Positions 1 through 64,000 of a stretch of 64,000 nucleotides of DNA are shown here, in pieces. This DNA is from Isoetes taiwanensis. Lineage: Eukaryota > Streptophyta > Lycopodiopsida > Isoetales > Isoetaceae. The notes below the pieces were generated by a model, which saw only the letters and a list, made by a program, of their open reading frames with translations, searched no databases and was not told the DNA's origin. The stretch lies in the NCBI GenBank assembly GCA_021234155.1, contig JAJEKV010000329.1, positions 186,001 through 250,000 of the forward strand, in the 5' to 3' direction. A program made the translations under genes and the position numbers. Numbering within the stretch: position 1 is the stretch's first letter; every line of letters begins with the position of its first letter.

Positions 1-602
1 AAATGATCCTCACATTGCATTCTTGCCAAGTTTTTGCAAGGGGCAAAGACTATGCGACAAATAGAGTCATTAGGTGGCTAGGAAAATGGCTTTTCGCAAA
101 GGCATAGGTTCTATAAACATTTGTGTTTTATAAATCATATGGGGATTTTCAACAAGAAACACAAGCCTGTGGCTAGGGTAGAGTTTCGAAACATGGGCTT
201 CGAAAAAAACAAGGACCTATTTTTTTTGTTTTTTGCGTTTTTTTATGATATATGCAAGACTAAGCAACAATGGGTAGGATTGAAAAAAATGGTATTTTGG
301 GCAACGACTATGGGCCTAATTTTTTGTTTTTAGTGATGTATATGCAAGACTAGGGAGAGGAAAGCATTGGAAAAATTAAGGCTATGGAATGGAACCTATG
401 GCTAAAATGAAAATGGAAAACAGGCATAAACAGGAAAGGCAAATGGGATCTTGTTCCAGCAACATCTATGCCATGGTAACTCCTCCATGGCCTTGTTATG
501 CTGATAAAGCACTACAAGAGGTGCTCCAACACAACAGGTCTTCATCTGATTCTTTTTCCAATCTGTTACATATTAGATAGTAATGATGCCCAAAAACAAA
601 AT
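1..602. other. no gene recognised
   Basis: AT-rich sequence with short open frames only. Several frames contain runs such as poly-T and repeated words like 'atatgcaagacta', suggesting old repeat DNA. The part next to 603 may be a decayed continuation of the copia fragment, but I could not align it to a polyprotein domain. Confidence 0.5.
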
Positions 603-738
603 GGTGCCTACTTCTTCATGTAGATCGCCATTGAGAAAAGCATTGTTGAAATCCATCTGATGAATATGAAAACGATTGTGAGTGGCATATGCAAGAGTAC
701 TGCGTACAGAGGCCATTTTGACAACGGGTGCGTATGTG
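603..738 (-). pseudogene. Ty1/copia reverse transcriptase fragment
   Basis: Read on the minus strand this stretch gives about 45 uninterrupted residues with TYAPVVKM, then HIHQMDF, then AFLNGDLHEE. In Ty1/copia polyproteins these are the start of the reverse transcriptase domain (usual form ...TYAPVVK..., ...QMDVKTAFLNG.L.EE...), where the D of QMD is a catalytic metal ligand. The D is kept. No continuation into the YVDD region is visible downstream (lower coordinates), and no LTRs are visible, so it is a short relic. It lies outside the inverted ends of the neighbouring transposon, so I treat it as older host repeat DNA. Confidence 0.8.
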
Positions 739-815
739 CGCTCAGACTACCCTTGCATAGAGCACCCTTGATTTGCCCCTTTCTGACTTTCTCTCTCTAG
801 GGTTTACAATCTCTC

Positions 816-861
816 TCTAGCCTCAAAACCCCCAAAAAGGTGCTCTGACCACAACACGATT
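816..861. repeat. left flank: half of a repeat interrupted by the transposon
   Basis: Sequence with AACCCCCAAAAAGGTGCTC followed by GACC..., then CACGATT (855-861). The same order (AACCCCCAAAAAGGTGCTCGACCGCGATTTTTGAG) occurs intact at 9205-9241 within the right flank. Here it stops at CACGATT, where the transposon end begins, and CACGATT plus the rest of the repeat (TTGAGTCCCC...) resumes at 9123. This supports an insertion at this point. Confidence 0.6.
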
Positions 862-912
862 GCAAATTAAACGGGAGTGTTGCATCACTCCCGTTTCAAA
901 GATTCCCTTTAA
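860..912 (+). repeat. left terminal inverted repeat of the transposon
   Basis: The outer 18 bases match the right end (9097-9114) at 16 positions in inverted orientation. It also contains its own hairpin: AAACGGGAGTG, a 6 base gap TTGCAT, then CACTCCCGTTT. The inner part CAAAGATTCCCTTT is shared with the right end. Confidence 0.6.
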
Positions 913-1441
913 AAAAACACCAAGTTTCTAAAATAAGCCTTTTTTTGATAGTTGTTGAGAATTTCTAGAGGTTCGCATTTTTTTTCATGCCATTTTGGCC
1001 CATCATTAGACGAAAACTTTGTACTTATGAAACAGAAATCATAAAAATAGCGAAATTTAGGCATAGACTTGAAGAGACTGAAAGCATTACAGAAAACAAG
1101 CACCAGAATAGAAAGGAAAAAAAAGTACTATGTTTTTAATAAATTGTTGTACATCAATATTGAAGATTCATTGTAATAAATAATGATAATTTAAATATGC
1201 AGAGTCAAAGATCTACATCATAGTCCTCCTCATTCTTTTGCCGCTCTACGCCATCTCGCCCTTCGTTCTATCTTGCTCCTTCTTTGGGAGACTTGAGTTT
1301 TTATCCTCCTTGTCCTTGGAATGGTAGCTAAAGCTACTTCTTTAAGCTCTCGCAAAGGTTGCCTCATCGTCTAGTGAGTGGAGAATGGAGGTCAGTATCT
1401 CGGAGGACGTTAGTTTAGCATAATCGATGAAGACTTGGCCC

Positions 1442-1870
1442 CTAGCTCTTGATGTTCATCCGTAAAGTAGGTAAAGCAGCCAGTCTCATCTTCACAAAAT
1501 TAACAGCATCCTTATCAATATCCACGGCTACACAGTTGCGGCCCTTCTTAAGTGCACATGCGATAGTAGTACCAGAACCAGAGAAAGCATCAAGCACCCA
1601 GTCTCCTGGACGCGAGAACATGTCCAGGAGATGGTTGATGAGCTTTTGTGGTTTCTAGTAGTGATTCACAATCCTGCCTTATGCAGTTGGGTCCTGCAAT
1701 TTCAGAACATCGCTGGAAACTCAAGGACGTTTGAGAAGTTTTGACAAAGGCAAATGTTGAAGTGTTCCATGGTCCTCTTCCCATCAAAACTCCAATAAGC
1801 TACATGAAGGTACTCTACCTTGCTAAGCAACCTTGGTCCTCCACCATGGTAGTTGATGTTCGTTTTGTAC
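1442..1870 (-). pseudogene. methyltransferase exon with motif I (SAM binding), C-terminal
   Basis: Last exon. The acceptor is TTTTACTAG before 1870 and the stop is the TAG at 1442-1444. In frame it reads RIVNHY, a stop, then KPQKLINHLLDMFSRPGD, WVLDAFSGSGTTIACALKKG, RNCVAVDIDKDAV. The core VLDAFSGSGTT (about 1565-1597) is the SAM-binding motif I of the N6_N4_Mtase family (usual form VLDPFAGSGTT), and the preceding KP..L...L is the typical approach to it. The acidic D in VAVDID matches motif II. The upstream half (YHGGGPRLLSK...EHFNICLCQNFS) is open in another frame, so at least one frameshift lies near 1700. The stop within HY-stop-KPQK is probably a point mutation. Confidence 0.8.
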
Positions 1871-2004
1871 CTAGTAAAACATTTAAAGTGATGTTTACTT
1901 AGCAAAAACAAGAACACACTTCGAAAACGAGAAGCAGGAAATACTATTCCGGAATACACTACGTAAGCAAAGAGAAAAGTAATCAGATTTCGAATAAGAC
2001 TTAC
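1871..2004 (-). other. intron containing one palindrome
   Basis: 134 bp between donor CAGTAAGTC (GT at 2004-2003) and acceptor CTAG (AG at 1872-1871). It contains one copy of the ATTCCGGAATACAC palindrome at about 1948-1961, the same word that forms the arrays at 2793-3010 and 4967-5150. Confidence 0.55.
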
Positions 2005-2440
2005 TGCATAAGGTTTTCATATATCCGAACCGGAGAACCAAAGTGGTTTTAAAAGTCGATTCTACCAAGCCGCATCGCATGCTCGAATGGAAAGTAACTA
2101 AACGCCAATGTTTAGCCGTTGTAGATCTGCTTTGATTCCATCAATAAAAGCATTAAACTCTGAAAATTTGAAGGGCTGGTCGTCATATCTCGGCTGTCTT
2201 TAAGCTTAAACCCGTAGGGAAGATCAGCAATAACCAAAGTGAAGTCCCGTGGCTTAACCGTCCGGACTAGGTTCGATTGCAATCACCATGAATGATTGAA
2301 TATAAATTGTTTTGATCAAACATGCGGAATCTCTCGTAGTCGGATGGTTCTAACTCACGATTCTTACGTCGACTAACGACCTCTCTTCCCGTCGTTTCTA
2401 ACCAAATGCATGAAGCCCTCGGGGAAGGTCTTTGTTTTTC
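2005..2440 (-). pseudogene. methyltransferase exon with motif IV
   Basis: Minus strand reads RELEPSDYERFRMFDQNN, LYSIIHGDCNRT, then after a one-base shift LVRTVKPRDFTLVIADLPYG (motif about 2211-2227), FKLKDSRD, and after a second shift YDDQPFKFSEFNAFIDGIKA. The pattern 'ii.GDC...l.....DLI.aDPPY' is the canonical entry of N4/N6 amino-methyltransferases; here the catalytic tetrad is DLPY rather than DPPY, NPPY or SPPY. The exon ends at the donor GCAGTAAGTC (2005). The upstream acceptor is uncertain, near 2440. Whether DLPY is ancestral to this lineage or a mutation of this dead copy cannot be told from one copy. Confidence 0.75.
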
Positions 2441-2518
2441 TTTTTGCTCGAGGAAAACATGACAACAACCGTAAGGAGATCGTGGTGTGCAAAGGCGAGG
2501 AATGTTGAGAGTACTTAC

Positions 2519-2655
2519 CCACCCTCAAAATTTGGTGCATATTGCACAATTCGTCGAAGCCGGTGGCTGAGTGGTAGAGTTCCTTGCACCTTTCCCATGT
2601 CTCTACGTTTATTTGCTCCATCAAACATGTTTGACATGTTATGACGCTCTTTTGG
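2519..2655 (-). pseudogene. short internal exon of the methyltransferase gene
   Basis: A 137 bp block framed by a good acceptor (CGTCTTGCAG, AG at 2657-2656) and donor (GTGGGTAAGTAC, GT at 2518-2517). One frame gives MEQINVETWERCKELYH, then TGFDELCNMHQILRV, and looks protein-like; another frame is also open across it. No known domain recognised. Its place between the helical block and the motif IV exon suggests a linker. Confidence 0.5.
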
Positions 2656-3072
2656 CTGCAAGACGTTAAGGAAACAATGAGTTAAAAGTAAGAAACAAGG
2701 CAAAGAAGAAGAAAAACAAATAAAAGTCAAGCTAAATGTATTTCGAATACAAAACCGGTTAATCGGTGATGTTACCTCTAAACAAAATGCATTGTGTATT
2801 CGAATACACATTGCTTCTCGAAGAAAGCAATGTGTATTCCGGAATACACAATATTTTTTTAGAAGAGGACATGTGTATTCCGAATACACATGGCTTCCTT
2901 TACATGGGCAATGTATTCCGAATACACATTGCTTGTCTCTAGAAAAGCATTGTGTATTCCGAATACACAATTGCCCATGTGAAGAAAGGTATGTGTATTC
3001 CGAATACACTATCTACCCCATGTTTTTGGGACTCTAACGCCTAAAGAGTAAAGTTTGTGGCGTAGATCTTAC
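2656..3072 (-). other. intron hosting a palindrome array
   Basis: 417 bp intron with donor CAAGTAAGATC at 3072 and acceptor TTGCAG at 2656. More than half of it is the regular palindrome array 2793-3010. Its borders are among the clearest splice signals in the window. Confidence 0.55.
2793..3010. repeat. array of six palindromes at about 40 bp spacing
   Basis: Six copies of TGTGTATTCCGAATACACA-like palindromes start near 2793, 2831, 2871, 2911, 2951 and 2991, so the period is 38-41 bp. The centre is TTCGAA, TTCCGAA or TTCCGGAA. The 20 bp between copies is not random: several gaps hold TTGCTT/AAGCAA or CATGGG words that extend the inverted symmetry. There are no cas-like genes and this is plant DNA, so it is not CRISPR. 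Confidence 0.9.
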
Positions 3073-3330
3073 TTGTGCAATTCCTTTGACATTTCTTCTA
3101 GGCTAAACTCCTTGTCAACAACTTTTTGGAGAAGCCTCTCCAGTAATCTCTCGTGGTCTGAGAAGCCCGCATTTCTCCGCAGACGGTAATGGTCATTTCT
3201 TTTTGGGCACGCGGATGATTTTTCTTGGCTGTCTCCTTGCCCTTGCTCTTTAACTCCCCTCGCTTGAACATTGAAAATATCTCGCCTTGGAGTTCCCAAA
3301 TCTGTTCAAAAGATTTCACGTGAGATAGTT
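3073..3330 (-). pseudogene. helical exon of the methyltransferase gene
   Basis: Two overlapping minus frames join through a one-base shift near 3190: FEQIWELQGEIFSMFKRGEL, KSKGKETAKKNHPRAQKEM, then RRNAGFSDHERLLERLLQKV, VDKEFSLEEMSKELHK, ending at a strong splice donor (AAGTAAGATC). The content is charged and helix-rich, typical of a linker following a ParB-like domain. No catalytic motif is visible. Confidence 0.55.
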
Positions 3331-3573
3331 GATTTGTTATTCGAATACGCTTTTGTGCTTACCTTGCCATCTCTAAAAGCTAATTGAAACCGGTTATCGT
3401 GGCCAATAAGAGATCGCCTTTTATTGGCCTCGTCATATTTTAGGGCAAAGATTCAATGGCACACGCCTCCTTAAGCTCCAAGGAAAACGCTGGGCTTCTT
3501 CAGTCCTCACCGCACTTTTCCTTGAAAATTACATTATTCTCGTGCATGAACGGATCTTGTCGATTTAAGCTCA

Positions 3574-3905
3574 TCTTTAGTTTATATTCGTTGTCGCGAT
3601 TGTGGGGTGTTGGCAACGATTTTCACTTCTTCATCGGGTAAGACCACAGTAGAGCGGCCAAGCAGAGGAGGGCGGAGAGGTACCTCGGGTTCTTCTTCTC
3701 TTTGTAAAGTTGCCTTCTTGCCTTGAAGCTGTGATTGCCTCCCAAGACGTAGTGAGTGTAGGTCTCTGCGTTTTCTCTGTCATAGTCCCGGGGTTTTTTA
3801 CCGCTGCTCCTCGTCAACAAGGACAACTATTGGGGCCACATGAGCATTTGATTGCTCCTTATTCTCGTCTTTCAGGTTCCTCAAGTGATTGCGTAAATTT
3901 TAAGT
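3574..3905 (-). pseudogene. ParB/Srx-like domain block
   Basis: Minus strand reads LRNLKDENKEQSNAHVAPIV, VLVDEEQR, then after a shift NAETYTHYVLGGNHSFKA, RRQLYKEKKNPRYLSAL, then after more shifts VKIVANTHNRDNEYKLKMS. The pattern 'PIVV....YVLGGNHS..A...L' matches ParB-like nuclease-fold domains (usual: P.vV....g.y.vi.G.hR..A), and '(A)..HNRDNE' resembles the stretch that follows this domain in bacterial ParB/methylase proteins. The GGNH core lies at about 3732-3750. The block is broken by a stop after DEEQR and by two frameshifts. Confidence 0.6.
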
Positions 3906-4253
3906 AACCTGAAGTGGCCTTTCACCAGCTTCATTTTTGGTGGAAGCTTCATACAAGTGGATCGGCAAATAAATAACACCTTGCACAAACTTGTGCGGTG
4001 TTTATCTCCTCCATTTTTTCAGATGTTTTATCAACTTTTTTTTTTCTTTGATAGCAACACCAGGTGCTTTGCCTTTCCCTTCTTCTTCTTTTGTGCCTCA
4101 GGAGCATCTTCTGTTGCAATCAAAGCCGTTTGCTTTTTTTTAGGCTCTTTAGCGGCAACGGTTTGCCTTTGCCACTTTGGTGGTGGTGACGGTGGCCTTT
4201 TCGTCGGACACTGATGGACTCCCAGATGGTGATGCACCGCCGGGCTATCCGGG

Positions 4254-4725
4254 TTATCTTCCCCTTCTTCTCGACTTCGCAGGGGAAGTCCTCGTTATTA
4301 GCTCGAACGTAGTTAATGATGGAACAGGCGACTTCTTGTTCAGGTAGTGAGAAACATACTTGTAAAGAGGATGTGGATTTACTTTCACAACTCTAAGGTA
4401 TGATTCATCAACATGAATAAAGCCTTGGGATGTCTGAAAAGAAAGTCTCCCTTCCTGACCGGACTCCCCAGCTACCTCACTGACGGCCTGGATGGTGCCC
4501 ATGCAGACAAATTCCCTGTCATCGTACCTTTTGGTTCCGTGGCTCGAAACGGACATGTAGAAAAAGTCGCAGCCGTACTTTCTGAAGTACCCCTTGTAAA
4601 GAACCATTGAGTCTGGAAGTTTTCGTAGATAGCTGGCGCAGCTGACTCCTCAAGCCTTCTCTGTGGGTGCGGTTTTTGTACGACTTTGAGGGGCCTTTTC
4701 TGTTGTTTCTTGCTGTTGTCTTGTC
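4254..4725 (-). pseudogene. N-terminal block of the ParB/methyltransferase gene
   Basis: An open minus frame of 117 residues, MVLYKGYFRKYGCDFFYMSV to ITRTSPAKSRRRGR, possibly spliced from an acceptor TTTGCACAG near 4730. It is compact and protein-like (YDDREFVCMGTIQAVSEVAG; TSQGFIHVDESYLRVVKV). I do not recognise the domain. A Lys-rich, Pro-rich stretch follows toward 3990 (KKKKGKAKHLVLLSKKKK), probably a nuclear-localisation or linker region. Because it shares strand and spacing with the ParB block it is read as the same gene. Confidence 0.45.
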
Positions 4726-4966
4726 TGTGCAAATTGTTTGTAAACACGACCTTGTTAGAGAAAAAAAAGATGGCAAAAACTGTTCCAGAATACAAAATGT
4801 CTTGCAAAAAGGGAAAAAAGAGGGCAAAAAGAGGACAAAAATGCCAAAAAAGCACTGCAATCTTGACAAAAAAACTGGTCTAAACAAGCTTTAAATGCAG
4901 CAAAAACGCCTAGATTAACTAAAAATCGCATGGAAAAGTAACCTCTTAAAACCTAAAAACACGAAA

Positions 4967-5150
4967 GTGTATTCCGGAATACACTTTTGCTTTCACTTTC
5001 AGAAAAGTATGGCCGGATATACTTTTGCTTTCACCGGAAAGTGTAGAAAAAGTGTATTCCGGAATACACTTTCGCCTTCGACTGAAGGCCAAAGTGTATT
5101 CCGGAATACACTTTCGCCTTCGAGTGAAAGCAAAAGTGTATTCGGGAATA
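4967..5150. repeat. second palindrome array (GTGTATTCCGGAATACAC)
   Basis: Four good copies and one diverged copy (GTATGGCCGGATATAC) of AAAGTGTATTCCGGAATACACTTT-type palindromes at about 4969, 5006, 5053, 5095 and 5135, roughly 37-46 bp apart. Spacers are again partly symmetric (TTTGCTTTCAC, TTCGCCTTCGA...). Half sites continue to 5400 (CGGAATACAG 5221, CGGAATACG 5359, GTGTATTCCAGAATAG 5392). The array lies just upstream of both divergent genes. Confidence 0.9.
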
Positions 5151-5550
5151 AGAAACAGACATGCAAATGATTGTACGTTGTACTTTCTTACTGACCTGTC
5201 CATGTTCTCTCTATGTAAATCGGAATACAGTCTCTGAATATTATAATCGGATACTGGCTATTGGGCGACTTGAGCTCAGAGACTGGAATACGCAACTGAA
5301 GGCGCCGAAATTTCCTTTTAAAGGTATCATTTTCGTCTTGCTCTTTTTCTATGTGATGCGGAATACGTTCAGCTTTACTATCCTACTCTTGTGTATTCCA
5401 GAATAGCTTTTATTTTGACTTTCACTTGATTAGTACTGGAACTTCTACTTGTACTACGTGGGCGGTATTAGGAATAAGAAAAAGCTCAGATTACAGAAAG
5501 TTTTCAAATCTCTTTACATTTTGCGCTTGTCAAGATGACGAACCGCTTAC
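5151..5550. other. intergenic region between the two divergent transposon genes
   Basis: No coding sequence recognised. It holds degenerate half-palindromes of the GGAATAC type and would be the shared promoter region if the two genes are divergently transcribed. No convincing TATA box chosen. Confidence 0.4.
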
Positions 5551-5934
5551 GTGAACAAGCTTCCACCACCTTTTGTTGTCTCAAGCTCGCCGGTTCCGAG
5601 GACACGCTTTGGGAACAACGCCATTTCTAGTGAAGACCGCATTCTCGAAGTCCTACCTGCGCTTCATCGTTGTTGCTTCTCGAAGACACACCGAGTCCAA
5701 AGACATAACAGACTTCCACCACCCTTCCAACCGTCACCAAGTCCTCGTGAGACAAACACACTGGCATCTCCTTCCAAAGAATCACCACTAGTTCGGAGCG
5801 GGTTGCCACCACCCTTTGTTCCATCCCCGGGACCTGCAGAAGCTCCACAACAAAGGGTGCTGAAGAACAAGCTACCCCCCTTTTATAGTTTAAGCCCCTT
5901 CGTGCAAACATACAAGGAACATGAAAACACGTAA
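5551..5934 (+). pseudogene. proline-rich N-terminal repeats (LPPPF) of the plus-strand gene
   Basis: An open plus frame of 127 residues with four repeats: KLPPPFVVSSSPVP, RLPPPFQPSPSPRETN, GLPPPFVPSPGPAE, KLPPFYSLSPF, spaced 23-48 residues. Low-complexity Pro/Ser tails like this are common at N-termini of transposase-like proteins. It ends at a stop 90 bp before the next plus-strand block, in a different frame, so it is either an upstream exon or part of the same decayed gene. Confidence 0.4.
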
Positions 5935-6027
5935 GACCGTGAGATTCACTACAATTCTCTCACCCGGGACTTCACTACAAATGAGGACGACGCTCCAGCA
6001 TGCACTCCTCTTCACACAACAACGGTT

Positions 6028-8754
6028 GTGACACATGGATTTGCAGAATTCCAGTCCGCTCTAAAGGAGATGTTTGCAAGAACTCCTTTTCAAGATGGTA
6101 CAAGAACAGCTGATGCCACAACCTCTTATGGGCCATCGCCATCCTTTAACACTGTACCCCCGCCTATTCCGGGAACAACTTCACGTGGTCTGTTTTCCTC
6201 TACAAGCACACCACTCAGGACAGAGGAAGTCACCCCCAGAGTAGAAGTTTCATCAGAAGATGAAGACACCAACGAGGAACAAAGAGATTACATGTTCTCA
6301 AGCCAATCTTCAAAGAAATTCAAGGTGGATTTTGGTTTGAGGGCGTGCTCCTCTGCAAGAAGAAGAAATCTTATGGATGAACACAAAATGAGGAGACTTT
6401 TGAGAACTAAATGCTGCTCATTGGGTTGCATCAACAGATTTAATATGGCTAAATTACGAGCAGTTAGAGACAACTACAGTTCCATGACATTGGCAGACCA
6501 GAATGCCTACTTAGCTTATCATGTAAGACCAGACCGCAACACCTTCTTGCACTACATTAACCGTCAAGAAGTTTGCCAGAAATGCTTTATGGTTGTCCAC
6601 CGTTTAGGGTCCACCGTAATGTCCAGAATACACAAAAAGGCGGACAAAAATCCAAAGAATCGATGATCATTGTGGGCCAAGAAGAGTTGTAACCATGCAT
6701 GCCCTTCTTTCTTTGTGTCATGGATGGAGAAATATTTTAGAGAAACATGTGAGAAGCTACCTAACAAAGCAACATGTATCATTTAACCGATAACATCACC
6801 AAAAAGATGTTTTTAATGAGTACAAAGAGACTTGCACTTTCGGCCAAAGACATCTCTTACTCACACTTCACCGGAAAATTGGAAAAGTGAATTCGGTCTT
6901 GTGAAAATTCCTAAAAACATAGAATGTCCGCTTGCTCGAGGTGTGCAGTAATTAAAGAGTCAACGAGAAACCGCAAAAGACAGAGGGTAAAGAAGTAAGC
7001 TCATGTTCTCCAATCTCTCACTTGTTTTGAGAAAATGTTTTGACCTGATTTCTTCTACAGATATTGTGCAATGTAACCTTTGCGGACATCGTGAACAACA
7101 AGCAGCAGAGAGAAGAAAGCTTGCCAAGCATAGAAAAAAAGCTCTTGAACGTCCACTGCAATACATGTCTGTTGTGATTGATGGAATGGACCAAAAAAAA
7201 AACAACTCTACCACATTTCTTGAACATTCCTAAGGATGTGCCAGAGGAATGTTTTGTTAAGGTCCACCTTGTAGGAGCTATGGTCTTCAAAGGAAGTCTA
7301 AAGTGCAAAAGTATTTTTGACGATCCAAACTTGCATGGTGACGAACCTCACAATTACAATTCTTAACAAGGTCCTCAGGCGAGCAAGAGCAATTACCACC
7401 AGTGCTTTATCTGCAACTTGACAATACTACAAGGGAGAACAAGAATCAAACACTCTTTGCGTACTGTGCCATGTTAGTGGAGCTAGGGATCTTTAGAAAA
7501 GTGAAGCTCGGTTTCTTACTTGTAGGCCACACTCATGATCAGATTGACCAAATGTTCAAGAGATTTTACGGCGCCTTTAGAAGGAAGAAGGCTTTTCGTC
7601 TTCCTTCTTTAGTCGAATTATTGAAGATTCTTACACTCCTACCCAAAGGGTCGATCTTCTTAAAGAGACCGCTGATTTTAGAGAGTTTGTTTTCTCTCAA
7701 CGCTCAAACAGAACAAGCCGTGAACAAGTTGAATGATCTCACCTTTTCAAAGATCATATCAAGTTCTACTTGAAGGATGGCCAAAGCTTCTTACAGGGGA
7801 AGAAGTATACCACAACCAAGGACTGAGTCCACCGGAGGGATTACGCTTCCTTAAATATATTCCGGACACTTCCTTCATAGAGCCGTCTTTGAACAACTTC
7901 CTCTCAAAAATCCTAAGGAGTCCAAGGTAAGAAAAGTACCCCGAGTCATCCTTAAAAGCCATTGAAAATGGAATTTCCTCAAAGCTTTAAGTACTTAGAA
8001 GAAGATCGGATGTGGTGGAGTAATTTCTTTTCTAACAGAAAATTGTTGTACAAAATATAGCTCTAAGACAGTTGCAAGAACCATTTCAATGGCCTAACAC
8101 CTTCCATCAACCCCAAAGACCAAGGTGTCCAAGCAAAGGCTACATTTGCACCGCAGTAGAAGACGAGGAGGACCGAAGTCATGTACCCTCGGACCAAGAC
8201 GCAGAATGAGCCTCAAGGTAATATCACGAAATTACCAAAGGTATGCTAATTGCTCTTCCGATCGAGGAGGATGACAAAGGTCGCACTGCTCGATAGCAAA
8301 AAGTGCTTGACACGGTCAAGGAGGAAGGCTTAGTCACTAAACTCAAGATTCATTGGCTTGCAACACGCCTCGAAAAATGCTTTTGAAGGTAGATATGAGT
8401 TAGAAATGAGAAGCCAAGGAAAAGGGAGAAAGTCCAAGAAGGTGGGTTGTAGACGAAAGCTGAACCTTAATGACGTGACTATTTTGTGCTATGATTTTAA
8501 ATTGAAATCGACAATCATCTACGAGAAGAAGACTATCAATTTGCTTAAAAAGCTTGTAATTACGAAGAAGATGATGAAGAAGGTGGTGACAATGCTTCAC
8601 CGTCTGTTGATAGTGATGAGGAAGATAACTCAAGCACTTCCTCGGATGTTGATGAAAGAAGTGAAGGTGATGACGATGGCATAAATGAACATGAAGACGT
8701 CCTGGATCCCTCTCTCTCATCACTCCTCACACTTTTGCACATAACCGAGTCTTA
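6028..8754 (+). pseudogene. DUF7869-type transposase-like protein, decayed
   Basis: Plus-strand remnant in several frames. Block 1 (6028-6666, 212 residues): acidic/Ser-rich start, then RRLLRTKCCSLGCINRF and VCQKCFMVVHRLGSTVMSRI, matching the Cys-rich entry of this family ('C......F.... R..Y..L...... VC..AF...lG.s...l'). Block 2 (7060-7200): CNLCGHREQQ and YMSVVIDGMDQKK. Block 3 (7396-7773): VLYLQLDNTTRENKN and FLLVGHTHDQIDQMF. The acidic residues of IDGMDQ (about 7180), QLDN (7420) and GHTHDQID (7525-7548) are the conserved positions of the domain I know as DUF7869, probably a transposase-like nuclease. Block 4 (about 7745-8010): WVPPEG-type tail. End: acidic tail EEDDEEGGDN...VDSDEEDN, stop at 8754. 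At least five frameshifts or stops. Confidence 0.75.
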
Positions 8755-9050
8755 GAAAACATTTGAATTTTGATGTGAATATGAAGATTCTATCTTCAAA
8801 TTTTGAGAATACTACAGTTTCAATTACTGGACTTACTTCAATTTTTTTGTTAAATATTTTATCCACTGAAATTAGAGTTTCTCTCTTTTAAAACATACTT
8901 TAAGAACATTCTTTTTGCTAAGAAAAGTGACACTTTAAAAAAGTCAATTCCTTCGTTGTAAAAAAATTAGTCATTTGGGGGTCAAAATAGAATTTCATGC
9001 ATCTTTTTTTTTTTTTTAACCTCATTTTACCCCTTTTTAAAAAAAAAAAA
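8755..9050. other. AT-rich subterminal region, no gene
   Basis: Runs of T and A (9007-9019, 9041-9052) and no coding pattern. It is the 3' flank of the plus-strand gene leading to the right transposon end. Confidence 0.5.
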
Positions 9051-9114
9051 AGGAATCTTTGAGGAATATTCCTTTTGCTCTCGTTTCAATGATTTGCTCC
9101 CGTTTAATACGCAA
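9050..9114 (-). repeat. right terminal inverted repeat of the transposon
   Basis: Minus-strand reading TTGCGTATTAAACGGGAG (9114-9097) pairs with the left end. Inside it AAAGGAATCTTTG and GCTCTCGTTTC correspond to the CAAAGATTCC and CACTCCCGTTTC words near 880-910. Confidence 0.6.
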
Positions 9115-9121
9115 CTTTGTT

Positions 9122-9310
9122 CCACGATTTTGAGTCCCCAAATTGGATTCTGAGCACCCTTTTTGCAGCTAGAGACCCCTCAAACTTTGGAACCCCAAAA
9201 CCCCCAAACCCCCAAAAAGGTGCTCGACCGCGATTTTTGAGTCCCCAAATTGGATTCTCGAGCACACGTTTACCAACCGAGACCCCCTCAAACTTTGGAA
9301 GTCAGCGCAC
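9122..9310. repeat. host tandem repeat, about 110 bp unit
   Basis: Two units: CCACGATTTTGAGTCCCCAA... (from 9122) and CCGCGATTTTTGAGTCCCCA... (from about 9230), each with ATTGGATTCT, GAGCAC, GAGACCCC and CTCAAACTTTGGAA. The left flank of the transposon (816-861) is the end of another unit. Confidence 0.75.
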
Positions 9311-9493
9311 ACAATAATGTTGAGCTAGGCTCCAACATTTGCCGAACATTGCTATAGCCCAACCAACTGCCTCTTGGCCTTGCCTAGCCTGGCCACATCC
9401 CTGCCATAGCCTGCCATAGCCTGCCTAGCCCTGCCGGACCTGACACGCCCCTGCCATAGCCTAAACCTTGCTTGACATGCCGCACCCCCAGTC

Positions 9494-9942
9494 ATGGCCG
9501 CAGAAGATGGGCCAGCCTGGGAAAACCAAGGCGAGGGGCCGCCATGCAAACGGTCCCGATCAGCCATCATGGACAGAGGAGAGTCATCCTCCATGAAGAA
9601 GGAGGCTCGAGCTAAGGCTAAGGCCCCCTCAACGCGGCCAGCCCGCCGGAAGGGATTGATTGCTCAGACCACACAGGAACTCCTGCCTCGGCAGAGAATT
9701 GGAGCCACGTCAAAGCGGGCGTGGAGGCTAACATTGCCCGCATTGAGGCTAACAGTGTCCGGCTGGCTGGCATGGCAGTGGAGATGGAGTCCTCGGCACC
9801 CCATGTGCTCAGAAGGCAACTAGGGGTCGAGAAGAACCGCATCACAGGCCTGGAGACCCGCACACAGCACGTAGAAGATGGCCTTGGCCTGGCACACTTC
9901 GAACGGCAACAGGCGGGGAGAGTGACATGTGGGCCGCCCTAG
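9494..9942 (+). pseudogene. LINE ORF1-like, basic head and coiled coil
   Basis: Two overlapping frames. The first starts MAAEDGPAWENQGEGPP and is followed by a basic stretch KKEARAKAKAPSTRPARR; the second gives EANIARIEANSVRLAGMAVE and KNRITGLETRTQHVEDGLG, a heptad-like helix. LINE ORF1 proteins often have a basic region and a coiled coil. No zinc knuckle or RRM seen. Frames shift near 9720. Confidence 0.45.
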
Positions 9943-11128
9943 ACTCAATGTTCATCACTCGGACACCATGACCACGGGGAGAGGAGTGGGCAATGCGAGG
10001 CGATGGTCACCGTGTCTCGGCTTCAGTCAGAGGTTGAGGAAGCCACCACCATGGCACGGGGGCGCCGAGCTCTTCCATCTGACGAACCCCGGCTCGGGTT
10101 CTTGAGCACGTCGGAGCAGCAAGCCCGACTCTGGATGCGGATGCCCTCAGGGGCACCGGGCGCGGCGCCGCTACTTAGAGCACGGAGCTCGGGTTGCGGC
10201 GCAGCCATCCATAGAGCGGGGCGGGGTCTCCCCTTTTGAGGTTCATGTTCGGTGCTTGCGGTCTGCCGAGGAGATGGTGGCTGCGGCCGCCCGAGGCCAC
10301 AGAGGCTTTTGTGCTCCCGACTTCCACCGGGGAGGCAGGGGACTGGCGGCTCGGACCGCTACCCGCCAACCCCGGTATGCACGGCGCACTTGTGCCCGGC
10401 CCGGGGACCAGGACCTGGCTGCCCGCATTCAAAGCCACCATCGCCATCCACGGCCACCCACCACCACCACCACCACCACCACCACCACCCGGCCACGAGC
10501 CCCGGCCCTCGCCCTGCTGACCCGCGGGCGCATAACTCAAAGAGCGTGGCGGAGGCCACAATCTGGTAGTGCAGGGGCATGCGGAAAGAGGAGGGAGAGT
10601 CTTGCCCACAACATCCGAACACATTCTCGTCGGATGACATTCCACAGGCGATTCACATTTCGGCGGCTTACCATGGGGCTCGGCGCCCATTAAATGCCAT
10701 TGTCATATTAGCGGTTCCCGGATCTTGCAGTCGCGTGATGCCATATTGCGCGCGGGGGCAAGATCTTTGAAGGGGCGTCCTGTCGTGGGCCAGGGACCTC
10801 ACACCCGACAGCGGGGAGGCACGCAGGCGGGGAAGCTTGCCGAGGTCGAGGCATCCACCACCAAGGGGATGCCCACGGGGATTGGTTGAGGCGGGGATGC
10901 ACTTTTTTACGCCCGACACACTCAGCTGCTGCAGGACCTTGCAGCCCCAATTCTGGTGAGCGTGGCCCTGCCTTCTCCTACCATAGCCCCCCTTCTCCTG
11001 CTCCTACTCCTGCTCCCTCGACCCGCCCTCTCGGCCACATCTTTTGCCTCAGCTCCATCTACTTCTCACCCGACCTCTGCTTCAAAGTCCTCCCCGCGAC
11101 TTCGTTGCGCATACCCTTCTTGTTGACA
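9943..11128 (+). other. LINE interior, GC-rich, low complexity
   Basis: Open frames exist on both strands because of high GC content, including a poly-Gly/Trp or poly-His frame over the (CAC)n run at 10459-10490, but none looks like a conserved domain. It lies between the ORF1-like and endonuclease parts of the LINE. Confidence 0.4.
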
Positions 11129-11630
11129 AATAGGAATTGTTCCTCGGGTGGTCTCATGGAATTGTCGAGGGTTTCTCTTGGCGAGAAGGGGGCGATCTCA
11201 ACTCGTGGCAGTAGATATGGATCTCGTCTTTCTCATGGAGACATGGGAGCATCTTTGAGCCACAGGCTACGATCTGTAGGGTTACCAATATTTCTCGGTC
11301 TTCAATACCTGTACATGATAGAGGGGTCATGGTGGGGTTGCTTGCTACTACCGGACAACCTTGGCACATTCGGTTACCCTCGAGAAAACGAGCCGGACAC
11401 AAGCCGGTACTTGTGGGTTCATGTGCATAATACCGGTGACAACCCTCTTTTTTTACGGTGCTGTTGTTATTTCCCTCAGAGAGAGCACCTTCTATCGCAG
11501 CCACTCCGATGCGGATAGGATGGACCCTTATGTCAATCTATATGATGACATACAGCAGCACAAGCAGTTGGGTAGGGTCGTCCTTCTTGGGCATTTCAAT
11601 GCACGGACAGGAGTAGAGTAGCCCGGCAAC
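11129..11630 (+). pseudogene. LINE endonuclease (EEP family) domain remnant
   Basis: The first frame reads VPRVVSWNCRGFLLARRGRS and DMDLVFLMETWEHL, the classic N-terminus of APE-type LINE endonucleases (WNCRG; ...L.ET; the E is a metal ligand). A later frame reads RMDPYVNLYDDIQQHKQLGR, VVLLGHFNARTG; the usual motif is GDFNAR, so the catalytic Asp is replaced by His here. The joining part is frame-shifted around 11260-11480. Confidence 0.7.
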
Positions 11631-12599
11631 CTGACCATGAGGATCGGATGACAGCCAGGTCACTCGCTTTGACAGACAGTTGCTCACGCTATGTGGTATT
11701 TTTGACTTGATAATTTGCAATGGCCTGTCACGGTGGCCAGCTTCATAAGTACACGTAGGCGGGGACAATCGAGGGAGGTCTAGTGTGGTGGACTATGTGC
11801 TCGTGAGTTGCACAAGATATGCATCTCATCGGTCGTTTCGGGTGGGCGCAAACGGTCGGGATTAGGAGGTCGACTGAGATCACCTCCCACTTTATTTGGA
11901 CATGGTTTAGCAAGCCACCAGAACCCCCACTATGCCAGCCCCTCGCCATCCCTCGGTTACAAGCGGATTATGGAGAGAGGACTTCTGTAGGGAGATGCTC
12001 ATGGGCGCCCGCCGGCAATTGCGGACCCCCACACTAAGAGTGAGGCGAACCCGGTTGGCCCGAGCTATTGCGGGTTGCGGCCGGACCAGTGCTTTGGCGG
12101 GCCCGCGTCGCCGCTCGGGGACAACAACATTTCCACGTAATGGGTGGTTTGATGCGGAGTGTAAAAACATAGCGCCGGCTCGGTCACATACGGATCCGGT
12201 GCCGCTTGCGAGGCCACCACCTGATACCGCGCCCATCCCGAAGGACACAAAGGCGCAATACCTTGCCAGGCATCGGGGAGATGTTCGCCTGTTGGACACT
12301 CATCCTCGAACCTTTTGGCGAGAGTGCTTGAGGCCGGCCCGCCCTGAGGGGACATCACACGGGCGGTGGGAGCGGTACTGCGGCGGCTCTATGACCCACT
12401 AAGGGCGCCAGACGCCCATACCCCCCCGGGATGGCAGCCCATTGGTTCTCAAGCCAGTTGTGGAGGGCACGCAATGGCTGGCTAATGGGAAGGTAGCCCG
12501 ACCTCGATGGTATGCGGGCCGAGTTACTCAAATGGGTGAGGCGGCTGGTGCCGATCCTCACTACCCTATTCAACGAGCATTGCAAGAAGGTTAACCAGA

Positions 12600-13430
12600 C
12601 AATGGACCACAAGCGGGGTTGTCCCCATTCACAAAAGGCGACCCACCTTGTCCGACCAATTCTGGGGACGATCATGGTCGATTCGGTATTTGCCAAATTG
12701 TTGGTTGGCATTCTCGGCGGCAGTGACCCACAAGACGGCAGGCGGCCGGATGTCGCGAGCCCTCACACACAAGCAAGCTTTAGACCGCCACTCAACGATT
12801 GACCATATCTTTACTGCGGGCCTTGATTGAAGACAACGGAAACCATCGGCAGGACTTGTATTCTTTGCTTTGTGGACTTAGCGACTTATGAAGGCTTTTA
12901 ATCTGATCCCGGGGAAAAGCTATGGGCTAGGCGCATCAATCGGGCTGCCGCTGCTGTGCGAGAATGCCATATCTGAGGCTGTATGAGAGTTGTTTTGGCG
13001 GGGATGCAGCCGGGCCAGACCAAACATTCACCGGTAGTATCGGGTCCCGCCAGTCTGCCCCCCTCTCACCAACACTTTTGGCCTCTACATTGACCCGGTT
13101 AGAGCCGGCTTCTGAAAGCATGGGGATGGCATACGACTTTTGCACCGGTCATCCGCCCGGCTCATATATGCGGGGCGATGTTGACCTTCCTCGCCCACAT
13201 CCCGAAGCTATGCGGTCTCATCCGGATGCCCTAGACACGATACGCGGGCTCTGGACATGCGGCGTGAATCTCGCCAAGACCGGTGGTTCTCATATCCTCT
13301 TCCCACCCCGCCTCCCGCACTCACATATCGGGGGACGGGCTGTGGAGGTCGCCCACCTACAAATACCTAGGGGTGGAGTTCCCCCTTCGCTATGTTGGGA
13401 GGCGTCCATCCGCTTGGGGTGATGATAAGG
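12600..13430 (+). pseudogene. LINE reverse transcriptase remnants
   Basis: Pieces in changing frames: GVVPIHK (about 12615), RHSTIDHIFTAGL (12790-12830, usual FRP..ST.DHIF), KAFNLIPG (12890, usual KAFD.V.R), APLSPTLLASTLTRLEP (13058-13110, usual CPLSPTLF..YID.LE) and a Y-A-G/D-D-V like stretch near 13167-13190 where the YADD box is expected. The catalytic Asp of motif A is Asn in the readable frame. Decay prevents any continuous ORF. Confidence 0.65.
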
Positions 13431-14026
13431 CTGAAAGCGTTTTATGCCATCTGCAAAGAACAACTTGTCCACCCGGTGAGCTCTATGATTGGGGCCATCG
13501 GTCACATCTGTTTGGCGGTCGAGCTGTCCCTTCAGCGGGGTCGAGGTTTGGGGCCCGTCGTCTCTTTGGCGACACTGGAATGACTGGAGCAGGTGCAGAA
13601 GGCATTTTTGGCACGGGCGCAGGGTGAAAACCCGGCCCTATCGGTCTAACTGCGAGAAACCGGATTCTTGCCGCCCGGTGGGCGACCCTTGATGAACCAT
13701 CGTCTATTTTGAGAAAGTGGTTAATATGGGTGATGCTCGGCTCCCTTGACCGGGCTTCTGTTGTGGCAATGGGCCCGCAGCGGCGGGGGCCTGTTGGAGG
13801 GTAAGAGATCGATGGTTCGTTAAATGGAACATGCGAGAACCTGGATGCATGCAGTGGACCACAGAGGCCGATCGTGGCCGGCGTGCGGGGAGTACACGGA
13901 GGCTTGCTTTCTTGGCAAGCTCGGGATCGGCGGCTCTAGAGCAGGTCAAACAGCCCATTACAAGGAGCACATCAACCCGCGTTGGCGGGGCGCTGGCTCT
14001 CTGCGTTCCCTACCGCCTGAAAAAGC
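13431..14026 (+). other. LINE region after the reverse transcriptase
   Basis: Continuation of the GC-rich LINE sequence. Frames such as VNLAKTGGSHILFPPRLPHS and PTYKYLGVEFPLRYVG just upstream (YKYLGV is usual after the reverse transcriptase palm in LINEs) lead into this stretch, which is heavily decayed. Confidence 0.4.
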
Positions 14027-14170
14027 GTGAGACTCATTGCCTCCATTACAGACAGTGTCCACCATCTTCGCGCCGAGGCGGGCAGGTGGATTGGGGAGCC
14101 CCGCTTAGGACAGGCTCTGTCGGTCTTTGTCAAACGGGTGCCATTGAGGATGAGTCTCACACTTTCTAGA
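14027..14170 (+). pseudogene. LINE C-terminal Cys/His-like segment
   Basis: Frames give LIASITDSVHHLRAEAGRWI and, after a shift, GAIEDESHTF. The copy at 25989 reads LIASIRTGAHRLRIETGRWA, CQCCHQGAIEDECHALQICP, which restores the expected C..C......E.E.H....C pattern typical of LINE C-termini. So this is the same LINE family, decayed. Confidence 0.7.
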
Positions 14171-14380
14171 GTTGTCCATTCCCGGTCGGATCCGGGCGAT
14201 CATCGTTCCCTTAAATGCGGTAGAACTTGCCCCTACATTTGCTGATGACCGCACCGTCAGTACGTGCTCTGGGGTCATACATTCAGGAGGTACTGGATCT
14301 GGATCTGCGAGCCCACCTTTGCCCCCGCCTGGCTGTCCGCTGATCAGGCACTACGGGTACGGTACATGAGTGTATATATT

Positions 14381-14730
14381 TCAAAGAATATGAGAATAAG
14401 ATACTGTTGAGAAAGACGAGGAAGAGTCGATGAAGCATTGATGAAGAACCTTCCATTAAGATGCCATCTCCCAAACGGACCAGAGTGCTAAAAAAATGCA
14501 TGCAATGAATGCATGCAAGACATGCATGCTCGCCCTTTCTAGAATCTTGATCCAATGTATCGAATTGATGGGATTATCATAAAGCCCACTTGGACTCCCC
14601 ATAGCCTCAACTAGTGGGTCGATTATTTCTTTAAATTAAAAGACTTTGATGACTATAGTTGACATCTGAGGTTTTTCGCATCAATGACCTAGTGGGGCCC
14701 CATGATTGGGATCATTTTGCCAACTTAGAT
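14381..14730. repeat. direct repeat DR1 beside the left inverted-repeat arm
   Basis: 350 bp nearly identical to 16504-16816 (same strand). Both begin TCAAAGAATATGAGAATAAG and end CCAACTTAGAT. DR1 has an extra block of about 37 bp with repeated GCATGC words (14495-14530). The sequence is also distantly related to the inner end of the left arm (16150-16340). Confidence 0.85.
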
Positions 14731-16480
14731 ATATGCAATGGGAACCAACATTGCAACCTTATCAACCATTTGAGCCACTTGAAAAATATTGCAAATGCAA
14801 TTTTGTTGTGCTAAATGCATCAGCAACTCTATAACAACTAGCTAGAAAGAGTGAATTTTTTTTTGAGGGTTTTTTTTTGAAGAGGGCATAGAGGGTTTTT
14901 AAAAGGATCTATTTAAATATTACCATATGTTTCCTTGTCCTCCAATTCAAGATGGATTGCCCCCCAGTATTAATCTTTGTGGTCAACAACGCTTCTTGCC
15001 TACTAGAACCTTTGGCATATTAGAGAAGATCAAGAGGATGAAAAAGAGAGAGACATACAAAACAAAAATATGCAAGGAGAAAACAACAAATCCAATTTCC
15101 ACTGTGTCAAATCCAACACGCAAGGAAGGGTGAAAAGAGTACATGATACCGGTAAAAGAATTCTGCGGATGTGAAGCTGGAGCATGAATTGACTTATACT
15201 CTATTAGAAGAAGTATGACAACAACGTTCTTATAAAATGTCTTACTCTAGAAACCACAAAAGAGAGAAATATAAGGATATCCTAGTGCCATGGAAGTAGA
15301 AGTGGCAAAAAATATAATAGTAGAGGAAGATACACCGGCAATAATTCTATTATTGAACTATCCGATGCTATACACCAATGGAAAGTTTACAGTCCAGGCT
15401 TTCCAAATCACCAAAAAACGCCTGAATCCGATCCTCGGGGAGAGAGATATGCATAGAAATGTCAAACGATGTCTCATATGGCGCCTTCAATGACCCCTTC
15501 TTTGTTGCAACATCAACGTTGATGGGAAGTGTCTCCTTGCATATGGAGATTCTTCTTCTAATTTTTTGAATAAAGGAGGCTCTCTACCCCCAACCCTTTA
15601 TTGCTTGTGTCTCCAGCATGTCTTCGTCATGACATTCTAGAATTGGGCTCACATGACTACGAAAAAATTGATAGATAGACTTCTCATTCATCTCAGCAGA
15701 TTTTCTATAATAGTGGATAGTGGATAGCCGCACACCTATAAACTACCTATAAAAATGAAAATTATAAAGAATATTCAATTACACAACTTGAACCCTAAAA
15801 TATATAATATTAATAGATGTTGATTGGTGTACCTGCCCTGCCCTTTGAGGTTTTCGAGGAAAACCCTGATAAGCCCTCAACAAGGGGCGTGGACAAACAT
15901 AAGACTGAATAATCGCTCTCATAAAGAACCCACGAAGGAAAAAGTTGAAGTAGCTTGCCATCCTGTATCATTAACACTAGAATATAACATGAAAAAACAA
16001 ACCTCCCAAAATGAAGGGGCTGATCATGCGTGCCACGTGACAAAACAACCTCTTCAACTAGAGGGGCTATTCAAGCATACCACGTGCAAATTACATTAAA
16101 CAAAGAAATGGGGATTTGGTTGGGAAGAGAGGGGAATGGGCTTCAAAAATTGAGAATAAGGTACTGTTAAAAGAGATGATGAAGCGCCGATGAGACGTTG
16201 ATGAAGAACCACCGCGCATTAAGTAGCAATCTCTCAAATGAACTAGAAGCCCAAAATATACATGCATGTGTACGAGACATGCATGCCTGCCAATTCTAGA
16301 ATTCTGATTCAATGGCTCAGATCGATGGCATTCTAGAATTGGATTCGGATCAATACGACAAAACTCCCGATAAGAAGAGGACTTTAGTTTACAAGAACAA
16401 GGTCGAAAGTCGAAGGAATCTGTCCAAAGAAGATAGAAAGCCAAGAAAAAAATGCCACAATGAGGAAAGAAATACCAAGT
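14731..16480. repeat. left arm of a long inverted repeat
   Basis: About 1.75 kb that reappears in inverse at 24463-26786. Matching landmarks: 14740 with 26775, 14950 with 26560, 15290 with 25700, 15620 with 25310, 16000 with 24930, 16300 with 24630. Apart from a 525 bp LINE insertion and about 45 bp extra in the right arm, the two arms are collinear and very similar by eye. Confidence 0.9.
15290..15720 (-). pseudogene. captured gene fragment, left-arm copy
   Basis: Inverted, further decayed copy of the coding-like segment at 25199-25580. Minus-strand reading keeps the words for INVDVATK and for the NEKSIYQFF part. Near 15560 the junction sequence differs from the right arm. Function unknown. 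Confidence 0.4.
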
Positions 16481-16503
16481 GGCGAGAAGCCCCTCCCCTG
16501 CAT

Positions 16504-16816
16504 TCAAAGAATATGAGAATAAGATACTGTTGAGAAAGACGAGGAAGAGTCGATGAAGCATTGATGAAGAACCTTCCATTAAGTTGCCATCTCCCAAATG
16601 GACCAGAGTGCATGCTCGCCCCTTCTAGAATCTTGATCCAATGTATCGAATTGATGGGATTATCATAAAGCCCACTTGGACTCCCCATAGCCTCAACTAG
16701 TGGGTCGATTATTTCTTTAAATTAAAAGACTTTGATGACTATAGTTGACATCTGAGGTTTTTCGCATCAGTGACCTAGTGGGGCCCCATGATTGTAATCA
16801 TTTTGCCAACTTAGAT
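16504..16816. repeat. direct repeat DR2
   Basis: Second copy of DR1 (14381-14730), 24 bp inside the end of the left arm. Together DR1 and DR2 bracket the left arm, with no equivalent pair around the right arm. Confidence 0.85.
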
Positions 16817-17404
16817 AACCATTGTGACGTCCCCTACTTCTCTACGATGCTCCCATCATATTGGAAGACGGAGTTCATCCCCTTGGCAGCCAAGCTGACA
16901 GAGGCCGTCCACCTGACACCAATCCTTTAGCAATGGATTGATGAGGAAGAATGGACAGGTCATTTGTCTGTCTTCCCTCGGGACTGTCCTAGCTGCAGAA
17001 GCGTAAATAAACGTAAGCACATGACATCAAATGCAAACAGAATCACCTTGAAGGGCGATTGCACCATAGCATACATGTAAAAACACATCAACAATATCAT
17101 CATCACATGGGAGATCCTACCCAAGGCTCAGACTCCAGGGTATGGACTGATGGCTTGGGTCTCCCAGAAGTCATTGCAGACAAAATTCATGAGAGTGGAT
17201 TGGGCTGGTATAGGAATATGGCTGTTGGGTAGTCCGCTCCATCCGCCCCTCTCGTGTACACTTTGCAGAATAGGTTGAAGAGTCTAGGGACTGGACCATA
17301 GCCTGCCGGGTGCGTCGCCAAAGGGGCTACTACTGGGTTTCATCTCCCCAGCCCCGATGAGGCAGGAAGGGGATCACCCCCCGTCCAGAGGCATGCATGC
17401 CCAT
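16817..17404 (+). other. unidentified coding-like remnant before the LTR insertion
   Basis: A plus frame gives SYWKTEFIPLAAKLTEAVHL then, past a stop, QWIDEEEWTGHLSVFPRDCP, CRSVNKRKHM, and later ILPKAQTPGYGLMAWVSQKS. It looks like decayed protein sequence, probably of a mobile element, but I do not recognise the family. The LTR retrotransposon is inserted at 17404/17405. Confidence 0.35.
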
Positions 17405-17744
17405 TGTTAGTTGTGAGTTCTTGGCATACACCTTGCAGCAGCAGTCTATGACTGCCGGATGATACAAAGTTGCCATGCTCATGATCACAAAACAAGAACA
17501 AGACAAATAAATATGTACAAAGAGTGAAGGGAACGTGGCCAAATGAGGCTCTCCAAATATGAGATCAAACCTGAGTACATCTGAAGAGGCTCCGGTCTAA
17601 TATAGTGTAGACCGCAAATCTGAGCCCTACATCTAACTAAATCTATACCATACACTTAAGTTAACCTAAGCATGCCAAGTGTCAGCCTGCCACCACTGAC
17701 ACCTAACATGTGCATGCACAATGTTAACCACTAGGTGGTTAACA
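17405..17744 (-). repeat. LTR 1 (3' LTR of the left unit)
   Basis: 340 bp with TG...CA ends. Its outermost 23 bases TGTTAACCAC-TAG-GTGGTTAACA (17722-17744) form a perfect inverted repeat. It differs from LTR 2 at about one position (17687 region, C versus T). Confidence 0.93.
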
Positions 17745-17760
17745 CTGCCTCCCCCTAAAA
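17745..17760 (-). promoter_or_regulatory. polypurine tract, left unit
   Basis: Minus-strand TTTTAGGGGGAGGCAG directly upstream of the LTR start TGTTAACC. This is the expected position and composition for plus-strand priming. The same sequence is at 20405-20420. Confidence 0.85.
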
Positions 17761-20046
17761 GTTTTTAGCACAAAAACATGTACAGACTTTTATAAGACAA
17801 GTCCGACAATTACAACATGGTGCCAAAAATTTTAGGGGCGAAAATGATGGTAATGGTTGGGTTGTGTCGCCGTAAAAGATCTTCATGAATGTGTCGATGA
17901 CGGATAAGATCCGAAAGAATGTCAATGCAGAACGTGGATCATAGGAACTGGGCAAGAAAAATATGAAGACTATCCCATTATATCAAGGGGAAGTCCATTT
18001 GAACAAACAATGCCCAAAATTTTACTTACAAACAAGTATGATAGGGGCTTAAAAAAGTAAGCACCATAAAAGCGTGCCCCGTGATCAGCCATAGGGGAGC
18101 GTAAGCGTGGGCGTCAGCGTGGCCCGTGGGTCAGCAGCATGAGCATGGAAAATAAAAAGCATGAAGAGCGTGGCAAAGCGTGGGTCTTAAAAAACAGAGC
18201 GTGGGTTTTGTGAGGACAAAAATTACAGAGCGTGGCTTTTGCGTGGTCAATCTGCGTGGTTAATTTGCGTGGTCAATCGTGGGCAAAAATACAGAGCGTG
18301 GGCTGTGATCGTGACTTTTTAATTAGCGTGCCGTGAGCGGTTATCAGCCAGCAAAAATATTTTGCCTGTGGCGTGGAACGTGACCCGTGGGTACAAGCGT
18401 GGGTGCCCTGCACGTGAGTAGGGCACGGCAAGAATATAGGGTACCCTAAAAAGTGCAGAAAGGGGCGGCCAAATCTGAGCCGTTGAGGGGAAAAACCCTA
18501 GCATGAGCTGCAACCCTAGCCGAAAATGCTCTGTACTGCCGACCTGCAATGGTGCAGGTAACCGGATTTGAAGGTGAAAGTGCTGGTTCTTGCTTAACAC
18601 AGATGCAAGCTGGAAGTTACTAATTTGGTATAGCGGATATGATGCCGAAATATGAGCGCTTATGGATAGGAACTGGCCGGTGGTGCACAGGAATGCTCAA
18701 ATCTTCAGAAATGATGGCCAGAAATTGTTGCAACAGTGAAAACTTGATGGATGCAGACCAAAAATCGGTGCCCACAGAGGCTCAAAGCCATGGGTGACGT
18801 ATAGATGAGGAAGAAGCCAAGGGATCAATAGGTAAAGTTGAAAATAAATTGGTGCTCCAATCACGGCCGGAACTGTAATGTGCTGAGAATGCTTGTGTGT
18901 AGATGATGAAGACCAGAGAGACGTGAGAAATCCGAGTTTGAGGCTTCAAGGTGGAAGAGTTTCTTCAATCCAATTTGTGCTTGAATAGTTCTCTATAACT
19001 GGTATCTGCATGGAGCAGATGAATGGGGGCTAGTAGGGATGCTGGCCCTCTTAAAAACTCAATAAAAAATAGGATCATTTGTGTGCGGTAAAAAGGCATC
19101 GATGGAATGTATAGAAGGAAGAACTTGAATCCTTCTAGAGCCGGAAATGCGAGAATGATTTCTTTGTACTGATAAAATGAAACTTTAGTGCAGGTACTGG
19201 CAGGACAAACAAGTGATAGGAGTTGCCCCAACTCATGGATTCTGAGCTTCCTTTTGAATGTATGCAGAGACCGAGCTGAGAAGAACTAGAGAAAAAGGGC
19301 TGCACCAATTCTGAACCCAGGTAAAGCCTAATGCTTGAAATAATCCCTGTGGGCGCTCCAAATGAACTGACCATAATCGGAACTGTGATGCAGGGACTGA
19401 GATGGGCTGCATAAAGCATGCTACGATTTTTCTTGTAACAGGGTATGAGGGCTAGCCAGAGTGCTGGCCCTCCACAAAAATAAAACAAGAAAGCTTTGAA
19501 AACGTGTTCTGGATGCCAATAAATGAAGTGCTCCTGCACAAAGCTGCCCCAAAGCATGTTTGCATATAGCTGCACCAAATAAGATTGGAAATTTTTGATG
19601 TGCAGAATAGAGTTGTGCTGCACGAGTTTTTGGAAAAATATTGAGGAAAAGACAATCAAATTATTTTTAGAGTTTGCTGAAAAACCTGTAAGCAGGAATA
19701 AGAACGACCATAAAGGATTCAAAGTGTGATTTTTTTGATGATCTTGCACAGTGGAGTGCTGTCACCACTCCAGAAATCCTTGACTGCAAACTGGGCTTGC
19801 TGCACCTTAAGAACAGGGTCTTGAGAACAGATTTACGAGATTAAATGGATCAGCTGGCAGAATCATCAACTGTTTTGAAAAATTAAAGCCTTCAAGCGGA
19901 TACAGGAATCAGGAATCGACTTGGTTGGGCAAACTAAGGAAATCTAAAGGGTGAAGAATAGTATACAAGAAGTCTTCAAAACAGAGAAACATGAGAGCAG
20001 CAAGACAACAGCAGGCAGTAAGGCGAAGGAAAGTGATCACGAGCGA
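17761..20046 (-). other. internal region 1 of the LTR element
   Basis: About 2.3 kb without a recognisable retroviral domain. The longest minus frame (19135-19749, 204 residues) is hydrophobic/aromatic and Ser-rich with no zinc knuckle, protease or polymerase motif; it is conserved in copy 2 simply because the copies are young. 18080-18420 is packed with the word GCGTGG. The internal regions differ in one block: 19075-19098 here versus about 21735-21757 in copy 2. Confidence 0.8.
18081..18420. repeat. GCGTGG-rich motif cluster, copy 1
   Basis: More than fifteen occurrences of GCGTGG or CGTGGG within 340 bp, including GCGTGGTCAAT and AGCGTGGGCT phrases. The same cluster is at 20741-21080. It is irregularly spaced and noncoding. 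Confidence 0.75.
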
Positions 20047-20063
20047 CCCCGGCAACGGCGCCA
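20047..20063 (-). promoter_or_regulatory. primer binding site (tRNA-Asp type), left unit
   Basis: Minus-strand TGGCGCCGTTGCCGGGG, one base after the end of LTR 2. It is complementary to the 3' end expected for plant tRNA-Asp (..CCCGGCAACGGCGCCA). Confidence 0.9.
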
Positions 20064-20064
20064 G

Positions 20065-20404
20065 TGTTAGTTGTGAGTTCTTGGCATACACCTTGCAGCA
20101 GCAGTCTATGACTGCCGGATGATACAAAGTTGCCATGCTCATGATCACAAAACAAGAACAAGACAAATAAATATGTACAAAGAGTGAAGGGAACGTGGCC
20201 AAATGAGGCTCTCCAAATATGAGATCAAACCTGAGTACATCTGAAGAGGCTCCGGTCTAATATAGTGTAGACCGCAAATCTGAGCCCTACATCTAACTAA
20301 ATCTATACCATACACTTAAGTTAACCTAAGCATGCCAAGTGTCAGTCTGCCACCACTGACACCTAACATGTGCATGCACAATGTTAACCACTAGGTGGTT
20401 AACA
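20065..20404 (-). repeat. LTR 2 (shared middle LTR)
   Basis: 340 bp, serving as 5' LTR of the left unit and 3' LTR of the right unit, with no extra bases on either side. A polypurine tract follows at 20405-20420. Confidence 0.93.
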
Positions 20405-22703
20405 CTGCCTCCCCCTAAAAGTTTTTAGCACAAAAACATGTACAGACTTTTATAAGACAAGTCCGACAATTACAACATGGTGCCAAAAATTTTAGGGGCG
20501 AAAATGATGGTAATGGTTGGGTTGGGTCGCCGTAAAAGATCTTCATTAATGTGTCGGTGACGGATAAGATCCGAAAGAATGTCAATGCAGAACGTGGATC
20601 ATAGGAACTGGGCAAGAAAAATATGAAGACTATCCCCTTATATCATGGGGAAGTCCATTTGAACAAACAATGCCCAAAATTTTACTTACAAACAAGTATG
20701 ATAGGGGCTTAAAAAAGTAAGCACCATAAAAGCGTGCCCCGTGATCAGCCATAGGGGAGCGTGAGCGTGGGCGTCAGCGTGGCCCGTGGGTCAGCAGCAT
20801 GAGCATGGAAAATAAAAAGCATGAAGAGCGTGGCAAAGCGTGGGTCTTAAAAAACAGAGCGTGGGTTTTGTGAGGACAAAAATTACAGAGCGTGGCTTTT
20901 GCGTGGTCAATCTGCGTGGTTAATTTGCGTGGTCAATCGTGGGCAAAAATACAGAGCGTGGGCTGTGATCGTGACTTTTTAATTAGCGTGCCGTGAGCGG
21001 TTATCAGCCAGCAAAAATATTTTGCCTGTGGCGTGGAACGTGACCCGTGGGTACAAGCGTGGGTGCCCTGCACGTGAGTAGGGCACGGCAAGAATATAGG
21101 GTACCCTAAAAAGTGCAGAAAGGGGCGGCCAAATCTGAGCCGTTGAGGGGAAAAACCCTAGCATGAGCTGCAACCCTAGCCGAAAATGCTCTGTACTGCC
21201 GACCTGCAATGGTGCAGGTAACCGGATTTGAAGGTGAAAGTGCTGGTTCTTGCTTAACACAGATGCAAGCTGGAAGTTACTAATTTGGTATAGCGGATAT
21301 GATGCCGAAATATGAGCGCTTATGGATAGGAACTGGCCGGTGGTGCACAGGAATGCTCAAATCTTCAGAAATGATGGCCAGAAATTGTTGCAACAGTGAA
21401 AACTTGATGGATGCAGACCAAAAATCGGTGCCCACAGAGGCTCAAAGCCATGGGTGACGTATAGATGAGGAAGAAGCCAAGGGATCAATAGGTAAAGTTG
21501 AAAATAAATTGGTGCTCCAATCACGGCCGGAACTGTAATGTGCTGAGAATGCTTGTGTGTAGATGATGAAGACCAGAGAGACGTGAGAAATCCGAGTTTG
21601 AGGCTTCAAGGTGGAAGAGTTTCTTCAATCCAATTTGTGCTTGAATAGTTCTCTATAACTGGTATCTGCATGGAGCAGATGAATGGGGGCTAGTAGGGAT
21701 GCTGGCCCTCTTAAAAACTCAATAAAAAAATAGGATCGCTGTGTGCAGGTGCAGACTGATGGAATGTATAGAAGGAAGAACTTGAATCCTTCTAGAGCCG
21801 GAAATGCGAGAATGATTTCTTTGTACTGATAAAATGAAACTTTAGTGTAGGTACTGGCAGGACAAACAAGTGATAGGAGTTGCCCCAACTCATGGATTCT
21901 GAGCTTCCTTTTGAATGTATGCAGAGACCGAGCTGAGAAGAACTAGAGAAAAAGGGCTGCACCAATTCTGAACCCAGGTAAAGCCTAATGCTTGAAATAA
22001 TCCCTGTGGGCGCTCCAAATGAACTGACCATAATCGGAACTGTGATGCAGGGACTGAGATGGGCTGCATAAAGCATGCTACGATTTTTCTTGTAACAGGG
22101 TATGAGGGCTAGCCAGAGTGCTGGCCCTCCACAAAAATAAAACAAGAAAGCTTTGAAAACGTGTTCTGGATGCCAATAAATGAAGTGCTCCTGCACAAAG
22201 CTGCCCCAAAGCATGTTTGCATATAGCTGCACCAAATAAGATTGGAAATTTTTGATGTGCAGAATAGAGTTGTGCTGCACGAGTTTTTGGAAAAATATTG
22301 AGGAAAAGACAATCAAATTATTTTTAGAGTTTGCTGAAAAACCTGTAAGCAGGAATAAGAACGACCATAAAGGATTCAAAGTGTGATTTTTTTGATGATC
22401 TTGCACAGTGGAGTGCTGTCACCACTCCAGAAATCCTTGACTGCAAACTGGGCTTGCTGCACCTTAAGAACAGGGTCTTGAGAACAGATTTACGAGATTA
22501 AATGGATCAGCTGGCAGAATCATCAACTGTTTTGAAAAATTAAAGCCTTCAAGCGGATACAGGAATCAGGAATCGACTTGGTTGGGCAAACTAAGGAAAT
22601 CTAAAGGGTGAAGAATAGTATACAAGAAGTCTTCAAAACAGAGAAACATGAGAGCAGCAAGACAACAGCAGGCAGTAAGGCGAAGGAAAGTGATCACGAG
22701 CGA
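20405..22703 (-). other. internal region 2 of the LTR element
   Basis: Nearly identical to internal region 1, including the GCGTGG cluster (20741-21080) and the 204-residue frame at 21792-22406. One block around 21728-21760 is clearly different (TAGGATCGCTGTGTGCAGGTG versus TAGGATCATTTGTGTGCGGT in copy 1), plus a few single-base changes. Confidence 0.85.
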
Positions 22704-22720
22704 CCCCGGCAACGGCGCCA
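22704..22720 (-). promoter_or_regulatory. primer binding site (tRNA-Asp type), right unit
   Basis: Same 17 bases as at 20047-20063, one base from LTR 3. Confidence 0.9.
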
Positions 22721-22721
22721 G

Positions 22722-23061
22722 TGTTAGTTGTGAGTTCTTGGCATACACCTTGCAGCAGCAGTCTATGACTGCCGGATGCCACAAAGCTGCCATGCTCATG
22801 ATCACAAAACAAGAACAAGACAAATAAATATGTACAAAGAGTGAAGGGAACGTGGCCAAATGAGGCTCTCCAAATATGAGATCAAACCTGAGTACATCTG
22901 AAGAGGCTCCGGTCTAATATAGTGTAGACTGCAAATCTGAGCCCTACATCTAACTAAATCTATACCATACACTTAAGTTAACCTAAGCATGCCAAGTGTC
23001 AGTCTGCCACCACTGACACCTAACATGTGCATGCACAATGTTAACCACTAGGTGGTTAACA
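22722..23061 (-). repeat. LTR 3 (5' LTR of the right unit)
   Basis: 340 bp. It differs from LTR 2 at about four positions (for example GATGCCACAAAGCTG versus GATGATACAAAGTTG near 22777-22790), roughly 1 percent. It is followed by the target duplication CCCAT. Confidence 0.92.
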
Positions 23062-23066
23062 CCCAT

Positions 23067-23623
23067 CACAGCCGGCTAGAGGGCCATTGCCCATCTTCAA
23101 CTTGAACCTCATTGAAGGTGACTCATCACCCAAGAGGTGTCGAGCTCATGCCTTGCCACACGCAGTGGCAAGCCATTAAGCCTAGCCCGCTAAGATCCCT
23201 GGTAGGTTTTACACACAAGAGGGATTAGTCTGTAATGGGACAAGTCCTCCTTATTCCACCGGTCTAGCCCCGCCACTCACAACCAGGCGGGCTCTTGTAT
23301 ACAGGCCGCATTAATTGGGAATTATTGAGGCTATCTAGATGCATCTACTATTGAAGGTTTCATGGCCTCTACCCCCCTTCCAATACACCGGAGTGAGCAT
23401 AGAATGGAACACCATCATCAAAGAACTGAAATACTGAATAATATCTGTACTAAGCATACATGGTTAGGTTCATTCGTTAAGGCTTGTGATCTTAGGATCT
23501 ATAAGGCTTCTAAGACTGATCTACCATGCTATCCTCTAGCTCATTGCCAGGCTAAAAGTTGGCATTGCACAATGGAATCACAGGTTACCTGTGTATGTCA
23601 TGCCCTATCGACGGCCAGGAAGG
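23067..23623. other. spacer of the inverted repeat, no gene recognised
   Basis: It continues the pre-insertion sequence of 17404. Short open frames only (for example 23362-23667, 101 residues, no recognised domain). Confidence 0.4.
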
Positions 23624-23760
23624 TGCCACGTGGCACAATTTTGTCCAACAATGATAAATACATATAAAAAAATTCACAGGCTTCTGGAAATTTCTTGAAG
23701 CTTCGTACATGATGCTCGAGCATCTAGAAGCTTTCGGATTGTCCCGACATCATATAAAAA
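23624..23760 (+). promoter_or_regulatory. promoter-like block: G-box, five-unit heat-shock element, TATA
   Basis: In order: the perfect palindromic G-box TGCCACGTGGCA (23624-23635); five contiguous alternating units TTC-GAA-TTC-GAA-TTC at strict 5 bp steps (23682-23704, a complete heat-shock element); a shorter GAAGCTTTC element (23727-23735); and CATATAAAAAG (23751-23761), a good TATA box. The next ATG is at 23802, about 50 bp below the TATA box, as in plant small heat-shock genes. A second TATA-like CATATAAAAAA is at 23661-23671. The arrangement predicts heat- and perhaps ABA- or light-responsive transcription. Confidence 0.7.
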
Positions 23761-23801
23761 GAGTGAGAGGCAAACAGTTTGAAAGATTCAGCGACCGAGT
23801 T

Positions 23802-23927
23802 ATGGCGTCTTCGAGCACTGCGAGCGACTGCTGGCGGCTAAAGGTGGAGCGGCGACGTTCATATGGGCTCTTTTCTTGGTGGCAAGCAAAGCTTCCCTTA
23901 CAGGGCAATTCTATTGAACATAATTAG
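23802..23927 (+). CDS. small ORF behind the heat-shock promoter, 41 aa, hypothetical
   Basis: Reads MASSSTASDCWRLKVERRRS and ends ...LPLQGNSIEHN. The start is chosen because it is the first ATG after the TATA box and has a plant-like context (GTTATGGCG, G at +4). The MASSS start is typical of many plant proteins, but the frame stops after 41 codons. It does not look like an alpha-crystallin small heat-shock protein. It may be a truncated gene whose 5' part was captured, or a functionless frame. Confidence 0.3.
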   Translation: MASSSTASDCWRLKVERRRSYGLFSWWQAKLPLQGNSIEHN

Positions 23928-24272
23928 GGCCAAAGACATTACCACATTATACTTCTTTTAATTTTTCCAAACATAAGGAAGCTCAAGAATAAGCGGGTAT
24001 GCACATTCATTACTCATTATTTATATAAGAGAGTCCAAGCATGCAATATGGTGGTGCATGGAATAGAAGAATAATTGGACCAGGAGGTCAGGGATGAAGT
24101 TGCTAAAGGTTGAATATTCAATAATTATGTACTGGGTAATTTTCAACAACTATGTACCAGGTATTTTCATGGGGAGCTTTATGCTGCATAAAAAGTTTAG
24201 GCGGCTGGAAGATGAGGCATCACGAATGGAGGAGCCACCAATCATGCCAAGTCTAGTAGCACTGAGACTTTT

Positions 24273-24462
24273 TAAGGAAGGAAGGAAGAAAGGAAGGTAT
24301 TTTTATCGTCCACGGAGACCAATCGGTCTATGGGACCCATACAAAAGCGCAGCAAGCGGATTACTACCCGGATTAAAAAACCCCCGCCCCGAAGGGTTTT
24401 CGAGGGAAAAACCGTGGCAGCAATCAGCCTGCTGACAAACTGTTCCAATATACGAAATGCAA
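24273..24462 (-). mobile_element. 5'-truncated LINE 3' end with (TTCC)n tail
   Basis: On minus: hairpin-type GGTTTTTCCCTCGAAAACCC, then TGGGTCCCATAGACCGATTG, GTCTCCGTGGACGATAAAAA, then a CCTTCC-type tail (24275-24296 on plus as GGAAGG repeats). It shares the 3' core TCTCCGTGGACG with 26445 and 41670. ACTT on both sides (near 24268 and 24464) could be the target duplication. It sits exactly at the inner edge of the right inverted-repeat arm. Confidence 0.65.
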
Positions 24463-24600
24463 ACTTGGCATTTCTTTCCTCATTGTGGCATTTTTTTCTT
24501 GGCTTTCTATCTTTTTTGGACAGATTCCTTCGACTTTCGACCTTGTTCTTGTAAACTAAAGTCCTCTTCTTATCGAGAGTTTTGTCGTATTCATCCGAAT

Positions 24601-24660
24601 CCAATTCTAGAATCCCATCGATCCGAGCCCTTGAATCAGAATTCTAGAATTGGCAGGCAT
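24601..24660 (+). repeat. palindromic core shared with the tyrosine-recombinase element
   Basis: CCAATTCTAGAAT, then CCCATCGATCCGAGCC, then about 10 bases, then ATTCTAGAATTGG. The central CCCATCGATCCGAGCC and the flanking inverted AGAAT/ATTCT also occur at 47578-47640 and, in part, 49350-49391. Confidence 0.7.
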
Positions 24661-25198
24661 GCATGTCTCGTACACATGCATGTAAATTTTGGGCTTCTAG
24701 TTCATTTGAGAGATTGCTACTTAATGCACGGTGGTTCTTCATCAACGTCTCATCGGCGCTTCATCATCTCTTTTAACAGTACCTTATTCTCAATTTTTGA
24801 AGCCCATTCCCCTCTCTTCCCAACCAAATCCCCATTTCTTTGTTTAATGTAATTTGCACGTGGTATGCTTGAATAGCCCCTCTAGTTGAAGAGGTTGTTT
24901 TGTCGCGTGGCACGCATGATCAGCCCCTTCATTTTGGGAGGTTTGTTTTTTCATGTTATATTCTAGTGTTAATGATACAGGATGGCAAGCTACTTCAACT
25001 TTTTCCTTCGTGGGTTCTTTATAAGAGCGATTATTCAGTCTTATGTTTGTCCACGCCCCTTGTTGAGGGCTTATCACCAGGGTTTTCCTCGAAAACCTCA
25101 AAGGGCAGGGCAGGTACACCAATCAACATCTATTAATATTATATATTTTAGGGTTCAAGTTGTGTAATTGAATATTCTTTATAATTTTCATTTTTATA

Positions 25199-25580
25199 GG
25201 TAGTTTATAGGTGTGCGGCTACCCACTATCCACTATTATAGAAAATCTGCTGAGATGAATGAGAAGTCTATCTATCAATTTTTTCGTAGTCATGTGACCC
25301 CAATTCTAGAATGTCATGACGAAGACATGCTGGAGACACAAGCAATAAAGGGTTGGGCTGAGAGCCTCTTTTATTCAAAACGTAGTAGCAATTGAAGGAA
25401 TCTCCATATGCAAGGAGACACTTCCCATCAACGTTGATGTTGCAACAAAGAAGGGGTCATTGAAGGCGCCATATGAGACATCGTTTGACATTTCTATGCA
25501 TATCTCTCTCCCCGAGGATCGGATTCAGGCGTTTTTTGGTGATTTGGAAAGCCTGGACTGTAAACTTTCCATTGGTGTAT
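25199..25580 (+). pseudogene. captured gene fragment, right-arm copy
   Basis: After a possible acceptor TTTTTATAG (ends 25199) an open frame contains MNEKSIYQFFRSHVTPILEC, HDEDMLETQAIKGWAESLFY and stops at 25395; a shifted frame continues EGISICKETLPINVDVATK, APYETSFDISMHISLPEDRI, AFFGDLESLDCKLSIGV. Both look like real protein, joined by one frameshift near 25388. I do not recognise the family. Being in both arms, it would form perfect double-stranded RNA if the region were transcribed through. Confidence 0.45.
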
Positions 25581-25965
25581 AGTATCGGACAGTTCAATAA
25601 TAGAATTATTGCCTGATTTGAGGTTTCACATTTCGGCTTTTTTTGGTTAACCCGGTGTATCTTCCTCTACTATTATATTTTTTGCCACTTCTACTTCCAT
25701 GGCACTAGGATATCCTTATATTTCTCTCTTTTGTGGTTTCTAGAGTAAGACATTTTATAAGAACGTTGTTGTGATACTTCTTCTAATAGAGTATAAGTCA
25801 ATTCATGCTCCAGCTTCACATCCGCAGAATTCTTTTACCGGTATCATGTACTCTTTTCACCCTTACTTGCGTGTCGGATTTGACACAGTGGAAATTGGAT
25901 TTGTTGTTTTCTCCTTGCATTATTTGTTTTGTATGTCTCTCTCTTTTTCATCCTCTTGATCTTCT

Positions 25966-26490
25966 GTACTTGTACACCCAGCTACCCATGAAGAAGCACA
26001 GGCTTATAGCTTCCATTCGCACGGGGGCACATCGCCTCCGCATTGAAACAGGACGTTGGGCTCGGGAAGCACGAGAGCAAAGGCTTTGCCAGTGTTGCCA
26101 CCAGGGCGCGATTGAGGATGAATGTCATGCCCTCCAGATCTGCCCAGCATTTGCCCATATCAGAGAGCGATATGTTCGATTACTAGTGCACGGCCGGCCC
26201 GTTGCATCGGTTATTGACTACGGCGTCGGTGGGGTTTGTTGGGGTCGTACCTCCGGAGGTTATGGATGCACGGACGTTTCGTTTGTGTCCTACGGGGGCG
26301 GTCTTGAACCTGTCCTATGCAATTGGACGGTGTGCCGGCCTGAGCTTATTATCGCTAAGGTTTTTCCTCGGAAACCCAGGGTAGGGGTTTTTAATCCTCT
26401 CAATTACTTGCTGCTCTCTTTTTGTTTGGGTCCCATAGGCCAATTGGTCTCCGTGGACGCTAAATTCTATTCTATTCTATTCTATTCTAT
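25966..26490 (+). mobile_element. 5'-truncated LINE insertion with (ATTCT)n tail
   Basis: Absent from the left arm, where the uninterrupted site reads GATCTTCTCTAATATGCC (about 15005-15035 inverted), so its limits are exact. It encodes LIASIRTGAHRLRIETGRWA, then QRLCQCCHQGAIEDECHALQ, ICPAFAHIRERY, a C..C...H...C type LINE C-terminus. The 3' UTR has TTTTTCCTCGGAAACCC, then CCCATAGGCCAATTGGTCTC, CGTGGACGCTAAATTC, then five ATTCT units. Confidence 0.88.
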
Positions 26491-27028
26491 TCTAATATGC
26501 CAAAGGTTCTAGTAGGCAAGAAGCGTTGCTGACCACAAAGATTAATACTGGGGGGCAATCCATCTTGAATTGGAGGACAAGGAAACATATGGTAATATTT
26601 AAATAGATCCTTTTAAAAACCCTCTATGCCCTCTTCAAAAAAAACCCTCAAAAAAAAATTCCCTCTTTCTAGCTAGTTGTTATAGAGTTGCTGATGCATT
26701 TAGCACAACAAAATTGCATTTGCAATATTTTTCAAGTGGCTCAAATGGTTGATAAAGTTGCAATGTTGGTTCCCATTGCATATATTAATCATGTCAACAT
26801 CATTTTGGCTGTTTCAGCCAGTATCTACATTGAAATGATAAGTCTTTTTGAAGAAAATATTATGAATTTTCTGTGGGTCCATATAATTATTGTTATGTGT
26901 CTGTAACCTGCAACCGATTCAAAAGCTTGGATTTATGTATTCATCCTTCTAAGTTCCAGTTGTACGCCATGAATTGTTTTTTAAGTGTTCAATTTACTTT
27001 GGACCTGCTTATATTTTATTAGTTGCAG

Positions 27029-27206
27029 TAATTGGAGTCGTGCAGATAATTTAAAAGGAATTTTTGACAAATGCATCTCAGAGTCATCAAGGAATACTAG
27101 GTATGTGACCAATGCCAAAACAGAAAGGAGTTTAAACTGGTATATGAAGGAATGGAAATTAAATGTGCAGCTTCAAGGGGAGGGTTTAGATGATAATTCA
27201 AACTAG
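27029..27206 (+). pseudogene. candidate terminal exon of unknown gene
   Basis: Acceptor TTAGTTGCAG ends at 27028. The open frame reads NWSRADNLKGIFDKCISESS, RNTRYVTNAKTERSLNWYMK, EWKLNVQLQGEGLDDNSN, then TAG at 27204-27206. It has a natural residue composition, so it is probably a host-derived exon. The stop codon coincides with the CTAG end of the Helitron next to it. No domain recognised. Confidence 0.35.
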
Positions 27207-27233
27207 TAATGTTGCCCGGCGTTGCCGGGCATA
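27203..27233 (-). mobile_element. Helitron 3' terminus
   Basis: On minus: GCCCGGC, AAC, GCCGGGC (7 bp stem, 3 nt loop), then AACATTA, then CTAG, followed by T. A GC hairpin 6-12 nt before CTRR and insertion before T is the Helitron 3' signature. The body would lie at higher coordinates; no TC start or Rep/helicase sequence was identified, so its length is unknown. Confidence 0.6.
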
Positions 27234-27959
27234 GATACATTTTAATTGTAGACATCTATTCAGCATATTCTTAATTTGAAAGCAAAATGGGAGAAGGGGA
27301 GATGATGTTAGATTGTATTAAAAAGGTTTTATCATGGCTTTATCATTCCCTCAACGACCATTTCTTGTGTAGATATATGACAAATGGAATGCTGAATTTG
27401 AAAGGCGGCCAAGAGTAGAAGGAAAGATCTTGTCCAATTGGGCTTCAAAGGAATTAATATACTTTATGCTAGGCAAATACACTTGAAGTGGATCGACATT
27501 TCAACTATATAACAACATTACGCAAGCCCAGTTTCATGTTAGGATAAGTTCATAACTCGCAAAGGAATCTTTACCCTTGAATGTAACGATTGTGTTGTTG
27601 AAGCCTGGAACATGTTCGGTTTGAAGGGGTAGTTGTGCATGGTTAAGGTTATAGAAATAAGTGTTCAACATTGTTGAAATGATACTTGTCCACTCTATAT
27701 TTGAAAGTGGGATAAAGGATGGTTTCGTTGTAGGCAAGTAGTGTCCATTTTCTAATGCTCTCTTTAAGTCAAAACCTTAACTCGAAGGCTTTTATTTAAA
27801 ATGAAAGCCTTTACTCAAATCCTCCCTAAGTCGTAAGTCAAATCTTGGATAAAAGTAAGTTTGGTTGTACTTTCAAGGACATTAATCATTCTTAAAAGCA
27901 GCCACACAAAATACAAAAATACAGACATTTTTCTTCATCCATGTAAAGCTCTAGAACAT
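27234..27959. other. no gene recognised (probable non-autonomous Helitron body)
   Basis: AT-rich, short frames only. No Rep or helicase motif. Confidence 0.4.
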
Positions 27960-28098
27960 AATACAAACCAAACCAAACCAAAGGGGGTTTAAGGGGGATT
28001 TTAATTTAAATGTGTTGGACCCAATGGTTGTGTTAATTAATGTCAATGGTAGTTATGTGTTGGTTGTTAATGTCAATGGTTGTTATGTGTTGGTTGTT
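27960..28098 (-). repeat. terminal part of a foldback repeat (AAAGGGGGTTTAAGGGGGA)
   Basis: Starts with (AAACC)n followed by AAAGGGGGTTTAAGGGGGATT and the GTCAATGGTTGTTATGTGTTG words that also form the arms of the foldback units at 54176-54640 and 55436-55915. Confidence 0.75.
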
Positions 28099-28905
28099 AT
28101 ATGTTGGGGGATTTAATTTTTATATGTTATAAGTAAAAGTTACCATAAAGATAGAGCAGATTGATACCATTATTCTGAAAGTCATAAAGTTTGCAACACC
28201 CATACACAAACATTTTTCATTTGGAATTTAACAATGACCTTTGGCCTCCATGGATTCTTGTGGTGAGAAACCAAAGTGGGAAACTTTTCTGCTTGTTAGC
28301 ACAAGGATCTAGAAGCCTCAAGATCTAAAAATACATGGTAAATTTTTGCAAGCTTCATTCGGAATGAGCCATAAAACAATATCCAATAGTGCAATCCTAT
28401 ATTAATCAGCTGGTAGGATGTGAAAGCCTACCAAACCCGGCCGAAAACTTGCTGTTTTAGCATATATAACTTAACCAAACATATCAATATCATACACTAT
28501 CAAAAAGATCTCTGGAGAGATCTTTCCATATAACAAAAATCATCTCAAGCGAGCTCACGGATCAAAAGTTATGATAAGAAATGTGTTTCACGTGAAACTG
28601 CACTACATGCGCCCTTCAAGCCCTTCATGTGCCCATTATGCACCACACACACAAAAAGAGGGCTTTTGTTGTGAGCCATTGGTTGTTGACCATTATGCAC
28701 CACACGCACAAAAAAAGGGCTTTTGTTGTGAGCCATTGGTTGTTGACCATTGGAAAAAAAAAGGCTAAAATCAATGGCTCAGAAATGGTGCACTCTAGAT
28801 GTACGCATTAGTACATCCATTTGAATACATCACGAAATCATAGGAAAACCTTAGTGAAAAGCGTACAAAAACACAAAGAAAACCCCCTGTTATTATGCTA
28901 CATAT
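28099..28905 (+). repeat. interspersed repeat, copy A (about 0.8 kb)
   Basis: Inverse of 54637-55440: shares GATAGAGCAGATTGATACCA, CATCCTACCAGCTGAT (inverse), the tandem GCACCACAC...GGGCTTTTGTTGTGAG units and the end TTATTATGCTACAT (28885-28905). A third, partial copy is at 51806-52010. No transposase seen. Confidence 0.88.
28629..28750 (+). repeat. two tandem 59 bp units inside the repeat
   Basis: Unit contains CATTATGCACCACAC, CACAAAAAGAGGGCTTTTG, TTGTGAGCCATTGGTTGTTG. Two units here, two in the copy at 54785-54915 and one degenerate unit at 51955-52000. Confidence 0.85.
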
Positions 28906-29049
28906 TGATGGGTTCTATGTGGTATTAAAGGGTAGGTGTGCTAAAGGGATAAATAAATAGATAATAAATAAATGAGCCCAAAGTGACATCTAATAACATA
29001 CACCTATAATTATTGCTTTTAGCAAGAATGGAATATAATGTATTCTATC

Positions 29050-29092
29050 ATCCATCTACGGAGACCAATTGGCCTATGTGGGCTTGGACTCC
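29050..29092 (-). mobile_element. LINE 3' end fragment
   Basis: Minus strand CCCACATAGGCCAATTGGTC, TCCGTAGATGGATGATAG, matching the 3' core CATAGGCCAATTGGTCTCCG of the LINE at 26430-26460, with one core change (GTAG for GTGG). Confidence 0.55.
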
Positions 29093-29771
29093 ATCAAGAT
29101 TCAATTAATCTTCCCAAGATTTCAAATATGATGTACTGAACATCAATATCTATATGCAATTAGTGTGATGGAGAAAATGGTGTGCAATGGAGCTTCCCTC
29201 ATAGGAAGTAGGTGATCATACCGATGAATAAACGTTCAAATGGAACTTGGACCAATTCTTGTATAAATAAGGATGCATCAAGTACAAAATAGTTTAAGAC
29301 GCATTAATTCATTTGTTCACTATTAATTCACTTGTTGTATATTTCCTTTGTCTTTTTAAGTTAAATAGCTACGTGATTGATGCATGAATGTGATATCAGA
29401 AATAAAATTAGTTACATGCATGCATGTTAAAAGTTGGAGGACGGAATTGCCAATAAAGACTATTTGCTTCCTTTTTATAATCATCAGGCCAAATGCTCAC
29501 ATCAAATTACAGCTTTCTTAGTATCTCTAACTAAAATTGGAGCAGGTTTTCTATGATGAGAAATTTATGGAAAGTTCACTCAAGTGACATCCTTCACAAG
29601 GCACCCAGAATTAAAACACTACATGGTTTTTCCCTTGGTTATGACTAGAAAACCATTCTACAAAACTAATGGGTGTTTGGGGGTTAATTTCATTAAAAAC
29701 CATATGTGGCTAAACTAATGGTTTCTTTTGTTAGGTTTGTTAGTGTGGTATTATGTCATGGTAATGGCAAA

Positions 29772-29837
29772 TAGCTTCTTTCTAGAGTTTGTCAAAGTGG
29801 TATTACATGTTGGTAAATGAATGTGGTATAATTATAG
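29772..29837. repeat. host repeat unit left of the retroinsertion
   Basis: AGCTTCTTTCTAGAGTTTGT...GTGGTATAATTATAG, repeated at 31916-31983 with the same end. The last 9 bases TAATTATAG (29829-29837) are the target duplication. Confidence 0.8.
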
Positions 29838-31897
29838 TTTTTTTTTTTTTTTTTTTTTTTTTTGAAGGCAAGGTATTTTTATATTTTATTAATAGAAGTG
29901 GTCCAAAAGACCTTATTACAAGGCTCCTCAAGAGCCAAATTGGAAGAATCATATCAGTCAGTAGAACACATAAAGATGACACATAACAAAATATCAGCGT
30001 ACTTAGGTTGGAACCCCCTCGACCTCTTCTTTGCTCTGAGTACTATGTGGGGCACTACTAGTTTCCATCAGTACTAGAGCAACGACCACAACCTCTTCCT
30101 CAGTAGCAATCAATTGAGCAGAGATAAGTCCTAAAGCTGCCACCATCTGAAGCTCCTCCACCGAAAGATGCAAGCTAATGAAGATCTCACAAGAGCAATC
30201 ATTCATTCAGCGTTAACTTGGCTCGCTATATTAACCTACATAGAAGTACTAAAAGAGGTCGGGTCTCGCTCCAAAGAATGTACTAAGAGATTCTTTCCTC
30301 TCTCTTCCAACTAAGTAGAACATCGCATGTGCCTTCCCCAAGGGGTGGTCGATTATCCCATATACTTCTTCACTATCCGCATAGGCACCAAATCTAAAAT
30401 CCATAAGCTCCACCCTCTTCTTTTGCTCTAAGTACTATGTGGGGCACTACCGGTTTCCATCAAGATTAGAGAGCAATGACCACAACCTCTTCCCCAAGAG
30501 CCAAGTACTATAGAAGAAGGTTCCTTGCTTTTCCATTGTTATTTTGCTTCAAGAATCGTCCACATGCTTCTACTAAGCCTCCAAAAAGGACTGCTCAAAG
30601 ATATGACAATTTAAAGCACAATACTCCCGTAGGCCATCCTAGCCAACAATGTTATGCAAAGGGCCCATATCAGCTGCTAAAATCAGAGCCTGCATTCCCA
30701 TGAAGATCCTCCCCGGATGTAGCAAGCCTTAAGCTCACCCTGAAATTCGGCCCAAAGATAGCCCACATGCATTCAACTCTATGGTCTTGTCACCCATATA
30801 AGTCAAGTGTTCACATATTAGAACCTCCCGATTTCTAACCGTATTGAGCCCATCACACTTCAAGGTTGGTTTAGATTTCCTTAGAGCATTCTCCTGGCTG
30901 GGACAGGAGATCATGAGCTGCTCCAAATCCCCATCCTAAAATACTAGTTCCCTTACCAAGGCATGGGTTAAGAGGCCAAAACAAAAGAGACCATTTCTTA
31001 GCAATACAACAGGTTTAGCTGCCATAGTTCCCTGCACTATCTCACAAGAATAGCTTAAGCCCTCATCTGAAACAATAAAGCAAAATGAGACAAATCCCCA
31101 CCTAAAAAGATGTTCTTGCAAAGTTGCCTGAACTTGTTACCTCAGCATAAGCACATCGAACTTAATCTCAAGCCCAGCCACGGATGCCGGCTCAATAAAT
31201 CCATAGCTAGTCAAGATCTTTAGCTAACATACTTCACTAAATAGTCTAAAGCGATTCGGAAGATAGAAAGCAAAAACACAATACCAAACTAGTCATAGAA
31301 AAGATTCAATCCTCGCGTGCCTTTTTACGCACATACTTAGAGAGGAAACACTTGGTGTTGTAGGGGATTTAGATAAATGGTAAGTCCCAATAGCATTCAA
31401 CACATAAGCCTTCAGGTAGGCTATGCAAAGAAAAGCTGTCTTGCAAGTTATATATCCGAACGTCCCGTCCCAATCAAGCATATTCGCCAAGACACCGCAA
31501 TGAGTGCAGGTCATAAATCAAGACCGGAGCAGCCTTCAAAACCAAAGCCGGAAATGACGATATCCGAAACTAACCAAAGAAGCAAAACTCAAAGACCTAA
31601 AAATAACAAACAAGACTTACCATAGTAGGCATGATCGTAATCGAAGCAAAACAGAGTGAGTGGTGGCAGTATCTATAGCTTGAGGCCATAGAAGAAGCTC
31701 CACACGCCACTCCTTATCCACTGCCTGAACCATGCCGCCTGGCCCGTCGAGCTCTTCCAAAGAACCATTTGAGAGAGATCTGCAAGAACAATGAGTGGTC
31801 GCCTCCCCGCCGACCCCTAAAGAGTTGCGGCCCTAAGCCATCATCAAATGAAGATTTCACATTTTGTCTCCAGCCTCCCTCATGATACAATTTTTTC
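29838..31897 (-). mobile_element. poly(A)-tailed retroinsertion, about 2.06 kb
   Basis: Flanked by TAATTATAG (29829-29837 and 31898-31906). The plus strand starts with a run of about 26 T, that is, a poly(A) tail on minus, preceded by CTATTAATAAAATATAAAAAT (AATAAA signal). Minus frames near the 3' end read like protein: FGAYADSEEVYGIIDHPLGK, AHAMFYLVGRE, and SVEELQMVAALGLISAQL, ATEEEVVVVALVLMETSSAP. I do not recognise them, so it could be a LINE or a processed pseudogene. It contains a partial duplication (30020-30110 and 30415-30500, both with GTACTATGTGGGGCACTAC). Confidence 0.75.
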
Positions 31898-31906
31898 TAA
31901 TTATAG

Positions 31907-33370
31907 TGTTTTAAGCTTAGCTTCTTTCTAGAGTTTGTCAAAGTGGTATTACATGTTGGTAAATGAATGTGGTATAATTATAGTGTTTTAAGCTTATGGT
32001 TTTGTCTATGTGGTATAACATTATGGTTGTGGATGTGGTTTAATGTAGTGCTTGGCAGCGTTGGGGAAACTTTCAAACCTTGTTAGGAAAATTTCCTGCA
32101 AGTCCTAAAACTATTCTGGAATTCATAAGTTAAGCTCCCTTTTGCTAATACTTCAAACGGAAATAATATATATTCAATACCTTTTTTTTAATTAGAAACT
32201 CAAAATGATTAAATAGTAGGAATAAAGTTGATAATTTTAAAATTAAGATCTTCACCACAAGTTTAACACAAAAGAGTACAAAAGGACTTACGATGTTTAA
32301 TAGTAGCTTTCATCAAGTGTAATGTTCAATTACATCATCAACAATGGGTCAAATTTGTGAATGTAGCAATGGGGCCCTGACAGCGCCCAAATCCTTCATA
32401 ATCCATGCCAAAGGCAATGAAATGAGCTGCAGTATTGCCTTAAGCCCACCCTGCAGATGCTAGTTATGAAGGATTGCAAAATGCTATTAATAGAACATAT
32501 TTGGATATTACCATCCAAGTAGAAGGTAATAGTATCTCCCGTGATCCATGGCAAAGGAACACCGTTTTGAGCTTGCCCGATTCAGGAGGCCAATTTTTGT
32601 ATATAACTCGCCCACTTCGAGTTCTTTACATATTTCTATACACAAAGAAAGAACACACAAAAGAACCCCTCCAATAAGGCGCTTGTAAAAAAACAATTCA
32701 ATGTTAAAGCACAAGGTAGACTTTCTTTTACCTCTGTTTCAACTTGACTCCAAAGAGAAGATTTTCACGCCAATGCATAATACAGTAAGAACCCAACCAT
32801 AGATAATGCTCGACCTAGAATTTGTTCTCCCTACAACTTTAACATTACGAATCTTTAAATAAATTTGTTTCTCACGAAAAACAAGGGGTGCTTTAACCCC
32901 TTCGACTTTTTTCGTAAGAGGCAAAGACTCTTCTTCTTGAGCGAAATCTAAACTCTCTTGAAACTGAAGCTTTCCATTCTTTGGTTGCAACTCAATTCCT
33001 GCTCCATCCAGATATTTGTAGCAGCAGAGGGCGCTTACGCCATTGCCCACCCCTGGTCTCAAACATTGCTTTCTGCTTCGAAGCTAAAAATCACTTGGGA
33101 TTGAATAGCCCAAATGAGAGAATTTTTTCCCCCTTGCCGTTCTAGAGCTGGTCTTAGCATATGGAGTCAAGTGCGGGAAGCAGGATCCCGGTTTAGACAA
33201 GGGATATTTGCCAAGGAATGATCGCTAGCCTATTTCATGGGAGAAATGATCGTAAAACAAAAAACGAGAGGACCTGAATGTCGCCGAACAGGTTTTTTGT
33301 GTTGAGTGAGAGCTCTTACAAAAAAAAAAATGCAAATTTCTGTTCAATACTCATTCTCAATAAAAATCCA
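31907..33370. other. no gene recognised
   Basis: Holds the second host repeat unit (to 31995) and short frames. A minus frame at 32739-33062 (107 residues; KVEGVKAPLVFREKQIYLKI) looks weakly protein-like but is unplaced. Confidence 0.4.
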
Positions 33371-33689
33371 TGTCTAATAATTGAATTGTTTTAGAATCCT
33401 TGTTGCTCGACGGAATGCGGCTGGTGCAAGAATCGACCAGATAGGGGTACAAGATCCGGCTCTGTTCTTGCTGGGCGGGAAGGATCCGGAAACCAGGGAA
33501 TTTCGGCCAGGAGGGCTTCCGGATGGCTGCCAGCTAGGACGGTTTTTTGTCCAGCATGGACGGTTCACAATATGTTGTTCTAATATGCATGGTTTTGCAT
33601 GAGCTTTATCTAAACATATGTAATTGAGTCTCCAATTTTTCTTTTTTCTTTTTTCGTGTTCTCCGCCGCAATCTAAATTCTTATCTTCT

Positions 33690-34369
33690 TGACACCTATT
33701 CTTGTGGCCACTATCAAACGACACGCAAACAACACAAACCTGCTGTAAGAGATTTGCAAGACCTGCTGTAATGGCAAATCCGAAGCCATAGCCAGCTTCT
33801 GGAGCAGATGGAGGGGTGGAGCAGGCGCCAGTTTCTCCGTTGAACTGGAAGACATAACGAGGATCTGCCCTTCACAAGAACATGGAGGTGAGTTCTTGGA
33901 GTAGAAGATTGAACCAACTTATTGCCACAATCTTTTCCAATATCAATCCATCCGTTATGAATCTGAACAGGCATTTCCTTCATCCATTCTGGCCCTACCG
34001 TAATGGCTTACCTTCACTTAATCCGCAAGAAGTGCCATGTCTGCCCGTATAAATCATAACCTCCAGAAAAAGCCATGAAGATCTGGCACAAGAAGAAGAA
34101 GAAAAAAGCTTCGCCACAACATCTTCGTCCAGGTCAAAACTCGTAGCGACATTTAACGGATTTGGATCTGCAGATTCGGGAGTTAAGAGCGGCACAGGGG
34201 CAGATTGAACAGGTAAATTTGGCAGCCTGACCTCGCAGAAACAGGGCGAAGAAGAGGAATGGATTCGATTTGTAGCGCTTTTTTTTGCAACAGAGATATG
34301 TAATCCTCGAGCGGCAACCAAAACCTTAACGAATGATCTTGGATCCATGAAAAGGGAGCTGGAAGCCAT
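33690..34369 (-). pseudogene. DUF1005 family plant protein remnant
   Basis: Minus frame starts MASSSLFMDPRSFVKVLVAA, followed by SSSPCFCEVRLPNLPVQSAP, SFDLDEDVVAKLF, LEVMIYTGRHGTSCGLSEG. After one shift: TVGPEWMKEMPVQIHNGWID, IGKDCGNK, THLHVLVK; after another: ADPRYVFQFNGETGACSTPP. Plant DUF1005 proteins have the same order: MDP.AFIR......LGLR, CEIRL...PVQT, NGW..IGK, L.V..DPR.VFQF(D)GE. The C-terminal half of the family (about 250 more residues) is missing or lies beyond a donor-like CAGCAGGTTTGTG. Two frameshifts suggest a pseudogene; function of the family is unknown. The start at 34369 is preferred to 34414 because MASSS...MDP matches the family start. Confidence 0.72.
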
Positions 34370-34414
34370 GATCGTAAGCAATGATCTTAAGCCATGGAAA
34401 AAGAATTCCAACAA

Positions 34415-34788
34415 AATGCGAAGAAAAGACCGAGACTAACAGATTCGGCAGGAAAAAGAAAACAATCAGGCGAGTTTTTGAAGTAACAAAGCAGGGGAAG
34501 GTCTGGCTATGGTGGACAAGCCGGAGCTGAGGTTCGTGATGTCCAGCTATGGCAGTGCACGACCTTCAAGGGCCCGCATTTTTGGTCTTGTGCCCCAACC
34601 CTAGTCCCTTCACATTACTATGGTTGCTCTGTCTAGATATGGCTATGGCGCCAAGAAGTTATCAGTTTTCTATCCAGACTTAACAGATATGGCCTTACAG
34701 ACATAGCCACAAAATCTGTCCTGGTGAAAATAGCTACAAAATCTGTCCTGGTGAAAATAGAAGAATATTTGTGGAGTGCGTGGAGCTA
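34415..34788. other. upstream region of the DUF1005 remnant
   Basis: Noncoding. It contains a tandem pair of ACAAAATCTGTCCTGGTGAA (34708-34760). The GCGTGGAGCTA target copy at 34778-34788 marks the edge of the neighbouring element. Confidence 0.5.
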
Positions 34789-34828
34789 GGAACAAAATAT
34801 TTTTACCCCGGTTATTGTGATTCCATCG

Positions 34829-35392
34829 CAAAAAATTCCATCCCGCGGAATCACCAGGCCGGAGACCCCGTTATCCGTACCAGAGCCCCTGTTATCCGTA
34901 CCTGACAGGGTCGCTTTCAGGTCATTTATACTTTCCGGCGGAATCACAACTTTGCTATTCCGCCAGATGGAATCACCAATTTACGATTCTTCGAGATGGA
35001 ATCACCGCTCATGTATTCTCGCCGATTTTAATCACAAATCAGATATTTATTCCGCGAGACGGAATCACAACCTCGCTATTCCGCCAGATGGAATCATTTA
35101 ATGTCCGATTTTGTGAGATGGAATCACCACTTACGATCCCCGCCCACGTAATCACAACATTGCTATTCCGCCAGATGGAATCACAACCATGCGATTCTGG
35201 CCCCGGTGGAATCACAAATGTAAGATTCTTCGAGATGGAATCACCACTAATGCATTACGCCTCGACGGTATCACAAACCGCTTATTTCGTGGGGGCGGAA
35301 TCACGCTTTAGTGATTCCGGCCAAATTGAATCACTCCCCGTGATTCCGCGGATGGAATCACGCCGCCCGTGATTCCGCCGGATGGAATCAAT
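34829..35392. repeat. array of GATTCCGCC-GATGGAATCAC palindromes
   Basis: More than a dozen hairpins of the form ATTCCGCCAGATGGAATCAC or ATTCTTCGAGATGGAATCAC, one about every 36-38 bp. The array continues to the last copies GTGATTCCGCGGATGGAATC and GTGATTCCGCCGGATGGAAT near 35340-35390. A shorter run is at 36992-37230. Confidence 0.9.
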
Positions 35393-36991
35393 TTCTGCAG
35401 ATGAGCGGCAGATTCTCAAAGTATAACTTACATTTGCTTGCAAAAGCAAGCATGGTGGATTGAATTGGAAGAAAATATAAAGTTGTGTTACTCCATTTTT
35501 TGTGTGCCTGTCCATTGTTATTCTATGCACTGCCTCGAGAATTTTTACGGATGGGGATTTGAACCCCTTGCCAATATTGGCAATGCCATGGCCGCTTTGC
35601 TTTAAAGCAAGAAAAAAAAACAAGGAACATGGTATTTTCAAGTAAAGAACAACATAAAACCAAGACTCCGGGAGGAAAAAAAAAATCTGTTTAACCGGAT
35701 TGAACAGGAAGCAAAGATGCAAGATATATGTGTTCTATGCAATGCAAAATGTAACCGGAATGGAGATGATATGTAAAAATGTGGATGAAGGCAGCAAAAA
35801 TGCCGGATTAACCATGGGATCTGTAAAAAAATGCAGAAGGATTAACAGGGTCTGTGAAAATGTGACAGGAAAACGAGGGTATGGCTAGGGACATTCGAGA
35901 CAGCGGAAGATGCAGCAAGGGGCGGTTAAAAGACCAAAATCGAGCCTCCTGCTTCCGGCAGAATTGTTAATAGATGAAGTAGACCTCCTCGCTGGAATAC
36001 TCTGTGGAACGGGAGAAGATGAGTCGGGAAGGTCACTCCATGATTTGCTGGGCTTTAATCGCTCACAACTACCGGAGATGGCAACATAACAGAGCAACAT
36101 GCTGAGAGCGTAACCATGGATTTTTCCCATAGCCTTCTACCAAACCATACTACTCCTCTTTTTAAAGCGCCATAGTATTCCGATGACGACGATATCCCGG
36201 TTCCCCGAATTTGATCCGAAGTTCTTTCTTCCAACAAACCGATATTCATCACAAAGGGCACATCTAACAAAGAACGCGCCTCCTACCATTAGACCGATTC
36301 AAACAAAGCATCGAAAAGGGCAATTTTTCCCGTGGTGCGGCTTCGATCTTGATAAGAACCCTAATGCATTTTTAAGAGAAAAAGGATTCTAAGAAGCTTT
36401 TCAAGCCTCGTAAAATCAAAGAACCGAAGTCTTTTTATCGATAATCGAATTAATATGATAAATCAAAACCCCAACGTAACTCTTCCGATCCAAATGCAAA
36501 GTCGGGCCGATAGTTCTTCTCAAAGCCGATCATTTTATGCTTCATCTCATGCCGTAATCGAAGTTTCTAGACCCTAATTTTCTACGCCATAGCCTAGCCA
36601 TCTTTGCACGGATCCGTAGAAAAGAAAATAAAAAGATTAGTAAGAAAAGAAGGAAGAATATAAGGTGAAGCAGCCCGGATCCCTTTACCCTATGCCTGGA
36701 CGGAACCATGAAGAAGTATAACTATCAAAAGAAAACCAACAAATGCTTAAGTCTTATCGCCGCCATACCCTAAAGCTAAAAAAAATGAAGCACTAAATAG
36801 CTCTTATTAAATGAAGCACCGAAATGTTTTCTCGCCATAGCCACCATTCCGATCCGGAGAAGAAAGTAAAACGATAACAAGAAAAGAAAAGAAGGAAGAT
36901 CGCCGTGAGCAAGCCGCCATAGCCGGGCAGACCGGCTGAAAAACCTCCAAGAACGTAAAAAATTTGAATTTTTTAGTTTTATATTTTAAAA
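35393..36991. other. interior of the foldback element, no transposase recognised
   Basis: Short frames only. Near 35545-35590 the minus strand has a tRNA T-arm-like GGGGTTCAAATCCCC after a TTGCCAATATTGGCAA stem, without the rest of a tRNA. Confidence 0.45.
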
Positions 36992-37243
36992 TGTGATTCC
37001 GTCCCATGGAATAACACAGCGGTGATTCCGTCCGGCGGTATTTTGCGGATGTGATTCCGCCGGAAGGTATAAAACGGACGGCCAGGATGGACCCTACAAA
37101 CGGATGGCTGGGATCCATCAAAAGGTACACCTGACGTTGTCGCACGGAACGGGCCTCCGTAACGGATCCCGTTCCCGGAGGGTTTGTGATTCCGCGGGAT
37201 GGAATTTTTTGCGATGGAATCACAATAACCAGGGTAAAAATAT
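36992..37243. repeat. right subterminal palindromes of the foldback element
   Basis: GTGATTCCGTCCCATGGAAT, GTGATTCCGTCCGGCGGTAT, GTGATTCCGCCGGAAGGTAT and finally GTGATTCCGCGGGATGGAAT with the terminal TTTTTTGCGATGGAATCAC. This is the inverse of the left end at 34815-34860. Confidence 0.85.
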
Positions 37244-37260
37244 CTTCACGCGTGGAGCTA

Positions 37261-38160
37261 TATTGCAAAAAAGGAAGAGTGTTCAATATTCTAGCTATGG
37301 CGGAAGAAGGAAAGTTCAGCTATACTACAGATTTTTACATTTCTTCGTAATGCACGCCAGAGCAGAATCACAAACGGAAAATAATCTGACAGAGGAAGGC
37401 CAAGGGACAAAGCAATAAGGTAGTGGACCAGCTCTTCATCGAAGGGCTATGTAAAAAACTCTTGGTTTTTCTGATCTGGTTCCCTGCCCATTTCTAAGGA
37501 GAGTGCACATGATCATATAAAACAACAATAGCGCAGCCCAGGGCATCCCCACAATTGAATCTAGCACCACATTTTTTTTTCCTGGATATTGCCTTGGATG
37601 ATTGATTAACCAAAGGGGGCAGAATTATTTGCTCTTGGGTGACTTTTTTTTCCACCAGAACAAGTTTACCCGGCCATTGCTGGACTTGGTTGGGTGGTTC
37701 CAGAGGTAGATCGGGACCCCAATTTCGTCTAGAATGGTTGTAACAGGAATGGGTTTTTTTGTAGCCATTGCATTTTCTTTTGGACACCTCTTTGATTGGT
37801 CCAAGTATCAATGGATCAATTTGTTGGGTATTGGATTTTCAAACCCAGTAAGCTCAGTGCCTGCTATAAGTTGCTCTTTATCCTTTCACAGACCCAGGTA
37901 GTTAAGTATACAGGATCTAGCAGCACTACCAACGACATCTATCTATTATGATTGGATAAAGATTCCTAATTAGAGCGATAAAACTCAAATGATTCTCTTC
38001 CTCTGACTGATCCTCTTTCCTCGTCTTTTTTCTCCCCCTTTTTTTTTAATAAAGCACCCAATAATCTCGATTCAAACAAAGCGATCAACCCATAAATTTC
38101 TTTTCTGTACTTATTGCAAATATTCCTTATTATTGACTCAAATTTCTTAACCACAGGCGA
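37261..38160. other. no gene recognised
   Basis: A 105-residue minus frame (37494-37811) reads NWGPDLPLEPPNQVQQWPGK and LVLVEKKVTQEQIILPPLVN, possibly a fragment of a mobile-element protein, not identified. Confidence 0.35.
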
Positions 38161-38179
38161 GCCGGGAAAGAGAAATGTT

Positions 38180-38201
38180 CGCGGCGGCCAAGGCCGCCGC
38201 G
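38180..38201. repeat. perfect GC hairpin
   Basis: CGCGGCGGCC-AA-GGCCGCCGCG: 10 bp perfect stem with a 2 base centre in an otherwise AT-rich stretch. No T run follows, so it is not a simple terminator. Confidence 0.8.
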
Positions 38202-38465
38202 ATAAATTTCTTGTAGTTATAGTTTAGATAAACCAATAACGATAACAAGTAATGTTTGGATGGTTTCTTATGTATGGTAGTACGGCTATGTCACTATCTT
38301 TCCTCAATAGCAACAAAAATATGGAGCAAGGGGATTTGAACCCCAACCATTTCCAAAACTTATAAACAATAATAAACAAATTTAATAGAGAAAGAAAGCA
38401 AACATATAGTATAGAAAGAAAGTGATGACCTTGCATGTACTTAAAAAAAAAGCTTCTGACCTCTT

Positions 38466-38508
38466 GCATGGGAAGGAAGGAAGGAAGGTACTTTTATCGT
38501 CCACGCAT
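38466..38508 (-). mobile_element. LINE 3' tail fragment
   Basis: GGAAGGAAGGAAGGAAGGTA followed by CTTTTATCGTCCACG, the inverse of the LINE 3' end CGTGGACGATAAAAGTACCTTCC seen at 24275-24315. Only about 40 bp remain, and the 3' core stops at CGTCCACG. Confidence 0.6.
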
Positions 38509-39909
38509 GGGAGATAAGGAAAGAAAGAAATAACCTCTTGAAAGCACATATCTCTAAAGTTTTCAAAAAGGCCATCTCGCATGCAACAACCAGTCTTTAT
38601 GGTTCAAAATTCCAATATATACTGTCTTTATGGTTTAAACAAGTTATTAAGTTCTTTATTCAAGCATATCGCTTGTTAATTTGAGACGGATGCCATATCC
38701 TGAGCTTGGTTCTCTGTTAAAAAATAGAGGACAAAGGATCAGTCAAAACAAAGGAATGGAAAAGGCAAAGTGTTAAGAAATATTGGAATGCACAGGTGGA
38801 GTAATATTGTTGCTTGCTAAATAGTTTAACTCCATCGCTAAACTCCATAGAGCGATCCTACATTTGTGAACGGATCAGAGAAGTTGGCCGGAAGCTTAAG
38901 GAGTTCCAAAATAGCAAGCGGAGTTCCAAAATAGCAAGCAACACATAAAAGCAAACGTGATCCAATATTCGCTCCTATGCTATGAAACGAAAGGGGCGCT
39001 CATAGCCATGTCCAGATAATAAATTCTCAAAACAGGAACGAACATGCGATGCTAGTAGCTTCGGCCAGAGATGGCAAGAGATCGCCGGAATGGCTTCCTA
39101 TGATCGAACTTGTGTTCTGGGCAAAACGGGAGGGATAAAATAAATGAAATAGAGTACAAAAGATCTTATTTGCCATCGCCAGACAATGCCTTAGTGTTAG
39201 AACCTGGAGATTGTAATCTTAGCTCATTTCCTTGCAGAAAGCTTAAGACATGTAAAATTTTACCTGTGCTGATCGCTGGATTCTGCAATAACAGTCGGCA
39301 TAGCTTCAAAGTAGAGAGCCGGAAATAGAACACTTAGGTTACCGGAAAAAAATGCACCTAAATCGCCAAGCTTCTTACAGTTTAAATGAAAACAATCGAT
39401 CAGAAGAAAGAATACCATAAAGATAAGGAAAAAGATAACCCTGCTTTGCCAGATGAATCTGAGAAAATAAGATGAATCTGAGAAAATAAGGGGCCGGAGG
39501 AACTGAGTATCCATGAAATAGAGGAAGCTGCAGATGGAGAGGCATGCATAAGTGCAGTCCAGTCCAGCGATCTGGGAAGCATCCTTTGGAGCTTCCATGT
39601 TGAAAAAAATGCTTTAGACGCCATGGCCATGGTGCATTTGGTATAAAAAAATGAAAGGCTCAAAGCGTCTGCAAATTTGAAAATCGTATTACCTGGCACG
39701 GTTTCCGTTGCGCTAAATTTTCCCCCTTATTCATTCCCCTCCTCCTAATTATTTTATAAAAAAATTTCACAAAAAACCTTGATGCTCCCTTCGTAAGTTT
39801 TAATTATGACATCTTTCATCCTTAGGCCTCCTATCTGCAAATCAACAGCATTAAAGCATCCGTTATAACCCGCCGCTTCCCAATGGGGTGATATTTTGTA
39901 TTATAAGTC
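38509..39909. other. no gene recognised
   Basis: Short frames, including minus 39260-39598 and 39400-39699, which overlap and look weakly protein-like (SLDWTALMHASPSAASSISW). Small tandem duplications: GAGTTCCAAAATAGCAAGC twice (38901-38939) and GATGAATCTGAGAAAATAAG twice (39452-39491). Confidence 0.4.
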
Positions 39910-40720
39910 TAACCTTCTTGGCTATGGTAATGTACCAAGGGATATGCCCTAGAGTTATATGGTCAAGGGTTCAAGCCTTTTTATTTTCCTTGTGTTTTAT
40001 ATCCCATGGTGGACCTATGAATCCCCCCATGTGATGTACTATGTATTGTGAACCTCTCTTGGTTAAGATAATGATCCGAGGGGTATGCCCCAAGGTCATA
40101 TGATCAAGGGTTCGTATAAGTCCCTCCCATGTATCCATTGTATATTTATTTATAACCTGTCAACTTTCGGTAGTAGTGGTGGTAACTCTGCTTCTCTTGC
40201 TTCATGTTCAGCTCTTTTTTGGCCTTTCTTTACTGCAAAATTATATTAGCTTTATCAATTCCGGTCAAGAATGGTCTTCTCCCCCTCTCCTCCTCTTTGG
40301 GATCATTAGGTTCCTTTGCTTCTTCATATAAACTGTTCAATTTAGCATATCAATCTTTTTTGCACTTCAAATGGTTGAAAATCCTAAAAAAAGGATAAAT
40401 GAGGTGGTCTCAACTTAAGTAAAATATATATAACCTTTTAGCCTTGCTAGGCCTAGGCCCCAATAAGCCTAACATGTTTGCTTCAAGTCTGGCTAGGCCT
40501 CCCTATGATACTTTGTATCTCTCCATGGTCGAAGTATGAGTGCACCCATGTGTGTGATGTTTAGCTACGTTTTATATCATTATTTGTGACACATAACATT
40601 CTTAGTTGTGGCGTATAGCCAAGGGGCATGCCCCAAGGCTAAATAATAAAGGTTCAATTGTGGCGTATAGCAAGGGGCATGTCCAAAGGCTAAATGGTGT
40701 AGTGTTCTTTGGGCACTAAA
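39910..40720 (+). repeat. cluster of SINE-like units with a B-box
   Basis: Four related stretches: GGCTATGGTAATGTACCAAG, GGATATGCCC...GGTCAAGGGTTCAAGCC (39918-39978); GGTTAAGATAATGATCCGAG, GGGTATGCCCCAAGGTCATA, TGATCAAGGGTTCG (40059-40114); and two shorter ones at 40608-40650 and 40651-40700 (GGCGTATAGCCAAGGGGCAT). GGTTCAAGCC fits the pol III B-box; the A-box is weak. They suggest a tRNA-derived SINE family, partly tandem. Confidence 0.45.
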
Positions 40721-40799
40721 CATGCATGAGCCATCTCATAAAGCACACGCCTAGATAAACCAAAGTCTCGATAATTAGCTCTCTGTCTTCTAGTTAGGG

Positions 40800-41180
40800 G
40801 GAGTATGAAAAGTCCTTAAGGTAATTTGAGTCCCTCGTTCCCCAATAGACTGGCCTACAATAATACCTAAACCCTGGTCATATACTGCACACTTGATGGT
40901 GGCACGAGTTCCCCCCCCCCCCCCCCCCCCCCCCCACCAAAAAAAAAAAAAAAAAAAAAAAAGAAACCCACCCCATCCATGTTGTTTGTGGTGGTTGTTC
41001 TCGTTGCAGGTATACTTGGCCATCGGGGGCCCCCGGAGGGGGGACAAGGGACATCCCCCAAGGCTTGATGGTGTATGGCTCAAACCATGGTCATGTATTA
41101 TATACTTGGTGGTGGTAAAAGTCCCTCTATGTTTGTGGTTGTTGTTGTTCTCATTGAAGGTACAGTTGGACGTTTGGTAA
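40800..41180 (+). repeat. degenerate tandem pair with a C-run/A-run block
   Basis: Two related units: CTGGTCATATACTGCACACT...GGTGGTTGTTCTCGTTGCAG (from 40875) and ATGGTCATGTATTATATACT...GTTGTTCTCATTGAAGGTAC (from 41087). Inside the first is an uninterrupted run of about 25 C (40912-40936), ACC, then about 24 A. Confidence 0.7.
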
Positions 41181-41636
41181 GGTAAGATTACATAGTCCTC
41201 CCACGTTTTTTTATCATATACTGGTTTGCTTGATATTTGAATAATGTCTAGAATGCCTTTAAAAAAAAAAAAAAAAAAGCCCATATCTATAGTGGTTTGA
41301 TAGTCGTTAATTATGACAATTGTTTTTTTTTTTTTTGGAGTAATCATTATGGATAGCCACATCCTTTTAGCTGAATGCCTATAAATAATTACCATGAAAA
41401 TTAACTTGCTTTTGAAACTATGACACAAACCACAACCATTTTATAACATACATCGTGATATAGAAAACTAGCATGATTAACCACCATGGCATTTAAGTTG
41501 ATATAGAAGTCCACGCCAGAACTACTTCAACTTTATGACAATAGAAAACCAACATAAACAACCATCACCATATTTAAAGTGATGTTGAAAAACCATGTTA
41601 CAAACCACTGTTGACATAATAAACCATGCAACATTA

Positions 41637-42024
41637 GAAGGAAGGAAGGAAGGAAGTTTATTTTAACGTCCACGGAGGCCAGAGGCCTATGAGATCGCAC
41701 GTATCGTGCAAAAAAAAGCCAAAAACCCCAACAAAGAAAAAAACAAACAATGTAATCAGACAAGAGAACCCTACTAACGGGATGAAAAAACCCCCACTTG
41801 GGAGGAAAAACCCTAACAGTAGGCTCTCAAATACCATGCCCCAGAAGAGCAAGTCTGACGGCCGAAATCTGCAGGATGTAAGCTCCCAGTCGCGCTACCA
41901 TAGGTGATGCGAGTAACTGATGTAGCGGTGTGTCAGAGCATCTAAGATCAGTGTGCACTGCTCGGACATGGGCATATGCTGGGCACCGCTGGAGGGCATG
42001 GTGCTCATCCTCTATCACGTGCAT
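41637..42024 (-). mobile_element. 5'-truncated LINE with (TTCC)n tail
   Basis: Minus strand: HVIEDEHHALQRCPAYAHVR (41960-42020), corresponding to AIEDECHALQICPAFAHIR at 26110-26160, with one Cys changed to His. It is followed by a 3' UTR with GGGTTTTTCCTCCC, GGCCTCTGGCCTCCGTGGAC, then TTCC repeats (41637-41656). Confidence 0.8.
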
Positions 42025-43185
42025 CTACATGAATAACCACCATTGATGCTAGAAACTATGTAATAAACTAATATCGGTTTTAGTAAACCACGCTATAACA
42101 AAAAATCAACATGAATAACCACGTACTAGTTATAAAAACCACTATGTTATGTGGTTTTTATTAACAATGAAAATTTTAACATAAAAAATCACATTTATAG
42201 TGGTTTTTTAGTGGTTTATTATAGTGGTTAAATTTTTGGGTGCCTTGTGCTTGGTCTAGCAAATTTGCAGCTCAATGCCCCATAGCTACGTGGAAAGCAA
42301 GGGCCAATTCAACACCGTGGAAGCTTCTCTACGACTTGCAGGACCCTGATTACAATGTAGAAGAAACCGTGGCCATTAGCAAATGTCAATAGCTGCAGTA
42401 TTGGCATGTTAAAATGGATCTATATAAGGCAAACATGGCAAGCTATACTTCAGAAATCAGTATCGAAACCCCGCACCACTGAAAAAGCAATCCAACATCA
42501 AGGTTGTTCAAAGCCTGAAACAAAATTTGGAAATGCCTGAGAATCTATATTTTACGATTATCAGGTTATTCAAGAAAATTGCATGGACTTATCAATGCAG
42601 GATCTAGATCTATTTCTTGCTGCAATCACAATAATTGGTTTATCTTTCTTGGATCCAAGACCATCCTGCATGTGTGTGTACCTGCAATAAGGGAGCAAAA
42701 GTTAATCAACTTTAAGGAAATACTCTAATGGATATCGGATTAGGCTTACATTAACTCCTTCTTTGATTATTCTTTTATACTTTTGTCCGGAATTTACAGC
42801 ATTTTTCCTGGTTTTTCAAACTCCTTTTTCTACTTCTTTTTTTCTTTTTATTATTATTTGAAATTCAGGTATTTATTAAGAAGATTGCCGTTTAACTGCT
42901 TATAGGGACTTTTATGGTCGTATTGGATAATATGATGCTCCAAGATGAACAAATATAAGCTCGATAATATGCCTCTGTGCATTCCACAGACTTCGAATAA
43001 GCATCCAGATGCTCTTGCAATTAGTTAGGCGAGTTTGAAACGTTACATCTTGAAGTATTTCGTGCTTCTGCTATTGCCAATCAAAAATGATGCCAGTACT
43101 ATTAATTGCTACACTTCCTATAAGCTGGTTTTTTCACGTTTTTGTGGAAAGTTCTCTTCATATGTCTAGGCTATACTACATTTAC
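42025..43185. other. no gene recognised
   Basis: AT-rich. 41430-42230 contains many inverted phrases of AAACCAC/GTGGTTT (for example 42120-42220), like those at 61240-61420. No coding pattern. Confidence 0.4.
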
Positions 43186-43189
43186 TGCC

Positions 43190-43300
43190 GCTGAGCAATT
43201 TCTTTGGAAGGTGGAGTGCAATTGCACCAAACAGTATTGGAGCACCAAGCCCAACCAAAACTGGCATCGCCATACCAATATTTTTTAGCAGCTTTTGGAG
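43190..43300 (-). pseudogene. possible membrane-protein exon fragment
   Basis: Minus frame LLKNIGMAMPVLVGLGAPIL, FGAIALHLPKKLLSGSK: one clear hydrophobic segment with small residues. Family not recognised, and no neighbouring exons identified. Confidence 0.25.
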
Positions 43301-44660
43301 GATGGCTAATCGATGTACTGATAGAGGTAACTATAAGATTTCAACAGATTATAGCTACGGAATATTCACCTGGTAATATCCACAGCAAGAATGACTGTTG
43401 TGCTATGCCAGATTGATGAGAGCAACAACGTCGAATTGGTTCACGTCCTAAGCATATGAGCTGTAGCCACTACACATCTGATGACCACTCCATTCAACTT
43501 AATTAGTTACATACCTTAATTGCTACAAAGGTAGCAGATGTATTATGAAGTTTTCATATGGAGATCCTATAATCACCATTCGTGTGATTTTCAAATCAAA
43601 CTGGTCATGGATGTCCTATACTTCTCATTTATGTGATTTCCAAATCAAACTAGTAGTTTTAGTCAATACATAAGTTGACACAAAACATCACATGTTGAAA
43701 GTTGGAAGGTTAAAAATCTCTAAATAAAAAACATACCTTCAAATATGTCCTCCAAGCAAAAAGTTTTCTACGCAATCAATGCCATTGCCCGAAGTTTAGA
43801 TGGCTGACAATTGTTGTATACATGTATGTGTGTGTCTCAGTTCCTTGTCTGCACCAATAGGCAAGGGAAAATTGATTATAAGCAATATAAGTGCAGCAAG
43901 ACTCTGACCTAGAGTTTTATCTATTCATATGCAATTGGAAAATAATAGCAGATCAAATGCAACAACAATAAAATTGCAATTTGAAGACAAACAACAACTA
44001 TTATGTTACACATTATTAACAAAGAAACAAAAGCAATTCAAGATGTAGAATAGTCAAATTCACATGAAGGAGGGTCGTTCAACTGTTGAGCCATTCGTAG
44101 CAGTAATAGATTAGACTATCCAAGGCAATATCAACCCATGCTCATGGAGAATGGAAGAGATATTGATCATAGACAACCTCTTGGAATGCGTAACTGAGCC
44201 AATAGAATAGATACCTCAACAATTTGTTGCATCCACCATAGGCGACCTTTTGGGAATGTGGATAATTGAGCCAATAGAAAAGATTCGCCGGCTTGTTTAT
44301 AAGTTTCTTCAGCCTAGGAAAAAAGATAAAACATTTAATCCTTCTTATCCAATGGAATCTGAGATGAAGCCCAGAAACCACAAAAGATATGAGATGGAGC
44401 CCAGAAACCACAAAAGACATAAGGTATCTCAGAATTTAAATAAATTAGTCGCATCCTTTAAACCTGAATTTGCAAGCTTAAGCGCATAATGTCATGTGTG
44501 CATGCCCATATAGTTTAATGATAGATAGGCTTGTCATTCATCACAGCAGCAGTATACAATGTTTGGAAGAGAGAGGGGTAGCCGACCATAGGAACAATAT
44601 CGGACTACCCCATAAGAAAATATGCCAAGGCAATATAGAAGGGCAATGGCGACAACTTCT
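43301..44660. other. no gene recognised
   Basis: AT-rich, short frames. Small tandem pair GAGATG(A/G)AGCCCAGAAACC, ACAAAAGA (44359-44415), and a diverged pair around GAGCCAATAGAA(T/A)AGAT (44193 and 44267). Confidence 0.4.
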
Positions 44661-44664
44661 CATC

Positions 44665-44712
44665 GGGATAAAAAAACCCCGCCCTTTCGGGTTTTCGAGG
44701 AAAACCCTAATG
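44665..44712 (-). mobile_element. LINE 3' UTR hairpin fragment
   Basis: Minus strand GGGTTTTCCTCGAAAACCC (perfect hairpin, TCGA-type centre) followed by GAAAGGGCGGGGTTTTTTTA, as in the LINE 3' UTR at 24377-24420 and near 25081 and 26360. Confidence 0.45.
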
Positions 44713-45026
44713 AGAAATGGTCGCCACCAACCTCGAATGTGTTGCCTGGAGAACGAGAGAAAAACGGACGAAAAGCCGTTTAACTAACATAGAGCACGAC
44801 CCCGCATAATGGTGAAAAACCCAAAGGTAACGAAGAGGAGGACTAACGAACGCCGACAGTCCCCAAAGAATGGGCGGAATATACGAAAATCTGCAAGACC
44901 CATGAACTCCCAAAAAAACACCCGTAACGGTTAGAACCACAAAACAAGCATAGCCATAAAAAGAAGCTGGATCAACAAAGGACCGAAGAGACGAGAAATA
45001 AAAATAGGTAGAAAGAACATAACAGG

Positions 45027-45210
45027 AAAAGATGGCATCACCCATAGGGTGGAAAAAGCATCACCCAGCGGGTGGAAAATCACTATATCAAAATATGCCT
45101 CACCCTCAAGGTGGAAATAAATAGCATCGCCCACAGGTGGAGAATAACCCAGTAGAATTTGAAGGAAACAACAACATGGAAAAGCCACACCCACAGGTGG
45201 GGAACACAAA
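45027..45210. repeat. minisatellite of CACCC...GGGTGG hairpins
   Basis: At least six units of CATCACCCATAGGGTGGAAA, ATCACCCAGCGGGTGGAAAA, CTCACCCTCAAGGTGGAAAT, ATCGCCCACAGGTGGAGAAT, CCACACCCACAGGTGGGGAA, 19-50 bp apart, each a short inverted repeat. Confidence 0.75.
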
Positions 45211-45542
45211 AGTGCATGAACAAATAAAAATATATAAATGAAAAAGAGGTATATGCCCACGTAGCAAGGGGGGGGAAAGGGGGGGAAGCTACGAGAAATA
45301 ATGTTTTCCTTCGTTTCACCGAATAGAAGGAAAACTAGATTCTAGAACTACAATGCGGTTAGAAGGTAGTTATTTTGTCTTCTTCCTAGCTCTATTTAGC
45401 ATCTTTATCGTCCCTTTCTTCCTTCATCAGCCTTCATAGCATCTCCGTTTCCTTTTTCCTGCGTTTTGGCCATATTCCTGCCTCACGGTACTGCTTTCTT
45501 TGTCTTGGAAGTTGCTGCCGGTACATCCGGCCTGCTTGCTAT

Positions 45543-46092
45543 GGCCCCAAAGTCTGGTGCTATAAAGTTCGGGAAGAGACGTGCATCTGATTCCTCTGGG
45601 CATGTTCCGGCATGGCTTCAAGCCATGGAGGGCAGATTGGAAGCGAAGTTTGATAATCTGAGCGGCCTTATGGAGAGCAGGTTGCAGGCTAAGTTTGATG
45701 ATCTGAGTAGCTCAAGGGCAGAAATGTTTACGGCACTGGAGGCCAAGGTTTCATCTCTGCAGGAAGAGATCCAACAGAGGAGCAAGAAAGTAAGAGCCCC
45801 TCTCTTGAAATATTACGAAAATATGAAACAATATGATGTCTGGAATAAGTTGGAGGACTGTTTTCTAGATTTAGAGAGCCACTTACGGTCGCTCAAATCC
45901 CTGGACGCAACAGCCGAAGTCATCATTGCTAGAGGTAAGTTTTTGATTTCTAACAGGAAAGACATAATTTGCATCAGGGATAGGGAGGGGCCAAGAGTTG
46001 CAGACTTCTATGAGATGGGGGATTTTACCCTTTGCAATTTGAAAAACGGCTCAAAGATAGGGCTAGATGGATCTGTGGTCACTCTGTCTTAA
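45543..46092 (+). CDS. coiled-coil gag-like protein, about 182 aa
   Basis: The longest clean ORF outside repeats. The frame is open from 45466; MAPKSGAIKFGKRRASDSSG (45543) is the likelier start (ATG preceded by GCT, followed by GCC). Three parts: a basic head; a coiled coil with internal repeats (MEGRLEAKFDNLSGLMESRL, QAKFDDLSSS, FTALEAKVSSLQEEIQQRSK); and a C-terminal part LDATAEVIIARGKFLISNRK and DREGPRVADFYEMGDF. The last resembles the 'R.KLI.iADreGW.VV.EYE' stretch in gag-like or DNA-binding proteins linked to tyrosine-recombinase transposons, as I recall it. It may be a relative of the recombinase fragment 1.6 kb away, but that lies on the opposite strand. Intact; expression unknown. 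Confidence 0.45.
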
Positions 46093-47496
46093 GGCTCAGT
46101 ATGTTTTGCTAATTTATAAAACCTGTTCTGATTATTCGGTTGGTTTCTTGTGGTTCAGTCGTTCTGCTTAATGCTGCTCAGTTGTTGGTTGGTTGAGAAG
46201 TGAAATTGTTTGTTTTATTCTTAATAAGAGACAAAGTTTCGGGAAGTGGGTTGCTAAATGGTGGTTTCTGGTTGAGTTTCTCAGAGTTTGTTTCTTTATC
46301 AATTTTTGTACTGCCAATGCTCGTGTCTACCTTGGCTGCACTTGTGCTCTTGTTTCACTTAATTGCCAGGTTATGTACTCAGCCTACCTTAGCTGCGGGC
46401 GGTTTGATGACCCAAAATTGTTGGCAGGGAGGGCAGTCATATCCAAAGATCTGTGATAAAAGAAAAACCCCTTTTACCATGTTTCGTCTGTGTTTTCCGG
46501 CCTGTTTCATTTAACCTACCTAACCTACCTAAGAGCTCTGTATTTCGGATTTGAGGACTTCGAACCCTGGAGTCAAGCGGGAAACGTGCCAAACCGTGCA
46601 AGACCTAGGAATCGTCTTTCGGCTCTGCGCTTTTCTTCATTCATATATCTCCTTGGTGCGCGTCAGGTGACAAACAATGGAATTAGACCACATAATATTA
46701 TCATGTAGTTTCCACCTATTAATACTGAATTGCATTGGCACCGTTTCACCATTTGGAAGGGGCCTTTCTCTTTATCAAAATTACATTTGCAAATTGATAC
46801 ATACAAGCAGCAACTTCACGGAACCTCTATAAGCTTCCAACGGAAGAGAATTGGTTTATAAAATTACATTTAATAACCACCTATGGTCCTCGCCACCCTG
46901 ACCTAGGAGGGATTGAATTTATCCAAGGCGCTTGATATTGAGGTCTCAGCAATTCACATATATTTACATATTACTCTTTTCAGCTTTATTCATACACTCA
47001 TAATAATTTTTATATATTGCTTCGTTAGTACACATTGGATTGCATGTTTACATGTGAATATGGTTTTATTTTAAAGCATTGTGTCTCCTAATGCTCATTT
47101 AATTCGAAAGCATAGTGTTTTCTGAATGCTGTGAACTATGGAGTGCATCATTTTTCCAGTGTTTTACGGAGTCTGTTATAACCATACTGGATGGTGATTG
47201 TTACTTTATGATGTTGTGGCTCGAACGTTATATTTGTTGGGTGTTTATATATGGTTACTTTGGTGTGCCGAAGTAAGCAGAAAAGTTGTTTTACCTTGGG
47301 CTTTGTATCTTCCAACCTTATTTCATCATAGATATTTTTGCCCTTTTTCTCTTTGCCATTGGTGTGTGCATATTCTCTAAGAACAATTTTTTCTTTGGGA
47401 TTTTTGGAGAGTATGTGGTCTTCTATGTTACCCAATTGTTTAGGCCTTGGCCATTTCTTATGATCAGCATTCTTGTCTGTTCTGTCCCATAGTAGT
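46093..47496. other. no gene recognised
   Basis: T-rich, short frames on plus. AACCTACCT tandem words at 46513-46530. No domain recognised. Confidence 0.4.
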
Positions 47497-47650
47497 TCTA
47501 AAACGAAGAATGCTGCTGTGAGAAGACGCCGATAACCAGGCGGAAAACGACAATGGCCTAATATAGGCGCTCGTCCTTTCCCAGAATGGCGATCCGATGG
47601 CTCGGATCGATGGGATTCTGGGAAAGGACTCGCGAGAGACACAAAACCGG
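47497..47650 (-). repeat. noncoding 3' end of the tyrosine-recombinase element, copy 1
   Basis: Minus strand: TCCTTTCCCAGAAT, CCCATCGATCCGAGCC, then ATTCTGGGAAAGGA (14 bp inverted repeat, 47578-47626), followed by GGCGTCTTCTCACAGCAGCA, TTCTTCG. The first 120 bp are duplicated at 49270-49391. Confidence 0.8.
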
Positions 47651-47674
47651 CCGACTACCAAAGGACTTCCTCCA

Positions 47675-47890
47675 CTATAAGCCCAGCCGCCGCGACACCT
47701 CCAAGTGTTGAGTCGGATCGCGAAGCACATAGCGAGAGTGAGAAGAAGAAGAGCGCCAGCGACCGTGAGCACGCGCAGCCTCATGTGGAACTCCCCGAGC
47801 AGCAGCTGCTGAAGCTCCTCCGCGACGAGCCGAATGAGTACCATATTGGGATGGATTTAAGCCGATAGCCAGAAGACACTCCCGCCACGG
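47675..47890 (-). pseudogene. tyrosine recombinase C-terminal catalytic fragment
   Basis: Minus frame FPWRECLLAIGLNPSQYGTH, SARRGGASAAAARGVPHEAA, RAHGRWRSSSSHSRYVLRDP, ending SRRLGL-stop. HSARRGG supplies H..R (47836-47825), HGRW the second His (about 47767) and SRYVL the Tyr nucleophile (47731-47729): the three C-terminal catalytic elements of phage-integrase-fold recombinases, in the wording of Crypton/DIRS/Ngaro-type transposon enzymes. The N-terminal half is missing; homology stops at 47890, where a direct repeat begins. Likely role: site-specific recombination of a mobile element. Confidence 0.78.
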
Positions 47891-47995
47891 AAAGATAAGC
47901 CAACTGCGAATAAGACAAAGTGGAACTAACGAAAACAAAGAATCTCCCAAATCCATAAAAATGGTACACCTACAACATCACCCATCACCGATGTT
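47888..47995. repeat. direct repeat near the recombinase, copy 1
   Basis: CACGGAAAGATAAGCCAA, then CAAAGTGGA(A/G)CTAACGAAAA, AATGGTACACCTA...CATCACCCATCACC; repeated at 48240-48350. Copy 1 replaces the upstream part of the recombinase frame. Confidence 0.8.
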
Positions 47996-48239
47996 CAAGA
48001 ACACAGAATGCAACTTCGTGAAGCAACAAAATAATTGCGCTAATATAGAATGTGCCGAAGATAATACCCCATGCACAATAACTCAATATATGCCACATCT
48101 AGAGAAAGATAAGCATCAAAAAGAAAAAATGATCCATTAGAAACCCCTGTCACTAGAAAGCCAACGAGGGAATATACATGCTAAAGGAAATGAAAACACA
48201 ATGAGGATGAAATGGTACATATTGTAAGCAAAACTATTC

Positions 48240-48350
48240 ACGGAAAGATAAGCCAATCATGAAGTAAGACAAAGTGGAGCTAACGAAAACAAAGAATCTC
48301 CCAAATCCATAAAAATGGTACACCTAACAACATCACCCATCACCAATGTG
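48240..48350. repeat. direct repeat near the recombinase, copy 2
   Basis: About 105 bp, same strand and nearly identical to 47888-47995, 352 bp apart. Confidence 0.8.
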
Positions 48351-48536
48351 CAAGCACACAGTGCCCTGGATGATCATGCCAAAAAGAAAAAAATGTTAAA
48401 CTAAAGCCCAAATATGCAAATCCAAGGATAGGTCCAAAACCAAATACATAATATACATATAAGAAATTTAGCCACAAAGGACAAAACACTTTAATGGGAC
48501 AGAAAAGGACTCAGAAAATTTAAGTGGAACGACAAT

Positions 48537-48730
<194 letters not shown>

Positions 48731-49267
48731 TTTTGGAGGCAAACCCGAGAAGAGAAAGTTGTGATGTCGCCATAGAAGAGCCCGAAAGGATCAAAGTGGG
48801 CCAGGTTGACAAAAGAGCGGAGATGGTCATGGGCAGGACAGTTGTGTGGAAGGAAGAGTGGAGAGAGCGAAGACGACAGCAAGGTGAATCAAAATCAAAT
48901 CGAAATCCCAAGCGCAAGGTAGAACTCCAAGTCAAGAATGAGGAGAAGTGCCCCAACCCCTCCCCAAGATCCAGCCAGAGATACCTGCAGAAAAACATCG
49001 AAGGAGCACTACTAGATCATGACAGGAAGAGGTTGTAGACTAGGTAAAGTGACGGATTTTTTTTTTGTAGGCAAGCTTTTTTTCATTTTCTATTGATAGA
49101 CGGATTAAAAATAAAGCTAGGGCCATATATAGGGTCTGAAATACTAAAGCAAAAAACAATAGTGGACATGATAAATGAACCAAAAACACAATGACAATCG
49201 GAAGGGACATGATAGAAAAATAAGAACGCATGTTGAAATGTAAAATATAAAAGAACGCCTAAAGAAG

Positions 49268-49391
49268 AACTACGAGAACGAAGAATGCTGCTGTGAGAAG
49301 ACTCCGATAACCAGGCAGAAAACGACAATGGCCTAATATAGGCGCTCGTCCTTTCCCAGAATAGCGATCCGATGGCTCGGATCGATGGGAT
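49268..49391 (-). repeat. noncoding 3' end of the tyrosine-recombinase element, copy 2
   Basis: Same orientation as 47497-47620, with only a few changes (AGACTCC for AGACGCC, AGAATAGCG for AGAATGGCG). It ends abruptly at ATCGATGGGA, before the inner half of the hairpin. Confidence 0.8.
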
Positions 49392-49970
49392 ATCTAACCT
49401 CCGGCTAAGAAGGAAGAGCTTACTTAATGAATTCCTTCAGATAACAAAGATATAGCTCAAAAAAGCTTAAGCACAGACAAAAAAAAATATCTGAGCATGC
49501 GCAAATGCATGGGCCATAAATGAACAAATGCTCATCATCAATGCATGTTTCACCTTTTTATCAGCCTTCTAAATGTATATGCCATCAATTATGAATTGAT
49601 TGTACCTGCTAGCAAAACAAAAAAAATGGATGTTAAGCAAGTAGATGAACAGAGAAATGGGAATGCAGATGTAGTGCACATATGGATATGCAGATGTAAT
49701 GCAAGGAATCCAAGACAAATCATAAAAATAACTAAGAGGGTTCGTGACTCATTGCAAGGAGACAATCTGGCAAATATCATTCCAAATACATGTACATAGA
49801 GGAGAGACAATGCATACATATAAGCGAATTGAAATACAGGATAAAAAATTAACTACGAAGGTTCAATGACTGCAAACAATATTTCCCCTGGTGTGCTGCA
49901 ATCCCCTCAAGCTATAGCAGCTCTAACAACAGCAGCAATCGTGAGCCCAGCAACCACACCAGATCCTGTG
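49392..49970. other. no gene recognised
   Basis: AT-rich with short frames. No domain recognised. Confidence 0.4.
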
Positions 49971-50066
49971 GCACTTAACGCGAGCTCCAAGCACTCCAAC
50001 AATAGCTCCAGCTCCCATGGCTACAACCAAGGAAATGGAAAACCAGCTTCCATACCTGCAAAGAAT
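49895..50066 (-). pseudogene. membrane-protein exon fragment
   Basis: After an acceptor ATTCTTTGCAG (minus, AG near 50060) the frame reads YGSWFSISLVVAMGAGAIVG, VLGARVK, and in a shifted frame ALSATGSGVVAGLTIAAVVR, AAIA-stop. Two Gly/Ala-rich hydrophobic stretches suggest a small membrane protein. Family not recognised. The shift near 49985 suggests decay. Confidence 0.35.
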
Positions 50067-50188
50067 GAATATCTAATGATCATAAAGAAGCCTTGGACGC
50101 TTCATCGTTCAAAAGCTCACCCGGATGCCATAAATCCATTGGCCAGACTACTGTTACTGTCGGACAAACTTCTAAGCTTCCAATCAAA

Positions 50189-50286
50189 ACCAGAATTTAG
50201 GACAAAGAGCAAATATGCTCGCAACCAGAATTTAGGACAAAAAGCAAATATGCTCGCAATCTCAATTTATGGCACAGAGCAAATAT
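50189..50286 (+). repeat. three tandem units of about 37 bp
   Basis: Unit (ACCAGAATTTAGGACAAA)(GAGCAAATATGCTCGCA), third unit diverged (TCTCAATTTATGGCACAGAG). The unit ends GCAAATATGC..., and the neighbourhood repeats AGAGCAAATATGGAGATTGT at 50350. Confidence 0.8.
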
Positions 50287-51805
50287 AGAGATTGTAGACA
50301 CATGTAATGATGGGAAAAATTTAGAGATATGAATCATAGCAGCTTAGAAAGAGCAAATATGGAGATTGTAGAAACGTCTAACGGTGAAAATGATGCTCAT
50401 AGAAGTAATCAATAAAAATTTGAAACACATCTTACCTACATCACCTAACTTCTGGTAGGATATGATTTATGTTCGAATACCAATTTGCATGAAAATGCCA
50501 AACAAATCCCTTCTTCAAAAGGATTCTCTTTCGAATCTAAATTAGCCAACTACCAAATTAGCCGATTAGACTCTGTTAATCCAAGCAGTGGAGGGAATTG
50601 CATGCCATCTATTCCAAGCAGTGGCCGGAACCGCATGCCATATGTTTGAAAGTAAACTCCAAATTCCAGAGTAAACTCCAGTGCAGGCATTCAGGTATGT
50701 TGAGCTTTCATGGCATGCATGCACGACACCTGCGATCATCCCAAAAAGGAATCGTCCACAGCCAAACCCCAATCCCGAAGCCATACCAAGGTCTGAGTTT
50801 TGGTTTTCTGATTTTTGGGTCAACGGAAAGTGTTTTTGGAGCCAAAAATCCCCAAACCTTAGAAAAACTTGCCGGAAAAAAAAATCCAAAAAGTTTTCCA
50901 CTTGCCGGGAAAACCAAATTTAAACAATAGATAGATTTGGAAGATGTTGGGCTATCAAGGCATTTAATTATAGTGACAAAAGAGTCATCAAATAGACCTT
51001 CTTAATTGGCTTTGTGTCATTTTTCCTTCTTCTTTTGAGTTGTTTCTTCTATCACATTGGCTTATGGTTAAATCTTTTCAGTCTTTTAGTTTATTGCAGA
51101 TGAGATGACATTGTACTATGCATGTATCCATGATCTCAAGGTACCTTAGAGAGTATGGGATGACTATCCAGCTTCAACTTTATTCTTTACGGGGGCAAAT
51201 GCAACATGCTTTAAGGTAGGTGACACAAACTCTATTTATGCAGAATTTATCTTTTTGTAGCACTTATTTGTGTGATAAATTCTTTTGAAAATGACTAGAA
51301 ATTTACTTCAAGATTATGTTGGATGCTGCAATATTTGAGTATGATGATAATTCTAAACTCCATCTCAAAATTTCAGCATGAATTCACCTTTGGCATCTAC
51401 AATGTTGTAGACGATTTATTTGTCGCACCACCAATCAGCCCGAAGCTCTATTTTGAATACATCGCAAGTTTTATTGGATGCTCGATTTCTGAGATTGTTA
51501 TTGGGGATTGTGCAAAGTTTATAAATTAGCCTCAACTTTATTGGATGCTTGATTTCAAAGATTGCTATTGTGGATTGTGAAAAGTTTATACTTCCATAAA
51601 GATGTTGGATTTCATTTATATAATTTGGAATAGATCTCCCTTTTTTGCAAGCATTATAAAGTTGGACCTAAATTGCAGTAGAACTACTACTGTTGTATGT
51701 GTATCTTCACAATTTTTTTATTTTTTTGATATTCTTGCAATGCTATGCAAAATAATTTATCCAAATATATTTATTGATATCTGAAGAAGCAATTCTTTTT
51801 GTGTA
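50287..51805. other. no gene recognised
   Basis: Includes a 35 bp tandem pair CCAAGCAGTGG...GCATGCCAT (50581-50640) and a diverged pair TTTTATTGGATGCT...GATTGTTATT(G)GGGATTGTG (51472 and 51540). Short frames only. Confidence 0.4.
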
Positions 51806-52010
51806 TATGTAGCATAATAACAAGGGGTTTTCTTTGTGTTTTTGTACGCTTTTCACAAAGGTTTTCCTAAGATTTCATGGCGTATTCGAATGGATGTACT
51901 AATGCGTACATCTAGAGTGCACCATTTCTTAGTCGTTGATTTAACTTTTTTTTTTCAATGGTCCAACATCCAAGGGCTCACAACAAAAGCCCTCTTTTTT
52001 TTAGTTGCCA
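51806..52010 (-). repeat. interspersed repeat, partial copy C
   Basis: TGTAGCATAATAACAAGGGG, TTTTCTTTGTGTTTTTGTAC, GATGTACTAATGCGTACATC, TAGAGTGCACCATTTCT, as in 54641-54760. Similarity fades after GGGCTCACAACAAAAGCCCT (52000). Confidence 0.85.
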
Positions 52011-52102
52011 TTTTCAGGATTTTGCATGCAAGCATCGTGCCATCATGTTTTAGGGTTATTTTAGGGTAAGTAAGAAAGAAGGCAAGAATCGAAAGCAATA
52101 CA

Positions 52103-52506
52103 ATGCTGCAGGGTTCGAACATGCTAGCCAGTTCCGCATTTTTTGAGAAGTCGGGCTTTAACAGTAGGCAACGCGTAAAAAGATCTGGAATTCCTCCTTT
52201 CGGCGAAATGAGCAGGGTCCGATTCGTTAGAAGAGAATACACAAATGTTAAAGCGATGGTCAGAGAATCAGCAGCTTGGATTGTATGGTCGTTTTCTATA
52301 TACATACTTGAAATCCTTGATCTGGTTGCGGGAAACCTCAGTTTAGACCTCAAAATCGAGGGGGATGTAGCTTGCATTGGCGTTCCTTGAATGCTTTTGC
52401 ATTTTTAATGCTTGCATAGGCTCTAAACTGCAGCGGCGAGGTGATCCTGCCTTGATTTCTGGGGTTACCATGGAGCTAGGCTACCAGGACGAAGAAGATG
52501 ATGAGG
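52103..52506 (+). CDS. candidate two-exon start of an unknown gene
   Basis: Plus frame MLQGSNMLASSAFFEKSGFN, SRQRVKRSGIPPFGEMSRVR, FVRREYTNVKAMVRESAAWI looks like an organelle-targeting leader (Ser/Arg-rich, few acids). A second coding-like block after an acceptor CTTGCATAG (52420) reads GSKLQRRGDPALISGVTMEL, GYQDEEDDE and stops at a donor-like GAGGTTAGTA (52506). The joining splice donor is unclear, and no later exon was found. Could be a truncated gene. Confidence 0.3.
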
Positions 52507-53520
52507 TTAGTAGCTCTGCCCATTATTTTCTCTTCTCTCAAGCATTTCTTCCCCTAATGCATCAGATTGCAACATAAAACGCCAAGATTGGGCTCTTTTC
52601 GATCTGCCTTTAGGTTTAGGATCTTACTTTTTTGTGCCAATGCTCTCATCGGTTTTGCCCATTGGGTTTGGAAAACTAGTCCGCTCATAAAATAATAGGC
52701 TAAAAAGGGCCGGTGTCTGCGAACACTAAAGCAGAATCGAAATGATCTAACAACCGTTTCTTGGAGATGCGGAAATTGATGTACCATTTTGCTTAGTCTC
52801 ATCCAATTGAAGCATGAACTGTTAAATAACGAGTGTGTATTAGTGGGTACCATCGTTTTGCACATACTGATTTTGGTAATATGTTTCGGAGAGGATTTGA
52901 GTAAAGGAGCATCTTTTAATATTCCAAAGAAGAGAGGTCATGCTTTGTCTACTATAGATCATTGCGGTGAGAAAATACAATAACGATGTGCGTAAAAGGT
53001 AACCATGTTATACTTCCATTGCACATGGTATGAGTTTACTTGTCTTGCAAAATGAAGGGCCCTATCCTTGAAACAACATGCAAACTTGGTTTATGACCAT
53101 TATTAGGATGCAAACGATTTGCTAGTTACAGTTTGCGAAACATGCATAAATGGATTATTAAATGGGTCAACATCTGACAATCTAAAGTAGGAGGATTATG
53201 AGTCTTGCAAAGTAGGAGGATTATGAGTCTTGCATTTCAATCGGGTACATCTATATAATAAGATTTATTTGGATGCAATTCATATGCCATAATGAAGGTG
53301 ATAATTGGCTCTTTTAGGATGGCCATACAATGTACCGACCGATGGATGGTTGTGAGACAAAGATTTTCGCCGTGGTTTTTCTTTCTCGCCTTCTTTGTTT
53401 TTTGTGTCAAGTGCCTCATCCGGTAGGGCACTTTATAATGTTAGATATTTTCATCGTGGGTGCATTTTTTTTTCCTATATAATTTTGTTCAAGTTAGAAT
53501 GTCTGTTTGTTGTTATCAAC
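52507..53520. other. no gene recognised
   Basis: Short frames. A 26 bp tandem pair AGTAGGAGGATTATGAGTCT, TGCA is at 53187-53237. Confidence 0.4.
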
Positions 53521-53534
53521 AGAGATTGCTAAGG

Positions 53535-54063
53535 ACTGAGCAACCAAGTGTGGTTGCACCAGCCAATCATGTCCTCAAAGATGATGCAGCAGCAGGTATG
53601 CCTATACCCAAAGACACTGTTTTGGGTCTTCTTCAAGAGTGCACAAAACTTCAAGACCTGGAAGTCAGCAGGCAGGTGTACAGTTTGATGGTTTATAATT
53701 CATTACATTCTGTTTCTCTCTTCTCAGACCATCTAATTCGATAAATTGGGGCATTGTATGTAAATTGGGTTGATAAATCAGGTTCCATTGTAAGGTTGAT
53801 GGTTTATAATTCATTACATTCTGTTTCTCTCTTGTCAGACCATCTAATTCGATAAATTGGGGCATGTGGAAGCCTTGTTGAAATAAATCAATCAGTCAGC
53901 AAGGTTTAACCCATTCTGGAGCAGAGAAAGTGCTTCAGACTTACAATGGAATGCCAATGCCAAATTGTGAACAACTTTCCCGGTTCAACTGGGCATCTTT
54001 TGGCATAGGGGACAGGCGTGGTGATTACACAAAATGTACTCATAGTTGTTTGCAATGGAAATA
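53535..54063 (+). pseudogene. PPR protein fragment, decayed
   Basis: Frame reads GMPIPKDTVLGLLQECTKLQ, DLEVSRQVYSLMV, then SVSLFSDHLIR, a stop, then (past a duplication) IGACGSLVE and, in a later frame, EKVLQTYNGMPMPNCEQLSR, FNWASFG. Land-plant PLS-type PPR proteins have 'll.eC.....l..g.q.hs.mv..g...v..l.dhLI.l...CGsl.eA' and '..vf..M...n...WN', so the order fits one PPR block and the next. The wording (DHLIR..A.CGSL.E) resembles fern PPR proteins that I recall. Stops and a 90 bp duplication kill the frame. Normal role: organelle RNA processing or editing. Confidence 0.65.
53686..53862 (+). repeat. tandem duplication of 73 bp within the PPR remnant
   Basis: TTTGATGGTTTATAATTCAT...AATTGGGGCAT occurs at about 53686-53756 and 53798-53864, separated by about 41 bp. 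The second copy has CTTGTCAGAC for CTTCTCAGAC. Confidence 0.85.
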
Positions 54064-54175
54064 ATTTGTTTGTCATGATGTTATTGTGCTTTTTAGTAAT
54101 TAATATTTATGCCCATGAAGTTTACCTATGTTTGCTTTAGTTAGGGCCGAAGGGCCCAAAAAAATTTTTAATATA

Positions 54176-54636
54176 ACAATCAACACACAACTACCATTAA
54201 CATTATTAACACAAACCATTACATTTAACACATTTAAATTAAAATCCCCCTTAAACCCCCTTTGTTTGGGTGCATCTTCACACGGGGGGTTACGTAGGGC
54301 AGCGAGAGCCCCAAAAATATATTTACAATACATGTACAAAATTAACACCATTAAGTACATTCTCTCAAACCTTATAGTATTTTGCAAACCTTAATATACA
54401 GTATACAAAAACTTGTACATGCATATCCCACAAACGAGGATCGCTATGTACGGTTCAGATCTTGGAATAAAGGGCAAATATGCCCATCCGACAGCTCTCG
54501 TTGCCCGGAGTAACCCCCCGTGTGAATATGCACCCAAACCAAAGGGGGTTTAAGGGGGATTTTAATTTAAATGTGTTAAATGTAATGGTTTGTGTTAATA
54601 ATGTTAATGGTAGTTGTGTGTTGTGTGTTGTGTGTG
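54176..54636. repeat. foldback unit 1 (MITE-like)
   Basis: Arms of about 150 bp: left CACAACTACCATTAACATTA ... AAATCCCCCTTAAACCCCCT, TGGGTGCATCTTCACACGGG; right is the inverse (54510-54630). The inner arms diverge at GGGGGGTTACGTAGGGCAGC versus (inverse) GGGGGGTTACTCCGGGCAAC. The loop is about 180 bp. No ORF. Confidence 0.88.
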
Positions 54637-55435
54637 AATATGTAGCATAATAACAGGGGGTTTTCTTTGTGTTTTTGTACGCTTTTCACTAAGGTTTTCC
54701 TATGATTTCGTGATGTATTCAAATGGATGTACTAATGCGTACATCTAGAGTGCACCATTTCTGAGCCATTGATTTTAGCCTTTTTTTTTCCAATGGTCAA
54801 CAACCAATGGCTCACAACAAAAGCCCTTTTTTTGTGCGTGTGGTGCATAATGGTCAATAACCAATGGCTCACAACAAAAGCCCTCTTTTTGTGTGTGTGG
54901 TGCATAATGGGCACATGAAGGGCTTGAAGGGCGCATGTAGTGCAGTTTCCCGCCGGCAACACATTTCTTATCATAACTTTTGATCCAGAGCTCTGTTTGA
55001 GATGATTTTTATTGCGTTGGAAAGATCTCTCCGAGATCTTTTTGATAGTGTATGATATTGATATGTTTGGTTAAGTTATATATGCTAAAACAGCAAGTTT
55101 TCGGCCAGGTTTGGTAGGCTTTCACATCCTACCAGCTGATTCATATAGGATTGCGCTATTGGATATTGTTTTATGGCTCATTCCGAATGAAGCTTGCAAA
55201 AATTTACCATGTATTTTTAGATCTTGAGGCTTCTAGATCCTTGTGCTAACAAGCAGAAAAGTTTCCCACTTTGGTTTCTCACCACAAGAATCCATGGAGG
55301 CCAAAGGCTGCTGTTAAATTCTAGTTGAAAAATGTTTGTGTATGGGTGTTGCAAACTTTATGACTTTCAGAATAATGGTATCAATCTGCTCTATCTTTAT
55401 GGTAACTTTTACTTATAACATATAAAAATTAAATC
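54637..55435 (-). repeat. interspersed repeat, copy B
   Basis: Inverse of copy A (28099-28905), including two 59 bp units (54785-54915). It lies exactly between the two foldback units. Confidence 0.9.
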
Positions 55436-55915
55436 CCCCAACATATAACAACCAACACATAACAACCATTGACATTAACAACCAACACATAACTACCATT
55501 GACATTAATTAACACAACCATTGGGTCCAACACATTTAAATTAAAATCCCCCTTAAACCCCCTTTGGTTTGGGTGCATATTCACACGGGGGGTGACTCCG
55601 GGCAACGAGAGCTGTTGGATAGGCATATTCACCCTTTATTCCTTAATCTACACCGTACGTAAAGTTCCTCGTTTGTGGGGTATGCAAGTACAAAATTTGC
55701 TATACTATATAACAAGATTCGCAAAATACCATAAGATTTCAAGCGGAATACTATATGGTGTTGATTTCGTACGTGCAAAATATAATTATGAGGGCTCTCG
55801 CTGCCCTACGCCACCCCCCGTGTGAATATGCACCCAAACCAAAGGGGGTTTAAGGGGGATTTTAATTGAAATGTGTTGGACCCAATGGTTGTGTTAATTA
55901 ATGTCAATGGTAGTG
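55436..55915. repeat. foldback unit 2 (MITE-like)
   Basis: Same family as unit 1, in the opposite orientation: left ends in CACACGGGGGGTGACTCCGG, GCAACGAGAGCTGTTGGATA; right holds GGGCTCTCGCTGCCCTACGC, CACCCCCCGTGTG. Outer arms carry GACATTAA(TTAA)CACAACC and GGGTCCAACACATTTAAATT. Confidence 0.88.
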
Positions 55916-56539
55916 TATAAGTTGGCTATTTGCTTCGTTGATTCTTGCAGCTTAGAGAAATGTACTACTTCAGCCAAGTGATAATTAAATTTTGTTTGGA
56001 ATTTTAGTTATATATGCAATAATTAACTATCTAAAGAATATAGAAATGGCAATCTTCTCACACACTTGTGGCAGTGAATGGCACATGGCAGATTGTTAGT
56101 GACACTTGAGTGGCACAGGCAATATAGATATATGTATGGCGCTTGAGTGGCACATGCACCACATATAAATGTGCCACTTGAATGGCATTTGAGTGGCACC
56201 ATATATATGTTATAAGGATGTCAATTTAATGGCATAAACATGTCTTTTAAATGGCAAATATTTTGATGGCACTTAAATTGCACAAAAAAGGCGGGCACAC
56301 AAAAAAAGGGGTCATTTATGTAGGAAATAAATGGCCCATTTATACCTATTTTTGTAGTAGTGTTATCACTTGATCAGGCCAGGGCATTCTAGATGTTACA
56401 TGAAGTGTTGTAACAATGGTAGACACTCTTGGTTCAGAGGAAAGAACATACTCAGCAAGAAGATGTTGTGGTGCAAAAGTGTTTCTTCGATGTGAAACCC
56501 TTTTCATACGAGGGATGGACCACTCATTATGAGATGCTT
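55916..56539. other. no gene recognised
   Basis: 56090-56290 has imperfect tandem phrases of TGGCAC(TT)(GA)AGTGGCAC and ATGGCA, spaced 20-40 bp. No coding pattern. Confidence 0.45.
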
Positions 56540-57410
56540 CTAATTGTTCATGTTTGCAAGCAATAACTGCAAGCCTCTCATAATGCCCATAAGAAAAAAT
56601 GCTTTGGGATACAGAAGAAGAAGGAACAGAGGGAAGAGAGGGACAGGATGGCTAGAACCAAAAGTTGCCAGGAATGCAGAGGGAGCAGAGGAAGACGGAG
56701 TTATCTGGCCAGGGGGTGAAGATGTAGGGTCAAAGGAAGGTGCTCTTTTGACGCGGAAATTAGAGGTGGTCTCAGTATTGAAAAACATGTCTGCAAGCTC
56801 AGGACCATTAAGCAACGATAAGCCATATTTGAAGAATAATAGAACCACTTTTGACATCAACAAATTTTAGAAAAGATGCATCAGCGGGAAGAGAGACACA
56901 AATATGAGGACCATTGACAATAGAAGCAAGATGGAGACCAAAGCTACTAGCAATAGCCATCATGAATTCTAAAACTTACAACTCAATAAGAAAGTCTTCC
57001 AAGGCAAACCAACATGACATCAGAAATGCACTAGTCTTGATAGGCAGAAAGCCAGGGGTGTATGCCTGACGCAAAAGATAGTGTCCTCATAAAGGACTTA
57101 TCCCACACTCCACTAGCTTAACAACCCCTAGGGGAGACCTAAGCATGATCAGGAAGTAATTGTGTTGCTTGTCAAGGATCTTCATGTACTTATGATGGGT
57201 TAAACCCAATCTTTGTGTGTTGCTTCAAAAGCTCATCCTTCTAAGATCAACAGACTAGCCAGTAAAGTGACACACAACAACATGAGACACAAGATTTTGA
57301 ATACACTGTAAATGCACATCGTGCAATAACAAGAAGTCCTGCCTGGGTAAAAGCATTAGAACACTCATGAGTCTCATAAAAGACATTCTCCAAAGGAAGT
57401 TGAATGCCCA
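56540..57410 (-). pseudogene. decayed mobile-element ORF, unidentified
   Basis: Minus-strand pieces KYGLSLLNGPELADMFFNTE and TTSNFRVKRAPSFDPTSSPP (56540-56863), and further upstream GFLPIKTSAFLMSCWFALED (about 57000) read like protein in changing frames. They may be from a gag or LINE ORF1, but I cannot assign them. Confidence 0.3.
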
Positions 57411-57750
57411 TCTTATCCTCTACAGCATGTAACTCCTTGAAATATGTAGATACCTCATTCATATTATTCTCTATCATAATATCACAGTATCCATGATACA
57501 AGTAGAATGCACACTAGATGTCATATCACGCTTCATCCAATCACTAAAGCATGCACGTGACACACAAGCAATTATATTTCTTATCCTCCATAGCATGTAA
57601 CTCCTTGAGATATGTAGATACCTCATTCTTATTATTCTCTATCATAATATCACAGTAGCCATGATACAAGTAGAATGCACACTAGATGTCACATCACGCT
57701 TTATCCAATCATTAAAGCATGCACACGTGATACACAAGCAATTATATTAC
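57411..57750. repeat. tandem duplication, 170 bp unit
   Basis: Unit 1 CTTATCCTCTACAGCATGTA (57412) to CAAGCAATTATATT (57580); unit 2 CTTATCCTCCATAGCATGTA (57582) to CAAGCAATTATATT (57750). About 94 percent identical by eye. It duplicates part of the decayed ORF. Confidence 0.9.
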
Positions 57751-60700
57751 TTGAGGTTCAAGGAGCAAGAGAAGAAGAAGGCAGAAAACCCCCAGAAGAG
57801 GAAGGAATAGAAGGCAAAATTCCAACAGAGATTGAAGACAAATGGGTAGCATGAGGGCTAAAATGTACAGGATGACAAGGACTAGCAGCTGCAGTAGACA
57901 TAAAATCATCGAGAGGCAGGAATTGTTGCAAATTACTAGATGCATTAGAAGATAGATGTGCAAAAGCAAGAGGATTAAGATGCGAGTGAGAAGGTAAAGC
58001 AAGAGGAATTATAGAAGATCCAGATTGCACATGGCAGTGTATAGTAAATAACTAAAATGAATATGAAAAGTTTCTTCTAGACTTAGGATAGACAGACACT
58101 TGCGGATTTGGGCGGGGCTTATCCTAGTAATAAAAGTTTGGTCTGGAAAATTTCTTTTAAATCTCAAAAACAAAAGGACACTAACAAAAATTGTAGCTTA
58201 CAAAGAAAAGTTGATATTTAGCAACATTGTATTAAATTCCAGCAAAAATAACATAAACAAGTCAACATGTTTTTGTATATTCTCTTCCTAATGCCCAATT
58301 TTCTCTTGTTATTTAGATATGGACAAAGAAATAATTAACATTCCTAGGATGGGTCCTATGACAACATCTATATCGGCGTTCTCTTGAGCTAGTTTTTTCT
58401 TTCTCCTCTGTTAGTTTTTTCTTTCTCCTCTGTCTTACCAGCTTCTCCTTCACTTCTCTACTGGATTGAATCTGCAGCTTTGCTTCGATCCAATCAGGCT
58501 TTACTTCTACCGAATCTTTCTGTTAAGCTTTTTAGATCTGATAGTTTTCCCTTCCCCTTCTAGAGTCAAACCCTTTCTATGTGATTTTTCCCTTTCATCT
58601 GGATCGAGTTGGGGCTCTGGCCTGTGGATTTGAGCGCTGGTTGCATGTCATCATGATTATGGCATCATGATCTGCGTTGGTGTGCAGAGATTATGGCAGG
58701 ATGTTTGGGGGCATGGCATGGCTGCCGTGGTTGCTTCCCGAGTCTTCAGATGGCCAGGGTCTGCATGCTCTAGATAGAGTGCCTTTTTTGCTGACAATCC
58801 CTATCCGGTACCCTGTTGAGCTCGGAGAGAGGCGGATGATGTTCCTGATGCCACGCTATGCTGAGGCGACCACAACAGATTTCGTTTGGTATGATTAGTA
58901 CCAGGGATTTTTGTGCTAAGTGTAGTCTTCTTTTGCAGATGCAGATCCCACTGTGGGATCAAAAACCTCTGATTGTTCTTATTTCGTCAGCTTTTTTTTA
59001 TAGATGTGGGATCTGGGACTGAGTGATCTTGTCGGTGAACCATGTAATGGTTCTTCTGAGTTGCCAGAAGTTTTGGGGGCGACTCTTGTTTAGATGCAGT
59101 ATCTTTTATTGCTTTCGGTTTTCGCAGGTCTGGAGGTCATCTTGGAATCGATTTGACATGGCGGCATCAGGAGCTCGACTTTGAATTGAATGCTCTTTGG
59201 GATGGCTTTCCCTCACACCGTGCTGGAAGTCGGTTTGATTTGCAAGCGCAGGATGCAGTTTGAGAGGAGATTAGTCAGCTCGAAGGTCATATAGTTCAAA
59301 AGCTCTGTGTACAACCGGATTCGGCTTAGAGGTCAGCTATAATCATTTTCTTTCATTTCTATTCTTGTGATCCAAAGCAGTAAGTATGGTTTTTGCGTTG
59401 GTTGTGCCTTGGTATTGATCTTGTGCCTGTAAATAAAATCCTTCCTCAATCGATCCCTGGCTGCAAAGATCACCGCCGATCACAACCGCTTCCACCTACG
59501 TCGGTGTTACAGATTTTTGGAGGGATACTAGGAATTGGTTTCCCTTGTTCTTTCCCTTGGCTGGGGATACCGGGTTTCGATTTCCCCTACAAGTTTATTC
59601 CTTGCTTTTTTTCTAATGGTCATTTGCCTTCCTTTGTTCTTCGGATTTTGTCTTTGACGTTTTCCATATCGCTTCTTTTAAGCTTTTGGTTCACGCCCCT
59701 TGGTTCTTGGACGCGCTTCACATTGTTCCTGTGCCGCTAGAGTATGGTTTCGTTTAGCATTGCGTTACTGCTAGCATTTTTTCATGGTTTCTTCTCGGAT
59801 TAACATCAGTGTTCTTTTTTCGGTTACGATCCTTTTCGACTACTATTGCATCTACATGTGCGCTATTCCAACGTCCTTTGACTAGGGGTGCCAAAACTGT
59901 AATATGCCTGGGCAAGGCCAAGTCTTCACGTTGTTGGAATGCGGTTATATTTGGAATGCCTGTTTAAGGTATGCGCTTTTGATATGTTTCCCACTTCTTT
60001 GAAAGTCTCCTTCGTATGGTTTCTAACCTCGTTTGTTTCGTGTATCCCTTACGTTTGTTGGTTTGTCCCTTATATGCATTTTTTCTAACCTCGTTGAGTT
60101 GTATGGCCCTTACATATGTTCGATGGTGCCGTAGATGCATCCATGTTTCTCTCGCTTCGATGCCCTTGAATTGTTTGACATTTGCATGTTGTTTTTATCA
60201 TAATAATGATGGTTGGTATTTCATGGATTTCATCTGACTGGTGTTAAGTTGCATGAGGGTTGTGCACTTTTTTGGAAATCAAGTTTTATAGATTGGAATG
60301 CCCCTCAAATGCATGTTTTGCCTCCTCTTAGCACTAGGGTGAATTTCATAGGTTGGCACAGTTAACATCGTGCTCAGTTATTAGTGCGGCTCGTTATGGT
60401 GGTTAATCATTGTACCGTCAACATTGGTTTGGTTGCATAATTCCTCAAATTCTTCTCTTTGTTTCTCCTTACCTCGATATGGTTCCAATGTCTCATGGCC
60501 CCATTATCCTGACATCTGTAGTTCGCATTAACAAGGGGTGCTTGCTTCACGTAGTTTAATGAGCTATTATGTCAATTATAGTTTCTCATTTTCTCGACGT
60601 GGTTTCGTTGTGCTGTGATTGCTTTACATAGTTTCTTGAGTTGATTTTGTTATATGGGGGTTTTAGGGTGATCCCTTTTGTTTTGAATTTTTCTCTAGTA

Positions 60701-61865
60701 CCATCTAGTCGAACCCCTCTCTTTATTTCTTTAATTTTCTTTTGTTGGATTGCCACATTTGCAACACCTTCACCGTTTTTTCTCATTCCAGTGAACATGT
60801 TTGGGCATGGTGTTTTAATATTTGACTAGGATTGGTGTGGTTTGGCTATATGATGGTCTTGTATCCCTTCGCCCTTTCCTTCGGTAGGTCAAATATACTT
60901 CATATTCAGCAGCTTCCTTCGATATTTGTTCTCTGCTATGCTCATGTTACTTTAGTTGTTTCTTGTTGCTTTTTTCCTATTTGCTCTTTAGTCGTATTTG
61001 CGCCAATTATTCATCGTGCTCCACTTATGGGATTTACAGTTATTGCTAACTCGTATTATATCATTACGTGATTTGTTGGTTTGTTGAATTTTTTCGTGAC
61101 AGATGGTCTACTCTCTTCATTCTGACGTGCTTGTATTTTCCATTTGGTACTATTTTCATTTGCCTCGTCACTTCCATTAGTTTTGTATGTCTCCAATGCA
61201 CAAGGAGCCCAAAAATGAACTATTATATCAAACTAGTATCAAACTGTGTGAAAACCATGGTATATGTGGTTTTTTATGCACGAATTTATTTGATGGAAGA
61301 AAACCACATATCATAGTGGTTTGTTGAGACTATAGTGATTTATGACATGGTTATCCATGTTGGTTATTGAAACTATAATGGATTCTTAAAACTAGCTATG
61401 GTTTATGAGATAGTTTCTTGCATACAACAACTAGTAATAGTCTATTAAAAGTATCTTGAATAGTTGTGCTTTGAAGGCTAGTTTTATTATACCCAATATC
61501 CATCAATGTGTATGATATAGATTTAAGAAATTTATGTTCATTGGGCATGTGCTTTATGGATGCTCAAGCTTTACGACGATGTGGCCAGTGGAATGAACAT
61601 TAAGAACAACCGACTTTCTTTTTTCCATTTTTTGTTGTTGTTTTTTTTGGGGGGTTGGGTTTACGAAGCTATAGGTGTTGTGCATATGGTGAGCACATGT
61701 TTTATGAAATTTGCAAAAGGAGTCATGAGATATATTAAGATATATTATTGTTTATGGATGATTGAGGTTAATTGGTTGGTTCATTTGATCGACATTGTAT
61801 AGGTCTCAAGTTCAATTCCTCGTATGGACATTTAATATCTCAAGTCAATAACTAATGTTTACAGT
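57751..61865. other. T-rich tract, no gene recognised
   Basis: 58000-61200 has many plus-strand hydrophobic frames caused by T-richness. Words like TCTAACCTCGTT(T/G)... and CCCTTA(C/T)ATATG recur around 60015-60125, suggesting old tandem structure. A CT-rich stretch with GT-AG-like signals around 58380-59340 could be a decayed gene, but no protein domain was recognised. 61240-61440 has AAACCAC/GTGGTTT inverted phrases like those near 41430-42230. Confidence 0.4.
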
Positions 61866-62335
61866 TATCATTCACAACAGTAGCTTCATATAGCCTACAT
61901 TCAAATGTCTTTAATCCCATGTCTTCTAAATACTCTACATTCAAATGTCTCTTTAATGTCTTTAATCCCATGTCTTCTAAATAGTCTACACTCAAATGTC
62001 TCTTTAATGTCTTTAATCCCATGTCTTCTAAATGACCCATGAGCGATGAATGTCGGCATGATGGGCATAAAAGATGGGATACTTTGTGGCATAATAGAGG
62101 GATCCCATGTCTTGCAAATTGGGGTTTTTGGCACTGTAGTTATCATTCACAACAATAGCTTCGTATAGTCTACATTCAAATGTCTCTTCAATGTCTTTAA
62201 TCCCATGTCTTCTAAATCCATGAGCGATCAATATCGGGGTGAGCGATCAATGTCGACATGATGGGCATAAAAGATGGGATCCTTTGTGGCAAGATAGAGG
62301 GATCCCATGTCTTGCAAATTGGGGTTTTGGGCATT
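61866..62335. repeat. nested tandem repeats
   Basis: Inner unit of about 57-60 bp: CTACATTCAAATGTCTCTTTAAT, GTCTTTAATCCCATGTCTTC, TAAATA, three to four times from 61888 to 62033. The outer unit (AGTTATCATTCACAACA...TAGCTTC, then GATGGGCATAAAAGATGGGA, GAGGGATCCCATGTCTTGCA, AATTGGGGTTTT) occurs at 61863-62130 and 62139-62335. Confidence 0.88.
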
Positions 62336-63340
62336 GTATTTGGTTGCAATTTCATTATCCCAATTCCCGTATGGAAGCCTGAAATGTTGGACCATTTAGC
62401 ATTCTTGCAGACTTCTGTGGCATGAATGGAAGAAACAACCAGCTAAAAAGGATATCAAAAGGAAGATCTGTATCAGGCCAGAAGTATGTGGTTGTGCCGA
62501 GTATTTCGGTGTAGGGGCACTTCAATAATTTAAAGAAATACAGAGGCATTTTTATAATAATTTAAATAAAGTACAAAGGGATTATTTATAATAAATTGCA
62601 CAAAATTTTAAGGGAAAAAAGGGGGGGAAATTATAACGTGCTATTTTTTGTCGGTCGTTCATCTGATCTCTTCGCTATATGGCGAACTGTGGAGGCTATG
62701 GCGCTAGCAACCTCGGCGATCTTGGCAAACTTCCTGAAGTCTTGGGTTAATGCATAAGGTAGCAGATCATTTGCTCTGTTCCTTGTTGCATTTATTTTTG
62801 CTTCAGCCACTGATCTTTAGACTTCTGGCTTTTGCTTACAGATTTTGCTTCGTTCCTTGTTGCATTTATTTTTTGCTTCAGCTGCTGATCTTTAGACTTC
62901 TGGCTTTTGCTTACAGATTCGCGATGGAGCTTCCCTTTGACATCTTCATAGCCATAGCAACATGTGCCATCATAGCGCCAGTGTGATTATTTTGATATCT
63001 AAATTGCTGGAGTTAATACTCATAATTGGAATATTGATTTGGAAAAATGTCGGAAGAGGTCCTGGCTGGCTTTATGCATTTCGGATTTTGCCGATCAGTT
63101 GCTTGTGGTAAAGATTCTATCCTGAACTCCTGTGTTAATCTCTGAGGAAATGGTTCATAGCGTCTTAGGATTGCCATTCCAGGTTCTTCGGCAGACACAG
63201 GTGCCCCTTCTGTGTAAGGAGATAACCAGGTAACCATGATCTGTCGTTACTTCATTTTTAAGTGGATAGAATATAGTGTGTAATTTTTGGCACTCCAGCT
63301 TGCCAGGGAGCGGATCTCTACGGTTTTTTAATGTTTAATA
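62336..63340. other. no confident gene; tandem pair at 62768-62918
   Basis: Two units of GTTCCTTGTTGCATTTATTT...CTTCTGGCTTTTGCTTACAG (62771-62842 and 62851-62920). A minus frame at 63013-63237 (74 residues, MVTWLSPYTEGAPVSAEEPG, MAILRRYEPFPQRLTQEFRI) has a natural composition but no recognised family. Confidence 0.4.
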
Positions 63341-63592
63341 AGCGTGTTACAGTAGGTGATGGCGCTGTTGGTAAAACTTGCATGTTGATCTCATATGCCA
63401 GCAATACCTTTCCAATTGTAAGCTTTCAGACTTCTGCTTTGTTTCAGGCAACAAAGCTATGATCATCATGTTATAATCTGATTTCATGAAATGCTTCATC
63501 CCAGGCCTACGTACCTACTGCCTTCGATAATTTTAGTGCAAATATTGTGGTAGATGGGAACACTGTCAACCTCGGCCTTTGGGATATGGCAG
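63341..63592 (+). pseudogene. ROP (plant Rho-type) small GTPase fragment, two exons
   Basis: Exon 1 (to 63417) reads [25 protein letters not shown]: the P-loop GDGAVGKT. The intron is 63418-63504 (GTAAGC...CCAG). Exon 2 (63505-63592) reads [30 protein letters not shown], then donor GTAATC. ROPs have ...TFPTDYVPTVFDNFSANV...LGLWDTAGQ with introns at the same places, so this is a duplicated, not processed, copy. Upstream of RVTV the usual SRFIKC appears as CGGTTTTTTAAT followed by a short insertion with stops. The switch II DTAG is DMAG. No later exon (QEDYNRLRPLSYRG) follows. Normal role: polarity and signalling switch at the plasma membrane. Confidence 0.88.
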
Positions 63593-63952
63593 GTAATCTT
63601 TGCCCAACAAAAGTATGCTTTATGTACTGTACGGTGCATTCCATATGAACTTAATAGTGTTTGTTAGGTGCATAAGGATGTAGTTGTTGGGCTTTACATT
63701 GCATGGTGGGTGAAAGCATGTTGTAGTGGAACACCCTGGGTGTCCCCCCGTCCCCCCTAAAAATGTGGTGGGAGATATGAAAGTTGTGTGCGATTTTAAA
63801 TTTTTGTTTGGCGCCTAGTGCATAACTGCCCGGATTCAATCATTTCTTGAACTGCAACGACCCGACTCTTACGCCACCCGTCCCATTCCAATCTCCACCG
63901 AACCGATTTCTAAACCCACGATCCACCCGCGCCTTTCCTGAAGCACACGGCT
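63593..63952. other. no gene recognised
   Basis: Should contain the next ROP intron and exons but does not. 63735-63780 has a CCCCCCGTCCCCCC run, and 63850-63950 turns GC-rich (CCCGACTC...CCACCCG), suggesting another element begins. Confidence 0.45.
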
Positions 63953-64000
63953 ATGGCGACTAATTCGGTTGTGGATCAATCCGGTTCATACCTTCAATCA
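63953..64000 (+). CDS. possible 5' end of an ORF cut by the window edge
   Basis: ATGGCGACTAATTCGGTTGT... gives MATNSVVDQSGSYLQS and runs open off the end. The ATG has a plant-like context (GGCTATGGCG). Too short to identify. Confidence 0.25.
   Translation, partial: MATNSVVDQSGSYLQS

Follow-up and report, generated by a model that had tools for sequence, protein, structure and literature searches.

The interval 853..9121 of the window (the whole stretch of 64,000 nucleotides analysed, from contig JAJEKV010000329.1) is best read as a complete member of an autonomous DNA transposon family whose gene-bearing members measure ~8.2-8.7 kb and encode a DNA-modifying enzyme of their own; we give this reading a probability of roughly 0.62. 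A mobile lineage of this kind had been proposed in the original prediction, and both genes, a methylase gene and a DUF7869 gene, are repeatedly found between the same ends in a fixed order. The host is the lycophyte Isoetes taiwanensis (1.658 Gb), from which all genome-wide counts were taken. The parts of the window copy are as follows.

849..852: left target-site duplication (TSD) CCAC, read from the sequence
853..9121: complete transposon of 8,269 bp, delimited by terminal inverted repeats (TIRs), an exact 4-bp TSD and full-length copies in the same genome
853..877, plus strand: left TIR AACACGATTGCAAATTAAACGGGAG, from arm comparison and the genome-wide end pattern
871..894: hairpin-like repeat ACGGGAGTG-TTGCAT-CACTCCCGT, just inside the left end, read from the sequence
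1442..1870, minus strand: conserved part of the C-terminal methylase exon (limits approximate), with the PF01555 match on 1442-1654
1565-1591, minus strand: motif I DAFSGSGTT, frame translation
1945..1956: lone palindrome core TATTCCGGAATA, inside an intron of the methylase gene, from sequence
2095..2440, minus strand: N-terminal methylase exon (limits approximate), its joined read-through matching phrog_67
2211-2225, minus strand: motif IV DLPYG, frame translation
2656..3072, minus strand: intron with donor GTAAG and acceptor TGCAG, by eye and from repeats
about 2785-3012: palindrome array 1, inside that intron, from repeats
3302..3362, minus strand: short intron GTAAGC...CAG, by eye
3338: palindrome variant TATTCGAATA inside the short intron, from sequence
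3363..3990, minus strand: ParB-resembling region (limits approximate), from frames, open in copies L011 and L019
3728-3745, minus strand: LGGNHS motif, frame translation
4254..4700, minus strand: N-terminal domain (limits approximate), open in copies L011, L003 and L009
4964..5150: palindrome array 2, GTGTATTCCGGAATACAC and variants at ~42-bp spacing, between the divergent genes, from repeats
5535..8755, plus strand: DUF7869 gene (PF25273), probable transposase, with predicted start codon and exon limits
7171..7194, plus strand: VVIDGMDQ, candidate first catalytic Asp, frame translation
7414..7431, plus strand: QLDNTT, candidate second catalytic Asp, from motif conservation
7525..7548, plus strand: GHTHDQID, candidate third acidic site, from motif conservation
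9097..9121, minus strand: right TIR, AACAAAGTTGCGTATTAAACGGGAG on the minus strand, from arm comparison and the genome-wide end pattern
9122..9125: right TSD CCAC, read from the sequence

The related inverted ends that had been noticed at 860-877 and 9097-9114 belong to arms of 25 nt (853-877 and 9097-9121) that are 80% alike. The extent first given, 862..9122, thus described a real element, but its true limits are 853-9121, with a start nine bases earlier. The flanks had also been taken as halves of one repeat, and indeed the left GGTGCTCTGACCAC and the right GATTTTGAGTCCCC rejoin into a single unit, which recurs at ~9215-9250 (by eye); repeat pieces are shared between 821-845 and 9201-9225 and between 9128-9151 and 9235-9258. 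A Pfam scan of ten element ORFs gave only DUF7869 and N6_N4_Mtase above cut-off. The window copy is interrupted by frame changes, several of them in the DUF7869 gene, and its ParB-resembling region is broken as well; some of these breaks may be sequencing errors, since the assembly is nanopore-based and Illumina-polished, as reported in PMC8566536. CpG depletion was considered as a trace of host silencing, but the observed/expected ratios (element, 0.75; remainder of the window, 0.62; locus L037, 0.45) speak neither for nor against it.

Across the genome, the end pattern was matched at 825 and 786 places (1,611 in total) and at none with a reversed control, which excludes a chance origin of the ends. 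An exact 4-bp TSD was present in 14/14 full-length copies checked, each one different, and a 5-bp TSD in none; inverted ends and fixed-length TSDs at independent sites identify a cut-and-paste TIR DNA transposon. Full-length copies with both genes between the same ends do occur in the same genome, and the outcome that the original prediction had named as contrary, the two genes always apart, was not observed: among the best 150 listed matches for each gene (two lists), at least 43 divergent DUF7869/methylase pairs lie no more than 25 kb apart, at least 30 of them spaced by 5.1-6.2 kb, against a chance value of 0.68. When the Pfam model served to find the methylase, the figures were at least 42 and at least 31 among the matches listed. 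The methylase side was not clear in two of the first 20 copies (L018 and L023). The same ends were also found without genes, in two sequenced derivatives with TSDs TAGC and TGAG; ends of this sort had been anticipated as a possible sign of an unrelated repeat, but they are expected of non-autonomous derivatives. Both short copies have the left 62-67 bp of the element in common, a stretch that includes the hairpin-like repeat, and both keep a palindrome array, one of them with variant sites only.

The genome holds 2,585 occurrences of the 18-bp palindrome (none of the control), and 227 palindrome cores were counted over 20 loci with a modal spacing of 41-42 bp (58 of the 95 spacings under 70 bp). 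The arrays are rather likely to be cis sites for a protein of the element, with the transposase and the methylase protein as the two candidates. Lineage C has diverged methylase-side proteins yet an identical 18-mer, and therefore nothing links the palindrome to the methylase over the transposase. This identity speaks for an alternative in which the transposase alone binds the arrays and the methylase acts elsewhere, as does the retention of the array in the two gene-less derivatives, whose sole need should be transposition in trans. Transposase sites, however, usually lie near element ends, whereas in full copies array 2 sits in the middle of the element and palindromes are present in the methylase-gene introns too, and we regard this alternative as unlikely, if still worth weighing.

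In the preferred reading, that of a transposon with its own modifying enzyme, the methylase would work on the DNA of its own element, and an element protein would bind the palindrome arrays as cis sites. Acting at the arrays, the methylase would mark element DNA, and the mark would govern gene expression from the promoter region that the two genes share, the ability to transpose, or both, or else would shield the copies from silencing; we put this forward tentatively, at somewhat less than even odds. The methylase could instead be aimed at host genes or incoming rival DNA, given that a diffusible enzyme need not stay on its element and that the predicted enzyme has no assigned target motif, but palindrome arrays this dense and specific to the element point to local action and make outside targets improbable. 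A more specific form of the self-marking reading, which we consider doubtful, takes its model from ParB on parS: the ParB-resembling part would load on palindromes about four helical turns apart and spread N6-methyladenine across complete and gene-less copies, so that both kinds would escape silencing and still be recognised by the transposase; the array would be the joint at which the methylase half, as an interchangeable cassette, attaches to the transposase half.

The plus-strand gene, foreseen as DUF7869-type with QLDNTT and GHTHDQID, matches PF25273 on 7342-7773 with E 1.3e-33 (116.6 bits against a gathering cut-off of 26), and with 1.5e-40 when the joined read-through is used. Open frames of 987 aa (L038; 4.4e-51, 173.7 bits) and 857 aa (L037) exist in other copies, and the acidic motifs are conserved among copies. 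Judged by these sequence features, the DUF7869 protein is very probably the cut-and-paste transposase. That it is an accessory protein, with the family moved by a transposase encoded elsewhere, would fit a Pfam domain of unknown function for which no sequence relative was found in the PDB and whose catalytic residues are putative; against this, no long gene besides this one and the methylase gene was found in the element, and this one has the conserved motifs and long frames just given, so that an accessory role seems quite improbable.

The minus-strand methyltransferase was likewise confirmed, with 57.7 bits for PF01555 N6_N4_Mtase in the window copy (cut-off 26.7, E 2.1e-15), and motif IV (from 2225) precedes motif I (from 1591) as in the beta class. 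The joined read-through of both methylase exons matches the phrog_67 DNA methyltransferase (E 2.4e-19), and the C-terminal exon of copy L009 matches PF01555 with 4.5e-18 and, as its best PDB hit, CcrM (6pbd, 1.8e-8). The best solved-structure matches of the methylase are CcrM, MboII and RsrI, with N4-cytosine enzymes scoring weaker, and the D that opens DLPY is presumably a hint of N6 specificity. The GGNHS block predicted to be ParB-like stands as a motif, LGGNHS, but its ParB identity fell below every cut-off: the Pfam ParB model was not matched (best, DUF6551, E 0.048), and the ParB-like phrog_723 gave non-significant E values of 0.088, 0.4 and 0.083 in three copies, short of the threshold for a ParB/sulfiredoxin-like assignment. 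Thus, among the profiles originally named for a search of the conceptual exons, N6_N4_Mtase and DUF7869 exceed their cut-offs and ParB does not. The N-terminal domain had no Pfam match over cut-off. DAFSGSGTT is retained in 20/26 loci, DLPY in at least 18/25 and LGGNHS in 13/19. The predicted product is probably an active beta-class DNA methylase, most plausibly one for N6-adenine.

Between lineages, the methylase is under purifying selection. In the comparison of lineages A and B1, synonymous differences in the methylase and ParB-like exons are saturated (pS 0.74-0.86) and pN is 0.03-0.11 (C-terminal methylase exon, 0.034; ParB-like exon, 0.058). In an alignment of four sequences (two A and two B1, with B2 and C left out), C-terminal exons of different lineages are 86-87% identical and hardly vary at all in the stretch that precedes and includes motif I. 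Since the DUF7869 pieces of the same lineages have a pS of only 0.04-0.19, the methylase halves must have recombined with the transposase halves, and trees and the joint show that they did so at or beside array 2, which adjoins the left edge of the joint. Swapping of methylase halves for specificity shuffling was considered as a main idea and rejected, as the A/B1 differences are mainly synonymous. Old methylase halves joined to a young transposase half near a palindrome array show clearly that modules have been exchanged in a eukaryotic transposon.

Decay is also visible. Stops occur in 6/19 C-terminal, 3/15 N-terminal and 2/7 ParB-like exons among the aligned copies, and in 3/15, 6/18 and 4/11 of the three DUF7869 pieces, for which dN/dS is 0.23-0.76; the one class-C methylase exon that was read, in L037, has decayed, and the C-terminal methylase exon is weakly constrained among recent class-A pairs (dN/dS 0.54 at dS 0.04). 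Broken copies such as these and the window copy, together with the weak recent constraint, are what one would expect if a DUF7869 transposon had picked up the methylase gene a single time as a passenger that is now functionless, but the low pN at synonymous saturation between A and B1 contradicts this idea, as does a stop inside the 69-aa match in only four of the best 150 of 2,028 candidates (a selection that favours intact copies), and we hold it to be very improbable. An origin by contamination from bacteria or viruses, or as an artefact of the assembly, to which a methylase class mainly known from bacteria and phages and the non-axenic growth of the plants (as stated in PMC8566536) might point, is rejected in view of GT-AG introns, the presence of copies on scaffolds as long as 44.6 Mb, the different TSDs, and searches without a close relative in IMG/VR (one viral contig, 39% over 57 residues), in one scan of prokaryote genomes, and by tblastn in phages (26.7-29.2% identity in the 12 matches listed of 990).

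The occurrence of 6mA in plant DNA has been questioned (PMC12695648, in survey passages on MT-A70 enzymes). A constrained CcrM-type gene in many transposon copies offers a defined gene, a place to look for plant 6mA and a simple test, and the family makes it testable whether a plant transposon marks its own DNA. In the titles and abstract openings searched, no DUF7869 transposon with a methylase was found, and the claim of novelty is based on these.

With the beta-class methylases of bacteria and phages (CcrM, MboII, RsrI; phrog_67), the quillwort enzyme shares the motif order and sequence matches, but it is encoded by a spliced plant gene and has an extra N-terminal domain. Transposons of the Sola superfamily have a 4-bp TSD. 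Sola, which is among the eukaryotic transposons named in PMC4455052, and other eukaryotic transposons with such TSDs resemble the quillwort element in TSD length. Eukaryotic retrotransposons with cytosine methyltransferases are described from dinoflagellates and charophytes in PMC5890265, where self-methylation is proposed and DNA transposons of marine viruses with a DNMT gene are cited; the retrotransposons likewise encode their own DNA methyltransferase, but these enzymes are DNMTs for cytosine, whose structure is unrelated to that of adenine methylases. DIRS1-type retrotransposons (PMC3537659, PMC5890265) are, like the quillwort element, eukaryotic mobile elements with an N6-adenine-methylase-type domain, yet they are retroelements with a reverse transcriptase and a tyrosine recombinase. 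Their domain is Dam-like according to PMC5890265 and catalytically inactive in the elements described by PMC3537659, whereas the quillwort element has retained motifs I and IV under constraint. Finally, fungal DNA transposons encode TET/JBP dioxygenases, and enzyme genes pass between transposons, as reported in PMC12730594; there too a DNA transposon carries a base-modifying enzyme beside its transposase, although the enzyme is a 5-methylcytosine oxidase and the transposases belong to other superfamilies. To the base-modifying enzymes known from eukaryotic DNA transposons, the quillwort element would add a methylase.

The whole interval 853-9121 is one transposon, with inverted ends of 25 nt (80% identity) and the following parts:

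853-9121, transposon, target-site duplication (TSD) CCAC on both sides
left half, minus strand, gene with a CcrM-like methylase and a ParB-resembling region
right half, plus strand, DUF7869 gene
4964-5150, palindrome array (array 2) between the two divergent genes; array 1 lies within a methylase-gene intron

By eye, the left and right flanks join into one unit of a local repeat, seen again at ~9215-9250; the local repeat hosting the insertion is ~107 bp long (9128-9300). An exact 4-bp TSD was present in 14 of the 14 copies examined with both ends (13 of 20 loci, plus L037 of lineage C), all of them different, and a 5-bp one in 0 of 14. The end patterns matched at 825 and 786 places genome-wide (reversed control, 0), and the first 100 places in contig order, a non-random sample, held 27 facing pairs within 20 kb, of which 13 are 7.9-8.8 kb long and five have lengths of 3.38-3.78 kb.

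Other repeats were observed in the window. A ~2.66-kb unit is repeated head to tail at 17401-23062 (self-alignment over 3,007 bp at 99%, and a third piece of 345 bp) and is framed, as a large near-palindrome, by inverted pairs of 300, 315 and 1,153 bp (97-98%) at 14725-16480 and 24463-26788. Another inverted pair (939 bp, 97%; 27973-28906 and 54637-55572, ~26 kb between) may be one element present twice, or the termini of a single large element. An (AG)n microsatellite of 94.5 units lies at 48540-48727, and the GC-rich stretch at 10739-11620 has a translation that may resemble a LINE endonuclease.

The assembly searched holds 1,658,258,908 bases in 1,110 records; PMC8566536 describes an assembly of 1,658.30 Mb (204 scaffolds and 909 contigs) that is nanopore-based, and frame breaks in the copies are therefore to be read cautiously. 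With 862-9122 as DNA query, the best 20 of 4,563 candidates were scored: L002 (88%) and L004 (87%) matched the whole query, L003 matched at 88% short of the last 120 bases, and the remaining loci matched in parts. These 20 were studied together with two later loci, picked for long DUF7869 frames. Methylase-side matches (element positions below 2,200, pieces of at least 100 bp) were found in 18 of the 20 and in neither L018 nor L023.

The two genes are linked across the genome. Scoring the best 150 of 2,028 candidates for the methylase exon and of 8,166 for the DUF7869 core gave at least 43 pairs that are no more than 25 kb apart and arranged divergently, as in the element (30 of these at 5.1-6.2 kb), and two in another orientation among the best 150 matches each, with 0.68 pairings expected by chance. 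Using the Pfam model as methylase query (best 150 of 1,443 candidates, 150 over cut-off), there were at least 42 divergent pairs, at least 31 at 5.1-6.2 kb, and one in another orientation; since both lists are score-selected, all pair counts are lower bounds, and they cover the listed DUF7869 copies only.

The methylase exon matches PF01555 (N6_N4_Mtase) with 57.7 bits (cut-off 26.7) and carries motif IV (DLPYG) before motif I, the beta-class order; the closest solved structures to the open exon of L009 are CcrM, MboII and RsrI. Upstream of the methylase, L011 has a single open frame of 501 aa comprising an N-terminal domain that could be assigned to none of the known families, then a basic linker and an LGGNHS region. 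The latter has no ParB match in Pfam and weak likeness to the ParB-like profile phrog_723 (E 0.083-0.4), hence the label "ParB-resembling". Exons of this gene are separated by introns with GT-AG borders (by eye). An unaltered motif I is seen in 20 of 26 loci, DLPY in at least 18 of 25, and LGGNHS in 13 of 19. On the other strand, the DUF7869 match scores 116.6 bits (cut-off 26), and L038 holds an open frame of 987 aa (173.7 bits). The C-terminal part of the DUF7869 protein (GMLIALPTEEDDKGRPFWIAKVLDT in L038), noted in the regions L037:5799-8369 and L003:8239-9369, exceeds no Pfam cut-off in either L037 or L038 and may resemble a small chromatin-reader-type barrel.

The element holds five occurrences of the palindrome TATTCCGGAATA, and the rest of the window has none; with close variants, the palindrome is found 227 times in 20 loci, and a slightly narrower pattern reaches 11.2 per locus versus 0.02 in first-order Markov sequences. 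Among neighbouring spacings below 70 bp, 58 of 95 are 41-42 bp, about four DNA turns. The full 18-mer is present at 2,585 places genome-wide (control 0), absent from IMG/VR, and unchanged in lineage C (four each in L037 and L038). Two gene-less derivatives were read, out of the five pairs of 3.38-3.78 kb among the first 100 end-pattern places:

L040, 3,492 bp, short derivative, TSD TAGC
L041, 3,406 bp, short derivative, TSD TGAG

Each has kept the leftmost 62-67 bp and the rightmost ~260 bp, with an array close to the right end; the peptides of the methylase, the ParB-like region, the N-terminal domain and DUF7869 find no match in either at E 0.01. The L041 array has one exact 18-mer and variants ~42 bp apart, that of L040 variant palindromes only. 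Their interiors have little in common with the full element and match each other only in part. Retention of the array by both is the best evidence that it may be a cis-acting site.

Nei-Gojobori counts between lineages A and B1 gave pS 0.74 and pN 0.034 for the C-terminal methylase exon, 0.86 and 0.110 for the N-terminal one, 0.85 and 0.058 for the ParB-like exon, and 0.56 and 0.094 for the N-terminal domain; in the same loci, three pieces of DUF7869 had pS 0.08, 0.04 and 0.19 and pN 0.016, 0.072 and 0.075. Counting against constraint are a pN of 0.274 for the N-terminal methylase exon (A versus B2) and values up to 0.22 for the DUF7869 pieces, the latter probably due to frame breaks. To be weighed on the same side, dN/dS within A was 0.54 for the C-terminal methylase exon (at dS 0.04), 0.21 for the N-terminal one, 0.07 for the ParB-like exon and 0.50 for the N-terminal domain; the DUF7869 pieces ranged over 0.23-0.76 across groupings. 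Stops interrupt the C-terminal methylase exon in 6 of 19 aligned copies versus 4 of the 150 best-scoring matches. Taken together, these comparisons point clearly to old constraint on the methylase and ParB-like exons and indicate that many present-day copies are decaying.

The two halves differ in their history. Compared with the window copy in steps of 300 bp, the left half is 73-98% alike in A copies and 52-86% in B copies except L023, and from element position 4,801 onward both are 82-98% alike, barring the cut end of L003. Trees of 17 loci (quick method, outgroup L037) place A on one side of a branch with support 100 in both left pieces, with B1, B2 and C apart; L023 is unalignable in the methylase part, and its position there means little. 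In the right-half tree A and B intermingle, A requiring 5 changes, a value equally low in 163 of 500 shuffles. Forcing the B rows together is rejected in the right half (p-AU 1.2e-5); in the left pieces it is not rejected (0.23, 0.40). The joint lies at element positions ~4,140 to 4,700, from array 2 to the DUF7869 gene start, and five B copies have TSDs of their own, so they moved after the halves had joined. The simplest cause would be a template switch at the array in the course of gap repair.

On the likeliest reading, the DUF7869 protein would act on the element ends as the transposase, because its acidic motifs are conserved and its gene is the only other long one found. Either element protein may bind the palindrome arrays, and the methylase would mark element DNA, with timing, expression or escape from silencing as candidate purposes.

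Our literature searches brought up no paper that pairs a CcrM-type methylase with DUF7869. DNA transposons with base-editing enzymes are described for TET/JBP in fungi (PMC12730594) and methylases for retroelements (PMC5890265, PMC3537659), the former of these two also citing DNMT-bearing DNA transposons of marine viruses.
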